Shown here piece by piece: positions 1 through 64,000 of a stretch of 64,000 bases of DNA. This DNA is from Verrucomicrobiia bacterium (GTDB taxonomy: Bacteria; Verrucomicrobiota; Verrucomicrobiia; Palsa-1439). Each line of letters opens with the position of its first letter. Position 1 is the first letter of the stretch. The stretch spans positions 62,001-126,000 of the forward strand of contig JAJVHY010000020.1 in the NCBI GenBank assembly GCA_022072455.1. Direction: 5' to 3'. A program made the position numbers and the translations under genes. The notes beneath the pieces were generated by a model. It was not told the DNA's origin and did no database searches. It worked only from the letters and a program-made list of their open reading frames with translations.

Positions 1-42
1 TACCGGGAAGCAAGCTCGGCGCGAGTGGAAAAAGAAAACTGA
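1..42 (+). CDS. C-terminal end of an unidentified protein (partial, starts outside the window)
   Basis: Reading frame 1 is open from the first base and stops at TGA 40-42, giving a 13-residue tail rich in charged residues. It converges on the minus-strand gene that ends at 44. The fragment is too short to identify and may be chance. Confidence 0.3.
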   Translation, partial: YREASSARVEKEN

Positions 43-43
43 A

Positions 44-361
44 TCAGGCCCGGAATTCGGCCACCGGCCAATCGTGGGCTAATTCGCGTGCCGTCAATGG
101 TTGTTCAGCCCCGGTCAACAAGGTCTGAATTGCGTCGGAGGCGACGGCATCAATCTCTTCATCTGTCGCGCCGGCTGCTGTGGCTTTGGCGACCAAGTGA
201 TCATACCGCCAAGTTGCGCCTTCGACGACCGCCACTTTCAACGCCCGGAGGATGCTGGCGCGCTCATGGCTCATTTTGGCTTTGGTTTGTCGCATGGTCT
301 GCACACCCATTACAAAGCACTGCTTGGGCCAGATTTCAAGGCTCGGTTTCGAACCGGGCAC
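44..361 (-). CDS. Small helical protein, possibly carboxymuconolactone decarboxylase-like
   Basis: The protein is at most 105 aa. The full frame begins with GTG at 361, but in-frame ATG codons at 310, 295 and 274 are all possible starts and none has a clear Shine-Dalgarno. The C-terminal half reads as amphipathic helices with 'AAGATDEEIDAV', the kind of segment seen in the last helices of carboxymuconolactone decarboxylase/AhpD folds. The catalytic Cys-x-x-Cys of AhpD is absent, so no activity is implied. It is divergent from the secreted protein at 399. Family assignment is a weak resemblance only. Confidence 0.5.
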   Translation of the reverse strand: MPGSKPSLEIWPKQCFVMGVQTMRQTKAKMSHERASILRALKVAVVEGATWRYDHLVAKATAAGATDEEIDAVASDAIQTLLTGAEQPLTARELAHDWPVAEFRA

Positions 362-398
362 TTTACTGTCTGTTTTCTTGGGCTAAATTGTGGCGAGA

Positions 399-908
399 AT
401 GAAAAATTTGCCTTATTTATTGGCGGTATTGCTCACTTTGTCGATCAGCGGTTGGCCGGATTTAATTGTTAATCAGGTACCTCGTTCGCTGCTGGCAGCC
501 CCCAGCAATACCGACCGCCGGACAGATTTGCCCGCCTCCGAGTTTCAACCCACCCAAAAACGGCCAGCTTCCGCCGGTGAGCGCTGGGAGAAATTCGAGG
601 CGGAGTTTGGGATCACCGAGCAAGAAACCTCCCCGCTCAAAAGCTCCCTTCAAACCGCCAAATACCAACTGGACCACACCACATTTGCAGTCCAAGAGTT
701 TGTTCACCATGTTGAGTCTCTCTTGCGATTCGATTTCGTCATGCGGGATTTGGGCACGTCACCAACCAAAAAGGCGGCGCCACGCGGCAGCAGTGGGAGC
801 GTCCTGCTCGACACATTCAATGAGACGCGCTTCAAGTCCAACATTGATCTGCGGTTGTCCAACCGGCAATTCGTCGGCGTGAAACTCATCATCCCTCTCG
901 GGGATTGA
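399..908 (+). CDS. Small secreted protein of unknown function
   Basis: 169 aa when started at ATG 399; an in-frame start at 390 would add three residues. The N-terminus (MKNLPYLLAVLLTLSISG) is a Sec-type signal or anchor segment. The mature part is hydrophilic, Pro/Ser/Thr-rich and then helical, and ends in alternating hydrophobic residues (FVGVKLIIPLGD) that could be a final beta strand. I recognise no family. It converges on the DUF2723 gene with only four bases between the two stops, so it is unlikely to belong to the glycan cassette. Confidence 0.6.
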   Translation: MKNLPYLLAVLLTLSISGWPDLIVNQVPRSLLAAPSNTDRRTDLPASEFQPTQKRPASAGERWEKFEAEFGITEQETSPLKSSLQTAKYQLDHTTFAVQEFVHHVESLLRFDFVMRDLGTSPTKKAAPRGSSGSVLLDTFNETRFKSNIDLRLSNRQFVGVKLIIPLGD

Positions 909-912
909 CCGG

Positions 913-3900
913 TTACTGAGACAAACGGAACGGCAAATTCGGCGCTGGCGTCACCCCCGCTCCTCCCCCACCGAGGAGTTGCTGAAATTGCGGCAAACCC
1001 CGGCACCCATCCAGCCGCTTGTCTTGAGACGCCGCGCGGTAGACTTGGCGGTCCGGCCCATCCAATTGCAGCGCCTGTGTCAGCGCCGCCAGACCATCAA
1101 GGCAATTGCCCTGAACACTCAAGACACACGCGTAGTTGTACCAACCCAACGCGTGCCGCGGATGCCGGCGCGTGAAATCTTCCAGCAACGCCGCGACGCG
1201 CTCGCGCCGGTTGAGCTGTGCGTTGTAGTTGATCAACTGCAAATAATCCGTCTCCGATAGTTCGGGCGTATTCACCAGTTGACTGACGAGTCTGTCAAAC
1301 GCCTCCAACCGTTGCGCCGCGGCATACGCCCGCGCCAATTGCATCGCAACCGCGAGATCGCCGGGTTGCGCGGCCCACTGTTTCTCCAAATCACCGGTCG
1401 CGGCCAAATCAGCGCGCAGCTTCTTGACTTGTTCGATCGCGTCCCGGATTTTCGCGTTGTACGAATCGCGTTTTTGATATTGCTCCAGCACCTGAAGCGC
1501 GTCATCGAACCGGCGTTGCTCCACATACAATTGCGCCAGCCGAAAATTCGCTTCGGGACTATCCGGACAGAGTTCAATGGACTGGTTGAACGCATGCTCC
1601 GCTTCCGCCACCATGTGCCGGTAGACGTACAGCCCGCCGATCGCCGAGCGCAGTTTAGAAAACGTCTTCCGCGCCATGCCATCGCGGCGAAACTTCGGGT
1701 CACTCGTCAAATCCTGCGTCAACGCATCCCAGTAGGCCGTATCACGTGCCACCATCGCCGGCGGCAAAGCCGCCAGCGGTTCGTTGTTGAGTTTGAAGAT
1801 GATTCCGAATGGTTCCAAATACGGATACATCCATTGAATGACATAACTTTCCTCGACATAAAACGTATGCCGCGCTTTGTTGCGTTCAAAAATATCCTTT
1901 GTCAGGTAACTATTGATCGCCATCACCCCGGCAATGCCCTGCACACTGACCCGGCCATCCTCGACACGCACCTCCTCACCCGGCAGGGGTGCACGAGTCT
2001 TCAACTCCTCGACGTATCGGGCAAATGCATTTTGTGAATCCGCTTCCGACGGAATCCAAATGGGCTCAGGTGGGTACAAGGCCTGTCGGTTAAGCCCACT
2101 CCACGCAAGTCCAAACAAGGCCCGGTAAACCCCCGACCGATTCGTCAATGAACTAGGCTCGTCGAGCCGCGGGCGACTTGCGGAATAATGATCGCGCAGG
2201 TACGCCAAATACGTCGGGTCAGCCAAGGCATTCTGGGTAATGATATATACGTCGCGCCGATCGAAGGTCGTGCTCTCAGGACACTTGGCAATCCGGCTCT
2301 TCGTTCGCGTCGGAACAAAACTCTCCACAAAGATCAGATACGTCGGCACAAACCGACCTGGATCAGTCCCGCCATACAAAATTGCGTTGCGCTCCATGTC
2401 GGGATAATCGCGACCGGGTTTGAACATCAAATAGCCGAACCGGTAACCGAAATCATGACCACGCTCCTCTTGCGCCGACCAATTGCGCCACCACGAACCG
2501 ACCGGCAAAATCAGCACCACTCCTGCCACTGCCACGGCGATTCGCTGCAACACCGGTTTTTCGCTGAAGAGGTACCCCAACCCCAAAATCAAACCGTACC
2601 CAATCCATAACGCATAAAGGCAATGGCCCGGCAGGAAAAACACCCGATCAACGAATTGCTTCTGTTTGTCGAATGTCGGGTTCGACAGAAAGATGAACCC
2701 CAATCCAAGACAGAGAAACCCAACAAACAAAAACTTCAGCCAGTTGCGCGCGGAGTCACTGAGATCCCGATAAAAAAACAGCGCGAATAAGGCCAGCAAC
2801 GCATAGAGAATGTTGAACTGCCCCTGCAAATCATCAAAGAACATGTTGAGCTGCCCCCAAAATTGGAGGAACGTCCGGTCGAGTCGCACATTTTCATACT
2901 GGCCACGCGTGAAATGTTGCTTGAACCCCGCCCACTCGCTGCAATACCCCCAATTGATCGGCGGGTTCGTACAGGCCGCCACATACAGATAGCCATACAA
3001 CGCCAAGCCCAGACAGACCGCGCCATAAACCAACCACGCCTGCTTCGCGTGCCGCACATCGTCTGGGGATCGATTCCGGATCGCCACAATCCAAACACCC
3101 AATCCAATCGCGCCAGCCACTCCCAGCACCAACCACCACACCGAAACCACTCCACCGGCCAACCCGCCCACCGCCACCACACCCAACAACGTCAACGCCG
3201 CCGCGCGCCAATCCCGGTCCTTCAGAATCTCGCGCAACCAATACCCCACTCCCACCACCAACCCCAAATAAACCAACAATGGAAATTTGAAAGTTGTCCA
3301 CGCCCCCGGCACATCCGTCTTCCCGGCGGCGATCATGGCATCACGGTGCACGTTCAACTTCTGCGCCAGCACCCACGTGTCCATGATCCCAAGCAGAAAT
3401 CCCAACCCGCACACCACCAAAACCGGCACCAGAACCGCCCGGCCAAATTTCCGGTCCGTGAACCAAATGAACGCCGGGAATGCCACTGTCAACAACACCA
3501 ACGTCTGATGCGCCGTCAACCCCACGCCCCAAATAAACGCCGCCAGATACAACCGCCACCGGATCTCCGGTTCAAAGCTCCACCGGTACAACACCCCCAA
3601 CGCCGCCAGCAACAGGCACGCGTTCAACCCGTAAACTTCCGTGATCACGGCCTGCGACCACATCACCGGCGCGAACGCCAGCAGCAAGCCCGTGCAAATC
3701 GCGCTCGCTATCACAGCCAGTTCGCGCACCCGCCGGTCACTTTCTCCCCACAACCCGCCGACCTTCAGCAAAAATTCCCGCCCGCTCCGCGCCACCAACA
3801 GCGCGGCCAGCCCGCACGCCGCCGCGCTGAAAATTGCCGACAACAGATTTCCCCGCCACGCGATATTGCCGAATGGCCAGACATGCACCCACACCCAAGC

Positions 3901-4086
3901 CAGCATCGTCCAAATCGGATAGCCGGGCGGATGTGGCACCCCCAACCCATACGCCGCTGTCAGAAATTCCCCAGAGTCTTCCAACGTCACGCTCGGCGCC
4001 AACGTCCAGAGATAACCGGCCAGCACCACGCTCGCCGCAATCCCAGCGGCCAGCCAATCCCAACGATTGTAAAAACGCTCTCTCAT
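913..4086 (-). CDS. DUF2723-family multi-pass membrane protein with C-terminal TPR repeats (probable glycosyltransferase)
   Basis: 1057 aa. The N-terminus has the family hallmark: a first TM segment followed by 'EDSGEFLTAAYGLGVPHPPG'. This acidic loop resembles the DxD/ExE region of protein-O-mannosyltransferase-like GT-C enzymes. The first ~560 residues hold many hydrophobic segments. A large non-membrane region follows, and residues ~800-1035 are TPR-like helix pairs. The start was set at ATG 4086 because it forms an ATGA overlap with the upstream dpm1-like gene; the upstream in-frame extension is poor coding sequence. DUF2723 proteins are thought to be membrane glycosyltransferases. By context this one would use a polyprenol-phosphate sugar made by its neighbours; donor and acceptor are unknown. 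Confidence 0.85.
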   Translation of the reverse strand: MRERFYNRWDWLAAGIAASVVLAGYLWTLAPSVTLEDSGEFLTAAYGLGVPHPPGYPIWTMLAWVWVHVWPFGNIAWRGNLLSAIFSAAACGLAALLVARSGREFLLKVGGLWGESDRRVRELAVIASAICTGLLLAFAPVMWSQAVITEVYGLNACLLLAALGVLYRWSFEPEIRWRLYLAAFIWGVGLTAHQTLVLLTVAFPAFIWFTDRKFGRAVLVPVLVVCGLGFLLGIMDTWVLAQKLNVHRDAMIAAGKTDVPGAWTTFKFPLLVYLGLVVGVGYWLREILKDRDWRAAALTLLGVVAVGGLAGGVVSVWWLVLGVAGAIGLGVWIVAIRNRSPDDVRHAKQAWLVYGAVCLGLALYGYLYVAACTNPPINWGYCSEWAGFKQHFTRGQYENVRLDRTFLQFWGQLNMFFDDLQGQFNILYALLALFALFFYRDLSDSARNWLKFLFVGFLCLGLGFIFLSNPTFDKQKQFVDRVFFLPGHCLYALWIGYGLILGLGYLFSEKPVLQRIAVAVAGVVLILPVGSWWRNWSAQEERGHDFGYRFGYLMFKPGRDYPDMERNAILYGGTDPGRFVPTYLIFVESFVPTRTKSRIAKCPESTTFDRRDVYIITQNALADPTYLAYLRDHYSASRPRLDEPSSLTNRSGVYRALFGLAWSGLNRQALYPPEPIWIPSEADSQNAFARYVEELKTRAPLPGEEVRVEDGRVSVQGIAGVMAINSYLTKDIFERNKARHTFYVEESYVIQWMYPYLEPFGIIFKLNNEPLAALPPAMVARDTAYWDALTQDLTSDPKFRRDGMARKTFSKLRSAIGGLYVYRHMVAEAEHAFNQSIELCPDSPEANFRLAQLYVEQRRFDDALQVLEQYQKRDSYNAKIRDAIEQVKKLRADLAATGDLEKQWAAQPGDLAVAMQLARAYAAAQRLEAFDRLVSQLVNTPELSETDYLQLINYNAQLNRRERVAALLEDFTRRHPRHALGWYNYACVLSVQGNCLDGLAALTQALQLDGPDRQVYRAASQDKRLDGCRGLPQFQQLLGGGGAGVTPAPNLPFRLSQ

Positions 4087-4814
4087 ACCCGGCGGGGACG
4101 CCGGCGAAAACCTTGCGCCGATGCCATTCCCCACACCATCCACAACGCTTCCCGCACAATATGCCCCGACATTTTTGACTTACCGGCGGTCCGGTCAATA
4201 AATGTGATCGGGATTTCCTGGATCCGAAACCCGCGCATCCACGTCTGATAACTCATCTCAATCTGAAACGCGTATCCATTGCTGCGAATACTGTCCAAGG
4301 GGATCGTCTCCAACACCTGCCGCCGGAAACATTTGAACCCACCGGTCGGATCCATTACCGGCAACCCCGTGATGATCCGCACGTACAACGACGCGCCTTT
4401 GCTCAACATCAAGCGCGACAACGGCCAGTTCACCACCCGCACCGCACCCTCGGTATATCGCGACCCCAACACCAGATCGGCGTTTTCAATCGCCCTCAAA
4501 AAATTCGGGATCTCTTTCGGGTCATGCGAAAAATCCGCATCCATTTCCATGATGTACGCGAAGTCGCGCGCCAATGCCCACTTGAAGCCGGCAATGTACG
4601 CCGTCCCCAACCCCAACTTGCCGGCGCGGCGGAGCAGATGGAGCCGCGATTCGGTCTGCTGCATTTCCACCACAATGTCACCCGTACCATCCGGCGAACC
4701 GTCGTCCACAATCAACACCTCGACGTTCGGCGCCTGTTCGAGGACCGCCGCGACGATGCCGCGCACGTTTTCTTTTTCGTTGTAGGTCGGAATGATGAGT
4801 AACGCTTTGATCAT
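4083..4814 (-). CDS. Polyprenol-phosphate mannose synthase-like GT2 glycosyltransferase (Dpm1 family)
   Basis: 243 aa, soluble GT-A fold. Visible motifs are IPTYNEKEN near the N-terminus, VDDGSPDGT, the metal-binding EMDADFSHDP, and GSRY. Enzymes of this type transfer a hexose, usually mannose from GDP-mannose, to polyprenol phosphate on the cytoplasmic face. There is no C-terminal membrane domain, as in the short Dpm1 class. ATG at 4814 overlaps the stop of the GT39 gene (ATGA 4811-4814), and its own stop overlaps the DUF2723 start. It probably supplies the lipid-linked sugar used by the neighbouring GT-C enzymes. The sugar itself cannot be read from sequence. Confidence 0.88.
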   Translation of the reverse strand: MIKALLIIPTYNEKENVRGIVAAVLEQAPNVEVLIVDDGSPDGTGDIVVEMQQTESRLHLLRRAGKLGLGTAYIAGFKWALARDFAYIMEMDADFSHDPKEIPNFLRAIENADLVLGSRYTEGAVRVVNWPLSRLMLSKGASLYVRIITGLPVMDPTGGFKCFRRQVLETIPLDSIRSNGYAFQIEMSYQTWMRGFRIQEIPITFIDRTAGKSKMSGHIVREALWMVWGMASAQGFRRRPRRV

Positions 4815-6433
4815 TTTGCAAATCTTGGATTGGCCAAAACCAAATACTCTCCGCCCACAATCAACGGCCAGCCGCCGCCCAGTTGTGGCGGGTAAACCAC
4901 TTGGGCATTCGGCGGAAACACCACCGGCCAGCGTTCCGCGGTCATTTTCGCCAGTATTTCCCGTCCACCGGACACATTCATCGTATACACCAAATCAATC
5001 CCGCGCCCCTGCCCCTGCGAATCCACTCCCGATGCCAGCACCACGTACTTCGCTTCTTCCCACCGGCAATCGAACCAGTAAACCGACCGCGGGATCGGCA
5101 CCGGCCACGTGCCATTCGGACGGCCGGCATACGGCCCGCAGTGCGAAATCATACTCTTGCGGGCGTCCTTCACAAGCCAGTAAATCTGCTTCGGCACCAG
5201 CACAAAATCCTTGGCGGTCGTGTTCGCGTTCACAAACTCCAGCGCCGCCTCCGCCTCCGGTATCGAGTGCTGCGCGAACCCATCGATCATCGTGTTGAAA
5301 TGCCCGGTCGCGCCATTCAACGTCGGCACAAACCAGATCACCAACACCACCGCCGGCAAGTATCCCGGCAACTCCTTCTTCAAAGCCAGACCGGCAAGCT
5401 TACCGGCTTGATACAATGCGCCACCAACTCCCAAGGCGAGCAATGGCAAAAACATCATGGCCGGATAAAAGAACCATGAGACGTTGTCCTGCCGTTTGAA
5501 AATGGGCCACATCAACAACAACACCCACACCACCAACCACACCCGCAGCTTCTTCTCCGGGAACGCCACCAACCCGATGGCCGCCGCCACCAACCACCAA
5601 TCCTTACTGGTCGGCTTACCGGCCACGATTGCCGTCGGAGTGTCGAATAGAAACTTGCCGATGCGCGTGAGAATCGTCCCGAATGGGGTCGAGTCCGTCA
5701 TCCCCATCATCAACCGGACTTGTTCGCGGAGATGGTCGACTCCCCCCTGCGTCGCCAAGTACCAACCTAACAGAATCAAACCAAAAGCACCGGTAGTCAG
5801 CGTCGCCACACCAACATCCCGCCATGCCGGCCACTCGCGCCACCGTCGCCAGTTCACCCACACGGCCACCGCAATCACGCCGGGAATCATTCCCACCGCA
5901 TAATAATTGCAGCCGGTCGCCAGCGTCGTAAGGATCCCGGCCCACGCGAGATCGCGTAGTTGTTTTTCCCTCAGATAGCGGATGCAAAACCCGGCCGCAG
6001 CCAGCGCCAACGTGCCGGTCAACGGATGCGACCGGACCCAGCGGAAATTCACATCAGCATTTTCGTACACGAGCAATGCCGCCGCGCACAATGCGCCGAA
6101 CCATTCGTCCTTCAACTGCCGGCCAATCCAATACAGCACGAACGCCGCCGCCAAGGCTGTCACCACGCCGAACGCGCGCCCCACTACGACGTCATTGCCG
6201 AATATCCGCAACAACGCGCCGTTGGCCCACATATACAACGGCGGGTACGGATACGGATAAACAAAGTCATTGGCGACCGGCCCGATGCGCGCGTGGCCGT
6301 TGGCCAATTGCCAACACTTCTCCATCCACTCGCCCTCGTCGCCGTACCAGTTCGGACTGGTGCGCAAGTTGGGCAGGTAAAGCAGCGCCCACAATGCAAT
6401 CAGCGCCACCATGATCCAGCGTTCGCGCGTCAT
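4811..6433 (-). CDS. GT39/ArnT-like integral membrane glycosyltransferase
   Basis: 540 aa with about ten hydrophobic segments over the first ~370 residues and a soluble C-terminal domain. The first periplasmic loop carries 'WYGDEGEW', the acidic motif of the PMT/ArnT (GT-C) superfamily that binds the lipid-phosphate sugar donor, followed by an aromatic/proline-rich 'VYPYPYPPLYMW'. Such enzymes move a sugar from polyprenol phosphate to protein, lipid A or glycan outside the inner membrane. ATG 6433 overlaps the stop of the next GT39 gene. Acceptor unknown. Confidence 0.82.
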   Translation of the reverse strand: MTRERWIMVALIALWALLYLPNLRTSPNWYGDEGEWMEKCWQLANGHARIGPVANDFVYPYPYPPLYMWANGALLRIFGNDVVVGRAFGVVTALAAAFVLYWIGRQLKDEWFGALCAAALLVYENADVNFRWVRSHPLTGTLALAAAGFCIRYLREKQLRDLAWAGILTTLATGCNYYAVGMIPGVIAVAVWVNWRRWREWPAWRDVGVATLTTGAFGLILLGWYLATQGGVDHLREQVRLMMGMTDSTPFGTILTRIGKFLFDTPTAIVAGKPTSKDWWLVAAAIGLVAFPEKKLRVWLVVWVLLLMWPIFKRQDNVSWFFYPAMMFLPLLALGVGGALYQAGKLAGLALKKELPGYLPAVVLVIWFVPTLNGATGHFNTMIDGFAQHSIPEAEAALEFVNANTTAKDFVLVPKQIYWLVKDARKSMISHCGPYAGRPNGTWPVPIPRSVYWFDCRWEEAKYVVLASGVDSQGQGRGIDLVYTMNVSGGREILAKMTAERWPVVFPPNAQVVYPPQLGGGWPLIVGGEYLVLANPRFAK

Positions 6434-8061
6434 GATCGTTTCACAAAGAATAGTTTAATCGGCCCAAAGTTCGTACTCGGATTCTGGTTCAACTGTTTCC
6501 ACAACTCCGGCGGAAACGCTTCCCGGTTTCCATCCACCATCACGATCGTCGTGTTCGTCAGCAACGCACCGCGACCTTGCCCGGCAGCCTGCGAAATCAA
6601 AAACGACCATTCCAACTGTGGCAATTCCGGCCGCCCCTCGTGGTTTAATTCAATCAACAACGGACTGACAGTATTGGGCTTGCCGGCCAAGTGCGCTTCG
6701 CTATCGCTGTGCAGCTTATCCCCGCCCTGCTCCGCCAGATACCGAGCCGCGACTTGCTTGTGTCCCAGCGCCGTCCCGAATGTCCCCTGCGCTCCGCCGT
6801 ATTTGTCCACGAACCGGTAGAAATCAAACATGAACACCACATTACCCAGCGCCAAGGCCACCGCTATTCCCAGGACCACTGCCGGTTTGAAGCGCCGTGC
6901 CGCCGCGCCACACACCAAAAAGTGAACCGGATAAAAAACCGCAAAATAGGTCAAATACGTCCACAACCCGGCCATAGTGTACACTCCGAGTTGCACCACA
7001 ACCCACGCAATCAGGATCCACCCCGCCTGCGGTTCGCCGGCCTCCACTTTCAATCCCCGCGTTCCCTTAACCGCGACAATCCCAACCCAAACCAACGCCA
7101 CCACGAACGCCAACTGTTGCAGGGTCAACGGCCACTCGCCGAGTGTCTGGTGACCGGTAAAATAATCGCCGCCGGTCCGTCGCCCCCAAATCTGCGCCCG
7201 ATCCAATTCGCGTGCGGTACCGATTCCCAACACATCCTCGATCCGCCCGCCGTTCATGATGGCCAGCGTGTACGACACATTTTGTTTACTCGGCAGCCGG
7301 TACCCATTGATCGGATGCGTCGTCACTCCACCCAATTTCTCCCACTGCTGTCCACCGCCGACCTGATTCATGGCCTGCTTGAAATCCGCCCACTGGTTCT
7401 GGTGTTGCAGATAGAAATACGGCGCCATCAACAACAACGCCGCGGCCACCCCACCAACCGCATACCGCCAATCAATCTTCGGTCGCAACCACGCGATAAT
7501 CACCACCACAGCCCCCAGCAACGCCACACCGGAAAAATGAATCTGAATCACGCACAACGGCAGGAACAAACACCAGAAAATCGTTCGCGGTTTCTTCCCG
7601 AGCACCAGTGAATGAACCGCCCACATCGTGGCGGTCGCGAAAAACGGCACGAAATCCTGCGCCCAAATCTTCCGCGAATAGACTACCGCCCACGGCGACA
7701 CCGCAAAAAACAACCCGGCCACCAACCCGGTCAGCGGTCCATAGTACTTGCGACCGATATGCCACGTAATCACCACTGCCGCCAGTCCCAGCACCGCAAT
7801 ACAACCCGACACGAAAGCCGGATTTGCACTAATCGCAAACATCGGAATCAGCAAATAGGCAAACAGTGGCGGATTCGTCACCCCGACGCTCGACATCAAT
7901 CCGGCCAAAGGCAGCTTACCGGTCTTCAGCGCGTCCAACGCCAGATTCGCGGCAAAGGCTTCATCGCCTTGAAATTCGAGCAGGTGAAAATAGGCAAACC
8001 GCAGCCAGACACCGACCGCGATGACCACCGCCAACCCGATCCATTCAGCGCGCTTGCTCAC
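6430..8061 (-). CDS. GT39/ArnT-like integral membrane glycosyltransferase (second paralogue)
   Basis: 543 aa with multiple TM segments. The loop after the first TM holds 'FQGDEAFAANLAL', the GT-C acidic motif, and a later 'TNPPLFAYLLIP' matches the conserved proline-containing segment of this superfamily. The start is taken as GTG 8061 because GTGA (8058-8061) repeats the overlap seen at almost every junction of this operon. An ATG at 8082 would add seven residues and overlap the upstream gene by 25 nt. It is divergent in sequence from the neighbouring GT39, so the pair probably attach different sugars or act on different acceptors. Confidence 0.82.
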   Translation of the reverse strand: MSKRAEWIGLAVVIAVGVWLRFAYFHLLEFQGDEAFAANLALDALKTGKLPLAGLMSSVGVTNPPLFAYLLIPMFAISANPAFVSGCIAVLGLAAVVITWHIGRKYYGPLTGLVAGLFFAVSPWAVVYSRKIWAQDFVPFFATATMWAVHSLVLGKKPRTIFWCLFLPLCVIQIHFSGVALLGAVVVIIAWLRPKIDWRYAVGGVAAALLLMAPYFYLQHQNQWADFKQAMNQVGGGQQWEKLGGVTTHPINGYRLPSKQNVSYTLAIMNGGRIEDVLGIGTARELDRAQIWGRRTGGDYFTGHQTLGEWPLTLQQLAFVVALVWVGIVAVKGTRGLKVEAGEPQAGWILIAWVVVQLGVYTMAGLWTYLTYFAVFYPVHFLVCGAAARRFKPAVVLGIAVALALGNVVFMFDFYRFVDKYGGAQGTFGTALGHKQVAARYLAEQGGDKLHSDSEAHLAGKPNTVSPLLIELNHEGRPELPQLEWSFLISQAAGQGRGALLTNTTIVMVDGNREAFPPELWKQLNQNPSTNFGPIKLFFVKRS

Positions 8062-8786
8062 GATTTCACCTTCAGCGCCCAAGTCACCCGCTGCGCCTGA
8101 TTGATCCGAAACAGCTCCGCCCAGATTTTCAACGCGCGTCGGAAGTTATACGGAATCCGCGTATCGGGATCATGCACCCAGTGCACCGGCACCTCCGCAA
8201 TCCGGTAGCCCTCGCGCGTTGCCACGACGAGCATTTCGATATCGAAGATTGCCGTGTTGGAAGTGACCTGCGGAAACACTTTCTGCGCGACCGCATTCGT
8301 CATGCACTTGAAACCGCACTGCGTGTCGGCAATCCCACGGATGCAAAAGATGCGCGTCCCGATCCCGAACAACTTGCCGGCCAACGCGCGGTACCACGCT
8401 TGCGGTTGTTCGACCTCGGCACCCTTCACCGCCCGTGAGCCGATGGCCATGTTGTAACCAGCCTCCAACTTCATCAGCAATTTTTCCACTTCCTGAATTG
8501 GCGTGCTCTGGTCGGCATCGGTAAACAACACGTACCGGCCCCGCGCGGCCAGCATGCCGGCTTTCACGGCGCCGCCCTTGCCCCGGTTGGGTTGTAAATC
8601 GATCAACTGCACGCCGAGAGCTTGTGCTGTCTGCGCCGTCCTATCCCGGCTGCCGTCGTTGACCACGATGATTTCGTGCGACCAACCTTTCGACTGGAGG
8701 TAAGCCTCGATACCGGGAACAAACTTTTTGAGGCGTTCCTCCTCGTTGTAAGCCGGGATGACGACGGACAGATACGGTTCGCTCAT
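8058..8786 (-). CDS. Polyprenyl-phosphate glycosyltransferase, GT2 family (Alg5/DPG-synthase-like)
   Basis: 242 aa. The motifs VVIPAYNEEERL, VVNDGSRDRT, the metal site 'FTDADQSTP' and 'QCGFKCM' place it with dolichyl-phosphate glucose synthase-like GT2 enzymes. ATG 8786 is chosen because it makes the ATGA overlap with the epimerase stop; a longer frame to 8921 is antisense-like Arg-rich sequence. It probably charges polyprenol phosphate with a sugar different from the one used by the dpm1-like gene three positions downstream, which fits the presence of two GT39 enzymes. Confidence 0.87.
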   Translation of the reverse strand: MSEPYLSVVIPAYNEEERLKKFVPGIEAYLQSKGWSHEIIVVNDGSRDRTAQTAQALGVQLIDLQPNRGKGGAVKAGMLAARGRYVLFTDADQSTPIQEVEKLLMKLEAGYNMAIGSRAVKGAEVEQPQAWYRALAGKLFGIGTRIFCIRGIADTQCGFKCMTNAVAQKVFPQVTSNTAIFDIEMLVVATREGYRIAEVPVHWVHDPDTRIPYNFRRALKIWAELFRINQAQRVTWALKVKS

Positions 8787-9874
8787 CCCACCTTTCGCAA
8801 CGCGCCGGCCGCGCGCAGCTTCGCCAACGCTTCCGCCGCGTAATCCTTGTCGAGCTTTTGCCGGCGAATCCACTCGACGTAATCGCGGACGCTGTCGCGT
8901 GGCGTCTTCGTCGGCTGCCACCCGAGCCGCTGCAGCTTCGTGATGTCAGACACCGAGTGGCGCGTGTCGCCCACCCGGTATTCGCCTGTCACATGGGGCG
9001 CCAAGGATGAAACAATGCCGGCAAATTCCAAAACCGTGTACCCCTTACCACCGCCGACGTTGAAGACTTCGTAATTCGCCGCGTCGCTTTCAAGTACCAC
9101 CCGATTGGCCCGCGCCACATCCTCGACGTTGACGTAATCGCGCAGTTGCCGGCCGTCCTCAAACACGCTGGCCGGTTCGCCTTTTAACATCTGGAGTGTG
9201 AACACACGCAAGACACCGGAGTACGCGTTGCGAAATGATTGGTACGGCCCCTGCACGATGGAATACCGGAGCGCCACGCTGGGGATGCCGTAGTTTTTAC
9301 CAAGCGCGACCGCCATCAACTCTTGCGAATACTTCGCGATGGAATACTGGTTGCGCGGCCCGGCATGGGTTTCGAGCAACGGGAGCGACGTGATCGCGCC
9401 CCGGCATTTCGGACAGACCGGATCCCACTGACCTTTGGTCAGCTCACGGCCCACCGGGAAGACTTCACCATCGTTCGCGCATTGATACCGGCCTTCGCCG
9501 TAAACAAACTGACTGCTGGCCACGACCACTTTCCGCACCGGCAGCTTTTTCTCGACGATGATTTCATAGAGCAGCGCGGTGCCGACGCTGTTGACGTGAA
9601 AGAACTGCGAAAAGTTTGGCAGCAGATCTTGATGCGCGGCGAGGTGAACCACCGCATCCACGCCGGCCAGTGCTTTTTCCCAATCCGCCCGGTTACGCAC
9701 ATCGCCCAACATCTTTTCACAATCCGGCAACCAGTCCGGCCACCCGCCGGTATGGATCGGCGGCGTGAGATTATCGAGCAGCCGCACCCGGTAACCCGCG
9801 CGCAGCAGTTCGCTGGCGGTATGACACCCAATAAACCCCGCCCCGCCGGTAATGAGGACGAGACCGTGGCTCAT
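8783..9874 (-). CDS. NAD-dependent nucleotide-sugar epimerase/dehydratase with a Cys-containing insertion
   Basis: 363 aa, extended SDR. The Rossmann motif GGAGFIG lies at residues 10-16 and the catalytic Y177-x3-K181 (YSIAK) is present. Between strand 5 and the catalytic Tyr is an insertion with C132, C154 and C157 (CPKC), resembling a zinc-ribbon loop. I associate this layout with dTDP-L-rhamnose 4-epimerase-like (WbiB-type) enzymes, but substrate specificity cannot be proven here. ATG 9874 overlaps the stop of the gmhA-like gene. It most likely tailors the nucleotide sugar made by this operon. Confidence 0.85.
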   Translation of the reverse strand: MSHGLVLITGGAGFIGCHTASELLRAGYRVRLLDNLTPPIHTGGWPDWLPDCEKMLGDVRNRADWEKALAGVDAVVHLAAHQDLLPNFSQFFHVNSVGTALLYEIIVEKKLPVRKVVVASSQFVYGEGRYQCANDGEVFPVGRELTKGQWDPVCPKCRGAITSLPLLETHAGPRNQYSIAKYSQELMAVALGKNYGIPSVALRYSIVQGPYQSFRNAYSGVLRVFTLQMLKGEPASVFEDGRQLRDYVNVEDVARANRVVLESDAANYEVFNVGGGKGYTVLEFAGIVSSLAPHVTGEYRVGDTRHSVSDITKLQRLGWQPTKTPRDSVRDYVEWIRRQKLDKDYAAEALAKLRAAGALRKVG

Positions 9875-10458
9875 TTGCCAGATAGTTTCGCGTAGAGATA
9901 GCTGGTCAAGATGTGGTCAAGGATCATGTGAACGTCTTCCACCGGCCCGTATTCGTTGGAAGGAACGACGACGCAGACATCTGCCAGTTGCGCAAGTTTC
10001 CCGCCGGTAAAACCGCCGAAGCCGAGTACTTTGACGCCGAGTTTTTTGGCGGCTTCAACGGCGGCAATGATATTCGGTGAATTACCGGAAGCGGAAATGG
10101 CTATGAGAACGTCGCCGGGATTGGCCAGATTTTTCAAGGGCTCGCTGAAGACGGTGTTGTAGTCGGTGTCATTGGCCCAGGCGGTCATGAGCGAGACGTT
10201 ATCGGTGAGCGCGATGACTTTGAACCGCCTCCAGGGGGCATCGCCTTTGTGGCCGAGCGTGCCTTTGTTGAGGTCGTTCATCATGTGGGACGCAGTGGCA
10301 GCACTGCCGCCGTTGCCGATCACGAAGATCTGTTTTCCGGCCGCATGCGCCTCTTCTATGACGGCGAACAGCTTGTCGAGCGCCGCCAGAGGGAGCCGGT
10401 CGAGGACGGTTTTCAAGTCGGTGAGATAGGATTTGGCGAATTCGCTGGGTTTTTGCAT
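9871..10458 (-). CDS. gmhA: SIS-domain phosphoheptose isomerase (GmhA-like)
   Basis: 195 aa, the usual GmhA size. 'VIGNGGSAATASHMMNDL' (from residue ~46) is the phosphosugar-binding signature of sedoheptulose-7-phosphate isomerases, with the second SIS motif ISASGNSPN and a C-terminal 'VEDVHMILDHIL' typical of GmhA. It converts sedoheptulose 7-phosphate to D-glycero-D-manno-heptose 7-phosphate. ATG 10458 is one base after the kinase stop. A long in-frame upstream extension lies inside the kinase gene and was rejected. Next to a heptose kinase and a nucleotidyltransferase, the assignment is strong. Confidence 0.85.
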   Translation of the reverse strand: MQKPSEFAKSYLTDLKTVLDRLPLAALDKLFAVIEEAHAAGKQIFVIGNGGSAATASHMMNDLNKGTLGHKGDAPWRRFKVIALTDNVSLMTAWANDTDYNTVFSEPLKNLANPGDVLIAISASGNSPNIIAAVEAAKKLGVKVLGFGGFTGGKLAQLADVCVVVPSNEYGPVEDVHMILDHILTSYLYAKLSGK

Positions 10459-10459
10459 T

Positions 10460-11443
10460 TTAATACCTCTGCATATTGAGAGCGACGCGGCTTCCGCCGC
10501 GTTCGAGACGGAACGGCATTTCTTTGAGGTTTGCCAAGGCTTGTCGGACTGCTTGGCGTTTGTCACTCGGCACGACCAGAAGAAAAAATCCGCCGCCACC
10601 CGCACCGGCAATCTTGCCGCCGAGACAGCCGGCTTTGAGGGCGCGTTCGTACACCTCATCCAGATCACTGGCGCTCGCGCTCCCATCGGTCATTTTTCGT
10701 TTGGCTTCCCAACCGCGATGTAACAGAGCGCCGAGCGCCGTCACGTCGCCAGTTTCGAGGAGTTGCCGGACTTCGTTGGCTTGCTGCGTCATCAGCTTCA
10801 ACGTGTCGGCCTTCGAGACGACATTCGCTTTCTGCTTCGACAAGATGTTGTCCGCTTTGCGGGTCTTGCCGGTAAAGAAAAGCATCAGGATATTGTCGAG
10901 GTCTTCAAGCGTGCCGCGCGCCAATGACACAGCATTGGATTTGATATCTTTGCCGGGGCCAAACTGAAAATATCGGAGACCACCGTACGCCGCGATGTAT
11001 TGGTCTTGGACGCCGATGGGTTTGCCGAGTTGCCGGATCTCGATGTCGCAGGCTTCGCTGGCGAGCCGTTCGGCGGTCGGAGTCTCACCAATAAAAGCGT
11101 AGAGGGCGTGCAAGACACCGACGGTCACCGTACTCGATGAGCCGAGGCCCGAGCCTTCCGAGGGAATGTCCGACAGAAAGGAAATCTCAATGCCTTTTGT
11201 GACGCCGACCTTGCGCATTGCTTCCCGGACCAGATCGTGTTCGATCTGGTCAACAGAATCCACAATCTCCTTCTTCGACCAGTTCACATAGATTTTATCG
11301 TCGAACCGTTCCTTGACGATGCAGTAGACGAACTTGTCAATTGCCGAACTGCAGACCGCGCCACCGTGTTGCTCGTAGAAGTCCGGCAAATCCGTCCCGC
11401 CACCGGCAAACGAGATTCGCAAGGGTGTCTGAGTAATAATCAT
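10460..11443 (-). CDS. hddA: D-glycero-D-manno-heptose 7-phosphate kinase-like GHMP kinase
   Basis: 327 aa. It begins with 'TPLRISFAGGGTDLP', characteristic of HddA-type kinases. The GHMP ATP-binding loop PSEGSGLGSSSTVTVG is at ~94-109 and the C-terminal GAGGGGF motif is present. It would phosphorylate heptose 7-phosphate at C1. The start ATG 11443 overlaps the stop of the nucleotidyltransferase (ATGA). HddA rather than bifunctional HldE implies the alpha-anomer/GDP branch used for S-layer or capsule heptose. Confidence 0.85.
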   Translation of the reverse strand: MIITQTPLRISFAGGGTDLPDFYEQHGGAVCSSAIDKFVYCIVKERFDDKIYVNWSKKEIVDSVDQIEHDLVREAMRKVGVTKGIEISFLSDIPSEGSGLGSSSTVTVGVLHALYAFIGETPTAERLASEACDIEIRQLGKPIGVQDQYIAAYGGLRYFQFGPGKDIKSNAVSLARGTLEDLDNILMLFFTGKTRKADNILSKQKANVVSKADTLKLMTQQANEVRQLLETGDVTALGALLHRGWEAKRKMTDGSASASDLDEVYERALKAGCLGGKIAGAGGGGFFLLVVPSDKRQAVRQALANLKEMPFRLERGGSRVALNMQRY

Positions 11444-12177
11444 TTCAAAACCAACCCATTTTCAAAATCCTGCTGTGCTCTCTGCAACCGCTCCGGCGTC
11501 CCCACGTCCTGAATGTACGCCAACGGTTTGGTTGCGTACACCGGTTGGTCTGCCGCCAGTAATTTCGGAAACACATCCTTCCCAAAATCGCAAAACCTCC
11601 CCACCGGGATGTAATCCAGCACGGCCGGTTCGAGTAGATAAATACCAGCGTTGATGAGATTTGTCGAAATCGTTTTCGGGTCGGGTTTCTCGCGAAACGC
11701 CGTGACGCGTCCGGTCGCATCGGTCTCCACCACCCCGCCCGTCCACGGCTCTGGCGACTCAAACAGCACGACCGTCGCGATGGAGCGGCGCTGCCGGTGA
11801 AACTCGAGCAGTGGCGTGAGTTCGACGCGGATGAGATTATCGCCATAAAGCACGAGGAAAGTACTGGCGCGCAAGACGGCTTCCATCTTTTTCACCCCAC
11901 CCGCGGTGCCGAGGATTTCAGTCTCAAGCGAGTACGTGACCTTAACCCCAAACCGGCTGCCGTCGCCGAAGTACTCGGTGATTTTTTCCGGCAAGTGGTG
12001 CAGGTTCAGGATAAATTCACTAATCCCTTGTTGTCGGAAGAACTCAAAGTGATGCTGCAACAACGGCTTGCCGGCGATCGGGACCATCACCTTCGGTATG
12101 TTTAAGCCAAGAGAACGCAGTCGCGTCCCCAACCCGGCAGCTAAAATAAACGCTTTCAATAGGCGGGCAGAATGCAA
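11440..12177 (-). CDS. hddC: Sugar-1-phosphate nucleotidyltransferase (probable heptose-1-phosphate guanylyltransferase)
   Basis: 245 aa. The nucleotide-binding loop FILAAGLGTRL is near the N-terminus, followed by PKVMVPIAGKPLL, 'LVLYGDNL' and 'FREKP', as in the RmlA/GMP-pyrophosphorylase superfamily. Context with hddA and gmhA suggests GDP-heptose synthesis (HddC); base specificity is inferred. The frame starts with TTG at 12177, preceded by a weak AGGT; another TTG at 12159 sits directly before the conserved motif. First gene of the nine-gene cassette. Confidence 0.75.
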   Translation of the reverse strand: MHSARLLKAFILAAGLGTRLRSLGLNIPKVMVPIAGKPLLQHHFEFFRQQGISEFILNLHHLPEKITEYFGDGSRFGVKVTYSLETEILGTAGGVKKMEAVLRASTFLVLYGDNLIRVELTPLLEFHRQRRSIATVVLFESPEPWTGGVVETDATGRVTAFREKPDPKTISTNLINAGIYLLEPAVLDYIPVGRFCDFGKDVFPKLLAADQPVYATKPLAYIQDVGTPERLQRAQQDFENGLVLK

Positions 12178-12196
12178 AACAACCTGTCCAAAAGCA

Positions 12197-12212
12197 ATCC
12201 CAAGCGTGGGAT
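12197..12212 (-). terminator. Intrinsic terminator after pyrH
   Basis: A perfect 6-bp stem (ATCCCA/TGGGAT on the plus strand) with a 4-nt loop. Read on the minus strand it is followed by TGCTTTTGG. It lies 64-79 bases beyond the pyrH stop and just before the first gene of the glycan cassette, so it probably separates the two units. The T-run is short. Confidence 0.6.
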
Positions 12213-12275
12213 GTGCCTGAAACGAATCCCCTCAGAACCGGCTCAACACAGTGAGGACGCCGGCCTGAAAAACCC

Positions 12276-12998
12276 TCACTCGCTGACGACAGTGCCGATT
12301 CGCGCGCCGCAGATGACGCGCTGGATGTTGCCGGGCTTGAAGAGGTCGAACACGATGATCGGGATTTTGTTGTCCATACAGAGGCTGAACGCGGTCGAAT
12401 CCATCACGTTGAGCCGACCTTTGAGGGCGTCCATGTAGGTGAGCTTGTCGTAGCGCGTCGCCTTGGGATCTTTCTTCGGGTCAGCGGTGTAAATGCCGTC
12501 AACTTTGGTGGCTTTCAACAAGACTTCGCACCCGGCTTCGTTGGCACGCAGCGCCGCTGTGGTGTCGGTGCTGAAGAAGGGGTTGCCGGTGCCGGCGGCG
12601 AAGATGACCACGCGGCCCTTTTCCAGATGCCGGACAGCGCGCCGCCGGATGAATGGTTCGGCGACGGCACGCATTTCGATGGCGGAGAGAACGCGGGTGG
12701 GGACGTTGGCTTTTTCGAGCGAGTCCTGCAAGGCCAGCGCGTTGATGACCGTCGCGAGCATGCCCATGTAATCGCCGGTGGTGCGGTCGAGGCCGTGTTT
12801 TTCGCCGGCGAGACCGCGGAAGATGTTGCCACCGCCGATGACAATGGCCAGTTCGACGCCGAGGTTTTTAACTTCTTTGATTTCCTGGGCAATGGAGGCG
12901 CAGGTCTCCGGGGAAATCCCGTGGTCGCGTTTGCCGAGCAACGCTTCGCCACTAAGCTTCAACATCACTCGTTTGAACTTCGGCGATGTCTGGCTCAT
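12276..12998 (-). CDS. pyrH: UMP kinase
   Basis: 240 aa, normal length. It has [12 protein letters not shown] at the N-terminus, '[10 protein letters not shown]', the '[17 protein letters not shown]' segment and '[22 protein letters not shown]', all diagnostic of bacterial UMP kinase of the amino-acid-kinase fold. It phosphorylates UMP to UDP. The start ATG 12998 is preceded by GAGGAAA; a longer frame to 13046 runs into tsf. Third gene of rpsB-tsf-pyrH; frr, often next in bacteria, is not here. Confidence 0.96.
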
Positions 12999-13008
12999 GG
13001 GGATTTCC

Positions 13009-13635
13009 TCAAGCGGCGGGTTGAGTCGTCCCGATGTCTTCGCCAAGCTGCCAACGGACGAACCGGCGGATCACGATGTTCTCGCCGAGCTGGGCGATCT
13101 TCGCCGTGATGTGGTCTTTGATGACGACTTCCGGGTTTTTGACGAATGGTTGTTCGATCAAGCAGACGGTCGAGTAGAATTTCTCGAGCTTGCCGGCGAC
13201 GATCTTTTCCACAGCCTGCGGCGGTTTGTCTTTGACCTGATCTTTGTAGATTTCGGTTTCGGCGGCCACGATGCTGGCCGGCACGTCTTCGCGCCGAACG
13301 TAGGTCGGATTCGCGGCGGCAATCTGTTGGGCAATGTCTTTGACAAATTCGCGGAAGCCATCGTTGCGGGCGACGAAGTCGGTCTCGCAGTTGACTTCGA
13401 CGAGGACGCCGAGTTTGCTGCCGTGGTGGATGTAGCTGGCGATGCAGCCTTCGTTGGCGGAGCGGCTGGCTTTTTTGTTGGCGGTGGCAATGCCTTTTTT
13501 GCGGAGAATTTTCTCAGCCTCAGCGGCGTCACCTTTGGCTTCGACGAGGGCAGCTTTGCAATCCATCATGCCCGCGCCGGTTTTGTCGCGGAGGTCTTTG
13601 ACTTGCTTCGGATCGATTTCGACGGTGGTGCTCAT
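13009..13635 (-). CDS. tsf: Elongation factor Ts (short form)
   Basis: 208 aa, well short of the ~280 aa E. coli protein and comparable to the compact forms known from Thermus. The N-terminal UBA-like domain '[19 protein letters not shown]' and the core '[12 protein letters not shown]' with the T-D-F-V motif that contacts EF-Tu are clear. ATG 13635 was chosen over an in-frame upstream codon at 13665, which would overlap into the spacer after rpsB. It catalyses GDP release from EF-Tu. Confidence 0.95.
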
Positions 13636-13668
13636 GGGCGACGGTATCCTAAATGATGATGGCAATGG

Positions 13669-14436
13669 TTACACGGACGCAACTGCCGGGGCCACAGGAG
13701 CGGCTTCAGCAGCAGGTGCTGGCTCAGGTTGCATCGCGGGTTGCTTGCGCCCGAGTTCAGCTTGGGCTTCGACAATGGCATCTGCGATCACACTGGTGAT
13801 AAGTTTGACCGCGCGAATCGCGTCGTCGTTGCCCGCAATCGGGTACGTGACCCAGTCGGGGTCGCAATTGGTGTCCACAATCGCAATAATCGGGATGCCG
13901 AGGCGTTGGGCTTCACGAATGGCGATTTCTTCGCGTTGGATGTCAATGACGAACATGGCGGCGGGTTGCCGGTCCATGTTGGCGATCCCGTCAAGGTTGC
14001 GATGGAGTTTTGCCGCATCACGTCGCATGTTGGCCTGTTCCTTCTTCGGAATCAGATGGGCTTCGGGACCGGCGAGGTCTTTGTCAATTTGCTGCATGCG
14101 TTTGACGCTGTTGCGAATGGTGCGGAGGTTGGTCAGGGTGCCGCCGAGCCAGCGATCGGTGACGTAGGACATGCCGGTTTTGGCCGCGGCTTCTTTGACT
14201 TCTGGTTGGGCCTGTTTCTTGGTGCCGACAAAGAGAATACTGCCGCCGTTCAAGACGATTTCGTGGAGGAAACCGCATGCGATCTGGATTTGGGTGAGGG
14301 TCTTGTTGAGGTCAATGATGTGAATCCCATTGCGCGCGGCGAAAATGAATTTTTTCATCTTGGGATTCCAGCGTTTCGTCTGGTGACCAAAATGAATTCC
14401 CGCTTCCAACAACTCGTTAACGGTTACGTTTGCCAA
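13669..14436 (-). CDS. rpsB: Ribosomal protein S2
   Basis: 255 aa. The family opening VTVNELLEAGIHFGHQTKRW and 'DRWLGGTLTNLRTI' are unmistakable. The start is TTG at 14436, giving the classical (M)ANVTVNELL N-terminus, with a perfect GGAGG five bases upstream; a TTG at 14448 overlaps that Shine-Dalgarno and is unlikely. The C-terminus is an Ala/Pro-rich tail. Non-ATG initiation may hold down expression. Confidence 0.96.
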   Translation of the reverse strand: MANVTVNELLEAGIHFGHQTKRWNPKMKKFIFAARNGIHIIDLNKTLTQIQIACGFLHEIVLNGGSILFVGTKKQAQPEVKEAAAKTGMSYVTDRWLGGTLTNLRTIRNSVKRMQQIDKDLAGPEAHLIPKKEQANMRRDAAKLHRNLDGIANMDRQPAAMFVIDIQREEIAIREAQRLGIPIIAIVDTNCDPDWVTYPIAGNDDAIRAVKLITSVIADAIVEAQAELGRKQPAMQPEPAPAAEAAPVAPAVASV

Positions 14437-14811
14437 TGTGTCCTCCAATTTTCATCCGACGCGCGGCTGGCTGGCCGGGGCGACAGGACATCCCGTCAAT
14501 ATGACTGGATTGCCGAGGGAACTTCTCGTCCGACTCGGCTGTGGTTTGTTGTTTTTGTGCCCCGTGTGACCGGGGCGTTGATCCCGCTCTGCGCGGGAGG
14601 GGCATACTATCCACCGGCAAGCTCATTGCAAGAGGAAACTTGCCTCATGTCGTATCGTTGTTAAAGTGACCGATCGCGTGGGTGGCGGGTTTCGTCGCCT
14701 GGCCCGCGATCACGAACGGTTCGCCGTCGCCATGCTCATGCTCAAATCGGTCTTTGCCAAAAATGCACGGCGGGCTCTCGCCGGTTCTACGCCAATTTCT
14801 CTTGCCGGAAG
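14437..14811. other. Non-coding stretch between the dehydrogenase operon and rpsB
   Basis: No convincing gene in this stretch. It should hold the 3' end of the lpd transcript and the promoter and leader of rpsB (both read leftward), but I cannot point to good -35/-10 boxes. Two GC-rich hairpins are described separately. Confidence 0.6.
14558..14604. repeat. Palindromic element: two adjacent hairpins with complementary outer arms
   Basis: GCCCCG/CGGGGC (14559-14576) and TCCCGC/GCGGGA (14582-14598) are perfect stems, and the outer arms TGCCCC (14558-14563) and GGGGCA (14599-14604) are also complementary. No T-run follows in either direction, so this is not a classical intrinsic terminator. The layout resembles the elements at 19788 and 49335. 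Confidence 0.55.
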
Positions 14812-16155
14812 TTACTTCTTCCGCTTGGGCGGCGCGTGGACACAGGTGCCGTGCACCGCATGCGCCGCTTCCATCCACGACTCGGCAAACGTCGGATGCG
14901 CATGCACCGTGCGACCCAGTTCGCTCGCGGTCAGTTCACTGCGGATCGCCAACGCCGCTTCTGCAATCAACTCCGTCGCGTGCGCGCCGACCACAGCGGC
15001 CCCAAGCAACTGATCGGTCTTCGCATCGGCAATCCATTTCACGAATCCACCAGTCTCGGCCACCGCAATCGCCCGCCCCAACCCACCGAGCCGGAACTTT
15101 CCAGTAATAATTTCCCGGCCTTGCTTCTTCGCTTCGTCTTCGGTCAAGCCGACGAGCGCGACTTCGGGGGAAGTAAAGATCACGCCCGGTACGAGCGATT
15201 CGTGTTTGCTGGGTTTTTGTCCGACCGCATTCTCCGCGGCGATGATGCCCTGGGACGTCGCATAGTGTGCCAACTGCGTCCGCCCGGTCACGTCACCGAT
15301 GGCGTAGATATTCGCCACATTCGTCCGACCAAAATCATCAACCGGGACAAATCCCTTTTCGTTTGTCTTCACGCCGGCAGCTTCCAACTTCAAGCCGTCC
15401 GTGACCGGCTTGCGCCCAACCGCAACGAGCACCATCTCCGCCGCTTCGGCTTCGGCTTTTTCCAATGGCTTACCGGTCCGAATGGTGATCCCGAGATTTT
15501 TTTCCATGTGCATCCGGACTTCCCGGCGCACGTCGGCGTCGAGCAAGAGCAGCACATCGTCGAGCAACTCCACAATCGTGACTTTCACGCCGAGTTGCGC
15601 CGCCATGCAGGCCAGTTCGCAGCCGATGTACCCGCCGCCCATCACGATCAGCGTCGCCGGCAACTTCTCCAATTCGAGAAACTTCCGGCTTTCGACAATC
15701 TTCGGTGACTTCGGTAAGAACCCCGGCATCACTGAGGTCGAGCCGGTCGAGATAATAACTTTCTTCGCCCCAATCCGCTGACCGGCAACTTCGATGGTAT
15801 TGCGATCCACGAACGACGCCGTCCCGGCAAACTGTTTCACGCCGTTGCCGGTCAGCAATGAGCCGATGCCGCCGCGCAATTGCTGCACGACTTTGTTCTT
15901 GTGTGCGACCAAGCCGGCAAAGTTGACTGACACGCCTTTCACCTCGATGCCGAATTGCCCGGCATGTTTGATGTGGTGGTACAAATCCGCCGCGGCGATC
16001 ATTGCCTTCGTCGGAATGCAGCCCCAGTTCAAGCACGTCCCACCGTGGAATTCCTTCTCCACGATGGCGACCGACGCGCCAAGTTGTGCCGCCCGAATCG
16101 CGGCCGGGTATCCCCCCGGCCCCGCGCCGATTACTACGACGTCAAACGTTTCCAT
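14812..16155 (-). CDS. lpdA: Dihydrolipoyl dehydrogenase (E3)
   Basis: 447 aa flavoprotein. It has the FAD motif VIGAGPGGYPAAIRAAQLG, the redox disulfide C41-L-N-W-G-C46, an NAD-binding 'GGGYIGCELA', 'YAIGDVTG' and the C-terminal catalytic HPTFAES. It reoxidises the dihydrolipoamide of the E2 subunit with NAD+. ATG 16155 lies inside the E2 gene, giving a 22-nt overlap, so the two are translated as a unit. A short basic tail (PPKRKK) follows the usual C-terminus. Confidence 0.95.
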   Translation of the reverse strand: METFDVVVIGAGPGGYPAAIRAAQLGASVAIVEKEFHGGTCLNWGCIPTKAMIAAADLYHHIKHAGQFGIEVKGVSVNFAGLVAHKNKVVQQLRGGIGSLLTGNGVKQFAGTASFVDRNTIEVAGQRIGAKKVIISTGSTSVMPGFLPKSPKIVESRKFLELEKLPATLIVMGGGYIGCELACMAAQLGVKVTIVELLDDVLLLLDADVRREVRMHMEKNLGITIRTGKPLEKAEAEAAEMVLVAVGRKPVTDGLKLEAAGVKTNEKGFVPVDDFGRTNVANIYAIGDVTGRTQLAHYATSQGIIAAENAVGQKPSKHESLVPGVIFTSPEVALVGLTEDEAKKQGREIITGKFRLGGLGRAIAVAETGGFVKWIADAKTDQLLGAAVVGAHATELIAEAALAIRSELTASELGRTVHAHPTFAESWMEAAHAVHGTCVHAPPKRKK

Positions 16156-17474
16156 AATTCGCTGTCCTCAAGTTTCGCTTTGATCGCATTGATGAACTTC
16201 GCCGCCATCGCGCCGTCGACGATCCGGTGATCGCTCGACAACGTCATCTTCATGATCTGCCGGACCACGACTTTGCCGTCACGCACGACCGGCTGCGGCA
16301 ACGTCGACGACACCGCCAGAATAGCGGCCTCGCCGGTATTGATGATCGCCGTGAAGTTCTCGACGTTGAGCATACCCATGTTCGAGATGGTGAATGTGCT
16401 GCCCGACATCTCGTTCGGCGCGAGCTTGCCGGCGCGCGCTTTCTCAGCGAGTGCTTTCGACGCAGCGTTGATCTCCGCGAGAGTCAGTTCATCGGCCCCG
16501 CGAATCACCGGCACGACCAAGCCTTGTTCCAGCGAGACAGCCACGCCCAGATGGACGCGGCTGTTCCAGCGGATCGACTTGCCGTCGGTGGTGCTGTTGA
16601 CCTCCGGGAATTCTTGCAACGTGAGCACGACCGCCTGTGAGATGAAATCGGTCACGGTGTACGGTGCGCCCTGCTCTTTGAGTTTCGCCCGCAGCGCAAT
16701 CAAGTCCGTCATATCCACGGACACGGTCACGAAGAAGTGTGGTTGCGTGACGATGCTCTGCGTCAAACGCTGACCAATAACCTGCCGCATCTTCGACATC
16801 GGCTTCGGTCGCTCCGCCAACGCGCGTTCGACATCGGCGACCGAAATGCGTCCGGCTTCGCTCGGTTGGACAGAAAGCAAACAGACGTTTTCCTTCGCAG
16901 CGAGATTCTTCGCGGCCGGGCTGATGCGGAGTTTATCGTACCCCTTCGCCGCGAGGTAATCCTTCACGTCCTTTTCAACAATACGCCCTTCCGGCCCCGT
17001 GCCACGTATCGGCATTGGATCGACGACCGCATGTTTCGCAAACGCTGCCGCCCGCGGTGAGATGCGGAACAGTTTCGGTGCGCATACCGGAGCAGCGACA
17101 GCGACCGGCCGTGGTGCCGGTACGTTGGTCGTGACAGTCGGCGTCGCCACGACCGGTGCCGGTGCAGCCGGTTGTGCAACAGCCGAGGGCTTCGGCGCCG
17201 CCGGCTTGGGCGCTTCAACTGCCGGCAACGCCTCGCCGGCAGTTCCCACCCAACCGACCGTGCTGGAGACTGGCACGTTGACGCCGGGTTGGACGAGAAT
17301 CTTCAAAAGCGTGCCTTCAAAGAAGCTTTCCGCTTCCATCACCGACTTGTCGGTTTCGACGGTGAACAAGACATCGCCCTTGGCGACTTTATCGCCTTCC
17401 TTCTTTTTCCATTCGACGATGGAACTTTCTTCGGTCATCTGACCGAACTTCGGCATGATGATTGGGTTCGGCAT
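16134..17474 (-). CDS. pdhC: 2-oxoacid dehydrogenase E2 (dihydrolipoamide acyltransferase)
   Basis: 446 aa. Domains in order: one N-terminal lipoyl domain (~1-80, lipoyl Lys K43 in ETDKS), an Ala/Pro/Val linker, a peripheral subunit-binding domain (ISPRAAAFAKHA to EKDVKDYLA), a second shorter binding-domain-like segment (ISPAAKNLAAKE to VADVERALA), and the catalytic domain ending in DHRIVDG with His ~416 and Asp ~420. ATG 17474 follows the E1 stop by eight bases. In-frame sequence upstream to 17813 is antisense-like and was excluded. Acyl specificity (pyruvate or branched chain) is not decided by sequence; pyruvate is the default guess. Confidence 0.9.
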   Translation of the reverse strand: MPNPIIMPKFGQMTEESSIVEWKKKEGDKVAKGDVLFTVETDKSVMEAESFFEGTLLKILVQPGVNVPVSSTVGWVGTAGEALPAVEAPKPAAPKPSAVAQPAAPAPVVATPTVTTNVPAPRPVAVAAPVCAPKLFRISPRAAAFAKHAVVDPMPIRGTGPEGRIVEKDVKDYLAAKGYDKLRISPAAKNLAAKENVCLLSVQPSEAGRISVADVERALAERPKPMSKMRQVIGQRLTQSIVTQPHFFVTVSVDMTDLIALRAKLKEQGAPYTVTDFISQAVVLTLQEFPEVNSTTDGKSIRWNSRVHLGVAVSLEQGLVVPVIRGADELTLAEINAASKALAEKARAGKLAPNEMSGSTFTISNMGMLNVENFTAIINTGEAAILAVSSTLPQPVVRDGKVVVRQIMKMTLSSDHRIVDGAMAAKFINAIKAKLEDSELWKRLTS

Positions 17475-17482
17475 ACCGGGCC

Positions 17483-19777
17483 TTAGAGGATCGAGTTGGC
17501 AGCGTTGATGATGTCGTTGACGCTCGGGAGGAACGCGGCTTCGAGGATGTGGCTCTGCGGCGCGATGCCGTTCTTCGCTCCGACCCGCTTGACCGGCGCG
17601 TCGAGGTAATCGAACGCTTCGTCTTGAATCGTGCTCGCAATCTCGGCGGTATAACTGCCGATATGAATCGTGTGGCTCGCGACGACGCAACGCCCGGTCT
17701 TTTGTACCGACCGGAGAACTGTCTCCATGTCGAGCGGCACCAGACTGCGCAAGTCGATGACTTCTGCCGAAACGCCCTTGTCGGCTTTCAGTTTGTCCGC
17801 GGCCTTGATGCAATCATGCACTGCCGGCCCCCACGCGACAAACGTGATGTCGCTGCCTTCGCGCACGACATTCGCCACGCCAATCGGCACGAGGTAATCG
17901 CCTTCCGGTACCGGACCTTTGTTGCCGTAGAGCCCTTGCGACTCGACGAACATGATCGGGTTGTTGTCGCGAATCGCCGACTTGAGCAAGCCCTTCGCGT
18001 CCGCCGGTGTAGACGGCACGATAACGTACAGCCCGGGAATGTGGCAGAACATCGACTCCAACATCTGCGAATGTTGGCCACCATAACCTTTGCCGGCACC
18101 TGCCGACACCCGATACACCGCCGGCACCTCCGTCTGCGCGCCGCTCATATAATGCCACTTCGCGGCTTGGTTGCTGATCTGATCGGATGACATCAACGCG
18201 AAGTCGAAGTACATCAATTCGATCACCGGCCGCAGCCCAATCATCGCCAAACCAATCGCCGTGCCGCAAATGCAGGCTTCGCTGATCGGCGTGTTAAACA
18301 CCCGGTCGCGCCCGAACGCTTCGAGCAAACCCTTCGTGACCTTGAACGCACCGCCGTAATCCGCCACGTCTTCGCCATAGAAGATGACGCGTTTGTCGCG
18401 CATCATCTCTTCGACGAACGCTTCCTTTAGCGCGTCTTTGTACGACAGCTCGCCATTGACGCGCTTGATCTCCGGCAACGCCGCGTGCGTCGTCACCTTG
18501 CTGTACTCGGCCGGCACGACTTCGCACTTAGTGTCGGTGTACATGTATTTGAGAACATCGGTGGCCGGCGGATCAGCCGCTTCGCTCGCCCGCTTGGCCG
18601 CGCGACCGTTCCGATCCCGGCACCGCTTCTCCAAGGCGGCCAGTCCATCTTTATCGAGCACTTTGGCGGCAAGAATCTGCGCCTTCAAATTCTCAATCGG
18701 ATCAACCGCTTTCCAGGACGCCTCTTCTTCCTTCGTCCGGTATTCCATCCGCGGATCGCTCAGCGAGTGCCCAAAATACCGGTAACAATCCACATCGAGA
18801 AAGACCGGCCCCTGACCTTTTTTGCACAGCTCAATGGCGCGGCGCATCGCTTCGCGCGTGGCAAGCGCATCCATGCCGTTGACGACTTCGGCGTGCATGT
18901 TGCCGTCGGAGAAACCGGCAGCGCGCCGCGCGACGCGTTCGATGCCGGTCACTTCGTCGTCGGTCCGATGGGTCATGCCGTAGTGGTTGTTGATGACCAC
19001 GAAGATCAGCGGTAGCCCGTGTTTCCGCTCGGCATAGTGATTCGTGAACTGCTGCTGGCTCGCCCAGTTCATCGCTTCCATCGCGACGCCGTTGTTGAAC
19101 GCGCCGTCGCCGGCAAAACACGCCACGACCGCGTCTTTGCGCAAATACCGGAGTCCCATCGCTGCACCGGTCGCGATCGGTGTGCCACCGCCGACGATAG
19201 CGTTCGCGCCGAGGTGTCCGACCGTGAAGTCGGCAATATGCATCGAACCGCCCCGGCCTTTGCAGTAGCCGTCGTCCTTGCCGAACAACTCGCCGATAGT
19301 CTTGTAGAGATGTTCTTCGAGCGCGTCTTCGATGAGGTCTTCACGCTGGCTCGATTTGCTCCACGGGACGCGCGCTTTGAGTTGCTCAACACTCATGGCA
19401 CGAATCGCGACCGTGCCTTTCGCGAGTGATTCACCATGGCCGCGGTGCGTCGAAGTGATCTTGTCGTCGAGTGTCAACTGGCAGCAGGCGCCGGCAGCGC
19501 AGCCTTCCTGCCCAATCGAGACGTGCGTTGGCCCGCGGTAGTTATACCCCGGCAACGGCTCGTACGCGCCCGACCGGAGCTTCACGATCATTTCCTCAAA
19601 CTCACGAATGACAAGCATGTCTTCGAGGAGATTGACGGCCTCCAGTTTCGTGATGGTCTTGGCGGCAAGTTCCTTCTTCAGGTTGCCCTTGTACTGGAAC
19701 GCCGGGATCTTGCCGCAATCAATCACAAACGGCTCAAACTGCGGTCGCATATCGGAGAGGTGTGCTGTTTTTGCCAT
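17483..19777 (-). CDS. 2-oxoacid (pyruvate-type) dehydrogenase E1, fused alpha and beta subunits
   Basis: 764 aa. The N-terminal ~400 residues are an E1-alpha unit: 'GRGGSMHIAD', and the thiamine-diphosphate motif starting GDGAFNNG and ending in INNHYG. The C-terminal ~330 residues are an E1-beta unit: 'VIFYGEDVADYGG', 'NTPISEACICGTAIGLA', 'GYGGQHSQ'. In many bacteria these are two proteins. It decarboxylates a 2-oxoacid and loads the acyl group onto E2. ATG 19777 has AGGAAG upstream. E2 and E3 follow directly, so the full complex is in one operon below the DeoR-type regulator. Confidence 0.92.
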   Translation of the reverse strand: MAKTAHLSDMRPQFEPFVIDCGKIPAFQYKGNLKKELAAKTITKLEAVNLLEDMLVIREFEEMIVKLRSGAYEPLPGYNYRGPTHVSIGQEGCAAGACCQLTLDDKITSTHRGHGESLAKGTVAIRAMSVEQLKARVPWSKSSQREDLIEDALEEHLYKTIGELFGKDDGYCKGRGGSMHIADFTVGHLGANAIVGGGTPIATGAAMGLRYLRKDAVVACFAGDGAFNNGVAMEAMNWASQQQFTNHYAERKHGLPLIFVVINNHYGMTHRTDDEVTGIERVARRAAGFSDGNMHAEVVNGMDALATREAMRRAIELCKKGQGPVFLDVDCYRYFGHSLSDPRMEYRTKEEEASWKAVDPIENLKAQILAAKVLDKDGLAALEKRCRDRNGRAAKRASEAADPPATDVLKYMYTDTKCEVVPAEYSKVTTHAALPEIKRVNGELSYKDALKEAFVEEMMRDKRVIFYGEDVADYGGAFKVTKGLLEAFGRDRVFNTPISEACICGTAIGLAMIGLRPVIELMYFDFALMSSDQISNQAAKWHYMSGAQTEVPAVYRVSAGAGKGYGGQHSQMLESMFCHIPGLYVIVPSTPADAKGLLKSAIRDNNPIMFVESQGLYGNKGPVPEGDYLVPIGVANVVREGSDITFVAWGPAVHDCIKAADKLKADKGVSAEVIDLRSLVPLDMETVLRSVQKTGRCVVASHTIHIGSYTAEIASTIQDEAFDYLDAPVKRVGAKNGIAPQSHILEAAFLPSVNDIINAANSIL

Positions 19778-19787
19778 AATTTCTTCC

Positions 19788-19847
19788 TGTAGCCGCACCC
19801 TTCATGGGTGCGCGTAGTGTGTTCGCAGGCTAAAGCCTGCAGCTACA
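19788..19847. repeat. 60-bp cruciform palindrome between the deoR-type gene and E1
   Basis: The outer arms TGTAGC (19788-19793) and GCTACA (19842-19847) enclose two hairpins: CGCACCC/GGGTGCG (19794-19812) and GCAGGCT/AGCCTGC (19825-19840). It sits immediately before the E1 Shine-Dalgarno, in the only spacer between the regulator and the dehydrogenase genes. It could trim or attenuate the transcript. It looks like a REP-type repeat. Confidence 0.7.
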
Positions 19848-19849
19848 CT

Positions 19850-20623
19850 TCATGCTTTGATGACTTTGATACCTTTCTTCGTGAGTTCCTTCGCAAATTT
19901 CTGATCAATGCCGGCATCGGTGATGACCGCATGCAAATTCTCCAGCGTGCCAGCGCGCGCGAACGACACCTTGCCGGCCTTGCTGCTGTCAGCCAGCAGG
20001 ATGACTTCCCGGCTGCGCGCCATCACCAACTCTTTCGTGAACGCCTCGCTCGGTTCGGTCGTCGTCAGTCCTTCGCTCAACGCAAATCCAATCGTCCCCA
20101 TGAACGCTTTGTCGAGATGCAATCCTTCGAGCACATGCCGGCTCAACGGCCCGACCACCGTCTGACTCAACCGGCGCAACTCGCCGCCAATCAGGATCAA
20201 GCGCGGCCCGCGGCCAGAAAGTTCAATGGCAGCCCGCAAGGAATTCGTCACCACGGTCAGATTCGTCCGCTCCCGCAGCAACCGCGCCAACTCCAACACC
20301 GTGCTCCCGCCATCCAAGTAAATCGTCTCATCCGAACCAATCAACGCCAACGCCGCCTGCGCAATCCGGTGCTTCTCCTTCGCTGCAATGGACGTCTTGC
20401 TATCAAACAACGGTTCATCCAACCGGCTCTCCACACTCACCGCCCCGCCATGAACCCGCCGAATCGCGCCCGACTTTTCCAATTCATCCAAATCGCGCCT
20501 GACCGTGGCCGGCGACACATTCAACTGCCGGCACAGTTGTTCGACACGGATCACGCCCGTCTGCCGAATCAATTCGCGCAGATTATCCAGCCGCTGGGGC
20601 GCAAGTTCCTTGGGAGCTACCAT
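19850..20623 (-). CDS. DeoR-family transcriptional regulator
   Basis: 257 aa. The N-terminal winged helix-turn-helix 'VEQLCRQLNVSPATVRRDLDELEKSG' carries the DeoR signature. It is followed by 'IRRVHGGA' and a C-terminal sugar-phosphate sensor domain of the NagB/RpiA-like fold (YLDGGSTVLELAR, IGGELRR, GTIGF). Such regulators are usually repressors released by a phosphorylated sugar. It is divergent from the FdhF-type gene and is followed, 72 bases on, by E1, so either could be its target. An inverted repeat and a promoter-like pair lie just upstream. Confidence 0.92.
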   Translation of the reverse strand: MVAPKELAPQRLDNLRELIRQTGVIRVEQLCRQLNVSPATVRRDLDELEKSGAIRRVHGGAVSVESRLDEPLFDSKTSIAAKEKHRIAQAALALIGSDETIYLDGGSTVLELARLLRERTNLTVVTNSLRAAIELSGRGPRLILIGGELRRLSQTVVGPLSRHVLEGLHLDKAFMGTIGFALSEGLTTTEPSEAFTKELVMARSREVILLADSSKAGKVSFARAGTLENLHAVITDAGIDQKFAKELTKKGIKVIKA

Positions 20624-20738
20624 GATTGATTGTGATTGTTTATAGTCTTTTATGATTCAATGCAATCATTTTCTTTCAGACCCATTCCTTGCAACATTTT
20701 GACCAGTCTGCCAATAATGCCGGCCAGCGCAGGATCTC
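20624..20738. promoter_or_regulatory. Divergent intergenic region with probable operator and deoR promoter
   Basis: An A+T-rich island in high-G+C DNA. It has a perfect 6+6 inverted repeat, ATGATT-N6-AATCAT (20652-20669). On the plus strand three GATTG repeats begin at 20624, 20628 and 20634. On the minus strand TTGCAT (20665-20660) and TATAAA (20644-20639) are spaced 15 bp and could be a deoR promoter overlapping the repeat, which would fit autoregulation. I see no clear promoter for the plus-strand gene. Confidence 0.5.
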
Positions 20739-22940
20739 GTGGCCCAACACATTCCATCACGGTCCCCGTCTGAATGGATTCCATTTGGCGTGGGACTGAC
20801 CAAACCCAAACACTTTCGCGACATGCTGAAAGTGACGTGGCGCAACCGGGACAATCTCGGTTACGCTTGGAAAGTCCTCTCCCAGGGCGTCTGCGACGGT
20901 TGCGCGCTCGGCGTGGCCGGCTTTCACGATTGGACCATCGAAAGCACCCACCTCTGCCTGACCCGCTTGAATCTCCTCCGCCTCAACACCATGCCGGCAC
21001 TCGACCCAGCCGTGTTGGCGGACGTAGAACAACTCCGGTCGCTCGACAACGAACAACTCCGCGAACTCGGTCGTCTCCCCTACCCCATGCTCCGGTCGCG
21101 GGGCGATGCCGGCTTTCACTGCATCACGTGGGCAGAAGCATACCGGCGGATTGCGGCGCGGTGCGGCGACCCGAGACGAATGGCTTTTTTCCTGACCTCG
21201 CGCGGCATCACCAACGAGGTCTATTACGTCGCCCAAAAAGTCGCCCGCTTCCTCGGCACCAACAATATTGATAACGCCGCCCGCATCTGTCATTCGCCTT
21301 CGACCGCCGCGATGAAGCACACTCTCGGCGTCGCCGCCACGACGTGCAGTTACCGGGACTGGTACGGCACCGACCTACTGATCTTCTTCGGCGCAAACCC
21401 GGCCAACGACCAGCCGGTCACCATGAAGTACATCCACGAGGCCAAACTCCTCGGCACCAAGGTCGTCATGGTCAACCCCTACCGCGAACCCGGCATGGAA
21501 CGCTACTGGGTGCCGTCCACCCCGCGCAGCGCGGTCTTCGGCACCGACGTGATGGACTACTGGTATCCGGTTGCCCACGGCGGCGACATCGCATTCCTCT
21601 GCGGCGTCATCAAGACGCTCATCGAAAAGAACTGGCACGACCAGGAATTCGTCGCCCAACACACCGTCGGCTTTCTTGAGCTCAAAGCCGCCCTCGAATC
21701 GCTCCCCTACGAAGTCCTCGAATCCCAATCCGGCCTCACTCGCGCCAGCATGGAAGAATTCGCCGCGTTGATTCGCGATGCCCGCACCGCCGTGCTCGTC
21801 TGGAGCATGGGCATCACGCAACACTCGTTCGGTGGCGACAACGTCCAGATGATCCTCAACCTTGGTCTGCTCAAGGGATTCGTCGGTCGCGACAAATGTG
21901 GCCTGATGCCCATTCGCGGCCACAGCGGCGTCCAAGGCGGCGCAGAAATGGGCGCTTACGCCACCGCGTTCCCCGGCGGCAAACCCATCAACGCCGGCAA
22001 TGCCAAAGCGCTTGCTGCGCATTACGACTTCCCAGTACCCGACTGGATTGGCCTCAGCGCCCCGGAACAAATCGAAGCCGCCGCTCGCGGCGAACTCGAT
22101 CTCCTCTACTGCGTCGGCGGCAACTTTCTCCGCACCTTGCCGGAGCCGCAATACGTCGCCGCCGCGCTCGCCAACGTGCCGGTGCGCGTCCACCAAGACA
22201 TCATCGTCACCGACCAGATGCTCATCGAACCCAAGGAAGACGTGATTCTCTTGCCGGCGAAAACCCGGTACGAACAGGACGACGGCGGCACCGAGACCAC
22301 CACCGAACGCCGCATCATTTTCGGCCCCGAACTCCCCCGGCAAGTCGGCGAAGCGAAAGCCGAATGGAAAATCTTCCTCGAACTCGCCGCCGCCGTCCGC
22401 CCCGGCAACCTCGGCTGCGCCACCGGCCAAGCGGTTCGCGACGAAATCGCCAAAGTCGTCCCGTTCTATGACGGCATCCAGAATCTCCGGAAACTCGGCG
22501 ACGCGATTCAATACGGCGGCCCCCATTTGTGCGCCAACGCTCAATTTGCCACCGCCGACGGCAAGGCGCATTTTCGCACCGTCCCATTACCGAAGCGGCG
22601 GCGCGAGCACGGCACCTTCCACGTCAGCACGCGGCGTGGCCGGCAATTCAACACCTTGATCTACGCCGAAGTTGACCCGCTGACCGGCGCCGGCCGCGAA
22701 GCCGTCCTGATGAACCCCGATGACGCCGCCGAATTGCATCTCGAAAACGGTGACCGGGTGGCGCTCGTCAATGACATTGGCCGGTTCGATGGAAACATTT
22801 TTCTCGCCCCCATCGCCGCCGGTAACCTGCAAATCCACTGGCCGGAAGGCAACGTCCTCATCCGCCGCGGAGTCGCCGACCCGGCTGGCGGCGTGCCGGA
22901 TTACAACGCCGTCGTCCGCGTCGAAAAACTCGCCACATGA
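20739..22940 (+). CDS. FdhF/YdeP-family molybdopterin oxidoreductase (formate dehydrogenase alpha-like)
   Basis: 733 aa. The start is GTG 20739 with AGGA four bases upstream. The N-terminus has C52-x2-C55 and C73 but no cysteine at the third position expected of a full 4Fe-4S site. 'NNIDNAARICHSPST' places C184-H185 where formate dehydrogenases have the Mo-ligating Cys/Sec and the adjacent His. 'GHSGVQGGAEMG' and a C-terminal molybdopterin-binding domain (ending GVPDYNAVVRV) complete the family. The next gene, fdhD, overlaps it by 4 nt and makes the sulfido ligand formate dehydrogenases need. Substrate is probably formate, but YdeP-type proteins are poorly characterised. No electron-transfer subunit is adjacent. 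Confidence 0.85.
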   Translation: MAQHIPSRSPSEWIPFGVGLTKPKHFRDMLKVTWRNRDNLGYAWKVLSQGVCDGCALGVAGFHDWTIESTHLCLTRLNLLRLNTMPALDPAVLADVEQLRSLDNEQLRELGRLPYPMLRSRGDAGFHCITWAEAYRRIAARCGDPRRMAFFLTSRGITNEVYYVAQKVARFLGTNNIDNAARICHSPSTAAMKHTLGVAATTCSYRDWYGTDLLIFFGANPANDQPVTMKYIHEAKLLGTKVVMVNPYREPGMERYWVPSTPRSAVFGTDVMDYWYPVAHGGDIAFLCGVIKTLIEKNWHDQEFVAQHTVGFLELKAALESLPYEVLESQSGLTRASMEEFAALIRDARTAVLVWSMGITQHSFGGDNVQMILNLGLLKGFVGRDKCGLMPIRGHSGVQGGAEMGAYATAFPGGKPINAGNAKALAAHYDFPVPDWIGLSAPEQIEAAARGELDLLYCVGGNFLRTLPEPQYVAAALANVPVRVHQDIIVTDQMLIEPKEDVILLPAKTRYEQDDGGTETTTERRIIFGPELPRQVGEAKAEWKIFLELAAAVRPGNLGCATGQAVRDEIAKVVPFYDGIQNLRKLGDAIQYGGPHLCANAQFATADGKAHFRTVPLPKRRREHGTFHVSTRRGRQFNTLIYAEVDPLTGAGREAVLMNPDDAAELHLENGDRVALVNDIGRFDGNIFLAPIAAGNLQIHWPEGNVLIRRGVADPAGGVPDYNAVVRVEKLAT

Positions 22941-23681
22941 AACGCCCGACCACCCGCGTCACGATTCACGATAGCGCGCGCGGGCGGCGCACCGATACCG
23001 TTGCCGTCGAGGAGCCGCTGGAAATCCGAGTGGCCGGCCACAGCATCGCGGTGACCATGCGCACACCGGGCGAAGATTTCGAGTTGGCCGCCGGCTTCCT
23101 GTTCAGCGAAGGCGGCGTCCGCAACCGGGCGGACATTGTTGGCATCAGCTACTGCGCCCGACCGCAAAACTACAACATCGTCAACGTCGCGCTCGGCACG
23201 CCATTCGATCGAGCCCGATTCAGCCGGCACGTCTATACAACGTCGAGTTGCGGTATTTGTGGGAAAGCTTCGCTGGACCTTGTTCGGACTGCGGCACCGG
23301 GGCGAGTTTCGGCATTTCGCCCCACCGCGAAAGTTCTGCTGGCGCTACCGGACAAACTCGCCCAGCCGGCATTCAGCAAAACCGGCGGCTTGCACGCCGC
23401 CACGCTGTTCGACGCCGCCGGCAATCTGCTGCTGGCCCGCGAAGACGTTGGCCGGCACAACGCGCTGGATAAACTCATCGGCGCGCTCCTGCTGGCCGAC
23501 AAGCTGCCGGCCAGTGAGACAGTTCTTCTGCTCAGTGGCCGCGCCAGTTTTGAGTTGGTGCAGAAGGCCGTCATGGCCGGCATTCCCGCCGTGGCTGCGA
23601 TCGGCGCGCCGTCGAGCTTGGCCATTGATCTGGCGAAAGAGTTCGGCGTGAATCTCGTCGGTTTTCTGCGCGCCGACCGGT

Positions 23682-23698
<17 letters not shown>
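22937..23698 (+). CDS. fdhD: Sulfurtransferase FdhD for formate dehydrogenase
   Basis: 253 aa. The core motif [12 protein letters not shown] carries C105 and C108, matching the CxxC loop that transfers sulfur from IscS to the bis-MGD cofactor. '[10 protein letters not shown]' and '[15 protein letters not shown]' are also family hallmarks. ATGA overlap (22937-22940) with the molybdoenzyme gene shows the two are co-translated. Its 3' end overlaps the convergent clpB 3' end by 17 bp. Confidence 0.95.
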
Positions 23699-26219
<2,521 letters not shown>

Positions 26220-26237
26220 AAACCTCCATCTGCTTTA

Positions 26238-26283
26238 GCACCCCCGGTGCCGACCCGTAAAACGGGCGAAATCTGAAGGGGTG
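26238..26283. repeat. Hairpin cluster in the clpB leader
   Basis: GCACC/GGTGC (26238-26250) and CCCGT/ACGGG (26254-26266) form small stems, and outer arms CACCCC (26239-26244) and GGGGTG (26278-26283) could pair instead. In the clpB mRNA it lies 19-64 nt before the start codon. It could be a leader structure or a weak member of the palindrome family. Confidence 0.35.
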
Positions 26284-26315
26284 AGACAGGGTGGCGGAGC
26301 CGAAACTGTGTCAAG

Positions 26316-27350
26316 TCAAGCCGAGTGCGACAAGCGGGCACGGAGTGTGGCGAGTTCTTCTTCAATGTGCCGGAGTTTTTCCGGCAGACGTTGGGTGGCG
26401 GCGTTGATTTTTTTGAAGTCTTTGTGCGGGACTGCCGGTGAACCGAGCATCAGCGAGCCGGGCGGTACATCCTTTGTGACACCGGCTTGGGCCATGATGA
26501 TGGATTTGTCGCCGATGGTCAGATGTCCGGCAATGCCGACTTGGCCGGCAATGGTGACGTAGTTGCCGACGATGGTGCTGCCGGCCATGCCGACGAGGCC
26601 GCAGACGATGCAGTGTTCGCCAATGACGCAGTTGTGGCCAATCTGGACGAGGTTGTCTATCTTCGTCCCCTTCCCAATCCGCGTGGTGCCGAAACGCGCG
26701 CGGTCAATCGTGGTGTTGGCGCCGATTTCGACGTTGGCGCCGATGGCCACGTTGCCAAGTTGGGGAATTTTTTGGTGGGCGCCGTTTTTAAGTTCGTACC
26801 CGAAGCCGTCGGCCCCCAACACGACGCCGGTATGGAGAATCACCCGGTCACCGACAACCGTGTGTTCCCGGAGTGTGACACGGGGATAAAAATGACAGTT
26901 GGCGCCAACCGTCGAGCCATGCCCAATGTAACTGCCGGCACCGATCAGGGTATTGTCACCGATGACGACCCCGGCTTCGATGATGACATGGGGTTGGATC
27001 GACACGGCTTGGCCGAGTGTGGCGGTGGAGTGAATGACTGCCGTGGGATGAATGCCCGATTCATGACGGATAGGCGGTGGGGAAATTTTTTGGACGAGCG
27101 CGGCAAAAGCCGACATGGGCTCCCCCACCAGAACCCGCGTGGCCGGCAAGTCAGCATCCATTGCCGGCGGCAAGAGGATGACAGAAGCGCGAGTCGTCTT
27201 GAGCGCAGCGGCGTATTTGGGATGCGCGACGAAGGTCACATCGCCTGGCTGGGCTTCTTTGATGCCCGCCACACCCGTGACAATGATGTCCGGGTTGCCG
27301 GCGAGAGTGCCGCCGGTCAGGCTCGCGATATCGCGGGCGGTAAGCTGCAC
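26316..27350 (-). CDS. lpxD: UDP-3-O-acylglucosamine N-acyltransferase
   Basis: 344 aa. The N-terminal uridine-binding domain ('VTGVAGIKEAQPGDVTFV') is followed by a left-handed beta helix of hexapeptide repeats (~100-290) with the catalytic-region motif 'IGHNCVIGEHC', and a C-terminal helix. It adds the second acyl chain in lipid A synthesis. The start is GTG 27350, two bases after the skp stop, with AAGAAG upstream. The skp-lpxD pairing downstream of bamA is the order seen in many Gram-negative genomes. Confidence 0.95.
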   Translation of the reverse strand: MQLTARDIASLTGGTLAGNPDIIVTGVAGIKEAQPGDVTFVAHPKYAAALKTTRASVILLPPAMDADLPATRVLVGEPMSAFAALVQKISPPPIRHESGIHPTAVIHSTATLGQAVSIQPHVIIEAGVVIGDNTLIGAGSYIGHGSTVGANCHFYPRVTLREHTVVGDRVILHTGVVLGADGFGYELKNGAHQKIPQLGNVAIGANVEIGANTTIDRARFGTTRIGKGTKIDNLVQIGHNCVIGEHCIVCGLVGMAGSTIVGNYVTIAGQVGIAGHLTIGDKSIIMAQAGVTKDVPPGSLMLGSPAVPHKDFKKINAATQRLPEKLRHIEEELATLRARLSHSA

Positions 27351-27352
27351 GC

Positions 27353-27961
27353 TTACTTCTTGTCAACAGCCGGCTTCGCTGCGTCAACCGGCTTGTTTTT
27401 ATTGAGGATTTTCAGGATGTCCTCGGTGATGTCGAGGGCTTCCTGCGAAAAGATGATCGCGGGTTCGCCGTTGGCGGTGTTGCCGGATTTGTCGAAGACA
27501 AGGCTGTAGCCGGCATCGCGGGATTCTTTTTGGATGATGTCGCGGACTTCTTTGAGGATGCCCTGCCGCATGCGCTGGGTCTGTTGGTCGAGCATCTGGC
27601 GATGGGTGGTGCGAAATTCCTCGATGTCGCGCTGGCCTTTTTGGGTTTCGGCGAGTTTGTCGTTGACGGCTTTTTTCTTTTGTTCGCGAACTTCGGCGGT
27701 GTATTCGGGTTTGTCCTGGTCTTCGCGGAGTTTGTTGAGTTCGTCAACGAGCTTGCGGTAGTTGGCCATCAGGGCTTCGTGGTCTTTGTTGTATTGCTCG
27801 GCGGTGTCCTTGAGTTTGGCGGAGGCAATCGGGGTTTTGTAGTACTCGTTGAAGACCCGGTTCAGGTCTATGGTTACGATGCGCATTCCGCCCACTTGGG
27901 CCAGCGCGGTCGTGCCGGTCAGCAGGGCCAAGCCGAGGGTCAATCTCAAGATTTTAGTCAT
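27353..27961 (-). CDS. skp: Periplasmic chaperone Skp/OmpH family
   Basis: 202 aa from ATG 27961 (AGGAAA upstream). Signal peptide MTKILRLTLGLALLTGTTALA, then 'IVTIDLNRVFNEYYKT', a long charged coiled coil (~45-135) and a conserved end 'YSLVFDKSG'. Skp trimers hold unfolded outer-membrane proteins on the way to BamA, whose gene is 43 bp upstream. Confidence 0.92.
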   Translation of the reverse strand: MTKILRLTLGLALLTGTTALAQVGGMRIVTIDLNRVFNEYYKTPIASAKLKDTAEQYNKDHEALMANYRKLVDELNKLREDQDKPEYTAEVREQKKKAVNDKLAETQKGQRDIEEFRTTHRQMLDQQTQRMRQGILKEVRDIIQKESRDAGYSLVFDKSGNTANGEPAIIFSQEALDITEDILKILNKNKPVDAAKPAVDKK

Positions 27962-28004
27962 AGCGTTTCCTTTTTCGTTAACTGTTAAAGCCGGTGGCAC
28001 TATA

Positions 28005-30353
28005 TCAGAATTGGTAGCCAACGCTAAATTGAATTTTTCCGGTCCGGCCCGTTTGTTTGTCCGAGATCAGCGGGTAGCCGTAGTCCAAGCGCAGCGGGCC
28101 AATCGGGAGATTCAGCCGGACGCCGATGCCTGCATCCACTTTGATGTCTTCGGTATTGAAGGTGAAGGAGTCCCGCAGGACCTCGCCAGCATCCACGAAG
28201 AACGCGCCGCGAATTTTCTCGATGATCGGGAAGGAGTATTCGGCCGTGCCGTTGACCATGGAATTTCCGCCAACGGGCTCGTTGTTGATGTCTTTCGGGC
28301 CAACCTTCCGGTAGGAAAACCCGCGGAGGGTGTTGGCGCCACCGAGGAAAAAGCGGTCATAAATTGGCACGTCGTTGACTTTGACTGGATAGACGAACGG
28401 TGTGGGGTCTTCATCCACGATGGGGCCGGCCCCGCTGGATTGTCCAAAAGCATCCACGACTCCGGCGGCCCCGACGATCTGCAGGACATGCTTGTCGAAA
28501 AAAGGAAAATAGAATGAGGTTTTGGCGTTTAACTTGTAAATCGAAACATCCCCGCCAAGGGGGCCGCCGGCAATTTCCGCCGTCAACTCCGTCCGATTCC
28601 CCCGGGTCGTCAAGAAAACACTGTCGCGCGAATCATGGGTGAGTGTGAACGCGATCGAACTGCGCAAGTTATCGTCTTCTTGTGATTGCAGTTCCTGCGA
28701 GGCGGAGTTGTCAACGGAAAGGTCGATGTTTTGGATTCGGTATTCGACCGATGCCCGGAAGAATTCACTCAAAGCGCGTTCGAATCGCAGGGCGGCGCCG
28801 GTGCGTTGCTCCTCAAAGTCATTGCTGTAATAGGAACTGAGGGTGTGAAAGACATCCACGCCCAAGGAGAGTCGCTGATCAAGAAACCACGGCTCGACGA
28901 ACGACATCGTGTAGTCCTGCCGTTCAAGGCCGAGTTGGGCGCGCACACGCATTTTTTGACCGGCCCCGGTCAGGCTGGGCCAGTTGAACAGGTCAAAATT
29001 TCCCTGCGTGATTTCGACGAATCCGATGAGATTGTCCACCGAACTGAACCCGGCGCCGAACGTGACATTGCCGGTGCGCTGCTCTTCGACTTGAATCGCC
29101 AAGTCCCGGCGATTCGGGATCGGAGTCGGCTCGGGTGTCATCTCGACCTTGGAGAAGTAGCCGAGGTTTTTGAGGCGCTCCTTGCTCGCCTCGACGCGAA
29201 CGGTGTTGTAAATGTCGCCCGGGGCGACAGCCAATTCACGGCGGATGACCTTGTCCTTGGTTTTCGTGTTGCCACGAATGATGACTTTTTCGAGATACGC
29301 CAACTCACCTTCCCGGACGGTATACGTCAGGTCCAGGTTGCCGGTTTCGACATTCGCCTGTTTCGCCGCCAGAACCCGCGTGTCGAGATAGCCCCGCGAA
29401 CCGTAATAATCTTCCAAGGCTTTGATGTCTTTCGAAAAACCATCCGGTGTGAAGGTTTGACCGGCGACCAGTTTCAAGCGTTCGTTCAAGGTGAGGGTCG
29501 GGAAAAGTTTGGCCCCTTCGATTTTGACGGTGCCGATCTTGTACTGCTGCCCCTCCACCAGATCCAAATGGATGACCAGCCATTGCGAGCCGACGCGCTC
29601 GATCCGCACGTCCTTGATCTCCATGTCAATGTAGCCCTTGGTCCGGTAATGGTCGCGAATCTTGTCCAAATCATCGCGGAACTGTTCGTCCTTGAGCACA
29701 CCCGAACCGGCCAAGAATGACCCCCACCACCGCCGTTTGGTTTTGATGATCTTGAGCAGCAAACCGGTCTTCACCGCCGAGTTGCCGGTGATCAGGATTT
29801 TCTGAATGAAAATCCGCCCGCCCTCGTTCACCTGGTACCGCAAGATGGCTTTGCCGGTGTCGCGGTCGATGTTGCTGAGCGACTCGATCTTGGCGTCGGG
29901 GAAACCGGATTTCTCGTATAACTCGCGCATCCGCACCACATCCTCGTGGGCTTTGCGTTCGTCGAACACGTCGCCGACTTTCAATTTCACTTCCCGCTTG
30001 AGACGATCGGGCTTCAACCCTTTCGCGCCTTCGATCACAATCTCCTTGAGCGTGGCTTTGCCGGTCAGTTGATAAATCAACTTCAACCCGTCACCGGCCG
30101 GCTCTTCCAAGACGCGGACATCGAAGAAAAATCCGGTCGCGATCAAGTTCCGCACGTCTTCCTCAACCGTTTTGCGGACGCGCGGTTTGCCGACGAGCGA
30201 CTGGATATTGGCGCGAACAATGGCGCGGTTGACGGTTTCCGGGCCGACGAACTGCAGGACGATTTCGTTAATGACCGGCCCAACCTCGTCTGCCGCCCCT
30301 GCCGGGGCGGTCAAGAGGATGAGCGTCAGCAATGCCCCCAACCACCGAATCAT
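28005..30353 (-). CDS. bamA: Outer-membrane protein assembly factor BamA
   Basis: 782 aa. Signal peptide (~1-20), five POTRA domains (~25-390) and a C-terminal 16-strand Omp85 barrel with the 'FLGGANTLRGF' loop (VRGF-type motif) and a terminal aromatic (YQF). It inserts beta-barrel proteins into the outer membrane. ATG 30353 overlaps the dnaB stop (ATGA), an unusual junction that ties it to the replication/ribosome run upstream. Confidence 0.95.
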   Translation of the reverse strand: MIRWLGALLTLILLTAPAGAADEVGPVINEIVLQFVGPETVNRAIVRANIQSLVGKPRVRKTVEEDVRNLIATGFFFDVRVLEEPAGDGLKLIYQLTGKATLKEIVIEGAKGLKPDRLKREVKLKVGDVFDERKAHEDVVRMRELYEKSGFPDAKIESLSNIDRDTGKAILRYQVNEGGRIFIQKILITGNSAVKTGLLLKIIKTKRRWWGSFLAGSGVLKDEQFRDDLDKIRDHYRTKGYIDMEIKDVRIERVGSQWLVIHLDLVEGQQYKIGTVKIEGAKLFPTLTLNERLKLVAGQTFTPDGFSKDIKALEDYYGSRGYLDTRVLAAKQANVETGNLDLTYTVREGELAYLEKVIIRGNTKTKDKVIRRELAVAPGDIYNTVRVEASKERLKNLGYFSKVEMTPEPTPIPNRRDLAIQVEEQRTGNVTFGAGFSSVDNLIGFVEITQGNFDLFNWPSLTGAGQKMRVRAQLGLERQDYTMSFVEPWFLDQRLSLGVDVFHTLSSYYSNDFEEQRTGAALRFERALSEFFRASVEYRIQNIDLSVDNSASQELQSQEDDNLRSSIAFTLTHDSRDSVFLTTRGNRTELTAEIAGGPLGGDVSIYKLNAKTSFYFPFFDKHVLQIVGAAGVVDAFGQSSGAGPIVDEDPTPFVYPVKVNDVPIYDRFFLGGANTLRGFSYRKVGPKDINNEPVGGNSMVNGTAEYSFPIIEKIRGAFFVDAGEVLRDSFTFNTEDIKVDAGIGVRLNLPIGPLRLDYGYPLISDKQTGRTGKIQFSVGYQF

Positions 30354-31795
30354 TCGCGCCCCCCGCCCGGCAGGTCTTCGTCGGTGATCCGCGCGGCATC
30401 TTCAAACCGGGTGAACTCGTGCCGGAACGTCAACGGCACGTCGCCGGTCGGACCATTCCGTTGCTTGGCGATGACGAGTGTCGCCTTGCCCTTGAGTTGG
30501 TCGCGGGCTTCCAGATCGTCCTCGTAAACTTCCGGGCGAACCAGCAAGCCGACGATATCGGCGTCTTGTTCAATCGAGCCGGATTCACGGAGGTCGGACA
30601 AGCGCGGCTTGCCTTCGTCGCGCGCTTCGGGTTGCCGGTTCAACTGGCTGAGGACGATGACCGGAATTTTCAATTCTTTTGCCAAGGCTTTCACGCCGGC
30701 GGAAATATCGGCCACCTCGACCTGCCGGCTGGACTCGGCGCGGCGGGACGGAGCGCGCATCAACTGCATGTAGTCAATCACGATCAATTCGATGTGAAAT
30801 TGGGAGTGCATCCGGCGGGCGCGGGCGCGGAGTTGGTTGATCGCAAGGCCCGGGGTGTCATCAATGTACATCGGCGCTTTGACCAACTCGCTGGCAGCCG
30901 TTGTCAGCCGGCTGTGGTCTTGTTCTTTTGGATATCCGTCCGAAAGCGCGCGCAAGTTGACGGCACCGCGTGAGCAGAGCATGCGTTTGACGAGTTCTTC
31001 AGACGACATTTCCAAGCTGAACACACCGACTGGTCGGCCTTGATCAATGGCGACACTCTCGGCAATGTTCATTGCCAGCGCGGTTTTCCCCATTGAGGGA
31101 CGGGCCGCAATGACAAACATCGAGCCCGGATGTAGCCCCGTGGTGAGCTTGTCCAAATCGCGAAACCCAGTCGAAAGACCAGTGATGGTGCCACGGTTTT
31201 CGAACATCTTCTCAATGCTGGTCATCGCTTCGTGCACAAGGACCCGGGTGGGCTTCGCACCGCTCGCGGACTTTTCGGAGTTGATGCTGAAAATCTGCTG
31301 CTCGACTTCGTCAATCCAGGTTTTGACTTCGTCCTGTTCGTTGAACGACCGGCTGATGATGTCGTGGGCCGCGTTGATCAGTTTGCGAAGGAGATGCTTT
31401 TCCCAAACGATGTCAATGTAGTGCTCGACGTTCGCTGTGGTGGGGACGTGATTGTAGAGGTCGGCGAGAAAGGCCGGGCCACCAATTTCATCGAGCAATC
31501 CCTTGTTTTGCAGACGCTGGGAGAGCGTAACGGCATCCACTGCTGCCATGCTGTCCTGCAAGCCGGCAATCTCGCGGAAAATAACCTGATGGGTTGCATA
31601 GTAGAAATGCGACTCGTCAAGGCGCTCGCGGACTTGCGCGCCGACTTCCACCGGGCTGAGCAGGATCGCCCCCAGCACCGCCATTTCAGCATCCTGACTG
31701 TTGGGCAGGATGCGGTCGAGCGCCAACCCGGACACGCCACGCGCGCCGCCGAGTGGTGTTGCCTTGTCCGACGCCATGGTTTTTGTCGGAGGCAT
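30350..31795 (-). CDS. dnaB: Replicative DNA helicase DnaB
   Basis: 481 aa. The N-terminal helical domain starts at ~30 ('PNSQDAEMAVLGAIL') and the RecA-like C-terminal domain has Walker A ARPSMGKTA, 'VGVFSLEMSSEEL' and 'IDYMQLM'. No intein is present. ATG 31795 has a poor Shine-Dalgarno; Met7 (31777) is an alternative. It follows rplI as in many bacteria. Confidence 0.96.
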   Translation of the reverse strand: MPPTKTMASDKATPLGGARGVSGLALDRILPNSQDAEMAVLGAILLSPVEVGAQVRERLDESHFYYATHQVIFREIAGLQDSMAAVDAVTLSQRLQNKGLLDEIGGPAFLADLYNHVPTTANVEHYIDIVWEKHLLRKLINAAHDIISRSFNEQDEVKTWIDEVEQQIFSINSEKSASGAKPTRVLVHEAMTSIEKMFENRGTITGLSTGFRDLDKLTTGLHPGSMFVIAARPSMGKTALAMNIAESVAIDQGRPVGVFSLEMSSEELVKRMLCSRGAVNLRALSDGYPKEQDHSRLTTAASELVKAPMYIDDTPGLAINQLRARARRMHSQFHIELIVIDYMQLMRAPSRRAESSRQVEVADISAGVKALAKELKIPVIVLSQLNRQPEARDEGKPRLSDLRESGSIEQDADIVGLLVRPEVYEDDLEARDQLKGKATLVIAKQRNGPTGDVPLTFRHEFTRFEDAARITDEDLPGGGRE

Positions 31796-31816
31796 GAGGG
31801 AGACGGTTTCGGCCGA

Positions 31817-32335
31817 CTATTTCTTCTTGGACTTCTTCGGGCTTTCCGGGGCCGGGACGACGGGAGCAACCGCGGGCGCCCCGCCTTCGGCGGCGACCAC
31901 CCAGATTTTGGCCTTCGTGGCCACGGACGCATGCAGCTTGATGTCCACGTCGTAGTGACCACAGGCCCGAATCGGGTGTTCCAGCACGACCTTCTTCCGG
32001 TCAATCGTAATGCCTTCTTTGGCCAACGCTTCCACAATATCCGCCGCTGTCACCGAACCGAATAACTTCTCATCGGCTCCCGCCGGCGCGCTGATCGTGA
32101 TCGTGCCCTTGGTCAGTTTGCTCTCGAGTTCCTTCGCGGCGGCCAATTCGGCGGCGTGTTCGGCTTCGCGTTTCTTGCGGAGACTTTCAATCCGCTTCAG
32201 ATTCGCTGCCGACGCCGGCATTGCCAGCCCTTTCGGAAAAAGAAAATTGCGGGCGTATCCATCTGCCACTTTGACAGTCGTGCCTTCGTCACCGAGGTGT
32301 TCGACTTTGGTGGTGAGAATGATCTGGGTGCTCAT
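31817..32335 (-). CDS. rplI: Ribosomal protein L9
   Basis: 172 aa, about 20 longer than usual because of an Ala/Pro/Lys-rich C-terminal tail (ends PKKSKKK). The N-terminal RNA-binding domain shows 'LGDEGTTVKVADGYARNFLFPKGLA', then the long connecting helix and the C-terminal domain. Between rpsR and dnaB, the classic order. Confidence 0.95.
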   Translation of the reverse strand: MSTQIILTTKVEHLGDEGTTVKVADGYARNFLFPKGLAMPASAANLKRIESLRKKREAEHAAELAAAKELESKLTKGTITISAPAGADEKLFGSVTAADIVEALAKEGITIDRKKVVLEHPIRACGHYDVDIKLHASVATKAKIWVVAAEGGAPAVAPVVPAPESPKKSKKK

Positions 32336-32349
32336 GGGTCTCCAATTCG

Positions 32350-32598
32350 TTACCGGACCAACAGCATCGCGCGCGCGCGCTTGATCGCGGTGGCGAGTTC
32401 GCGTTGATGCGACGCGCAGTTGCCGGAAAGACGGCGCGACAATATTTTCCCGCGTTCGGTCATGAATTTCTTCAGCAAGTCCGGCTGCTTATAGTCAATC
32501 TTGACTTGGTCCTTGCAGAGCTTGCAGTCGCGCTTGATGATGACGTCGCGCTTGTTCTGGCGCGGCGGGGCGGATTCGTTATCTCGTTCTCTTGGCAT
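32350..32598 (-). CDS. rpsR: Ribosomal protein S18
   Basis: 82 aa. 'CKLCKD', '[19 protein letters not shown]' and '[21 protein letters not shown]' are the S18 signature. The Cys-x2-Cys suggests the metal-binding C+ form. Lies between ssb and rplI. Confidence 0.96.
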
Positions 32599-32616
32599 AG
32601 TCCTTACTCTTTCCTC

Positions 32617-33081
32617 TTAAAATGGAATATTATCGTCGCCGCCACCGGATTGCGGGACGTCTTCTTCAGCCGGGCGGGCGGGCGGTGCTGGGCGGCTGCC
32701 ACCACCGGTACGCGCCGGGGGTTTTTCACTGAACTCGGCATTTCCCTTGGGTGCGCCGATGAATTGGAATGCTTCACAGACGACTTTGAGCTTGCTGCGC
32801 TTCTGCCCCGATTCCTTATCGTCCCATGAATCGAGTTTGAGTCGCCCTTCGATGAAGATGGGCTTCCCCTTCGACATGTATTGGCCGATTGTCTCAGCTT
32901 GCTTGCCCCAGACATCCACGTCTACGAAGGTGACTTCTTCCTTCTTCTCGCCGGACTCGGTAGTCCACGTCCGATTCACCGCCATGCCAATCGTGGCAAT
33001 CGCGGTACCCTTCGGCGTGTAACGCACCTCGGGATCCCGCGTCAGATTCCCCATCAGCATGACTTTGTTGAAATTCGCCAT
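32617..33081 (-). CDS. ssb: Single-stranded DNA-binding protein
   Basis: 154 aa. OB fold at 1-~110 (NKVMLMGNLTRDPEVRYTPKGT, 'FVDVDVWGKQAE'), then a Gly/Pro-rich linker and the acidic tip DDNIPF that recruits partner proteins. It sits between rpsF and rpsR in the usual order. Confidence 0.96.
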   Translation of the reverse strand: MANFNKVMLMGNLTRDPEVRYTPKGTAIATIGMAVNRTWTTESGEKKEEVTFVDVDVWGKQAETIGQYMSKGKPIFIEGRLKLDSWDDKESGQKRSKLKVVCEAFQFIGAPKGNAEFSEKPPARTGGGSRPAPPARPAEEDVPQSGGGDDNIPF

Positions 33082-33087
33082 GACCCG

Positions 33088-33438
33088 TTACCGAGCGGCG
33101 GCGGCGGCGGCGGCAGCGGCCTTCTTTTCGCGGCGCGGTTTATAGGGTTTCTCCGGCACGATCTCGGTGATCTGCCAGCGGAACACTTCATTATCGAGAT
33201 GGAATTTCGTGTCCAATGCGCCAATCGCCTTGCCGGGCGCGGCGAAAATCACATTCACGTAATGTGCGGCGCTGCGTTTGGTGGTCGGGCGCGCGAAGGG
33301 CTTCGGCCCCATCTTCTGCACGGTCTCGACGGTCCCGCCTTGGTGCTCGATTTCCTTTTGCACGCGCTCAATGATGTTTTTCTCGGCGTCTTCATTGCCG
33401 ATCACATCCAAAATCAATAAACCTTCGTATCGTTTCAA
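33088..33438 (-). CDS. rpsF: Ribosomal protein S6
   Basis: 116 aa. 'MKRYEGLLILD', 'EIEHQGGTV' and 'FARPTTKRSAAHYVNVIF' identify S6. It ends in nine consecutive alanines encoded by a GCN microsatellite. ATG 33438 overlaps the pth stop. Confidence 0.95.
   Translation of the reverse strand: MKRYEGLLILDVIGNEDAEKNIIERVQKEIEHQGGTVETVQKMGPKPFARPTTKRSAAHYVNVIFAAPGKAIGALDTKFHLDNEVFRWQITEIVPEKPYKPRREKKAAAAAAAAAR
33095..33121 (+). repeat. (GCG)n trinucleotide tract encoding the poly-Ala tail of S6
   Basis: Nine triplets, nearly all GCG, just before the rpsF stop. Slippage would only change tail length by whole alanines. Confidence 0.8.
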
Positions 33439-34019
33439 ACTTCGTCTCCCTTTTTTCGATTAAACCGATTCATGGCTACCGCAAAACCGTCGCTGAGGCA
33501 ACACTCGATTGCCGCCACTGCTGCACTGACTGCCTCGTCGACTGCCGGTCGCTCCGCCGCGGTGAACCGGCCCAGGACGTGATTCGTGATGTCCGCCCCG
33601 ACCGCTTCGCGGCGCCCGATGCCGACCCGCAACCGGCGAAACTCCTCGCTGCCGAGCGACTCAGTGATCGAGCGCAAGCCGTTGTGGCCGCCGCTCCCGC
33701 CGGCCAGTCGCAACCGCAACTGCCCGAGCGGCAAATCCGCGTCGTCCACGACTACCAGCACCTCGACCGGCGCCAGCTTCAACCAGTTCACCAGCGCGGC
33801 GACAGCCGTGCCGCTGCGGTTCATGAACGTCTGCGGTTTCAACACCGTCACTCGACCGGCTTCACCGACTTCGCCGGCAAACTTCGTCCGGTTTCGCAAA
33901 GAACAATCCAACTTCGCGGCCAATGCATCCACAATCGCGAACCCGATGTTGTGGCGCGTCCCAACGTACTCCTTGCCGGGGTTGCCGAGTCCCACGACCA
34001 GCTTGGGCCGGTCTGCCAC
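33435..34019 (-). CDS. pth: Peptidyl-tRNA hydrolase
   Basis: 194 aa. 'VVGLGNPGKEYVGTRHNIGF' includes the catalytic His, and 'KPQTFMNRSG' and 'GGSGGHNGLRSI' are conserved. It recycles peptidyl-tRNA from stalled ribosomes. The start is GTG 34019 with TAAGG upstream; its stop overlaps rpsF. Follows rplY as in many bacteria. Confidence 0.95.
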   Translation of the reverse strand: MADRPKLVVGLGNPGKEYVGTRHNIGFAIVDALAAKLDCSLRNRTKFAGEVGEAGRVTVLKPQTFMNRSGTAVAALVNWLKLAPVEVLVVVDDADLPLGQLRLRLAGGSGGHNGLRSITESLGSEEFRRLRVGIGRREAVGADITNHVLGRFTAAERPAVDEAVSAAVAAIECCLSDGFAVAMNRFNRKKGDEV

Positions 34020-34025
34020 GGCGCC

Positions 34026-34814
34026 TTACTTCTTGGCGGCCGGCTTCGCTTCGGCCTTGCCAGCCGCGGGCTTCGATTCGGCTTTCGCGCCAGCCGCCGG
34101 TTTGGCCTCGGCTTTGCCGGCTTCGGTTTTGCCGGCGGCAGGCTTGGCTTCGCCTTCGGCGGCTGCTTCGCCTTCTTCCTTCTTCGCTCCGATAACTTCC
34201 GGCTCGCCCGGCGCGCCAGCGGCTGGGGTCGCTTCTTCTTCGGTAATCGGCGCGACGACGAGGAACACCGGTTGGCCCTTGTCATCCAGGAAAGTGACGC
34301 CAGTCGGCGGAACAATTTCCCCGACGTGGATGCTCTGGCCGATTTCGAGTTTCTCGACATTGACTTCCACCACATCCGGCAAGTCCTTCGGCAAACATTC
34401 GACATGGAGTTCGCGCAAAATGAATTCGAGCACGCCCCCGCCGGTCTTGACACCGGCCGGTTCGCCGAGCGGACGCACCGGCACCTTCGTGCGGAGCTTC
34501 TCCGTCGCGAGCACTTCGTGGAGGTCAACGTGCAGAATCGTGTCGGCAAACGGATGATGTTGGACTTCCTGAATCAACGCCAGCCGGTTGCTGGTTTTGC
34601 CATTTTCGTCCACCGCCAAATCCACGAGGACGTTTTCGCCGGTGGCGTGGTGCAGGACTTCGCCCAATTCGCGGGCGTTGACGGTGATACTGAAGGGTTT
34701 GGTGTGCGCGCCGTACACAATCCCGGGAGTGATGCCTTGGTCGCGGAGCTGCTTGACCTTGCCTTTGCCGGCTACGGTGCGAACCTTCGCGTTTAATTTA
34801 ACTTGTTTAGCCAT
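34026..34814 (-). CDS. rplY: Ribosomal protein L25/general stress protein Ctc
   Basis: 262 aa: an L25 5S-rRNA-binding domain (1-~95, 'LRDQGITPGIVYG'), the TL5/Ctc beta domain (~95-190, 'VPVRPLGEPAGVK'), then a ~70-residue low-complexity tail of Ala/Lys/Glu/Pro with repeated KPAAGK units, probably disordered. It lies between prs and pth, a widely conserved order. Confidence 0.94.
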   Translation of the reverse strand: MAKQVKLNAKVRTVAGKGKVKQLRDQGITPGIVYGAHTKPFSITVNARELGEVLHHATGENVLVDLAVDENGKTSNRLALIQEVQHHPFADTILHVDLHEVLATEKLRTKVPVRPLGEPAGVKTGGGVLEFILRELHVECLPKDLPDVVEVNVEKLEIGQSIHVGEIVPPTGVTFLDDKGQPVFLVVAPITEEEATPAAGAPGEPEVIGAKKEEGEAAAEGEAKPAAGKTEAGKAEAKPAAGAKAESKPAAGKAEAKPAAKK

Positions 34815-34833
34815 ACTGATGTTCTCCTAAAAA

Positions 34834-35793
34834 TTAACTTTCGGGGCGGCTCCCATTGATGTCGAAAAGTGAGGAAACCGATTCAGAATTGTGGATGCGT
34901 TTGATTGCTTCGCCCAAAACCGGGGCCACGCTCAACTCGGTGAGTTTGAATCCATTGACCTTTCCATGGGGCACGGTATCGGTTGTGACCAGTTCTTCAA
35001 TTTTGGACTTCTTCAAGCGATCCACTGCTTGCGCCCCCAACACAGCGTGGCAGACGGTGGCGTAGACCTTCCGCGCCCCCTTTGCCTTCAACACTTCCGC
35101 CGCGCGGGTGAGCGTGCCGGCTGTCTCCGTCAAATCATCCACCAGCAGCACGTCCTTGCCTTTCACTTCGCCGACGACGTTCAAAACTTCGACATCCGTC
35201 GCACTCTTGCGTTTTTTGGCGACGATGGCCAACGGCGCGTGGAACACATTCGCGTAAGCCGCCACCATCTTCACGCCACCAATATCGGGCGAAACGACGA
35301 CGAGATTCGACAGGTCTTTCTTCTGAAAATATTTGTACATCACCGGCGCCGCATAGAGGTGATCGACGGGGATATCAAAGAACCCCATGATCTGTTGCGC
35401 GTGCAAATCCATTGTCAACACCCGGTGTGCCCCCGCCGCCACGATCAGATTGGCCACCAGCTTGGCGGTAATGGGCACCCGCGGCTGATCTTTCCGATCC
35501 TGCCGCGCATAACCAAAGAACGGGATGACCGCCGTGATCCGCGTCGCACTGGCGCGCCGACACGCGTCAATCATGATCAACAACTCCATCAAATGTTCAT
35601 TGGCAGGCGGACATGTTGGCTGAATGATGAAAATATCGCGCCCGCGGACGTTTTCGTTGATCTTGACGAATGTCTCTTGATCGGGAAAAGCCTCGACGGT
35701 CGCCTCGCCCAATCGCACACCGACATAGTCAGCGATGCGTTGCGCCAGCGGCCGATTCGCATTTCCAGAGAAAATCTTCAATTCCGGTTCCAC
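34834..35793 (-). CDS. prs: Ribose-phosphate pyrophosphokinase
   Basis: 319 aa. It has 'KIFSGNANRPLAQRIA', the ATP-binding 'GYARQDRKD', and the PRPP-binding 'VLLVDDLTETAGTL'. It makes PRPP from ribose 5-phosphate and ATP. The start codon is GTG 35793 with no good Shine-Dalgarno. The first gene of the minus-strand housekeeping run; its promoter should lie in the ~130 bp before the FG-GAP gene end, where I see no clear boxes. Confidence 0.96.
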   Translation of the reverse strand: MEPELKIFSGNANRPLAQRIADYVGVRLGEATVEAFPDQETFVKINENVRGRDIFIIQPTCPPANEHLMELLIMIDACRRASATRITAVIPFFGYARQDRKDQPRVPITAKLVANLIVAAGAHRVLTMDLHAQQIMGFFDIPVDHLYAAPVMYKYFQKKDLSNLVVVSPDIGGVKMVAAYANVFHAPLAIVAKKRKSATDVEVLNVVGEVKGKDVLLVDDLTETAGTLTRAAEVLKAKGARKVYATVCHAVLGAQAVDRLKKSKIEELVTTDTVPHGKVNGFKLTELSVAPVLGEAIKRIHNSESVSSLFDINGSRPES

Positions 35794-35923
35794 AAAGGTT
35801 CAATCTCGCGAAAAATTAAGGCCACGCCAAACAGCCATGGCCCATCAAGCGAGCCGTCTTTCTACTGTATCAGCCCCGGCATATCAACCTGAATTTTGGC
35901 CCAATTTTCCGGCATCGCCGCGT

Positions 35924-38875
35924 TCATTCCAAACCGACGAGACACAATCGTGGCCGGTACTCCGCCTGCGGCCAGTCGGGACCGCAGAAGTTGTAGCCGC
36001 TACCGCAGGAATACTTGCCGGTGTATTCCGCCCGCACCAACAGACTCACCGATGTCCTGCCAGCTTGCAGGGCTTCCTGCACCGCCCGCGTGACATCCCA
36101 CGTTAGTGTCTGGTGCTGGCGGACCTCCAGAATCGGCGGCGCTTTCGCGAGCAGGACACCACCGGCATCCAACTCTCCTGCCGCCCACGGCTTACCGGTG
36201 GCCGCTTCGGCAAAGGTGGCGGTGGCGGCATCCCACTCATCACGAATCAGGCTGCACGAGATTTCCATTTCGCCACCGGAACCCATGATCGGATACCGCT
36301 CCAGCTTGGGATCAGTCGACAACTCCAGCGTGGCTCGGTCCAGTCGCGCCAGCCGGGGCAGATCGCGAAAGCGGATCAAAATCATTTTCTGTTTCGGCGA
36401 AACCGAGGAAGTCGACCGGGTCATCGTGCGCGCCTCCAGCTTGGCCGGCTGCTTGGGCGGGCGCTGGGTGGGCTTGGTCGCCTCCACATAACACGCCTCG
36501 GTACCGGCATATGCCGGTCCGTTCTGTAAAACGATGCGGCGCCGCGGTGCCGCCACGGCCGTCGCGGTGTCCGAGAGCGGTGAAATCTCCCCGGTGGCTG
36601 TGCTGGATTTCACGGCGATCCGCACCTCTTTGCCCGCCGGTAAAGGCACGCGGACCGTTTGCGTCTCGCCATCCGCCACCGTGTAGTCCCCCTGAATCGA
36701 GGCCAGCCCGGCCCAACTAACTTCGGTGATCAGTTCCCCGTCACTGATACGCAAATCGTATTTGGCGGCAGCAGCCGGTTTGCTCCAGCGCAATTCCGCG
36801 CCTTGCTGTTCAACGCCTGCGACGACCAGATTGGTCACCGCCAACGGCGCGCGGGCCGATGCGCCTTTGAAGTAAACCAAATTGTTGAGCAAATCGGCGA
36901 CGCCATCTCCATCCACGTCGCCAAGAAAGAAATACCGGTAGCCGGCCGAGTACTCGATGGGTACCGGATCGCCGAGGTTTTTGACGAACTTGAAATGCGG
37001 TTCCGCCGTCGAAATGTTCTCGTAAACGCGCAAACCGGTTCGCGGTGGCACATCTTCGAGAACGAGGTCGAGTTTGCCATCGCCGTTCAGATCGAGCACC
37101 GCCAACCCACATTGCGGCGCGACCGATGGCATCCCGATCGCCTGCAACTTGAGCGGCTGGCCGGTCTCGTCGCGACACAAAACATAGTCCTCATACCGGG
37201 GATCGTCGTTGGTGCCCTTGTTAAAGTAGAGCCGGTACTCCTTCTCGAACGGCACTGCCCGACCGGCAGTCATCGCCGTGAGCATCAAGTCAAACTTGCC
37301 ATCCGAATTCCAATCCACGAACACCGGACAACTGCGAATCATTTCCTTGCCGGGATTGGCAATCGCCAGCGGTTTCCGCTCCTGAAACGTCAAACCATCC
37401 GTTGCCAGATCGGAAAACAAATACAGCCGCCCGCCGACACTCATCACCAATCGTTTCTTGCCGCTGCCATCCTCCGGCATCACCGCCACGTAGCTGCCAT
37501 AGATATTGTAGTGACTGCGTTCAAAGGCCGGCGTCTGCGGCACCAAGGCCGGGTCGCCCCGGTAATTGCAGAACCCGGCAAACGCATATTTGATTTCTCC
37601 CGGCCGCGTCGCCACATTCCGGTACAACGCCGTCCGCCGCAGCGCCAACTGGCAATGCGGATCGTAACTCCCATGCAGCAGCAAATCCCGCGACTGCGCC
37701 CCGAACCACGGGACGATTACCGGCTGAAACATAAAACCAAAGCGCGCAAAATCATCGCCCTGCAACACCACGGGCGGGCCGTAGCGCGGGCGCACGGCAC
37801 TGGATTTGGCGGTGTTCGAGTACCAACGAATCCCGGTCAGCGGATCTTGAACAAACAAATCCAACACCCCGCCGCCCCGAATGTCGGCGAATCGGACCTG
37901 CGTTCCCGCCGGAATCGGTTTCTTGGCCGCATCCAACACCGGTTGTGCGGGCTGCAACCGCGCGACATCAGTCGCGCTCACCCGGCGGTACCACATGACC
38001 GCCGGCGCCGTCGGCCAATCCACGCGGAACGCGTTGCACGCATACGCTGTCTCCGTGCTCACCAAATCCGCGATGCCGTCGGCATCCAAATCCAGCACGA
38101 CCGGATTCGGCGCGGCAATGGACTGGCCATCAGGCGTCGTAATCTCCACCCCGCCATCAAACCACGGTTTCGCCCGCGTCCCCAAATTCCGGTAAAAATA
38201 CACCCCCCGCGCCGGCGCTGCCGGCAACTTCACCGTCCAGTTGGCCTCCACCGGATTCGTGGTGGCCACCGACTCCTCTTTGATCCGGCAAATCAGCAGA
38301 TCATCCAAGCCGTCGCCATCCCAATCCGCCGCCGTCAAGGTGACCACTTGCCGGGGGAACACGCCTTTGCCCCAATGCATACTTTCCGGCGCGTGCGTGG
38401 CGCGGGCATTTTCCTTGAGCATCCGCCGGCTGGCCGGAAAAAACGGCGCCGGCAACGCGAGATTCCAATGATTCGGGGCGGCCGTCGTGCCGGTGTTGTA
38501 AACCAACCGCAACTGGCCATCGAACAAGATCAGATCGAACAACCCATCCTGATTCAGATCGCAAACGACCTGCATTTGATTGAAGACCACCGTCTCCGGC
38601 TCCGTCTCCGTGTAATTCATCGGATACCAGAGACTCCGTCCAAATTGCGGCTCAGCTTGGCTGCCCAGATTCCCATGCACCGAAGCAGCGATCATCGAAG
38701 GATTCGGCAGGAACAAATCCAGCCGCCCGTCGCCATTCCAATCCATCAAATCGAACCCGGCATCCGAGTACAATTGTCCCCCCGGCAACCACATCCCCTG
38801 CGCGGCAATCCGCACAAACTCGCCCTGCGCCATCTGACACCACAGCAATAGACCGACGACAAAACTGGCTCTCAT
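35924..38875 (-). CDS. Secreted FG-GAP/VCBS-type beta-propeller protein with C-terminal DNRLRE-like domain
   Basis: 983 aa from ATG 38875. A signal peptide is followed by seven DxNxDGxxDL-type calcium loops (for example DWNGDGRLDL, DLNQDGLFDL, DLNGDGKLDL, DVDGDGVADL), suggesting a seven-bladed propeller over ~20-720. A fibronectin-like stretch follows at ~730-800, then a C-terminal ~170-residue beta domain with 'LTWDVTRAVQEAL' as in DNRLRE domains. Likely an extracellular adhesion or glycan-binding protein. The start overlaps the BNR gene stop (ATGA), so both are made together. An upstream in-frame extension was rejected. Confidence 0.82.
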   Translation of the reverse strand: MRASFVVGLLLWCQMAQGEFVRIAAQGMWLPGGQLYSDAGFDLMDWNGDGRLDLFLPNPSMIAASVHGNLGSQAEPQFGRSLWYPMNYTETEPETVVFNQMQVVCDLNQDGLFDLILFDGQLRLVYNTGTTAAPNHWNLALPAPFFPASRRMLKENARATHAPESMHWGKGVFPRQVVTLTAADWDGDGLDDLLICRIKEESVATTNPVEANWTVKLPAAPARGVYFYRNLGTRAKPWFDGGVEITTPDGQSIAAPNPVVLDLDADGIADLVSTETAYACNAFRVDWPTAPAVMWYRRVSATDVARLQPAQPVLDAAKKPIPAGTQVRFADIRGGGVLDLFVQDPLTGIRWYSNTAKSSAVRPRYGPPVVLQGDDFARFGFMFQPVIVPWFGAQSRDLLLHGSYDPHCQLALRRTALYRNVATRPGEIKYAFAGFCNYRGDPALVPQTPAFERSHYNIYGSYVAVMPEDGSGKKRLVMSVGGRLYLFSDLATDGLTFQERKPLAIANPGKEMIRSCPVFVDWNSDGKFDLMLTAMTAGRAVPFEKEYRLYFNKGTNDDPRYEDYVLCRDETGQPLKLQAIGMPSVAPQCGLAVLDLNGDGKLDLVLEDVPPRTGLRVYENISTAEPHFKFVKNLGDPVPIEYSAGYRYFFLGDVDGDGVADLLNNLVYFKGASARAPLAVTNLVVAGVEQQGAELRWSKPAAAAKYDLRISDGELITEVSWAGLASIQGDYTVADGETQTVRVPLPAGKEVRIAVKSSTATGEISPLSDTATAVAAPRRRIVLQNGPAYAGTEACYVEATKPTQRPPKQPAKLEARTMTRSTSSVSPKQKMILIRFRDLPRLARLDRATLELSTDPKLERYPIMGSGGEMEISCSLIRDEWDAATATFAEAATGKPWAAGELDAGGVLLAKAPPILEVRQHQTLTWDVTRAVQEALQAGRTSVSLLVRAEYTGKYSCGSGYNFCGPDWPQAEYRPRLCLVGLE

Positions 38876-41238
38876 GGAAACGTCACCTCGCCGATTGTGC
38901 CCGACAACGTCCAAACACTTCCATCCGACCGGAGATTCGCTCCGAAAACACGTTCCCCACTGAACGCCAACACGGGCACGACCGATTCCCCAAACCCGCT
39001 CAGAATGATCTGCGGGGCCGACCAGCTCTGGCCGCCATCGGCCGAATAACAACCAAACTGCGTGTTCTGCATGCTCTGATGACTGTACTCCGTCATCGGT
39101 TCCGCCCGCTCCTCGCGTTGCCGCCAGACGACCAACACCCGCTCACCGACAAACGCCACCTCCGGCCCCCAACAATTTCCAAAACCCCGTTGCACCGGCA
39201 CCGCCCCGCTCCACGTCTGACCGGCGTCGCTGGAAAAGGTCGCGTAAATCCGATTCGCTTCACCGTCGTGCTGCTGCCACACCACCACCGCGCGCGCGCC
39301 GGCCATCGCCACGCGGGGACCACCGACGATGCGCAACCCCGTCTGCAACGCCCGCGCTTTCTCCCAGCCCTTCCCGCCAGCCAACGACCGCGCCACCCAC
39401 ACCGAAAAATTGGTGCCGCTCCCGGCAAACCAAGTGGCCACCACCAATTGCCCGGCCACCGCCACCTGCGGCTCCGCCGCTCCGCCGCCGGCAAAAATCG
39501 TCTGCGCCTTTGCCCAAGTCTTGCCGGCATCGGGGGAGCTGACTGCGTCAATCGCACCGCGCCGTCGCCAAACCGCGACCGCGTTCCCCTCCCCGACCGC
39601 CACCGACGGCTGACTCCCCTCCGCTCCGGCAAGCCCCCCGGCACTCTCCCAACTCGCCCCCCCGTCACGCGACCACCCGCCGGCAATCGTCCCCGCCGGT
39701 TGTTGCCAGACCGCAACCGCCCGACTCCCGGCCAACGCCACCGCCGCTGCCATGCCGGTCGCCGTCAGCGTGGAACGCTGCCACGACTCACCGGTGTCAG
39801 CCGAAAAAGCGCCGTGCAGAATCCACTGCTCGTTCTCAAACTGCGGCCAGAGCATGACCGCCTGCTTCTCGGCAAGCGCGAGGCATGGTTCGACCGCATC
39901 GCCAGCCGCGCTCGCGACAACGCGCGGCGCTTGCCAGCGGTCCCCGCCGGTCGAGGAATAATTCACAAACACGCTCCAACTCGACAGCAACGTCAGATGC
40001 ATCCAGATCGCCGCGACCCGGTCGCCGTCCACCGCGACTTGCGGATACCAACCCATCGCCGAACTTGTGTCCAACTGCTGCGGCGTCTGCCACGTCCGGC
40101 CGCCATCGGTCGAGGTGTTGAAAAATGTGCTGAGCGCCGCCCCATCATGCTGCCGCCAAACCACCGTCACGCGCGCACCACTGCTGGCGACGGCCGGATT
40201 ATCGGCTGACCGACTGCCGGTCTGAATCAATTGCGGCCGCTCCCAAGTCGCGCCACCGTCAGCCGAATGGCTGGCCACCACGTGAAACTGCGTCCACACC
40301 GCCACGGCGCTGTTCTCCGAAACCGCGATGTGCGGGAATGAGGCGCGCGTCGTTCCCCATTCCAATCGCTGCGCGGTGCCCCAAGTTTTGCCGCCGTCTT
40401 TGGAATGATTCGTAATCGCGGCAAGACGGCCGGCGACCTCTTGGCACCAGATGACAATCACGTTCAACCCGGCCATGCCGATCTGTGGACAGAACGTCCA
40501 CGAAACCCCGGCGTAAACCTTGCCGGCTCCCTGCTCGATGAATCGCGGCGGTTCCCACTGTTGGCCCCCATCCGCCGAACTGCTCGCCAACAAATCCATC
40601 CCCGCACCGTTGTCTTGTCCCCATACCACCACCACCCGGTCCCCAGCCATGGCGAGACTCGGATCCGCCACCTTCCCGGTCCCGCTGGAAATTTGCTGTT
40701 CGCCTCCCCAACTGATTCCACCATCGGTTGACCGGGCAGTGACGAGCACACTGCCGCCGGCTTCCTCCCGCACCCACACCGCGACCGCTCGCGTGCCGAC
40801 GATCGCGACGCGAACTTCGGTGGCGCGACCGTCACCCTGACTAATTCGCTGCGCCGGCTGCCAGGTGACTCCGCCATCGACAGAACTGCTCCCGGCAATT
40901 TGCGCGACGGCACCCTCATATTGAACCCACACCACCACCACCCGTGAGCCGGACGTACTGAGTTGGGGCGTCATCGCCCCGAGCTTGCCGCTGTCGAGCA
41001 CGCGCGGTTTTCCCCAAGTCACGCCACCGTCCGTGGACGTTGCCGCATCAATCCGGCGCGCCAGACTTCGCTCCCAAACCGCAACCACGTTCGAGCCGGT
41101 CATCGCAATCAACGGCTCCCGCGGCGACCCGCACGCCGGTTGCAGCAACCGCGGCTGTGGCCAGACAATTTGCTGTCCGCCAACCAAAATCGGCCAGACT
41201 AACAGTCCGACCAACGATAGTAGGATGTCCGTCCTCAT
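38872..41238 (-). CDS. Secreted BNR/Asp-box repeat protein (sialidase-like fold)
   Basis: 788 aa from ATG 41238. Signal peptide [21 protein letters not shown]. About 14 Asp-box motifs of the type S-x-D-G-G-x-T-W recur roughly every 50-55 residues ([30 protein letters not shown], and so on), each preceded by a 'VVVVW' strand. Fourteen blades would suit two seven-bladed propellers. I see no sialidase arginine triad, so enzymatic activity is not claimed. It is divergent from the ABC exporter at 41343 with ~100 bp between. Confidence 0.82.
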
Positions 41239-41342
41239 CAAACGCCTCACATTCTCACCTTCCACCGCAGCTTGGCCAGAACCAAAAGCAGTCCAGGGGC
41301 CGTTTCCCAAATTCTTTTGGCTATGCTACAGTCCCCCCCATC

Positions 41343-42029
41343 ATGCTCGTTCAAATCCGCGAACTGACCAAACTGTACAGCCACGGCGAAATCCAAGTCA
41401 CCGCCCTTGACCGCATCTCGCTCGACATTGCCGGTGGTGAGTTCGTCGCCTTGATGGGGCCCAGCGGTTCCGGTAAGAGCACCTTGCTCCACATCATTGC
41501 CGGCATTGACCGCCCGACCAGTGGCGACTGCCACGTTCGCGACATCAACGTCGCCGACCTCACCGAGACCCAACTCGCCGAATGGCGCAACCACCATGTC
41601 GGGTTCGTCTTCCAAACCTTCAATCTCATCCCGGTCCTGACTGCCTATGAAAACGTCGAACTCCCGCTCCTGCTCACGAGCCTGACCGGCCGCGAACGCC
41701 GGCAACACGTCGAAGCCGCGCTCGAACTCGTCGGGCTCGGCGACCGGATGCGCCACCTCCCCCGGCAACTCTCCGGCGGCCAGGAACAACGCGTCGCCAT
41801 CGCCCGCGCCCTCGTCACCGACCCGACTCTCATCGTCGCCGACGAACCCACCGGCAATCTCGACGCCCATTCCGCGCAAGAAGTCCTCGGTCTGCTGCAA
41901 ACGCTGAACCGGCAAGCCGGCAAAACGATCATCATGGTCACCCACGACCCGAAAGCTGCCGCCTTCGCCCAGCGGACGATTCATCTGGAAAAAGGCCAAC
42001 TCCTCAACGGCAACGGCCAGCATCCGTGA
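41343..42029 (+). CDS. ABC transporter ATPase, MacB/LolD type
   Basis: 228 aa. Walker [10 protein letters not shown], signature [15 protein letters not shown] and Walker [13 protein letters not shown] are all intact. The '[22 protein letters not shown]' Q-loop region is typical of LolD/MacB. ATG 41343 is the first sensible start; a longer frame reaches into the divergent gene. It powers the two FtsX-like permeases downstream and overlaps the first by GTGA. Confidence 0.93.
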
Positions 42030-43174
42030 CAATCCCGGGGTTCATATTGCGGAACGCCTTCCGCAACAAGCGCCGCTTGATTCTCACGATCCTCAGCGTC
42101 GCGCTGTCGCTTTTTCTTTTTACCACCCTGCGAACCGCCTTGGATCTGATGACTGACCCACCGACCACCGACACCGCGGCGTTGCGGCTCGCGGTACGCC
42201 ACAAAGTTTCGCTCGCGAACGTGTTGCCGGAAAAATACCAGTACCGGATCGAACGCGTGCCCGGCGTGGCGGTCTGCTCGAAATTCACGTGGTTCGGCGG
42301 CATCTATCAGGACATCAGCAAAAGCAATTTCGCGCAGTTCGGTGTGGATGCCGACCGGATCCTCAAAATTTTCTCGGAAATGGCAGTTCCCCCGGAACAA
42401 GAGCGCGCGTTTATCCAAGAACGGACTGCCTGCCTCGTCGGCTACAAGCTGATGGAGCGCTTCGGGTGGAAACTCGGCGACCGGATCACGCTGCAAGGTA
42501 CCGCCTGGGGCTGCGATCTCGACCTGACGATCCGGGCGGCGTACCGGGGACAGGGGATTGACGAGACGCTCGTGTTTTTTCACCACGAGTATTTCAACGA
42601 GGCGATGAACAACCTCGGTCTCGTCGGCACCTTCTGGTTGAAGACTGAGAACGCGGAAGTCATTCCATCGGTCATCGCCGAAATTGACAAGGCGTTCGCC
42701 AACTCCGACGCCGAGACCAAGACCGAGACGGAGCGCGCCTTCCAACTCGAATTTGTCTCGATGATGGGCAACGTGCGCCTGTTCCTCGGCTCGATTCTCG
42801 TGGCCATCGTGTTTGCGATGCTGTTGGTCACCGCCAGCACGATGAGCATGGCCATCCGCGAGCGCAGCCGCGAAATCTCCATCCTCAAGGCCATCGGCTT
42901 TGACAGCCGGCAAATCTTCGGGTTGATCCTCGCCGAAGCCTTCGGCCTGGCGATGGCCGGCGGTGCACTGGGTTGTTTCGGCGCGAAGTTTTTCTTCTCA
43001 CACCTCGACATCTACAAAATGTCGCAGGGATTCATCCCGATGTTCCCAATCTCCACAGAGACAATCGCGCTCGGCCTCTTGGTTGCCGGCCTCCTCGGCG
43101 TCGTCAGCAGCCTCGTGCCGGCGTATTCGACACTCAAGACCACGGTCGTGGCCGGGCTGAAGGAGCTTGACTGA
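42026..43174 (+). CDS. ABC transporter permease, MacB/FtsX type (first)
   Basis: 382 aa. One TM segment near residue 15-35, a ~200-residue periplasmic domain, then three TM segments, with '[20 protein letters not shown]' as in FtsX-like permeases. GTG 42026 overlaps the ATPase stop. Such four-TM permeases act by mechanotransmission, moving substrate in the periplasm rather than through the membrane. Substrate unknown. Confidence 0.9.
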
Positions 43175-43217
43175 GGATGAAGGGGCGATTGGGCGAGCGC
43201 GAGAATGGGGGCGACAA
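43175..43217 (+). repeat. G-rich left flank of the S23-type gene
   Basis: Made of short repeats such as GGGCGA and GAATGGGGG. A related sequence occurs on the opposite strand after the gene (43608-43655). Alignment is imperfect and by eye. Confidence 0.4.
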
Positions 43218-43607
43218 ATGTTGATCAAAACTTTTCGCGAGTTGGAGGTTTACCGTGGCGCGATGGAACTCACGATGGAGTTTTTTCGGATCACGAAGCC
43301 ATTTCCGAGTGAGGAACGCTATTCGTTGACTGATCAGATTCGCCGTTCGTCGCGTTCGGTCTGCGCCAATCTTGCCGAAGCATGGCGCAAGCGCCGGTAC
43401 ACCGCGGCGTTCATCTCCAAACTCAACGACGCAGAAGCCGAAGCCGCGGAAACCCAAGTCTGGCTCGAAATCGCCCACCGCTCCGGTTACTTGCAGGAGT
43501 CTGACTTCAAGCGTCTCGACGAAGCTTACGAAAAAGTCCTCGGCCAACTTGTCCGCATGGTCGATCAACCTCACAAATGGGCCATCGGCCCCAAACCAAA
43601 GGAATAG
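43218..43607 (+). CDS. Four-helix-bundle protein of the 23S rRNA intervening-sequence (S23) family
   Basis: 129 aa from ATG 43218. 'TFRELEVYRGAMEL', 'SLTDQIRRSSRSVCANLAEAWRKRR', 'FISKLNDAEAEAAETQVWLEIAHRSGYL' and 'LVRMV' follow the S23/four-helix-bundle family. Function in free-living bacteria is unknown. It separates two permease genes of one exporter. Both flanks carry related G-rich repeats in inverted orientation, hinting that the gene arrived as a unit. Confidence 0.88.
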   Translation: MLIKTFRELEVYRGAMELTMEFFRITKPFPSEERYSLTDQIRRSSRSVCANLAEAWRKRRYTAAFISKLNDAEAEAAETQVWLEIAHRSGYLQESDFKRLDEAYEKVLGQLVRMVDQPHKWAIGPKPKE

Positions 43608-43655
43608 CCGTCGCGCCCACTCACCGTCTCACCCATTCCCCCACTCCTCCTCAAA
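43608..43655 (-). repeat. C-rich right flank of the S23-type gene (inverted relative to left flank)
   Basis: Its reverse complement contains GTGGGGGAATGGGTGAG and GTGAGTGGGCG, resembling the left flank. Such arms could mark the ends of a small mobile unit. Confidence 0.4.
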
Positions 43656-44819
43656 ATGGCCATCCCGCTCAAATACAACCTCCGCAGCATCCGCGTCCGC
43701 TGGCGCGCTACGCTGGCGACAATTCTTGGCATTGCGCTTGTTGTCACGGTGTTCATCTTCGTCCGCTCCTTCGCCCACGGCATGGAAGCCACCTACGTGA
43801 AGACCGGCGACTCCCGCAACCTCATCGTCCTCCGCAAAGGCTCGACCGCCGAATCCAGCAGCCAGATTTCCCGGGAAGACGCCCGGCGCATCAAATACAT
43901 GACCGGCATCGCCCGCGACGAAGCCGGCAACCCGCTCGCGTCTGCCGAAATCATCGTCCTGATCCTGCTCAAGCGCATGGACGGCAGCGGTACCGCCAAC
44001 GTCCTCGTCCGCGGCATCAGCAATACCGCCATCGCGTTGCGGCCCGAAATCAAAATCACCGAAGGCCGCATGCTCCGCGCCGGTCTCAACGAATGCATCG
44101 TCAGCCGCCGCATCGCGGACCGCTTCCAACAATGCCGGGTCGGCGACAGCTTCCAATCCGGCAAGACCACCTGGAACGTCGTCGGCATCTTCGACGCGGC
44201 GCAGACCGCCTACGAATCCGAAATCTGGGTCGATGCCGACGAAGCGCGCTCCGCCTTCAAGCGCAACTTCTATGGCTCCGTCCTCCTCCGCCCCGAGAAT
44301 GATGCCGCCGCTGCGACATTGAAGAAACGTCTCCTCGACGACCGGCTGCTCAGCATCAAAGTCCAGACTGAGACCGAATACTGGGATGAGCAAACGCAGT
44401 CGGCCGGCTTCTACCGATTCCTCGCTTCGTTTCTGGCCATCATCATGAGTATCGGCGCCGCCTTCGCCGCCATGAACACCATGTACGCCGCCGTCGGCGC
44501 CCGCACCCGCGAGATCGGCACCCTGCGCGCCCTCGGCTTCCACCGCCGGCACATCTACATCTCGTTCCTGTTAGAATCCATCGTCCTCTCCCTGCTCGGC
44601 GGCATTGTCGGCGGCCTGATCTCGCTGTCGTTTAACCTCATTTCCACCGGCACCTTCGGCGGCACCTCATTCGCCGAAGTCGCCTTCCAATTTCGCGTCA
44701 CCCCGCAACTGCTCGGCACCGGCCTGCTCTTCGCGCTCATCATGGGCGTAATCGGCGGACTCTTGCCGGCGCGACTGGCGGCGCGCAAACCCGTGCTTGA
44801 CGCGTTGCGCTCCGTATGA
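43656..44819 (+). CDS. ABC transporter permease, MacB/FtsX type (second)
   Basis: 387 aa with the same four-TM layout: TM1 ~20-40, a periplasmic domain to ~260, then three TM segments with 'GARTREIGTLRALGFHRRHI'. 'LPARLAARKPVLDALR' is the usual C-terminal motif. Paired with the permease at 42026 as a heterodimer. Overlaps the membrane-fusion gene by ATGA. Confidence 0.9.
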   Translation: MAIPLKYNLRSIRVRWRATLATILGIALVVTVFIFVRSFAHGMEATYVKTGDSRNLIVLRKGSTAESSSQISREDARRIKYMTGIARDEAGNPLASAEIIVLILLKRMDGSGTANVLVRGISNTAIALRPEIKITEGRMLRAGLNECIVSRRIADRFQQCRVGDSFQSGKTTWNVVGIFDAAQTAYESEIWVDADEARSAFKRNFYGSVLLRPENDAAAATLKKRLLDDRLLSIKVQTETEYWDEQTQSAGFYRFLASFLAIIMSIGAAFAAMNTMYAAVGARTREIGTLRALGFHRRHIYISFLLESIVLSLLGGIVGGLISLSFNLISTGTFGGTSFAEVAFQFRVTPQLLGTGLLFALIMGVIGGLLPARLAARKPVLDALRSV

Positions 44820-45790
44820 ACAAGGTACCCCCGACCATGGACTCCACTGACAACTTGAACCGCCTCGCCATCCCCGCCGAAAAGAAAACCCGGCGCACCA
44901 GTGGCCCGGCATTAATGATTGGCATCGTCCTGCTCGCGCTGCTGACCGGCGGCATCGTCTTCCTCACCGCCGGCAAACCCAAGGGAACCGGCAAACCCGC
45001 GCCCGCGGCCGCCATCACGAACGCGCCGGTCGCCTCACCCGCAAAACCCGGCGACGCCGTCCTCACCGTCAGCGGCTACATCATCCCACGCGCGCGCATT
45101 GAAATCAGCCCACGCTTCCAAGGCACGGTGAAATTCATCAACGTCAAGAAAGGCGATCAGGTGAAACAGGGCGACATCCTCGTGCAACTCGACGACGCTG
45201 AATTCCGCGCCCGTCTTCTGGAAGCGCAAGGCAATCTCGCCTTGTCCGAAGCCAATCTCACCAACGCCGAACTCAATCTCAAACGCCAAATCGAACTCGC
45301 CCGCACCAATGTTGATAGCGAGCGCGCTCGCGACGACGCCCAACGCGCCCGCGACGTCGCCAGCGCCCAAGTCACCGCCGCGAAAGGCGTGCTCGCCTTG
45401 GCGCAGACCTATGTGGATTGGTGTACGATCCGTTCCCCCATCAACGGCACCGTCCTCGAAAAGCTGGTGGACCCCGACGAACTCGTCGTCCCCCAAAGCT
45501 TCGGCGGCACCCGTGGCCCGAGTACCGCGCTCGTGTCGCTGGCCGACCTGAATGACCTTCAGGTCGAAATTGACCTCAACGAAGCCGACCTCTCCAAGAT
45601 TCGGATGAACCAGCGCTGCCGGATCAGCCCCGAGGCGTACATGGACAAGAAATATACCGGCGCCGTCGCCGAGATCGCACCCGAAGCGAACCGCTCCAAA
45701 GGCACGCTGCAGGTCAAAGTCCAAATCGAGAATCCCGACACTTTTCTCACCCCCGAACTCAGCGCCAAAGTGGAATTCATCGCCGACTAA
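44816..45790 (+). CDS. Periplasmic adaptor (HlyD/RND membrane-fusion protein)
   Basis: 324 aa. An N-terminal TM anchor (~33-53), then 'VSGYIIPRARIEISPRFQGTV', a lipoyl half 'KKGDQVKQGDILVQLDDAE', an alpha-helical hairpin (~130-195), the second lipoyl half 'WCTIRSPINGTVLEK' and a beta-barrel domain. It bridges the inner-membrane exporter to an outer-membrane channel; no TolC-like gene is adjacent. Confidence 0.92.
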   Translation: MNKVPPTMDSTDNLNRLAIPAEKKTRRTSGPALMIGIVLLALLTGGIVFLTAGKPKGTGKPAPAAAITNAPVASPAKPGDAVLTVSGYIIPRARIEISPRFQGTVKFINVKKGDQVKQGDILVQLDDAEFRARLLEAQGNLALSEANLTNAELNLKRQIELARTNVDSERARDDAQRARDVASAQVTAAKGVLALAQTYVDWCTIRSPINGTVLEKLVDPDELVVPQSFGGTRGPSTALVSLADLNDLQVEIDLNEADLSKIRMNQRCRISPEAYMDKKYTGAVAEIAPEANRSKGTLQVKVQIENPDTFLTPELSAKVEFIAD

Positions 45791-45791
45791 A

Positions 45792-46004
45792 ATGGAACGC
45801 CAGCCTGTCATCTCCAGTGACCTCGCCAGCATCGGCTATGACCCGGTGACGCAAACGCTGGAAATCGAATTCAAAGCCACCGGCGTTTACCATTACTTCT
45901 CCGTGCCGCCTGAAGTTTACGAAACGCTCCGCACCACGCCTTCCCCCGGTAAATTTTTCCTGCAAAACATCAAAGGGAAATTCGCGTGGGAAAAAGTCCC
46001 CTAG
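45792..46004 (+). CDS. KTSC-domain protein
   Basis: 70 aa, a complete KTSC domain: 'ISSDLASIGYDPVTQTLEIEF' then 'VYHYFSVPPEVYETL' and 'GKFFLQNIKGKF'. This short domain is common near tRNA synthetases or alone; its role is unclear, perhaps RNA binding. Starts one base after the adaptor stop. Its TAG shares CTAG (46001-46004) with the convergent isomerase stop. Confidence 0.85.
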   Translation: MERQPVISSDLASIGYDPVTQTLEIEFKATGVYHYFSVPPEVYETLRTTPSPGKFFLQNIKGKFAWEKVP

Positions 46005-47425
46005 CAAACCCGCTTGCACTCAATCCCGAGGATTGAAGCGAGTTTCTCCAACTTGCTGGCGATGTGGCCGACCCCAATCGCACAGTGATGCGCGGGGCCG
46101 GCATTGGACCAGTTGTTCATAAACTGCGTCGCACTGAGGCTGAACTTGTACCGGCTGTTCGTGTTCCCAATTTGCATGACCGGGCCGGCGACACTTTCGC
46201 CTTCCGCCGTCAACAGCAGCAACTTGCCGTCGCCTCGCTGAACGACCGACAGGAGCGTGACCGGGCCGTGTTTCACGGTCATCTGAATTGAAAGGCCTTT
46301 ACCCGGTTTGCCGTGGTAGACCGGTAACGGCACGAGCTTGACGCGCCCTTCCGCGATGGCAAAATGCGCTGGGCCGTCGTGGCCGAGATAGACGACGTCG
46401 TCCTTGAAATCGGCGAGATAAAATTCCGAGAATGAACCGCCGACGCCGAAGCTGTCCATGATCTTCATCGCCTGGCAGTTTTTCACCTCACACTCACCGG
46501 CGACGGGGATGTGGTGGCCGGTCAGTAAGGTGTTACCGGGAATGACGCTGGTGACGATGTCCTGATACTCGTTGCCCGCCACGCTTTCATAGTAATACGC
46601 CAACGAACCGAGCCGGTGGTTCTGACAAAGCTTGTCCAACGCGACTGACGTGCGGGCCGCGCGTTCGAGTTCGGCCGGCTCACATTCGGGCGCGACGGCG
46701 AACTCGCTCTGGAATTGCCGGAGTTTCGCGGCGACTTGTTGTTTCGTGACGGCCTGCCGGAGGGCGTGGAGTTCGCACATTTCCAGCAACTCGAAATGAC
46801 TGCCAAACGTCGCGGCTTGTTGCGTCATGTCGCTGTAAACATCGAGCATGCCGCAGTAATAGTGGCCGAGAACACCGACCCGGTTCCGCCGCATCACGCC
46901 GGCAACTTTTGCGGCCTCGACCCAGTCGAGAATCTCGCGCCACGCGATTTCGTCCTGCAAGTAGCCGGTCACGAGATGATACGCGATGCCGGCCCGGTTG
47001 AAGACGCAGGCGATTTCGGGGGCGCTGCACGCCTGGCAATGTTCGAGCCAGATACCGGTCATCAGGCCGCGGTCACCAAGCGCGTTGAATTTCTCGTAGT
47101 CGAGTTGCGGCACCGGTTGGAGATTGAGCACAACGACTGGGACGCCGACGTGCTGCACGACCGGCAAGACGGTTGAACTCAGCGCGTATGTCGAGACGTA
47201 GAGGAAAATGAATTCGACTTCTTCGCGGCGAAAGAGCGAGGCGGCTTCGCGGGCTTTTTCCGGTGAGTCCACCAGACCGGCATCCACGAGTTGGACGCCA
47301 CTGGCTTTGATCTTTTTGCCAATTTGCCTCTGATAACCGACCAACCGCTCGCGCAAACCCTTGAACTGCGGCCAGTAGGTGTCGAGTCCGATGCCGAACA
47401 GCCCAATTCTCACGTTCGACTTCAT
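46001..47425 (-). CDS. AraA/FucI-superfamily sugar isomerase
   Basis: 474 aa. An N-terminal Rossmann-like domain (IGLFGIGLDTYWPQF), 'GVLGHYYCGMLDVYSD', then the metal-site regions 'GECEVKNCQAMKIM' and 'HHCAIGVGH', consistent with the Mn-dependent L-arabinose/L-fucose isomerase fold. Exact sugar unknown. The next gene upstream encodes a rhamnose mutarotase, so a 6-deoxy-hexose such as L-rhamnose or L-fucose is likely. No kinase or aldolase is adjacent. Confidence 0.8.
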   Translation of the reverse strand: MKSNVRIGLFGIGLDTYWPQFKGLRERLVGYQRQIGKKIKASGVQLVDAGLVDSPEKAREAASLFRREEVEFIFLYVSTYALSSTVLPVVQHVGVPVVVLNLQPVPQLDYEKFNALGDRGLMTGIWLEHCQACSAPEIACVFNRAGIAYHLVTGYLQDEIAWREILDWVEAAKVAGVMRRNRVGVLGHYYCGMLDVYSDMTQQAATFGSHFELLEMCELHALRQAVTKQQVAAKLRQFQSEFAVAPECEPAELERAARTSVALDKLCQNHRLGSLAYYYESVAGNEYQDIVTSVIPGNTLLTGHHIPVAGECEVKNCQAMKIMDSFGVGGSFSEFYLADFKDDVVYLGHDGPAHFAIAEGRVKLVPLPVYHGKPGKGLSIQMTVKHGPVTLLSVVQRGDGKLLLLTAEGESVAGPVMQIGNTNSRYKFSLSATQFMNNWSNAGPAHHCAIGVGHIASKLEKLASILGIECKRVC

Positions 47426-47429
47426 GGCG

Positions 47430-47744
47430 TCAATCGATGTGGAAGACTTCGTTCAAACCGGCCGCGACCGGGCTGCTGTCCGGATTGCTGGGCATGATGT
47501 CGCCCATGTGTTTCCACCATTTCTGGCAGATCGGCGTTTTGGCGATGGCGTTCCAGCGGGCTTCATCTTCAATTTCGGCATACGCGAAGAGTTGCCGGGT
47601 TTGCGGGTGGAGGAAGATCGAGTAGTTGTGGACGCCGTGGGCTTTGAGCACGGCTTCCAGCTCCGGCCAGATCGGCCGGTGTCGGCGTTCATATTCGATT
47701 TCCTGACCGGGATTGACGGACATGACAAAAGCTTTTCGTATCAT
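47430..47744 (-). CDS. rhaM: L-rhamnose mutarotase
   Basis: 104 aa, full length. '[30 protein letters not shown]' holds the catalytic His/Tyr region, and '[10 protein letters not shown]' closes the family. It interconverts the anomers of L-rhamnose (and some related sugars). Four bases separate it from the isomerase, so the two act together. Confidence 0.93.
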
Positions 47745-47774
47745 GGCGGGAAGCTAACACAGGCGATTTTTAAC

Positions 47775-48563
47775 CTACAAGCCCAACTCTTCCCGCACGA
47801 GTTGCCGGTAAGCGGTCTGGAGGCGGCGCGTAACGCTGCCGGGGCGCCCCCAACTGAGCACAGGCGCGATTTCCAGGAGACTGTTGGTCGCGAAGATTTC
47901 CGCCGCATTGGTCAGAAATTCCGGTCGGAAACTCAGTTCGTACACGCGCAGGCCGGCCTGCCGTGCCAAACCCAGCACCACCGCCCGCGTGATTCCCGGC
48001 AACGGACCGTCGGCCAGCGGCGGCGTGTAGAGTTGCCCCTTTTTGACGACGAACAGATTGCTGGTAGTCAGTTCGACCACCGACCCGTGCGAATTGAGCA
48101 GAATGGCATCGTCGGCACCTTCGCTTTCGGCTTCGCGTTGGGCGAGCAGATACGCCAGGCGGTTCGCCGTCTTGTGCCGCGACAGGAACGGCGGAAGCGT
48201 GACGTTGCTGATAATGACCCGGAGTTCACGCGGCGCAAATTGCCGGGCTTGCACCGTGACCACGATCGAATCCCGCGTCCGGTAAATCCGCGCGACGCCG
48301 TCGGTGACGTTGTTCCACCGGCTGAGCGCCCGGCAAACCGCGCGAAGCTCTTCCGGCGAGAATGGCGACTCGATTTCCAGGAGCCGCAACCCGGCAAACA
48401 AGCGCGCGAAATGGTCGAGTGGTCGAAACAATCGGCCACCGTACAGGCGGAGCGTCTCAAAGCAGCCGTCGCCGTAGAGAAAACCGCGGTCGAAAATCGA
48501 AACGCAGGCTTCGGCCTCGGGGAGAAACTTACCGTTGACGTAGGCGTAATTGATCGAGGGCAT
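47775..48563 (-). CDS. pabC: Aminodeoxychorismate lyase-type class IV aminotransferase
   Basis: 262 aa. 'YVNGKFLPEAEACVSIFDRGFLYGDG' is the class IV start; the PLP lysine is in 'SRHKTANRLAYL', and 'LTTSNLFVVKKG' and 'GITRAVVLGLA' follow. It would release pyruvate from ADC to yield 4-aminobenzoate for folate. A branched-chain or D-amino-acid aminotransferase is possible by sequence but the partner pabB decides. ATG 48563 overlaps pabB by 35 nt. Confidence 0.88.
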   Translation of the reverse strand: MPSINYAYVNGKFLPEAEACVSIFDRGFLYGDGCFETLRLYGGRLFRPLDHFARLFAGLRLLEIESPFSPEELRAVCRALSRWNNVTDGVARIYRTRDSIVVTVQARQFAPRELRVIISNVTLPPFLSRHKTANRLAYLLAQREAESEGADDAILLNSHGSVVELTTSNLFVVKKGQLYTPPLADGPLPGITRAVVLGLARQAGLRVYELSFRPEFLTNAAEIFATNSLLEIAPVLSWGRPGSVTRRLQTAYRQLVREELGL

Positions 48564-49785
48564 TGAAAATTCCCTGCGCTTTCGCGAGCGTCTCGGCGTA
48601 TTCGGCGTCGGCCTCGCTATCGGCGACGATGCCGCCGCCGGCATGGAAGGTCAAGCGTCTTCCTTGTTGCACCACCGTCCGAATCGCGATGTTGAAATCG
48701 GAATGGCCGTCGAATCCAAAATAGCCAATCGCGCCGGTATAAATGCCGCGGGCGTGCGGTTCGAGTTCGTCAATGATCTGCATCGCCCGAATCTTCGGCG
48801 CACCGGTAATCGAGCCGCCCGGAAAACAGGCGCGCACGCAGCCCACATGGCTCACGGCCGAGCGCAACGTCCCGGCGACGGTCGCCACGAGATGATGCAC
48901 GGTCGCGTAGCTTTCGACGCGCACCAGTTCCGGCACGTGGACGCTGCCGTATTCGCAGACCCGGCCGAGGTCGTTGCGTTCGAGGTCGGTGATCATCAGG
49001 AGTTCCGCGTTGTCTTTTGGTGACGCCAACAGTTCGGCCGGATCGGTCGCGCGCGGGCGCGTGCCTTTGATTGGACGCGTGATGACTTGCCGGCCGTCGA
49101 TCTTGAGGAAGCATTCGGGCGATGAGGAAAGGATTTGCGCGTCGCCGATATCGAGGTAGACGCAATACGGGGCCGGGTTGGCGGCGCGCAAGGCGAGATA
49201 GACTTCGGGGGCTGGCGCGCTGACCTCACATTGGAACCGTTGCGAGAGGTTGACTTGGTAGATGTCGCCCGCTGCGATGTATTCCTTGGCGCGAAGAACA
49301 GCGGCGCGGTAGGTGGCTGGGGTGAAGTTCGATTGTCGGGGCCGCCCCCCGTGGCGGTCCTGTGGGTTGACCGGCAAGGGCGGACTGCCGCGGGCGGCAG
49401 CCCCGACGCGAAGTTTGGAGTAAAACCCAAACCACAAATCCGGCAACCCGATGTCATCCCCCGCGCGCGCCGGCAGCTTCTCGATGAAGTTTTTGAGGTC
49501 GTATCCGAAGTAGCCGATGGCGGCACCGTTACCAGACTGTCGCGCGAGTTCGGTCTCGAGAACGGCAAACGGGTTACCGAAAAGCGTCCGTGTGCCGGCG
49601 GAGTTGACGACCTGAATTTGTGAGCCTTTGGCGCGAATGATCTGAAAGGGATCGGACGCAAGAATTGACTTCCCCTCGCCGGTCGCCGTATCCAGCCAGA
49701 CGCAGTTTTGTCGCCGGGCGAGTGCGGCGAACCGGGCGAACGATTCACCATCAGCCGGTGGCTCTTCAACCCACGGACCACTCAC
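48529..49785 (-). CDS. pabB: Aminodeoxychorismate synthase component I, with an inserted palindromic element
   Basis: 418 aa, shorter than E. coli PabB (453). The C-terminal chorismate domain shows 'AGDIYQVNLSQRF', the PIKGT motif with K240 (aminodeoxychorismate type, in contrast to the Ala of anthranilate synthases), 'DLERNDLGRVCEYGSV' and 'GGSITGAPKIRAM'. Start codon is GTG 49785, overlapping the small protein stop by GTGA. Residues ~127-151, between the N-terminal part and the catalytic domain, are encoded by a perfectly folding palindrome. No pabA glutaminase is adjacent. Confidence 0.92.
   Translation of the reverse strand: MSGPWVEEPPADGESFARFAALARRQNCVWLDTATGEGKSILASDPFQIIRAKGSQIQVVNSAGTRTLFGNPFAVLETELARQSGNGAAIGYFGYDLKNFIEKLPARAGDDIGLPDLWFGFYSKLRVGAAARGSPPLPVNPQDRHGGRPRQSNFTPATYRAAVLRAKEYIAAGDIYQVNLSQRFQCEVSAPAPEVYLALRAANPAPYCVYLDIGDAQILSSSPECFLKIDGRQVITRPIKGTRPRATDPAELLASPKDNAELLMITDLERNDLGRVCEYGSVHVPELVRVESYATVHHLVATVAGTLRSAVSHVGCVRACFPGGSITGAPKIRAMQIIDELEPHARGIYTGAIGYFGFDGHSDFNIAIRTVVQQGRRLTFHAGGGIVADSEADAEYAETLAKAQGIFNALDQLRLRQR
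49335..49407. repeat. 73-bp palindromic element inside pabB
   Basis: The outer arms GTCGGGG (49335-49341) and CCCCGAC (49401-49407) enclose CCGCC/GGCGG (49342-49357) and CTGCCGC/GCGGCAG (49385-49400). Same plan as the element at 19788. It encodes a Pro/Gly/Arg-rich linker in PabB. Confidence 0.7.
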
Positions 49786-49970
49786 CGGACAACGGGGGTG
49801 GTTGCGCTGAGTTGCTCGAGGAGTCGCATGACCACTTCACGCTCCTCGCGCAGGCTATCGCGGGTCTTGTAGTCCCGAGCATGATGGATCTCCGTCCCGG
49901 TCTCGCCCCGCGCCGTCTCCAGCAGACGGATCAACAGGTCGCGTTCCCGATCATTGAGTTCGAGCATCAT
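49782..49970 (-). CDS. Small helical protein of unknown function
   Basis: 62 aa, starting at tandem ATG codons (49970 or 49967). All charged amphipathic helix ('LNDRERDLLIRLLETARGETGTE', 'LREEREVVMRLLEQL'), probably a coiled coil or helical hairpin. GTGA overlap with pabB makes it the first gene of pabB-pabC. I recognise no family. Confidence 0.65.
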   Translation of the reverse strand: MMLELNDRERDLLIRLLETARGETGTEIHHARDYKTRDSLREEREVVMRLLEQLSATTPVVR

Positions 49971-50028
49971 GATGAACCTCGTTTCATTCCGCGTTTCACA
50001 TTACACCCGGTTGTGGTTCAATCCAAGC

Positions 50029-50559
50029 GTGAACCCGAACAACGCGATGGGCGGCAGCGCCCGCATGCACGATCCGTCCGAAGCCGAGCACGACCGGATC
50101 CGCCGCCGGTGGATGAACATCGCCTTCGTCGCGCTCGTTGCCGGAAGTGCGTTGCAATCGAGCCTCGTGGAGATGAACCGGTGGGACTGGCTGGAGGTGT
50201 TGTTGCTCGTGGTGGCCGGGGTGCCGCTGGGGTTGGCGGTGAAGGTGTTCGAGCTGCGCTTCAAGCTGGCACGCGAAGAACGCGATCTGCTGCTGGCACA
50301 ATTACCGAAACGACGGCATCTCGAACGGGCAGCGCACGCCGTCCTCGCTGTCGTGGTTTTCGCCACTAGCTGGCACTTACTGCCGTGGGGATTCTGGGGT
50401 GTTTGGCTCTACGACTTCATCACCTACTACCACGACCGGCCCGAACGCCTCCGGCACCTGTACGCAGTCACCAAGACACTCGATGAACTGCGCGATTTCC
50501 CACTGGCATGGCTCTGGGCCGTCCCGGCGGTGATCGGCGCCGTCGCGCGGCGGCTGTAG
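50029..50559 (+). CDS. Small integral membrane protein, unknown
   Basis: About 176 aa with four hydrophobic segments ('IAFVALVAGSALQS', 'WLEVLLLVVAGVPLGLAV', 'VLAVVVFATSWHLLPWGFWGVWLYDF', 'LAWLWAVPAVIGAV') and a charged region between TM2 and TM3. The start is uncertain: GTG 50029, ATG 50047 or ATG 50065 are possible. It converges on the M16 gene with one base between stops. Confidence 0.6.
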   Translation: MNPNNAMGGSARMHDPSEAEHDRIRRRWMNIAFVALVAGSALQSSLVEMNRWDWLEVLLLVVAGVPLGLAVKVFELRFKLAREERDLLLAQLPKRRHLERAAHAVLAVVVFATSWHLLPWGFWGVWLYDFITYYHDRPERLRHLYAVTKTLDELRDFPLAWLWAVPAVIGAVARRL

Positions 50560-50560
50560 C

Positions 50561-51835
50561 TCAGGCGAAGCTCAACAAATCGCTCACGACCCGCTCTTCC
50601 TTGGTCGGCGTGATGACGGCGGCATTGAGCCGTTGATCGCGAAACACCGCGACGGCGACTTCCTGAACCTGGTCCGTGGTGACGGCTTCAATCTTCTGTT
50701 CGATTTCAGCAGGCGTCTGCACCTGCCCGTAGGCCAACAGGTGTTCGCCGCACCACATCATCTGGTTGCTCGTGCTTTCCAACCCGAGTCGCATCTGCCC
50801 GATCGCGTAATCTTTCGCGCGGCGGAGTTCAACAGCCGAGGGGGCCCGCACGGCGAGTTTTTTCAACTCCTGCAAAATCAGCTTGAGCGCCTTCGGCAAC
50901 CGCTTCGCATCCAGTCCCGCCGAAATGAGAAACGCGCCGGTATCGGAGAAATAGCTCGTGGCCGATTGAATCGAGTACGCCAGCCCGTATTTTTCGCGGA
51001 TCGTTTGGAACAGCCGGGAACTCATGTTCTCGCCGAGAATCACGCTCAAGAGTTTGAGCGCGAACCGCCGCGAGTCGTGCCGGGAATAACTGCGCAGCGC
51101 AATCGCGAGGTGCGCTTGCTCCACCGGTTTGGTGAGGAACTTGAGCTGCGGCGCGCGCTGACCGTCGCGGGCCGGCTCATATCGGCCGGGTTTGCCGGCG
51201 CGGGGACCGGGGAAGATTTTTTCGACGCGCGCCACAATGTCCGCATGCTCGCAGTGCCCGGCCACGGCCACAATGGTTTTGCCGGGGGTGTAGTGGTTGG
51301 CCTTGAAGTTGACCACCGTCGCCCGGTCAATCGCATCGAGTGTGGCGGGCGTGCCGGCCAATGCCCGGCCCAGCGGATGATCGGGCCAGAGTGATTCCGT
51401 CAGCAATTCCTGAACGTAATGATCCGGCTGGTCGCGGTACATCAGGAGTTCTTCTTTGATGACCTGCCGTTCTTTGGCGATATCGGTGTTGGCCAGCTTG
51501 GGATGCCGGTACATGTCCGCCAGTACATCGAGCAGGATGGCCATGTGCCGGTCGCTCGCCTTGGCGTAGTAACAGGTGTTCTCCTCGCCGGTAAAGGCGT
51601 TGAGGTAGCCGCCGACGCCTTCGACGGTCTGGCTGATTTGTTTGGCGGTCCGCCGGTGCGTGCCCTTGAAGAGGAGATGTTCGATGAAATGGGAGATGCC
51701 GGTGACGCGCCGGCTTTCGTACCGGCCACCGATCCCAATCCAAATACCCACGGAAACGCTGCCCATTTGTGGCATCGGCGCGGTAATGATGCGCAAGCCG
51801 TTGGGCAGCGTCGTGATCGGATATACGCCGGTCAT
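50561..51835 (-). CDS. M16-family zinc metallopeptidase
   Basis: 424 aa, the size of bacterial processing-peptidase-like M16B proteins. The inverted zinc motif H49-F-I-E52-H53 (HxxEH) and the downstream 'FTGEENTCYYAK' region are intact; the second, non-catalytic half follows. It probably degrades peptides or processes secreted proteins. No signal peptide. ATG 51835 overlaps the LOG gene stop. Confidence 0.92.
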   Translation of the reverse strand: MTGVYPITTLPNGLRIITAPMPQMGSVSVGIWIGIGGRYESRRVTGISHFIEHLLFKGTHRRTAKQISQTVEGVGGYLNAFTGEENTCYYAKASDRHMAILLDVLADMYRHPKLANTDIAKERQVIKEELLMYRDQPDHYVQELLTESLWPDHPLGRALAGTPATLDAIDRATVVNFKANHYTPGKTIVAVAGHCEHADIVARVEKIFPGPRAGKPGRYEPARDGQRAPQLKFLTKPVEQAHLAIALRSYSRHDSRRFALKLLSVILGENMSSRLFQTIREKYGLAYSIQSATSYFSDTGAFLISAGLDAKRLPKALKLILQELKKLAVRAPSAVELRRAKDYAIGQMRLGLESTSNQMMWCGEHLLAYGQVQTPAEIEQKIEAVTTDQVQEVAVAVFRDQRLNAAVITPTKEERVVSDLLSFA

Positions 51836-52521
51836 GCGGCTCCCTGCCGGGCCCGGCGCGCTTGGTCAACACTGACGATGAATTCCACGGCTTCCTCTGG
51901 TTCTTCCACGATGCGGAACAAATCGAGGTCGTGCGCGCCAATCAATTGCGCGTCCCGCAGATGTTTGTTCATCCACTCGAACAACCCGCCCCAATACTCG
52001 CGTCCCACCAGCGCGACCGGGAACTGCGGGATGCGGCCGGTCTGGATCAGAGTGATGGATTCAAAAAGTTCGTCGAGGGTCCCGAACCCGCCCGGAAACA
52101 GGATGAAGCCGCTGGCGTATTTCACGAAACAGACTTTGCGAATGAAAAAGTAGTGGAAGCTCAGGAGCCGGTTTTGGAAGGCGTTGGGTTTTTGCTCGTG
52201 CGGCAACTCGATGTTTAATCCCACGGACTTGCCGCCGGCCTCGAACGCGCCTTTGTTGGCGGCTTCCATGATCCCCGGCCCACCGCCGGTAATGGTCGCA
52301 AAATTATTTTGCGCCAGTAACTGGCCGACGCGAACTGCTTTCAAGTAATAGGGATCGGTCTCGCCGATTCGCGCGCTGCCAAAGACGGTGACAGCCGGGC
52401 CGATCTTGTGCATCTGCTCGAAGCTGTCCACGAACTCCGCCATGATGCGAAATAACCGCCACGGGTCTTGCGTGGTGAAGTCAATGACGTCACGATTGGG
52501 CAAATGGGCGAGGGAATTCAT
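51832..52521 (-). CDS. LOG-family protein (TIGR00730, cytokinin riboside 5'-monophosphate phosphoribohydrolase-like)
   Basis: 229 aa. 'TGGGPGIMEAANKGAFEAGG' and 'PGGFGTLDELFE' (the PGGxGTxxE motif) define the family, often mis-annotated as lysine decarboxylase. Members hydrolyse nucleoside 5'-monophosphates. Coupled to the M16 gene. The pairing with ppnP upstream suggests nucleotide salvage. Confidence 0.93.
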   Translation of the reverse strand: MNSLAHLPNRDVIDFTTQDPWRLFRIMAEFVDSFEQMHKIGPAVTVFGSARIGETDPYYLKAVRVGQLLAQNNFATITGGGPGIMEAANKGAFEAGGKSVGLNIELPHEQKPNAFQNRLLSFHYFFIRKVCFVKYASGFILFPGGFGTLDELFESITLIQTGRIPQFPVALVGREYWGGLFEWMNKHLRDAQLIGAHDLDLFRIVEEPEEAVEFIVSVDQARRARQGAA

Positions 52522-52573
52522 GGCGATGATTATTAGCCCCCCCCGCCGTGCGCGTCAAACTGTGTTCGCGGAA

Positions 52574-52888
52574 TCAGGCCAGAAACGAACAGATGTATTC
52601 GCAGATGCCGGTCTTGACTTCGATGTCGAACCCCGAGTTGGCCGGCACCTGGAACGCCTGCCCGGCGGCGTAGTTCTGCCATTGTGTCGAACCAGCGAGC
52701 TTCACGCGGCACGCGCCGGCGGTGAGTTCCATGCGTTCGGCGGCTTGGGTGCCGAAGTGGAAGGTGCCGGGGTAGATCAAGCCGAGCGTCTTCCTTGCTC
52801 CATCCGGCAGCAGCACGGTGTGGCTGACGACTTTGCCGTCGAAATAAACATTGGCTTTGGCGTGAACGGTGACGTTGGAGAATTGCAT
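52574..52888 (-). CDS. ppnP: Pyrimidine/purine nucleoside phosphorylase PpnP
   Basis: 104 aa, a single-domain cupin of the former DUF1255. '[19 protein letters not shown]', 'GTFHFGT', '[12 protein letters not shown]' and the C-terminal 'YICSF' match. It phosphorolyses nucleosides of broad range. Divergent from the ABC-2 exporter. Confidence 0.9.
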
Positions 52889-52927
52889 GGGATTTTGTTA
52901 ACGCGACCTACCGGCAAAAGCAAGAAC

Positions 52928-52973
52928 TGTAGGCCGGTTCTTCACCGCAGCGGGGTGAAATCGCCGGCACACA
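52928..52973. repeat. Palindromic element between ppnP and the ABC exporter
   Basis: Left half TGTAGGCCGGTTCTTCACC and the reverse complement of the right half (TGTGTGCCGGCGATTTCACC) align with few mismatches, making one long interrupted hairpin with stems GCCGG/CCGGC and TTCACC/GGTGAA. It lies in the divergent promoter region. Confidence 0.55.
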
Positions 52974-53006
52974 GAGTCGCCGCCATGAAACCGGCAAAAT
53001 TATGCT

Positions 53007-53771
53007 ATGGTGCGCGCCATGGCGGAAGCGATTGTCCAAGTCGAACATCTGCGCAAGGAATTCAACGGTACCGTTGCCGTGGCGGACGTGTCATTCCAAG
53101 TCCGACGCGGCGAGATAGTCGGTTTGCTCGGCGCAAACGGCGCCGGCAAAACGACCACCATTCAAGTGCTGCTCGGGTTGACCACGCCGACCAGTGGTTT
53201 GGTGAAAATCTTCGGCATGGACTTCGAGCGGCACCGGATCGCAATCCTGCAACGCAGTAATTTCTGCTCCGCGTACACCGCCCTGCCCGGCAACCTGAAG
53301 GTCTGGGAAAACCTGTTGGTCTTCGCGAAGCTCTATCAAGTGAAAGATCACCGGCGGAAGACGGATGAACTGCTCGAATTGCTGGAGATCACCCCACTGC
53401 GCAAACACATCACCGGGCATCTTTCCTCAGGCGAAAGCACCCGCGTCAATCTGTGTAAGGCGTTGCTCAATGATCCCGAACTGCTGCTGCTCGACGAGCC
53501 AACCGCCAGTCTCGATCCGAACATTGCCGACAAGGTCCGGAAACTCCTGCGGCGCGTCCAGCGCGAGCGCGGCATCACGATGATTTACACCTCGCACAAC
53601 ATGCGTGACGTCGAGGAGGTCTGCGACCGCGTGTTGTTCCTGAACAAGGGACGCGTCGTCGCGGAAGGCACCCCGCGGCAAATCATTGACCAATTTCAGC
53701 AGCAGTCACTGGAGGATGTCTTCATCCAAGTCGCTCGGAGTGGCGATTTGTTGGCGGAGGAAGGGAAATGA
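53007..53771 (+). CDS. ABC-2 type transporter ATPase
   Basis: 254 aa. Walker A GANGAGKTT, Walker B LLLLDEPTASLD and the switch His in 'YTSHNM' are intact. The signature is LSSGES rather than LSGGQ, a variation found in some ABC-2 exporters. ATG 53007 or 53019; neither has a clear Shine-Dalgarno. Overlaps the permease by ATGA. Confidence 0.9.
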   Translation: MVRAMAEAIVQVEHLRKEFNGTVAVADVSFQVRRGEIVGLLGANGAGKTTTIQVLLGLTTPTSGLVKIFGMDFERHRIAILQRSNFCSAYTALPGNLKVWENLLVFAKLYQVKDHRRKTDELLELLEITPLRKHITGHLSSGESTRVNLCKALLNDPELLLLDEPTASLDPNIADKVRKLLRRVQRERGITMIYTSHNMRDVEEVCDRVLFLNKGRVVAEGTPRQIIDQFQQQSLEDVFIQVARSGDLLAEEGK

Positions 53772-54562
53772 ACTTCCAGCGCGTCGCCGCCCTCGTCTTG
53801 CGCTACACGTTTCTCTACACGCGCAGTCTGCCGCGGGTCTTTGAAATCTTCTTCTGGCCGGTCATGGAGCTGCTCGTCTGGGGAATGTTGACGCAATACC
53901 TCGAATCCGGGCCTTACAAGCTGCCGGGGTTCATTCGGTTTCTGCTGGGGGCGATGATCTTCTGGGACATCCTCTACCGGGCACAACAAGGCACCACGAT
54001 CGCCTTCCTCGAAGACATCTGGGCGCGCAACCTCATGAACATCTTCGTCGCCCCGGTGCGCGTCAGCGAATTCATCCTCGCCACGTATTGTGTCGGCTTC
54101 GTGAAAATCCTCGTCACCGTGGCGGTGTTGGGGGTGCTCGCGAGCGTGTTCTACGAGTTCAATCTGCTGGCGATGGGCTGGCCCTTGATACCGTTGTTTG
54201 CGAATCTGCTCGTGATGGGCTGGGCCGTCGCCATGGTGACCACGGCCATGATCATGCGCTGGGGGCAAGCCTCCGAAGCGCTCGCCTGGGGCATCCCCTT
54301 CCTCATCCAACCGTTCTGCGCCGCGTTTTATCCATTGGACAGCATGCCGGCCTGGATTCAACCCATCGCGCTCGCCATCCCGGCCACGCACGTCTTTGAA
54401 GGCATGCGCGCCGTCCTGGCCGGCCACGGACTTTCCTGGTCGCGGGTCCTCTGGGCCGCCGGCCTCAACGCTCTCTACCTCATCGCTGCCGGTCTGTTCT
54501 TCCGGTTCATGTACGGACGCGCCCGCGAAAAAGGGCTGCTCGCCAAACTCGGCACGCAGTGA
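53768..54562 (+). CDS. ABC-2 type transporter permease
   Basis: 264 aa with six hydrophobic segments and the 'FYPLDSMPAWIQPIALAIPATHVFEGMRA' C-terminal motif of ABC-2 permeases that export polysaccharide, lipid or drug. No glycan genes adjoin it here. Converges on gtrA-like with three bases between stops. Confidence 0.9.
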   Translation: MNFQRVAALVLRYTFLYTRSLPRVFEIFFWPVMELLVWGMLTQYLESGPYKLPGFIRFLLGAMIFWDILYRAQQGTTIAFLEDIWARNLMNIFVAPVRVSEFILATYCVGFVKILVTVAVLGVLASVFYEFNLLAMGWPLIPLFANLLVMGWAVAMVTTAMIMRWGQASEALAWGIPFLIQPFCAAFYPLDSMPAWIQPIALAIPATHVFEGMRAVLAGHGLSWSRVLWAAGLNALYLIAAGLFFRFMYGRAREKGLLAKLGTQ

Positions 54563-54565
54563 TTC

Positions 54566-55093
54566 TCACCCTTTAAAGATGACGTACTTCCGCATCACGA
54601 AATTGATCAGCAATGCCGTGAGGATATTCGCGCCGAACGCGACCGTAGTCTGCAGCCCGAATTGTTTGATCAACCACCCCATCAACGCCGTCCCGATGAC
54701 GAAGCTCACGCCCGACACCAGATAAAACAAGCCGATCTCCATCAACCAATGATGCCGCCCCGCCTTGAACACCCACCAGATGTTCAGCAGATACGCCACC
54801 AAGTTCGCGAAGACAAACGCCACTGAGTTATCAATCATCGAATTGCGCGCGCGGATGCTGTCACTGACCGGCACCACCGTCAGCCCCAGGCGGCGCACGA
54901 CCGGATCATCGGGCGAGAGCGCCGGCATCAACCACAGCGCGCACGCATAGAACAACACGATGCTGACCGCCGTAGCGATTCCGCCACAGATCGCGTATTT
55001 GATGAACTGCACGAACGGCGAGTGCTCGCGGCCGGTGAATTGTTTGAGAAGGTCACGCACGGTTGAGGCGGGAGAATAGTCAGACCGGCGCAA
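54566..55093 (-). CDS. GtrA-family small membrane protein
   Basis: 175 aa with four TM segments: 'KYAICGGIATAVSIVLFYACALWL', 'VAFVFANLVAYLLNIWWVF', 'LFYLVSGVSFVIGTALMGWL', and 'ILTALLINFVMRKYVIF'. GtrA proteins help flip or use polyprenol-phosphate sugars, which would fit the glycan cassette elsewhere in the window. A ~35-residue loop between TM1 and TM2 is longer than usual. Start is uncertain (TTG 55093 or GTG 55060). Confidence 0.82.
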   Translation of the reverse strand: MRRSDYSPASTVRDLLKQFTGREHSPFVQFIKYAICGGIATAVSIVLFYACALWLMPALSPDDPVVRRLGLTVVPVSDSIRARNSMIDNSVAFVFANLVAYLLNIWWVFKAGRHHWLMEIGLFYLVSGVSFVIGTALMGWLIKQFGLQTTVAFGANILTALLINFVMRKYVIFKG

Positions 55094-55216
55094 TTCGGCA
55101 AGCTTCGCGGACCTTCGGCGTCGACCGTGCAGAATGATATTTCTTCCGTTCTCAATTCACGCTACGGTGTGACGCGTGAACGCATCGACTCGCCAGCTGT
55201 CTCATCCTTCGCCGCG

Positions 55217-57148
55217 ATGACCTTCCTCCAGCCATATCTCCTCTGGGCCTTGCCGCTGGTTCTGGTGCCGGTCTTGATTCATTTCCTAAACCGGATGCGC
55301 TACCGAACTGTCGCCTGGGCGGCGATGATGTTTCTGTTGACGGCGACCCGGCAATCCGTCCGCCATGCGAAGCTCCGTGAAATCCTCTTGCTGGCTTGCC
55401 GGGTGTTGGCGGTGTTGTTTCTCATTTTGTTTCTCGCGCGACCGCTGGCGGGCGGGTGGCTCGGTTGGGCGTTCCACGGGGCGCCGGATACCGTCGTGCT
55501 GCTGCTCGACCGCTCGCCGAGCATGGAGTTGAACGGGAAACGCGCGGCGGTCGTCAGCCGGCTCGCGGAGGCCGCGCGCGAACTCGATGGCAGTACCCGG
55601 TTTGTTCTCATTGACAGCCTGACCCGCAAACCCACCGAAGTCGGCAGTCCGGGGCTGCTTGCGGAGTTGCCGCAGACGCAGCCAGCGGACGCCAGCGGGA
55701 GCATCCCGGATTTGTTGCAGGCGGCGGTGGATTACGTCGCGGCAAGTCAGAGCGGACGGACGGAGTTTTGGCTCGCGTCGGATTTGCAGGCGAGCGACTG
55801 GCAACCGGACAACGTGGCACGTTGGGCGGAAGTGTCGGCTCGCATCAGCGCCCTCCCCCAAGATATCCGGGTGCGCTTGCTTGCGGCACGGGAACCGAAC
55901 CGAGCCGACAATGTCGCCGTTCACGTCGTCGAAGCCCGGCGGCGGAAAGTCGGTTCGCGAACCGACCTGATTCTCTTGCTCAACCTGACTCGTACCGGCA
56001 CCGCACCGCTGGAGTTGCCGGTTACGGTCGGGCTGGAAGGCGCGCGTTCGGTCATCAACGTGCGCATGGACGGGCCACAATTGCGGACGCAACACAAACT
56101 TGATCTCGGGGACCGGACGACGCGCGGTTGGGGTTGGGTCGAACTGCCGGCGGACGCGAACAGGCGCGATAACACGAGCTATTTTGCGTTCGATGGCGAA
56201 CGGCATTTACGGACACTGGTGGTGGCCGGCGATGCCGAAATCGGCCGGATATTGGCCTTGGCCGCCGCGCCGGCACCGGAACTGTTGAACCAATCCAGCA
56301 GCGTGATCGCGCCCAGCGAGTTTCCACCGGGCGAAATGACCGACGTGGCGCTGGTTGTCTGGCAAGCCGGCAACTTCGACCGCGTGCGCGGGTTTGTCGA
56401 AGGCGGCGGCGTGGCGTTGGTGTTTCCGGCAAAAGATGCCGGCGAGGAGGGCAAGACGCGCATCACGACCTGGCGCGTGACCGATGGACCGCTGGCGTCC
56501 TCCGATGAAGGTGACGAGTTGCCGGTGCGCGAGGTGTCGGTGACGCGGCGCGCCGCGATACCGGCAACAGGAACGGTGTTGGCGACGTTTGAGGATGGCA
56601 AGCCGTTTCTGACCCGCGAGCAGGTTGGCAAGGGTTTTCTCTATTCGTGCGCGACGTTGCCGGCGTCGTCATGGTCGTCGCTGGCGGAAGGCACGGTGCT
56701 GGTGCCGCTGGTGCAACGTATTCTTCGCGAAGGCGGGCGGCGGCTCGGGGCGGTTCTGTCGCAAACGTGCGGCGTTGAGGCGCTCGGGGAGGCGCGCCGG
56801 ATCGACAAGGAAACCGGCCACGGCGAAGCCGGGATTTATCAGCGCGGCGCGGAGTTGATTGCGGTCAACCGGCCGGCCAGTGAGGATGTCGAAGAGTTTG
56901 CGGAGCCAGACATGGTGAAGGCGTTGTTTGGGACGGTGCCAGTGCGGGTGTTTGAGGAGAAGGATCAGACCGGCAAGTTGGCCGGGGAGATTTGGCGCGT
57001 TTTCGTGTGGTTGATGTTGTTGGCATTGATTAGCGAAGCCGTTTTGACGACGAGTGGTGTGGGAGCGACGTCCGCGCCGCGACTGGATCCACAGAATCGC
57101 CGTGGGGACGCCGCGCCCACAACGAAGAGAGACACGGTCCCAGTATGA
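55217..57148 (+). CDS. BatA-like membrane protein with VWA domain
   Basis: 643 aa. The N-terminus 'FLQPYLLWALPLVLVPVLIHFLN' plus 'RYRTVAWAAMMFL' is the two-TM BatA-type module. A von Willebrand A-like domain follows with the DRSPSM metal-site motif, then a large domain and a terminal TM (~600-620). The last ~25 residues come from a palindromic DNA element (57058-57121). ATG 55217 was chosen because the BatA N-terminus begins there; upstream frame is not conserved-looking. First of five coupled genes. Confidence 0.85.
   Translation: MTFLQPYLLWALPLVLVPVLIHFLNRMRYRTVAWAAMMFLLTATRQSVRHAKLREILLLACRVLAVLFLILFLARPLAGGWLGWAFHGAPDTVVLLLDRSPSMELNGKRAAVVSRLAEAARELDGSTRFVLIDSLTRKPTEVGSPGLLAELPQTQPADASGSIPDLLQAAVDYVAASQSGRTEFWLASDLQASDWQPDNVARWAEVSARISALPQDIRVRLLAAREPNRADNVAVHVVEARRRKVGSRTDLILLLNLTRTGTAPLELPVTVGLEGARSVINVRMDGPQLRTQHKLDLGDRTTRGWGWVELPADANRRDNTSYFAFDGERHLRTLVVAGDAEIGRILALAAAPAPELLNQSSSVIAPSEFPPGEMTDVALVVWQAGNFDRVRGFVEGGGVALVFPAKDAGEEGKTRITTWRVTDGPLASSDEGDELPVREVSVTRRAAIPATGTVLATFEDGKPFLTREQVGKGFLYSCATLPASSWSSLAEGTVLVPLVQRILREGGRRLGAVLSQTCGVEALGEARRIDKETGHGEAGIYQRGAELIAVNRPASEDVEEFAEPDMVKALFGTVPVRVFEEKDQTGKLAGEIWRVFVWLMLLALISEAVLTTSGVGATSAPRLDPQNRRGDAAPTTKRDTVPV
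57058..57121. repeat. 64-bp palindromic element forming the C-terminus of the BatA-like gene
   Basis: Arms TGTGGG (57058-57063) and CCCACA (57116-57121); the left half (TGTGGGAGCGACGTCC) and the reverse complement of the right half (TGTGGGCGCGGCGTCC) match at 14 of 16 positions. It encodes a Ser/Pro/Arg tail after the last TM segment. Confidence 0.65.
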
Positions 57149-59295
57149 GTTTCTCAGCTTCCTGGCTCTTGATCGTGTTCGGCGTGGCGGTTTGGGCTGG
57201 CTTCGGCTGGCTCGGCATCATGAACTGGCAGCGGAATCCCCGCCGCGGCGTGGCGTTGCTCGAATTATTGCGGTTCATCATTGTGGGGTTGATTGTCCTG
57301 ACGTTATGGCGACCGGAAATGCGACGGTTGTTGAGTGGCAACTTGCAACCAACGGTCGCGGTGCTGTGGGATTCGTCGCGGAGCATGACGACGCGCGACG
57401 TGGTCGAGGGCGAGCAAGCGCTGGAACGACAGGAATGGGTCGAGCGGCAGCGGAGCTTGCCGGTGTGGAAAAACTTGAGCAATGAGTTCAAGCTCGTGTC
57501 GGAGAATTTCGGCACCGCGGATGAGACTGATATCAATGCGGCATTAACGAAGGTTGCCGGGAGCGGGGCGAATTTGCGGGCGGTCGTGGTGTTGTCGGAT
57601 GGCGATTGGAATACCGGCAGTTCGCCCGTCGCGGCGGCGACAAAACTCCGGTCGCAAGGCGTACCGGTCTTTGCGGTCGGCGTCGGGGCGGAGAGATACT
57701 TGCCGGATTTGGTGTTGGAGCGCGTGACGGCGCCGGAGTACGCGTTGCTTGGCGAACAGGTGTACGTCGGGTTCACGTTGAAGAATTTTCTCGATCACGA
57801 CGTGAAGACGACGGTGACCTTGCGCGACAACCGGGGCGGCGAGGTCAAGAAGCCGGTCCTCGTGCCGGCGTTGGGGACGACGCAGGAGGCGATTTTCTGG
57901 ACGTCGTTGTACGAGGGGCAATCGAAGTTGAGCGTGTCCGTACCCGCCGTCGAGGGCGAGTTCCGGCAGGACAACAATTCGCAAGAATTCAGCATCGCGA
58001 TTCGGAAGGAGATTTTGAAGGTGTTGATCGTCGAGTCGCAGCCGCGCTGGGAATACCGGTTTCTGCGGAACGCGATGCAGCGCGATCCCGGCATTGATGT
58101 GAAGTGCGTGTTGTTTCATCTCGGCATGACCGTCGGCGCCGGGCGCGATTACATCCCCGGCATGCCGCAGACGAAGGAGGCGTTGTCGCAGTTCGATGTC
58201 GTATTTCTCGGCGATGTCGGGATTGGGGAGAATGAGCTGGCGCCGGAGGATGCCGAAAATCTGAAGGGCTTGGTCGAGCAGCAAGCAAGCGGGCTGGTGT
58301 TTTTGCCGGGACGGCGCGGGCGCATTTCATCGCTAGCGAAAAGTGCGCTCGGAGAATTGTTACCGGTAGAGTTGGACGACAAGAGTCCGGATGGCACGGG
58401 ATCGGCGGATCCGGCGCGCTTGATTCTTACACAGCGCGGACGCGGGCATCTGCTGACAATGTTGGCGACGACGGAAGATGGGAACGCGGAATTATGGAAG
58501 AACCTGCCCGGCTTTTACTGGTTCGCGCCGGTGCGCAAGAGCAAGGGCGGCGCGGATGTGTTGGCGGTGCACGAACTGGCGCGCAATGAGCACGGGCGAA
58601 TTCCCCTCCTAGTCACCCGGCAACACGGCAGCGGCAAGGTGCTCTTTCTCGGCACCGATGGTGCCTGGCGATGGCGCCGCGGAGTCGAAGACACTTATCA
58701 TTACCGGTTTTGGGGACAGGTGGTGCGGTGGATGGCGTATCAGCGGCACCTCGCGCAGGAACAAGGCATCCGCGTGTTTTTCACGCCTGAAAATCCGAAG
58801 CGCGGTGGCACGGTCCATTTGCACGCAACGGCATTCGACAATGCCGGGCTGCCGTTGCGCGGCGGGCGGGTGATTGTCGAAGTGACGACGCCGGCCAAGA
58901 AAGTGGAACGGCTGGAGCTGCGGGCGGTACCGGGCGATTGGGGCGTGTTCGAGAGCGAATTCAAGGCGCCCGATCAGGGCGATTACCACTTGAAGGCGCG
59001 GAGCGAGACGACAGGGCGTGAGGTCACCGCCCAGATGAGCGTGCGCGGCGAGGATCGCGAGCAGGTCGGCAAACCGGCGCAGTTGGAGGTGTTGAAGGAG
59101 ATTGCGCGGATCACGCAGGGCGACTTCGGTACCGGCACGAATTTGGAGACGTTCGTCCAGCGCATCGAGAAGTTGCCGGAGCGCGAGGCGGCGGAACACC
59201 GGATCCGATTATGGTGTCATCCCGTGTGGGGTGGTTTGCTCATGATTTTGCTGACGATTTACTGGACGGGCCGCAAACTCGTGGGAATGGTGTAA
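57145..59295 (+). CDS. Membrane protein with VWA-like and glutamine-amidotransferase-like domains
   Basis: 716 aa. Two N-terminal TM segments, a VWA-like domain (VLWDSSRSM with a degenerate metal motif; VVVLSDGDWNTG), an Ig-like stretch, a class I amidotransferase-like fold without an obvious catalytic Cys ('VLIVESQPRWEYRFL', 'GLVFLPGRRG', 'LFLGTDGAWRWR'), a carboxypeptidase-regulatory-like beta domain and a C-terminal TM. Typical partner of BatA-like proteins in PVC bacteria and Bacteroidota. ATGA overlap with the gene before. Confidence 0.85.
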   Translation: MSFSASWLLIVFGVAVWAGFGWLGIMNWQRNPRRGVALLELLRFIIVGLIVLTLWRPEMRRLLSGNLQPTVAVLWDSSRSMTTRDVVEGEQALERQEWVERQRSLPVWKNLSNEFKLVSENFGTADETDINAALTKVAGSGANLRAVVVLSDGDWNTGSSPVAAATKLRSQGVPVFAVGVGAERYLPDLVLERVTAPEYALLGEQVYVGFTLKNFLDHDVKTTVTLRDNRGGEVKKPVLVPALGTTQEAIFWTSLYEGQSKLSVSVPAVEGEFRQDNNSQEFSIAIRKEILKVLIVESQPRWEYRFLRNAMQRDPGIDVKCVLFHLGMTVGAGRDYIPGMPQTKEALSQFDVVFLGDVGIGENELAPEDAENLKGLVEQQASGLVFLPGRRGRISSLAKSALGELLPVELDDKSPDGTGSADPARLILTQRGRGHLLTMLATTEDGNAELWKNLPGFYWFAPVRKSKGGADVLAVHELARNEHGRIPLLVTRQHGSGKVLFLGTDGAWRWRRGVEDTYHYRFWGQVVRWMAYQRHLAQEQGIRVFFTPENPKRGGTVHLHATAFDNAGLPLRGGRVIVEVTTPAKKVERLELRAVPGDWGVFESEFKAPDQGDYHLKARSETTGREVTAQMSVRGEDREQVGKPAQLEVLKEIARITQGDFGTGTNLETFVQRIEKLPEREAAEHRIRLWCHPVWGGLLMILLTIYWTGRKLVGMV

Positions 59296-59299
59296 CGAA

Positions 59300-62200
59300 A
59301 TGGCCAACGGCAATCATCTTGAACTACCGGCGAGCGTGGCGCGGCAGTTGGGCGCTTTCCGGCGCGGGCTATGGGTCGCGGAAACTCTCGCGGCGGTGTT
59401 CGGCGCAGTCGCCGGCATTTTTGGCGCGTATTTGGTCCTGTTCGTTTCTGACCGGCTTTGGGAGACGCCGGTGTGGTTGCGGGTATTGTTGACGGTCGGG
59501 TGTCTCGCGTTCGTGGCCGGCTGGGCGTGGTTTTGGTTGACGCGGTGGGGTATCCGGCAACGCGACAACCGGCAACTCGCGCGGATGATCCAACGGCATT
59601 TCCCGAAACTCGGCGACCGGCTGCTCGGCATCGTGGAACTCGCCCACCCCGCCACCCGGCCGAATAACATTTCGGAAGCACTCTCCGAAGCGGCCATGCG
59701 CCAGGTGGCCGGCGAGACCGAGGCGCTCGACTTTGCGACGGCGGTGCCGAAACGACAGGAACGCCGGTGGGGCATCGTGCTGGCATGCCTCGGCGTGTTG
59801 GCGGTGGCGGCGCTGGCGGTGTTGCCGTTGGCGGGCGTGAATGTGTGGCACCGCTTGCTGAATCCGTTCGGCGGCGCGGCGCGGTATACGTTGGCGAAAC
59901 TGGACGGTTTGCCGACGCGGTTGATCGTGGCGTTCGGGGAACCGTTCACGTTGACGGCAAAAGTCCAGCCGAGTTCAGAGTGGATTCCTGCCGTCGCCCG
60001 CGGCCGGTATGAGAAGCAACCGGTGATTGAAGCGCCAGTGGCGGAGAATTCGTTCACCTTCCAGGTGCCGGGACAGACGGCGGCGGGGACTTTCAGCGTG
60101 AAGGCCGGGGACGCGCAGACCGCGGTACAGGTTGAGCCGTTGCATCGGCCGGAGTTGCTGGAATTGCGCGCGGTGGTGGAGTTACCGGCGTATCTGGGGT
60201 ATCCGCCGGTCACTCAGGATGTGCGGCGCGGGACCATTGAGTTGGTGGCGGAGAGCAGGTTCACGTTGAACGGACGAACGAGCCGGGAGTTGGCGCGGGT
60301 TGATCAGGGCGGTCAGGTGGCCGGGGCGCAGTTCAGTTTGCCGGCGCTGGCGGTGAAGGCGCCGGAGACGATTCAATTTCAATGGGAGGACGCACATGGG
60401 TTGACGGCGAAGGCGCCGTTCAAGTTGAAGTTGAACGTGGTGGATGATCAGCCGCCACGCGCGGATTTTCGCGGGTTGCAGCGGATCGTGGCGATGTTGG
60501 AGGACGAGGTGTTGGAGTTTGAAGCGGTCGCGGAGGATGATTATGGGGTGCGCGCGTTGCAGTTGACGTGGACCGGCGGCGGGAACACGGCGGCAAGCGT
60601 GGCGGCGGCGAAAGGCGAGTTGGCGGTCACCGAGGGTGGGCAACTGATGCGGGAGTTGTCCGGCAAAATTCATTTTGCGCCGAAGACGCTGCGGATCGGG
60701 CCGCAACGGATCGAATTGCGGGCGGTGGCGAATGATTACCGGCCGGGGCGGGAGCCGGTGGAGTCGAGCCCGTATTACGTGATCATTCTCGACAAGACCG
60801 AGCACGCGAAGTTGGTGCAACGGGAGTTTGACCGGCTGGTGGAGAAGCTGGAGGAGTTGCAGCGCACCGAGGAGGCGTTGTTTGAACGGAACGAGCAGTT
60901 GCAGCGCGAGATCGAGAAATCCCGCAACCCGGCCGAGCATGCGGAGAAACTGGCCGAGCAGGAACAGGCGGAACGCCGGAACACCGCGGAGTTGAAAAAG
61001 CTGGAGAGCGATCTGGCGAAGTTGACGAAGGAAGCGTTGCGCAATGATCAGATCGGCGCGGACGTGGTCGCGCAGTGGGCGGAGTTGGTGGCGCAACTGG
61101 CGGAACTGACGAAGTCGGCGATGCCGAAAGTTTCCACGGCGTTGCAGCAGGCGGCGGCGAGCAAGTCCAGCGGCGAGCAGCAAGGCAACACGCGCGAGGC
61201 GTTGCAGCGGCAGGAGGAAGTCCTCAAGCAGTTGGCGGCGGCGTTGAAGCAGATGAATCAGGCCGGTGAGATGATGCAGGCCGGCAATTTCGTCGGGCGG
61301 TTGCGAAAGATGGCGGCGGTCGAGAAAACCATCGGGGAGAAACTGACGGAGTTGTTCCCGCAGACGATTGGCGCGACGCTCGACCAAATCGCGCCGGCCT
61401 TGCGCATCAAGGTGCAGCGGATTGGTGATCAGCAATTTCAAGCGCAGCAAGGCGTCCAGCAGATCCGCGATGAGATGGGCAGTTTTGTGGTGCGGACGCA
61501 ACAGGAGAAATACCGGCGGGTGCATCGGGAGATGGTGGAAATGAAAGTGGTCGAAGATCTGGAACGGTTGACCGGGTTGCTCGACAAGAAAGTCAGTCAG
61601 GAAGGGATTGCCGGGGCGCAGCAGTGGACGAAACAATTGAATGAGTGGGCGGACCGGCTCCAGCCCCCACCCCAAGACGACGGCGGGGGCGGGGCTGGCG
61701 GCGGGGGCGGCAACCAGAAACCTGACCCGGCGGTCGTGGCGGCGATCATGAAATTGATGCGCGTCCGGTTGGGCGAAGAAGATTTGCGGAGTCATACCCG
61801 TGCGCTCGACACGCGCCGGGCGGATCCGGATTACCGGAAACACGCGGAGAGTTTGTCGGATCAACAGGCGCAGTTGCGGGCAGAGACGGCGGAAGCCGGC
61901 GCGGTGTTGCAGGGGCTGCAAGGCGTGCCGGAGTTGCTGGGAAAAGTTGACGGCGCGATGAAGGATGCGACGTTCATTTTGGCGCGGCCGCAGACGGATT
62001 TGGAGGTCATCGCGGCGGAGACGGAGGTCATTGAGTTGTTGAGCGACCTGTTGGACCAAGCCGGCAAGAGCAGCGGCGGGAATACGGCGGGGCTGGCGGC
62101 AATGATGCAGGCGTTGAAACAGCAACAAGGTTCGCAACCTGGCAAGAATGGCGGCGGCAGCGAGGCCGGCGGGGTTTCGGAACGGGAGAATGTGCCGGTC

Positions 62201-62332
62201 ACGGGCGATCCCGCCGGTAACGCAACGGAGCGGCGGAATGTGAACAAAGGGAGCGGGCCGGATCTGAACAAGGTGCCGGCGGAGTTCCGCGAGGCGTTGC
62301 AATATTATTATGAGAAGGTGGAGAAATGGTAA
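59300..62332 (+). CDS. Large DUF4175-like membrane-anchored coiled-coil protein
   Basis: 1010 aa. Two TM segments near the N-terminus (~28-80), another at ~155-180, then beta-rich domains to ~490 and a long Glu/Lys/Gln-rich coiled-coil region (~510-960) with Gly-rich spacers. This layout matches the DUF4175-type proteins seen beside VWA genes. Four bases separate it from the gene before. Function unknown, probably periplasmic scaffold. Confidence 0.78.
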   Translation: MANGNHLELPASVARQLGAFRRGLWVAETLAAVFGAVAGIFGAYLVLFVSDRLWETPVWLRVLLTVGCLAFVAGWAWFWLTRWGIRQRDNRQLARMIQRHFPKLGDRLLGIVELAHPATRPNNISEALSEAAMRQVAGETEALDFATAVPKRQERRWGIVLACLGVLAVAALAVLPLAGVNVWHRLLNPFGGAARYTLAKLDGLPTRLIVAFGEPFTLTAKVQPSSEWIPAVARGRYEKQPVIEAPVAENSFTFQVPGQTAAGTFSVKAGDAQTAVQVEPLHRPELLELRAVVELPAYLGYPPVTQDVRRGTIELVAESRFTLNGRTSRELARVDQGGQVAGAQFSLPALAVKAPETIQFQWEDAHGLTAKAPFKLKLNVVDDQPPRADFRGLQRIVAMLEDEVLEFEAVAEDDYGVRALQLTWTGGGNTAASVAAAKGELAVTEGGQLMRELSGKIHFAPKTLRIGPQRIELRAVANDYRPGREPVESSPYYVIILDKTEHAKLVQREFDRLVEKLEELQRTEEALFERNEQLQREIEKSRNPAEHAEKLAEQEQAERRNTAELKKLESDLAKLTKEALRNDQIGADVVAQWAELVAQLAELTKSAMPKVSTALQQAAASKSSGEQQGNTREALQRQEEVLKQLAAALKQMNQAGEMMQAGNFVGRLRKMAAVEKTIGEKLTELFPQTIGATLDQIAPALRIKVQRIGDQQFQAQQGVQQIRDEMGSFVVRTQQEKYRRVHREMVEMKVVEDLERLTGLLDKKVSQEGIAGAQQWTKQLNEWADRLQPPPQDDGGGGAGGGGGNQKPDPAVVAAIMKLMRVRLGEEDLRSHTRALDTRRADPDYRKHAESLSDQQAQLRAETAEAGAVLQGLQGVPELLGKVDGAMKDATFILARPQTDLEVIAAETEVIELLSDLLDQAGKSSGGNTAGLAAMMQALKQQQGSQPGKNGGGSEAGGVSERENVPVTGDPAGNATERRNVNKGSGPDLNKVPAEFREALQYYYEKVEKW

Positions 62333-63312
62333 GGCGACTCGCAGTCATTTTGTTGTTGGCCACGGCCGGTCAGGCGCCCGCCCAAGAGTTGTTCATGAAC
62401 AGCACCAACCTGCCCCCGGAGTTGGAGGGCGTGTATTTGAAGGGGTTGGCGTACCTCGTGAAGACGCAGGAGAAAGACGGTGGCTGGGGCGGGAATCAGA
62501 AGCAACCCGCGATTGCCGGACTCGCGATCCTGGCGATGTTGGCGCACGGCGATGATCCGAACTCGGGGCCATATGCGCCAGCCATCAAACGCGGGTTGGG
62601 TTATTTGTTGAAGAATCAGGATAGCCGCACGGGCTACCTCGGCATGTCCATGTACAATCATGGGTTCGCGACGTTGGCGTTGGCGGAGGCGTATGGCGCG
62701 GTGCAGGATGACCGGCTGGGGCCGGCGTTGGAGAAAGCGGTGGCGTTGAGTTTGAGTTCGCAGGCGCGCAATCCCGAAGGCGCGTGGCGCTACGGCCCGG
62801 AATCGCGCGATGCCGACACGACGGTCTCGGGCGCGATCTTTGTGTCGTTGATTGCGGCACGCAATGCCGGGCTGGCGGTGCCGGAGGACGCGATCACGCG
62901 GGCCCTCGCGTTTTACAAGAAATGCGCGCTGGCCGGCGGCGGATTTGGCTATACGGGGCCGGACAGTCCGAGCGGGCCGCGGAATGCGATTGGATTGCTG
63001 GTGTACGCGCTGGCCCGACAGAAAGATCGCGCCGAGTTCAGAAATGCATTGCGGGCCGTGACGCGACCGGAGGGAAATGAGATGCAGCGGTCGAGTTATC
63101 CGTTTTACTATGAATACTACGCCGCGCAGGCGTTGTTTCAGTCGGACAGCAAGGCATGGAACGAATGGAATCAGGCGAACTTGAAATGGCTCGCGACGAC
63201 GCAGAGCGCGGAAGGCAGTTGGGAGAGTCAACACGGGCCGGCGTTCGCGACGGCGGCGGGACTGTTGTCGTTGGCATTGAATTACCGGTTTTTGCCGATT
63301 TACGAGCGATGA
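62326..63312 (+). CDS. Secreted prenyltransferase/squalene-cyclase-like alpha-toroid protein
   Basis: 328 aa. Signal peptide (~1-19), then repeated QxxDGGW-type motifs: 'TQEKDGGWGG', 'LKNQDSRTGYLG', 'ARNPEGAWRYG', 'TQSAEGSWES', in an alpha/alpha toroid. The DxDD or DDxxD catalytic signature of cyclases is not visible, so it is more likely a binding protein than a cyclase. Overlaps the gene before by 7 nt. Confidence 0.82.
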   Translation: MVRRLAVILLLATAGQAPAQELFMNSTNLPPELEGVYLKGLAYLVKTQEKDGGWGGNQKQPAIAGLAILAMLAHGDDPNSGPYAPAIKRGLGYLLKNQDSRTGYLGMSMYNHGFATLALAEAYGAVQDDRLGPALEKAVALSLSSQARNPEGAWRYGPESRDADTTVSGAIFVSLIAARNAGLAVPEDAITRALAFYKKCALAGGGFGYTGPDSPSGPRNAIGLLVYALARQKDRAEFRNALRAVTRPEGNEMQRSSYPFYYEYYAAQALFQSDSKAWNEWNQANLKWLATTQSAEGSWESQHGPAFATAAGLLSLALNYRFLPIYER

Positions 63313-64000
63313 GAATTTGGTTGTTATTGTTGGCAATGACTGCGCCGGTGCGGGCGGAACTGGGGTTACCGGATGCGACGAATGTCGATCCGCTCCCGAA
63401 AGCACGGGCGCCCCGGGAAATCATCACCCCGGCCAAACCGGCCCGCGGACCGGTCTACAACTCGATTCCCCGCCCCACCGGCGCGGCCGATGGGTTGCTC
63501 CGTTTTCGCAACGGAGACAGCCTGCACGGCGAGTTGGAAACGATTGACGCCACCGGCCAGGTGGAGTGGCGCCACGCGGAAGCCAGCGATCCCTTGCGCT
63601 TCTCAATCCGCAATGTGATGCAGATTTTGTTGGCGGGTCAGCCGCCGGCGGCAGCCCCCGCAGCGCGCGCCGGGGCAATGCCGGCGACCGTGGTCTTGAC
63701 CAATGGCGATACGCTGCGCGGCGACATCGTATCCCTCGATGCGAAGACGCTGACGCTGGCGACCTGGTTTGCCGGCACACTGCCGATTCAACGGGTGATG
63801 ATTCGCCGGATCACGCCTGTGCTCGGCGGTGAGGCACTGGTGTTGGATGGCATCGGCTCGTTGGCGGACTGGAAACGGGGGGGCACACCGGAAGCATGGC
63901 AGTTGCGCAATGCGGCGTTGGTGGCGGTGGGTTACGGATCAATTGGCCGGGACATCAGGTTGCCGGAGCAGAGCCGGATTGAGTTCGATGTGACGTGGCA
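63309..64000 (+). CDS. Secreted protein with two NGD-type repeats (partial, runs off the window)
   Basis: The frame is open from ATG 63309 (ATGA overlap with the gene before) to the window end, 230 codons. Signal peptide MRIWLLLLAMTAPVRA, a Pro-rich linker, then two similar beta segments (LRFRNGDSLHGELE and VVLTNGDTLRGDIV) like Sm-fold or surface beta repeats, then 'DWKRGGTPEAWQLRN', which looks like the start of a laminin-G/jellyroll domain. The rest is outside the window. Fifth gene of the operon. Confidence 0.75.
   Translation, partial: MRIWLLLLAMTAPVRAELGLPDATNVDPLPKARAPREIITPAKPARGPVYNSIPRPTGAADGLLRFRNGDSLHGELETIDATGQVEWRHAEASDPLRFSIRNVMQILLAGQPPAAAPAARAGAMPATVVLTNGDTLRGDIVSLDAKTLTLATWFAGTLPIQRVMIRRITPVLGGEALVLDGIGSLADWKRGGTPEAWQLRNAALVAVGYGSIGRDIRLPEQSRIEFDVTW

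Follow-up and report, generated by a model that had tools for sequence, protein, structure and literature searches.

The stretch of DNA analysed here (the window) is 64,000 nucleotides long and comes from a Verrucomicrobiia bacterium (GenBank assembly GCA_022072455.1, contig JAJVHY010000020.1, positions 62,001 to 126,000 of the forward strand). It contains an ABC exporter operon, in which a LolD/MacB-like ATPase, two FtsX/MacB-type permeases and a HlyD/RND-type adaptor are all encoded on the forward strand; between the two permease genes lies a gene for a 129-residue protein of the S23/IVP four-helix-bundle family, running from an ATG to a TAG codon (Table 1). It scores well above the curated cut-offs of both family profiles (110.2 bits against 33.8 for PF05635, 104.1 bits against 24 for TIGR02436) and is the only gene between two flanking arms, which form the longest inverted repeat of the 901-bp region examined (44 nt, 73% complementary); no transposase lies there. 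The upstream arm starts at the stop codon of permease 1, a TGA at 43172-43174, and the downstream arm ends 2 nt before the ATG of permease 2, so that gene and arms together fill the space between the permeases.

Table 1. Features of the ABC exporter operon and of the S23 element within it (window coordinates).
Feature	Position	Strand	Supporting evidence
LolD/MacB-like ABC ATPase	41343-42029	+	ABC_tran E=4.2e-35; LolD/MacB models E about 1e-68; start codon chosen by eye
Permease 1 (FtsX/MacB type)	42026-43174	+	PF02687 E=6.5e-17
Upstream arm, G-rich imperfect ~8-bp repeats	43172-43215	+	inverted partner of the downstream arm; alignment score 20.0 against a null 99% quantile of 15
S23 / four-helix-bundle (23S_rRNA_IVP) gene, 129 aa	43218-43607	+	PF05635 E=7.2e-32; TIGR02436 E=4.4e-30; solved relatives 2gsc E=3.8e-13, 2rld E=8.6e-9
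Downstream arm	43610-43653	-	inverted copy of the upstream arm
Permease 2 (MacB_PCD + FtsX)	43656-44819	+	PF12704 E=5.8e-17; PF02687 E=3e-16
Periplasmic adaptor (HlyD_D23 / RND_mfp)	44816-45790	+	PF16576 E=2.7e-22; TIGR01730 E=2.1e-42

In a gapped local alignment at the same geometry, 11 of 3895 random places in the window score as high as the two arms (mean 9.7), which corresponds to about p = 0.003 for this copy alone; the case thus rests on recurrence. The repeat unit within these arms is 8 bp (lag-8 identity 0.47 and 0.61, lag-7 identity 0.24 and 0.27), not the 7 bp usual elsewhere. The preliminary description of this locus, made from the sequence alone, had seen an S23-type gene with flanks related in opposite orientation splitting otherwise tightly coupled exporter genes, and this observation is confirmed and proves to extend far beyond the locus.

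The same description had proposed that empty sites between the two permeases be sought in relatives. The permease 2 protein was therefore searched in 57 genomes, the own one included, and the junction upstream of it was read in 25 loci of relatives (loci and genomes are denoted below by L and G numbers). In 15 of these the stop of permease 1 and the start of permease 2 lie within 3 nt or overlap; in three more (L057, L059, L061) a stop lies within about 100 nt, leaving no room for S23; two hold something else, namely an unrelated-looking repeat (L053) and a lone TTTTGAA array (L055, in G034); and five could not be judged, one at a contig edge (L054) and four in distant paralogues (L062-L065). 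None of the 20 readable loci has the gene there. The insertion also parts permease 2 from an AAGGAG near the end of permease 1, which by its sequence looks like the ribosome site of permease 2.

The neighbouring junction of the same operon, between ATPase and permease 1, shows different states. Of 15 loci tried, 13 were readable, and six of them show no array (G010, G004, G003, G007, G008, G034), as does the window. G002 and G006 carry an S23 element; G036 shows its end at a contig edge, with the S23 gene and the ATPase on another contig; G020 keeps only the first codons of S23 joined to the downstream arm, an internal deletion; G013 has a short array; and G028 and G052 have short inverted heptamer pairs without S23, of a different word, which in G052 is also the word of an S23 element about 5 kb away (L081). 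G002, which is filled, and G008, which is empty, are of one genus.

Arms at other S23 genes

Whether the flanks recur at other copies had likewise been singled out in advance as a test, with failure to recur taken as a refutation. As sequence, they mostly do not recur; as architecture, an inverted array of a short word that differs between copies, they do. The own genome has 10 PF05635 matches at nine places, L008 and L009 being two parts of one broken gene. Of the eight scored, L001, L002, L003 (the window copy), L007 and the weak match L010 exceed 15.5, L004 has 15.0, and L005 and the truncated L006 do not stand out; the broken L008/L009 was not scored but has arms by eye. Words differ among them. 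Several intact and broken S23 genes and their arrays are clustered within about 8 kb in L119 (positions 20001-40000 of a contig of the own genome, C7).

For 79 genes of this class, own genome included, the upstream flank was aligned locally with the reverse-complemented downstream flank, taken from the end of the domain because some arms overlap the end of the ORF; 62 reach the 99% quantile of random positions in the same locus and 70 the 95% quantile, against 4 and 6 in direct orientation. Identity at lags 7, 14 and 21 inside the arms is 0.61, 0.60 and 0.54, against 0.25, 0.25 and 0.29 in controls. The 79 remain from 84 distinct hits, after omission of the two fragments each of L008 and L087 and of one hit with too short a flank; many further class matches were not included, and the sample leans to high scorers. 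In a second sample, the best 80 of at least 589 confirmed named loci, from about 19 phylum-level groups (our reading of the records), 60 reach the 99% level and 66 the 95% level, against 9 and 15 in direct orientation, with lag identities of 0.57, 0.55 and 0.52. The 60 cover about 15 of the groups (Verrucomicrobia, Planctomycetes, Acidobacteria, Chloroflexi, Bacteroidetes, Nitrospirae, Cyanobacteria, Proteobacteria, CPR and others), whereas the single WOR-3, SAR324, Poribacteria and LCP-89 loci do not reach the threshold; in all, 17 of 79 and 20 of 80 genes miss it. Several Bacteroidetes copies have units of 8-10 bp. Upstream arms have more G than C on the coding strand in 103 of 122 elements.

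A common end sequence for all copies was rejected on the basis of 66 distinct consensus words among 70 armed genes of this class, although the consensus is crude and also mixes registers. Word and protein are only loosely tied: with pairs in homologous flanks left out, protein identity and arm similarity go together weakly (Mantel r = 0.159, permutation p = 0.0005; Spearman rho over all pairs 0.06). Among pairs at non-homologous sites, 4 of 9 with at least 70% protein identity share the word (L001/L017, L077/L079, L079/L080 and two copies in L104), while the other five do not (L075/L079, 80% identical, differ); 0 of 8 at 60-70% identity and 5% of 61 at 50-60% have similar arms.

The arrays are concentrated at S23 genes. 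At a strict threshold, 404 kb of the own genome, window included, holds four lag-7 arrays, all on one 20-kb piece that carries several S23 genes, and two of them are the arms of the broken one. In the S23 loci there are 2.13 arrays per kb beside the gene and 0.17 per kb farther off; these far arrays include one run of N and some low-complexity tracts. Of 91 far arrays, 36 share the word of the S23 arms in their own locus, against 2.7% of comparisons with arms of other loci. In random sequence the association is weak, with 5 clean lag-7 arrays in 400 kb from S23-bearing genomes and 0 in 400 kb from genomes without (p = 0.06; 1 and 2 low-complexity hits were set aside by eye). Arrays without S23 do exist. 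In one relative (G055) all 13 overlapping matches of a word lay on one 21-kb contig, but in the own genome the word GTCAGRA occurs at about nine further loci, so that words are not strictly local in general. Some of these arrays lie in frame inside genes (L216, L221, L223), for example ahead of what reads by eye like a BRCT domain of a ligase and in a signal-peptide-like region, and in L217, L218 and L219 a recurring stretch, TTCGTGAATNCCACCGGCTCATCTGCCGGTC, directly follows heptamer arrays and looks like a REP-type repeat of this genome. A general class of S23-less mini-hairpins was considered and rejected: a first count gave 15 inverted pairs but also 13 direct partners, and a symmetrical recount gave 26 inverted and 26 direct of 105 far arrays (the N run left out of both), so that only single cases remain, which slightly lowered our confidence in the interpretation given below.

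These observations bear on the simplest alternative, that S23 is an ordinary resident gene of the operon and the arms are replication-slippage repeats that collect in intergenic regions. Heptamer arrays are over-represented in bacteria and polymerase slippage has been proposed for them (PMC4692102, PMC4679880), and arrays without S23 agree with this; but the empty sites in relatives, the density of arrays beside S23, and their inverted rather than direct arrangement there speak against it, and we consider it very unlikely.

Insertion sites, placement and decay

The clearest evidence for mobility is found on cyanobacterial plasmids. Of 28 and 33 plasmid records with S23, nine regions were taken and seven searched for empty counterparts; all seven had them, and an eighth insertion was found on the way. 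On a plasmid backbone 97.6% identical, the empty AAAAAGTAATTAACAAAT becomes AAAAAGTAAT-element-GTAATTAACAAAT, a 5-bp duplication of GTAAT (L267 against L270-L272). On another, 91-93% identical around the site, GGTTCTAGGTTATGC becomes GGTTCTA-element-TTCTAGTTATGC, a duplication of TTCTA with one base fewer after the second copy (L268 against L275, L276, L278, L281 and L282). These two elements are relatives with the same word by eye, and their S23 proteins are 79% identical. In L278 the neighbouring junction of the same operon carries another element, with a duplication of 3 bp exact or of 5 bp with one mismatch; the other five pairs show a 7-bp repeat with mismatches beyond (L284) or replaced or unclear target bases (L283, L285, L287, L266). 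A clean 5-bp duplication is thus seen in 2 of the 8 insertions read, and none is readable in the window copy, which leaves undecided whether target duplication belongs to these elements as a rule. On the chromosome, no empty-site comparison was made for L002.

A further strain has a truncated copy at the L267 site (L274); L268 also carries a roughly 270-bp stretch of arrays of the same word without S23, which is absent from L278; and beyond the downstream arm in L278 (1590-1672) lies a short stretch resembling the start of an S23 gene, as if a second copy had been reduced there. The element in L266 (2410-2920, Picosynechococcus PCC 7003 plasmid) lies between cmr2 and cmr3 of a type III-B CRISPR operon and is absent from the PCC 7002 plasmid.

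The protein, and not only the DNA, is kept. dN/dS is 0.07-0.14 in the six pairs with measurable divergence (L104, L267/L268, L267/L283 and L285/L286 at different sites; L014/L074 and L082/L032 at homologous sites); three further pairs are saturated at synonymous sites and two are nearly identical, one of these (L267/L273) with 0.86 on very few changes. The solved relatives 2gsc and 2rld have five chains each, and the X. campestris protein is described as a homopentamer (PMC4990558).

The elements sit mostly in junctions of co-directional genes. Of 106 armed elements with neighbours within 400 bp, as predicted by a crude ORF finder, 78 lie between two genes of their own direction, 25 have one such neighbour and 3 none; one plasmid copy (L287) points against its operon. 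Among same-strand neighbours the median gap is 3 nt from the upstream stop (n = 89; 52 within -10 to +25 nt) and 12 nt to the downstream start (n = 92; 53 within that range).

In 7 of 123 elements a frame is open through the whole element, although no chance level was computed for this; in L010 it is the S23 frame itself, and L086 and L145 have no family match. The remaining four, the open-frame hosts with a family match, are all DNA methyltransferases: two BREX pglX genes with the element at the same place, perhaps one event (L012 / L225 7298-11731 in G040, in an operon with BrxC, PglZ and BrxL; L011 / L224 11267-13567 in G055, beside an RT_UG5-nitrilase gene), a type III Mod-like gene (L182, 552-4043) and an N6 methylase (L194, 2733-4550). 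In the pglX genes the host frame stays open through the element in another frame, and in G040 several more heptamer arrays lie in the same open frame. In L012, residues 52-328 match one PglX model at positions 1-271 and the match resumes at residue 520-521, at positions about 298-305 of related models; the element lies in the gap.

Interpretation and relation to known systems

These considerations suggest, with fair confidence, a transposon-like element of about 0.4-0.6 kb, consisting of one S23 gene between two inverted arrays of a short G/A-rich word and without a recognisable transposase. The idea of the preliminary description, a minimal mobile unit whose ends are the arms and which carries no transposase, is thereby supported, even though the failure of the flanking sequence, for the most part, to recur would by its own criterion refute it. 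What the analysis shows directly is that such elements are present or absent at defined orthologous sites, in two cases with a clean 5-bp duplication, with the arms as their ends; that related S23 genes with the same word occur at unrelated sites; that the two arms of a copy share a word which most other copies do not; that S23 is kept by selection; that single copies decay to internal deletions or truncations; and that most copies lie close to the stop and start codons of co-directional genes. It is by inference only that S23 recognises its own arms and recruits a host or helper enzyme making a 5-bp staggered insertion, that fold-back copying of one arm from the other keeps the arms alike and lets the word drift, and that the arms pair in mRNA, so that the element loops out and the host operon stays usable, as in 23S rRNA intervening sequences, which RNase III removes. 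No recombinase has been identified, either in the element or in trans. The window copy, with its 8-bp units and no readable target duplication, looks like an old insertion of this kind.

A reading at the level of RNA, in which the arms exist because RNase III must cut the element out of the transcript, selection on the RNA stem keeps them complementary, and spread happens through RNA, appears unlikely. In its favour are the architecture of the Coxiella 23S rRNA intervening sequence, with a 28-bp terminal stem, RNase III excision and tandem GACAGAT heptamers upstream of S23p (PMC4990558), the co-directional bias, and the strong pairing of sense arms (mean duplex -47.6 kcal/mol, against -14.5 for mismatched arms); the window RNA folds with z = -2.93, the arm stem being part of its minimum by eye. 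Cutting of transcripts was not measured. However, G-U pairs are not favoured over A-C mismatches between the arms, A-C being nominally commoner (159 against 203; p = 0.024 per mismatch, 0.14 per element), for which reason selection on the sense stem as the sole keeper of the arms was rejected and upkeep at the DNA level is favoured, although the stem may still make the insertion tolerable. An RNA route would further need a reverse transcriptase, but no RVT_1 match was found in the own genome (95.6% complete, with its 10 PF05635 matches), and reverse transcriptases are not significantly commoner in S23-bearing genomes (14 of 40 against 4 of 17; Fisher p = 0.54), so that RT-dependent spread is rejected as a requirement. 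A stem alone explains neither tandem units nor target duplications.

Equally doubtful is a non-autonomous, MITE-like element moved by an ordinary transposase in trans, with S23 a passenger or a stabiliser of the arms. The lack of a transposase inside and the existence of deletion derivatives would fit, and a Y1 transposase family is found in 37 of 40 S23-bearing genomes against 9 of 17 without (Fisher p = 0.0014). This association is at the level of genomes only and is confounded with their size and mobile-element load, so that it does not tell whether a Y1 enzyme is linked to the element, and HUH enzymes do not make 5-bp duplications. A fixed transposase would hardly tolerate terminal sequences that differ from copy to copy, and keeping S23 under a dN/dS of about 0.1 is odd for a passenger.

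A more far-reaching possibility, which we hold only tentatively, is a transposon class of its own, spread over much of the bacterial tree, in which a four-helix-bundle protein of the Avd/S23 fold together with its own array of repeated 7-10-bp words is the mobility system. The ends would carry no family-wide sequence, lineages having their own word and both ends being rewritten together, the element could even lodge inside coding genes with the host frame left open through it, and the 23S rRNA intervening sequences would be the members that landed in rRNA. The S23 family has no assigned function, and the origin of 23S rRNA intervening sequences was still called unclear more than 25 years after their discovery (PMC4990558); both may be one testable thing, a mobile element found by its ends rather than by a transposase. 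It also offers one possible source of the heptamer repeats over-represented in bacteria, and raises the question of how both ends of a copy can carry the same word when other copies carry another.

In the open-access literature searched, no description was found of S23 elements in protein operons or of heptamer arms as their ends; several related systems are, however, described. Tandem heptamers, GGGAATC in Xanthomonas and GGGGA(C/T)T in Nostoc, are mostly intergenic, with 70 and 75 inverted pairs in two Xanthomonas genomes (PMC4692102); there one word was studied per organism, the repeats are not described as ends of an S23 element, and the terms S23 and four helix do not occur in the main text. 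X. campestris does have an S23 protein (XCC0516 = 2gsc), whose gene was not examined for such arms. TAACTGA repeats have also been reported (PMC4679880). MITE, RAYT-REP and NEMIS-type elements are likewise short inverted-repeat elements in transcribed intergenic DNA, but have family-wide conserved ends, where the elements described here have copy-specific tandem ends and an S23 gene. The Avd accessory protein of diversity-generating retroelements, to which PF05635 has been linked (PMC10053308), is a distant sequence relative of the window protein (bAvd E=2.8e-6 and DivGenRetAVD E=2.8e-5, both below the curated cut-offs); in the absence of an RVT_1 match there is no retroelement in the own genome.

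The closest parallel is provided by the S23p-encoding intervening sequences of 23S rRNA genes in Coxiella, Leptospira and others; IVP ORFs are also reported in CPR rRNA insertions (PMC11270868). In Coxiella an S23 ORF likewise lies between inverted repeats, in an element of 428 nt that has tandem heptamers next to the S23 start, is called selfish and is excised by RNase III (PMC4990558). The window copy shares with these an S23 ORF between inverted repeats that form a stem, but lies in an ABC operon and not in a 23S rRNA gene, and an Rfam scan of 40 of the 80 named loci (the others were not scanned) gave no rRNA match. Here the hosts are protein operons, the word varies from copy to copy, empty sites and two target duplications are seen, and arms are found in about 15 phylum-level groups.
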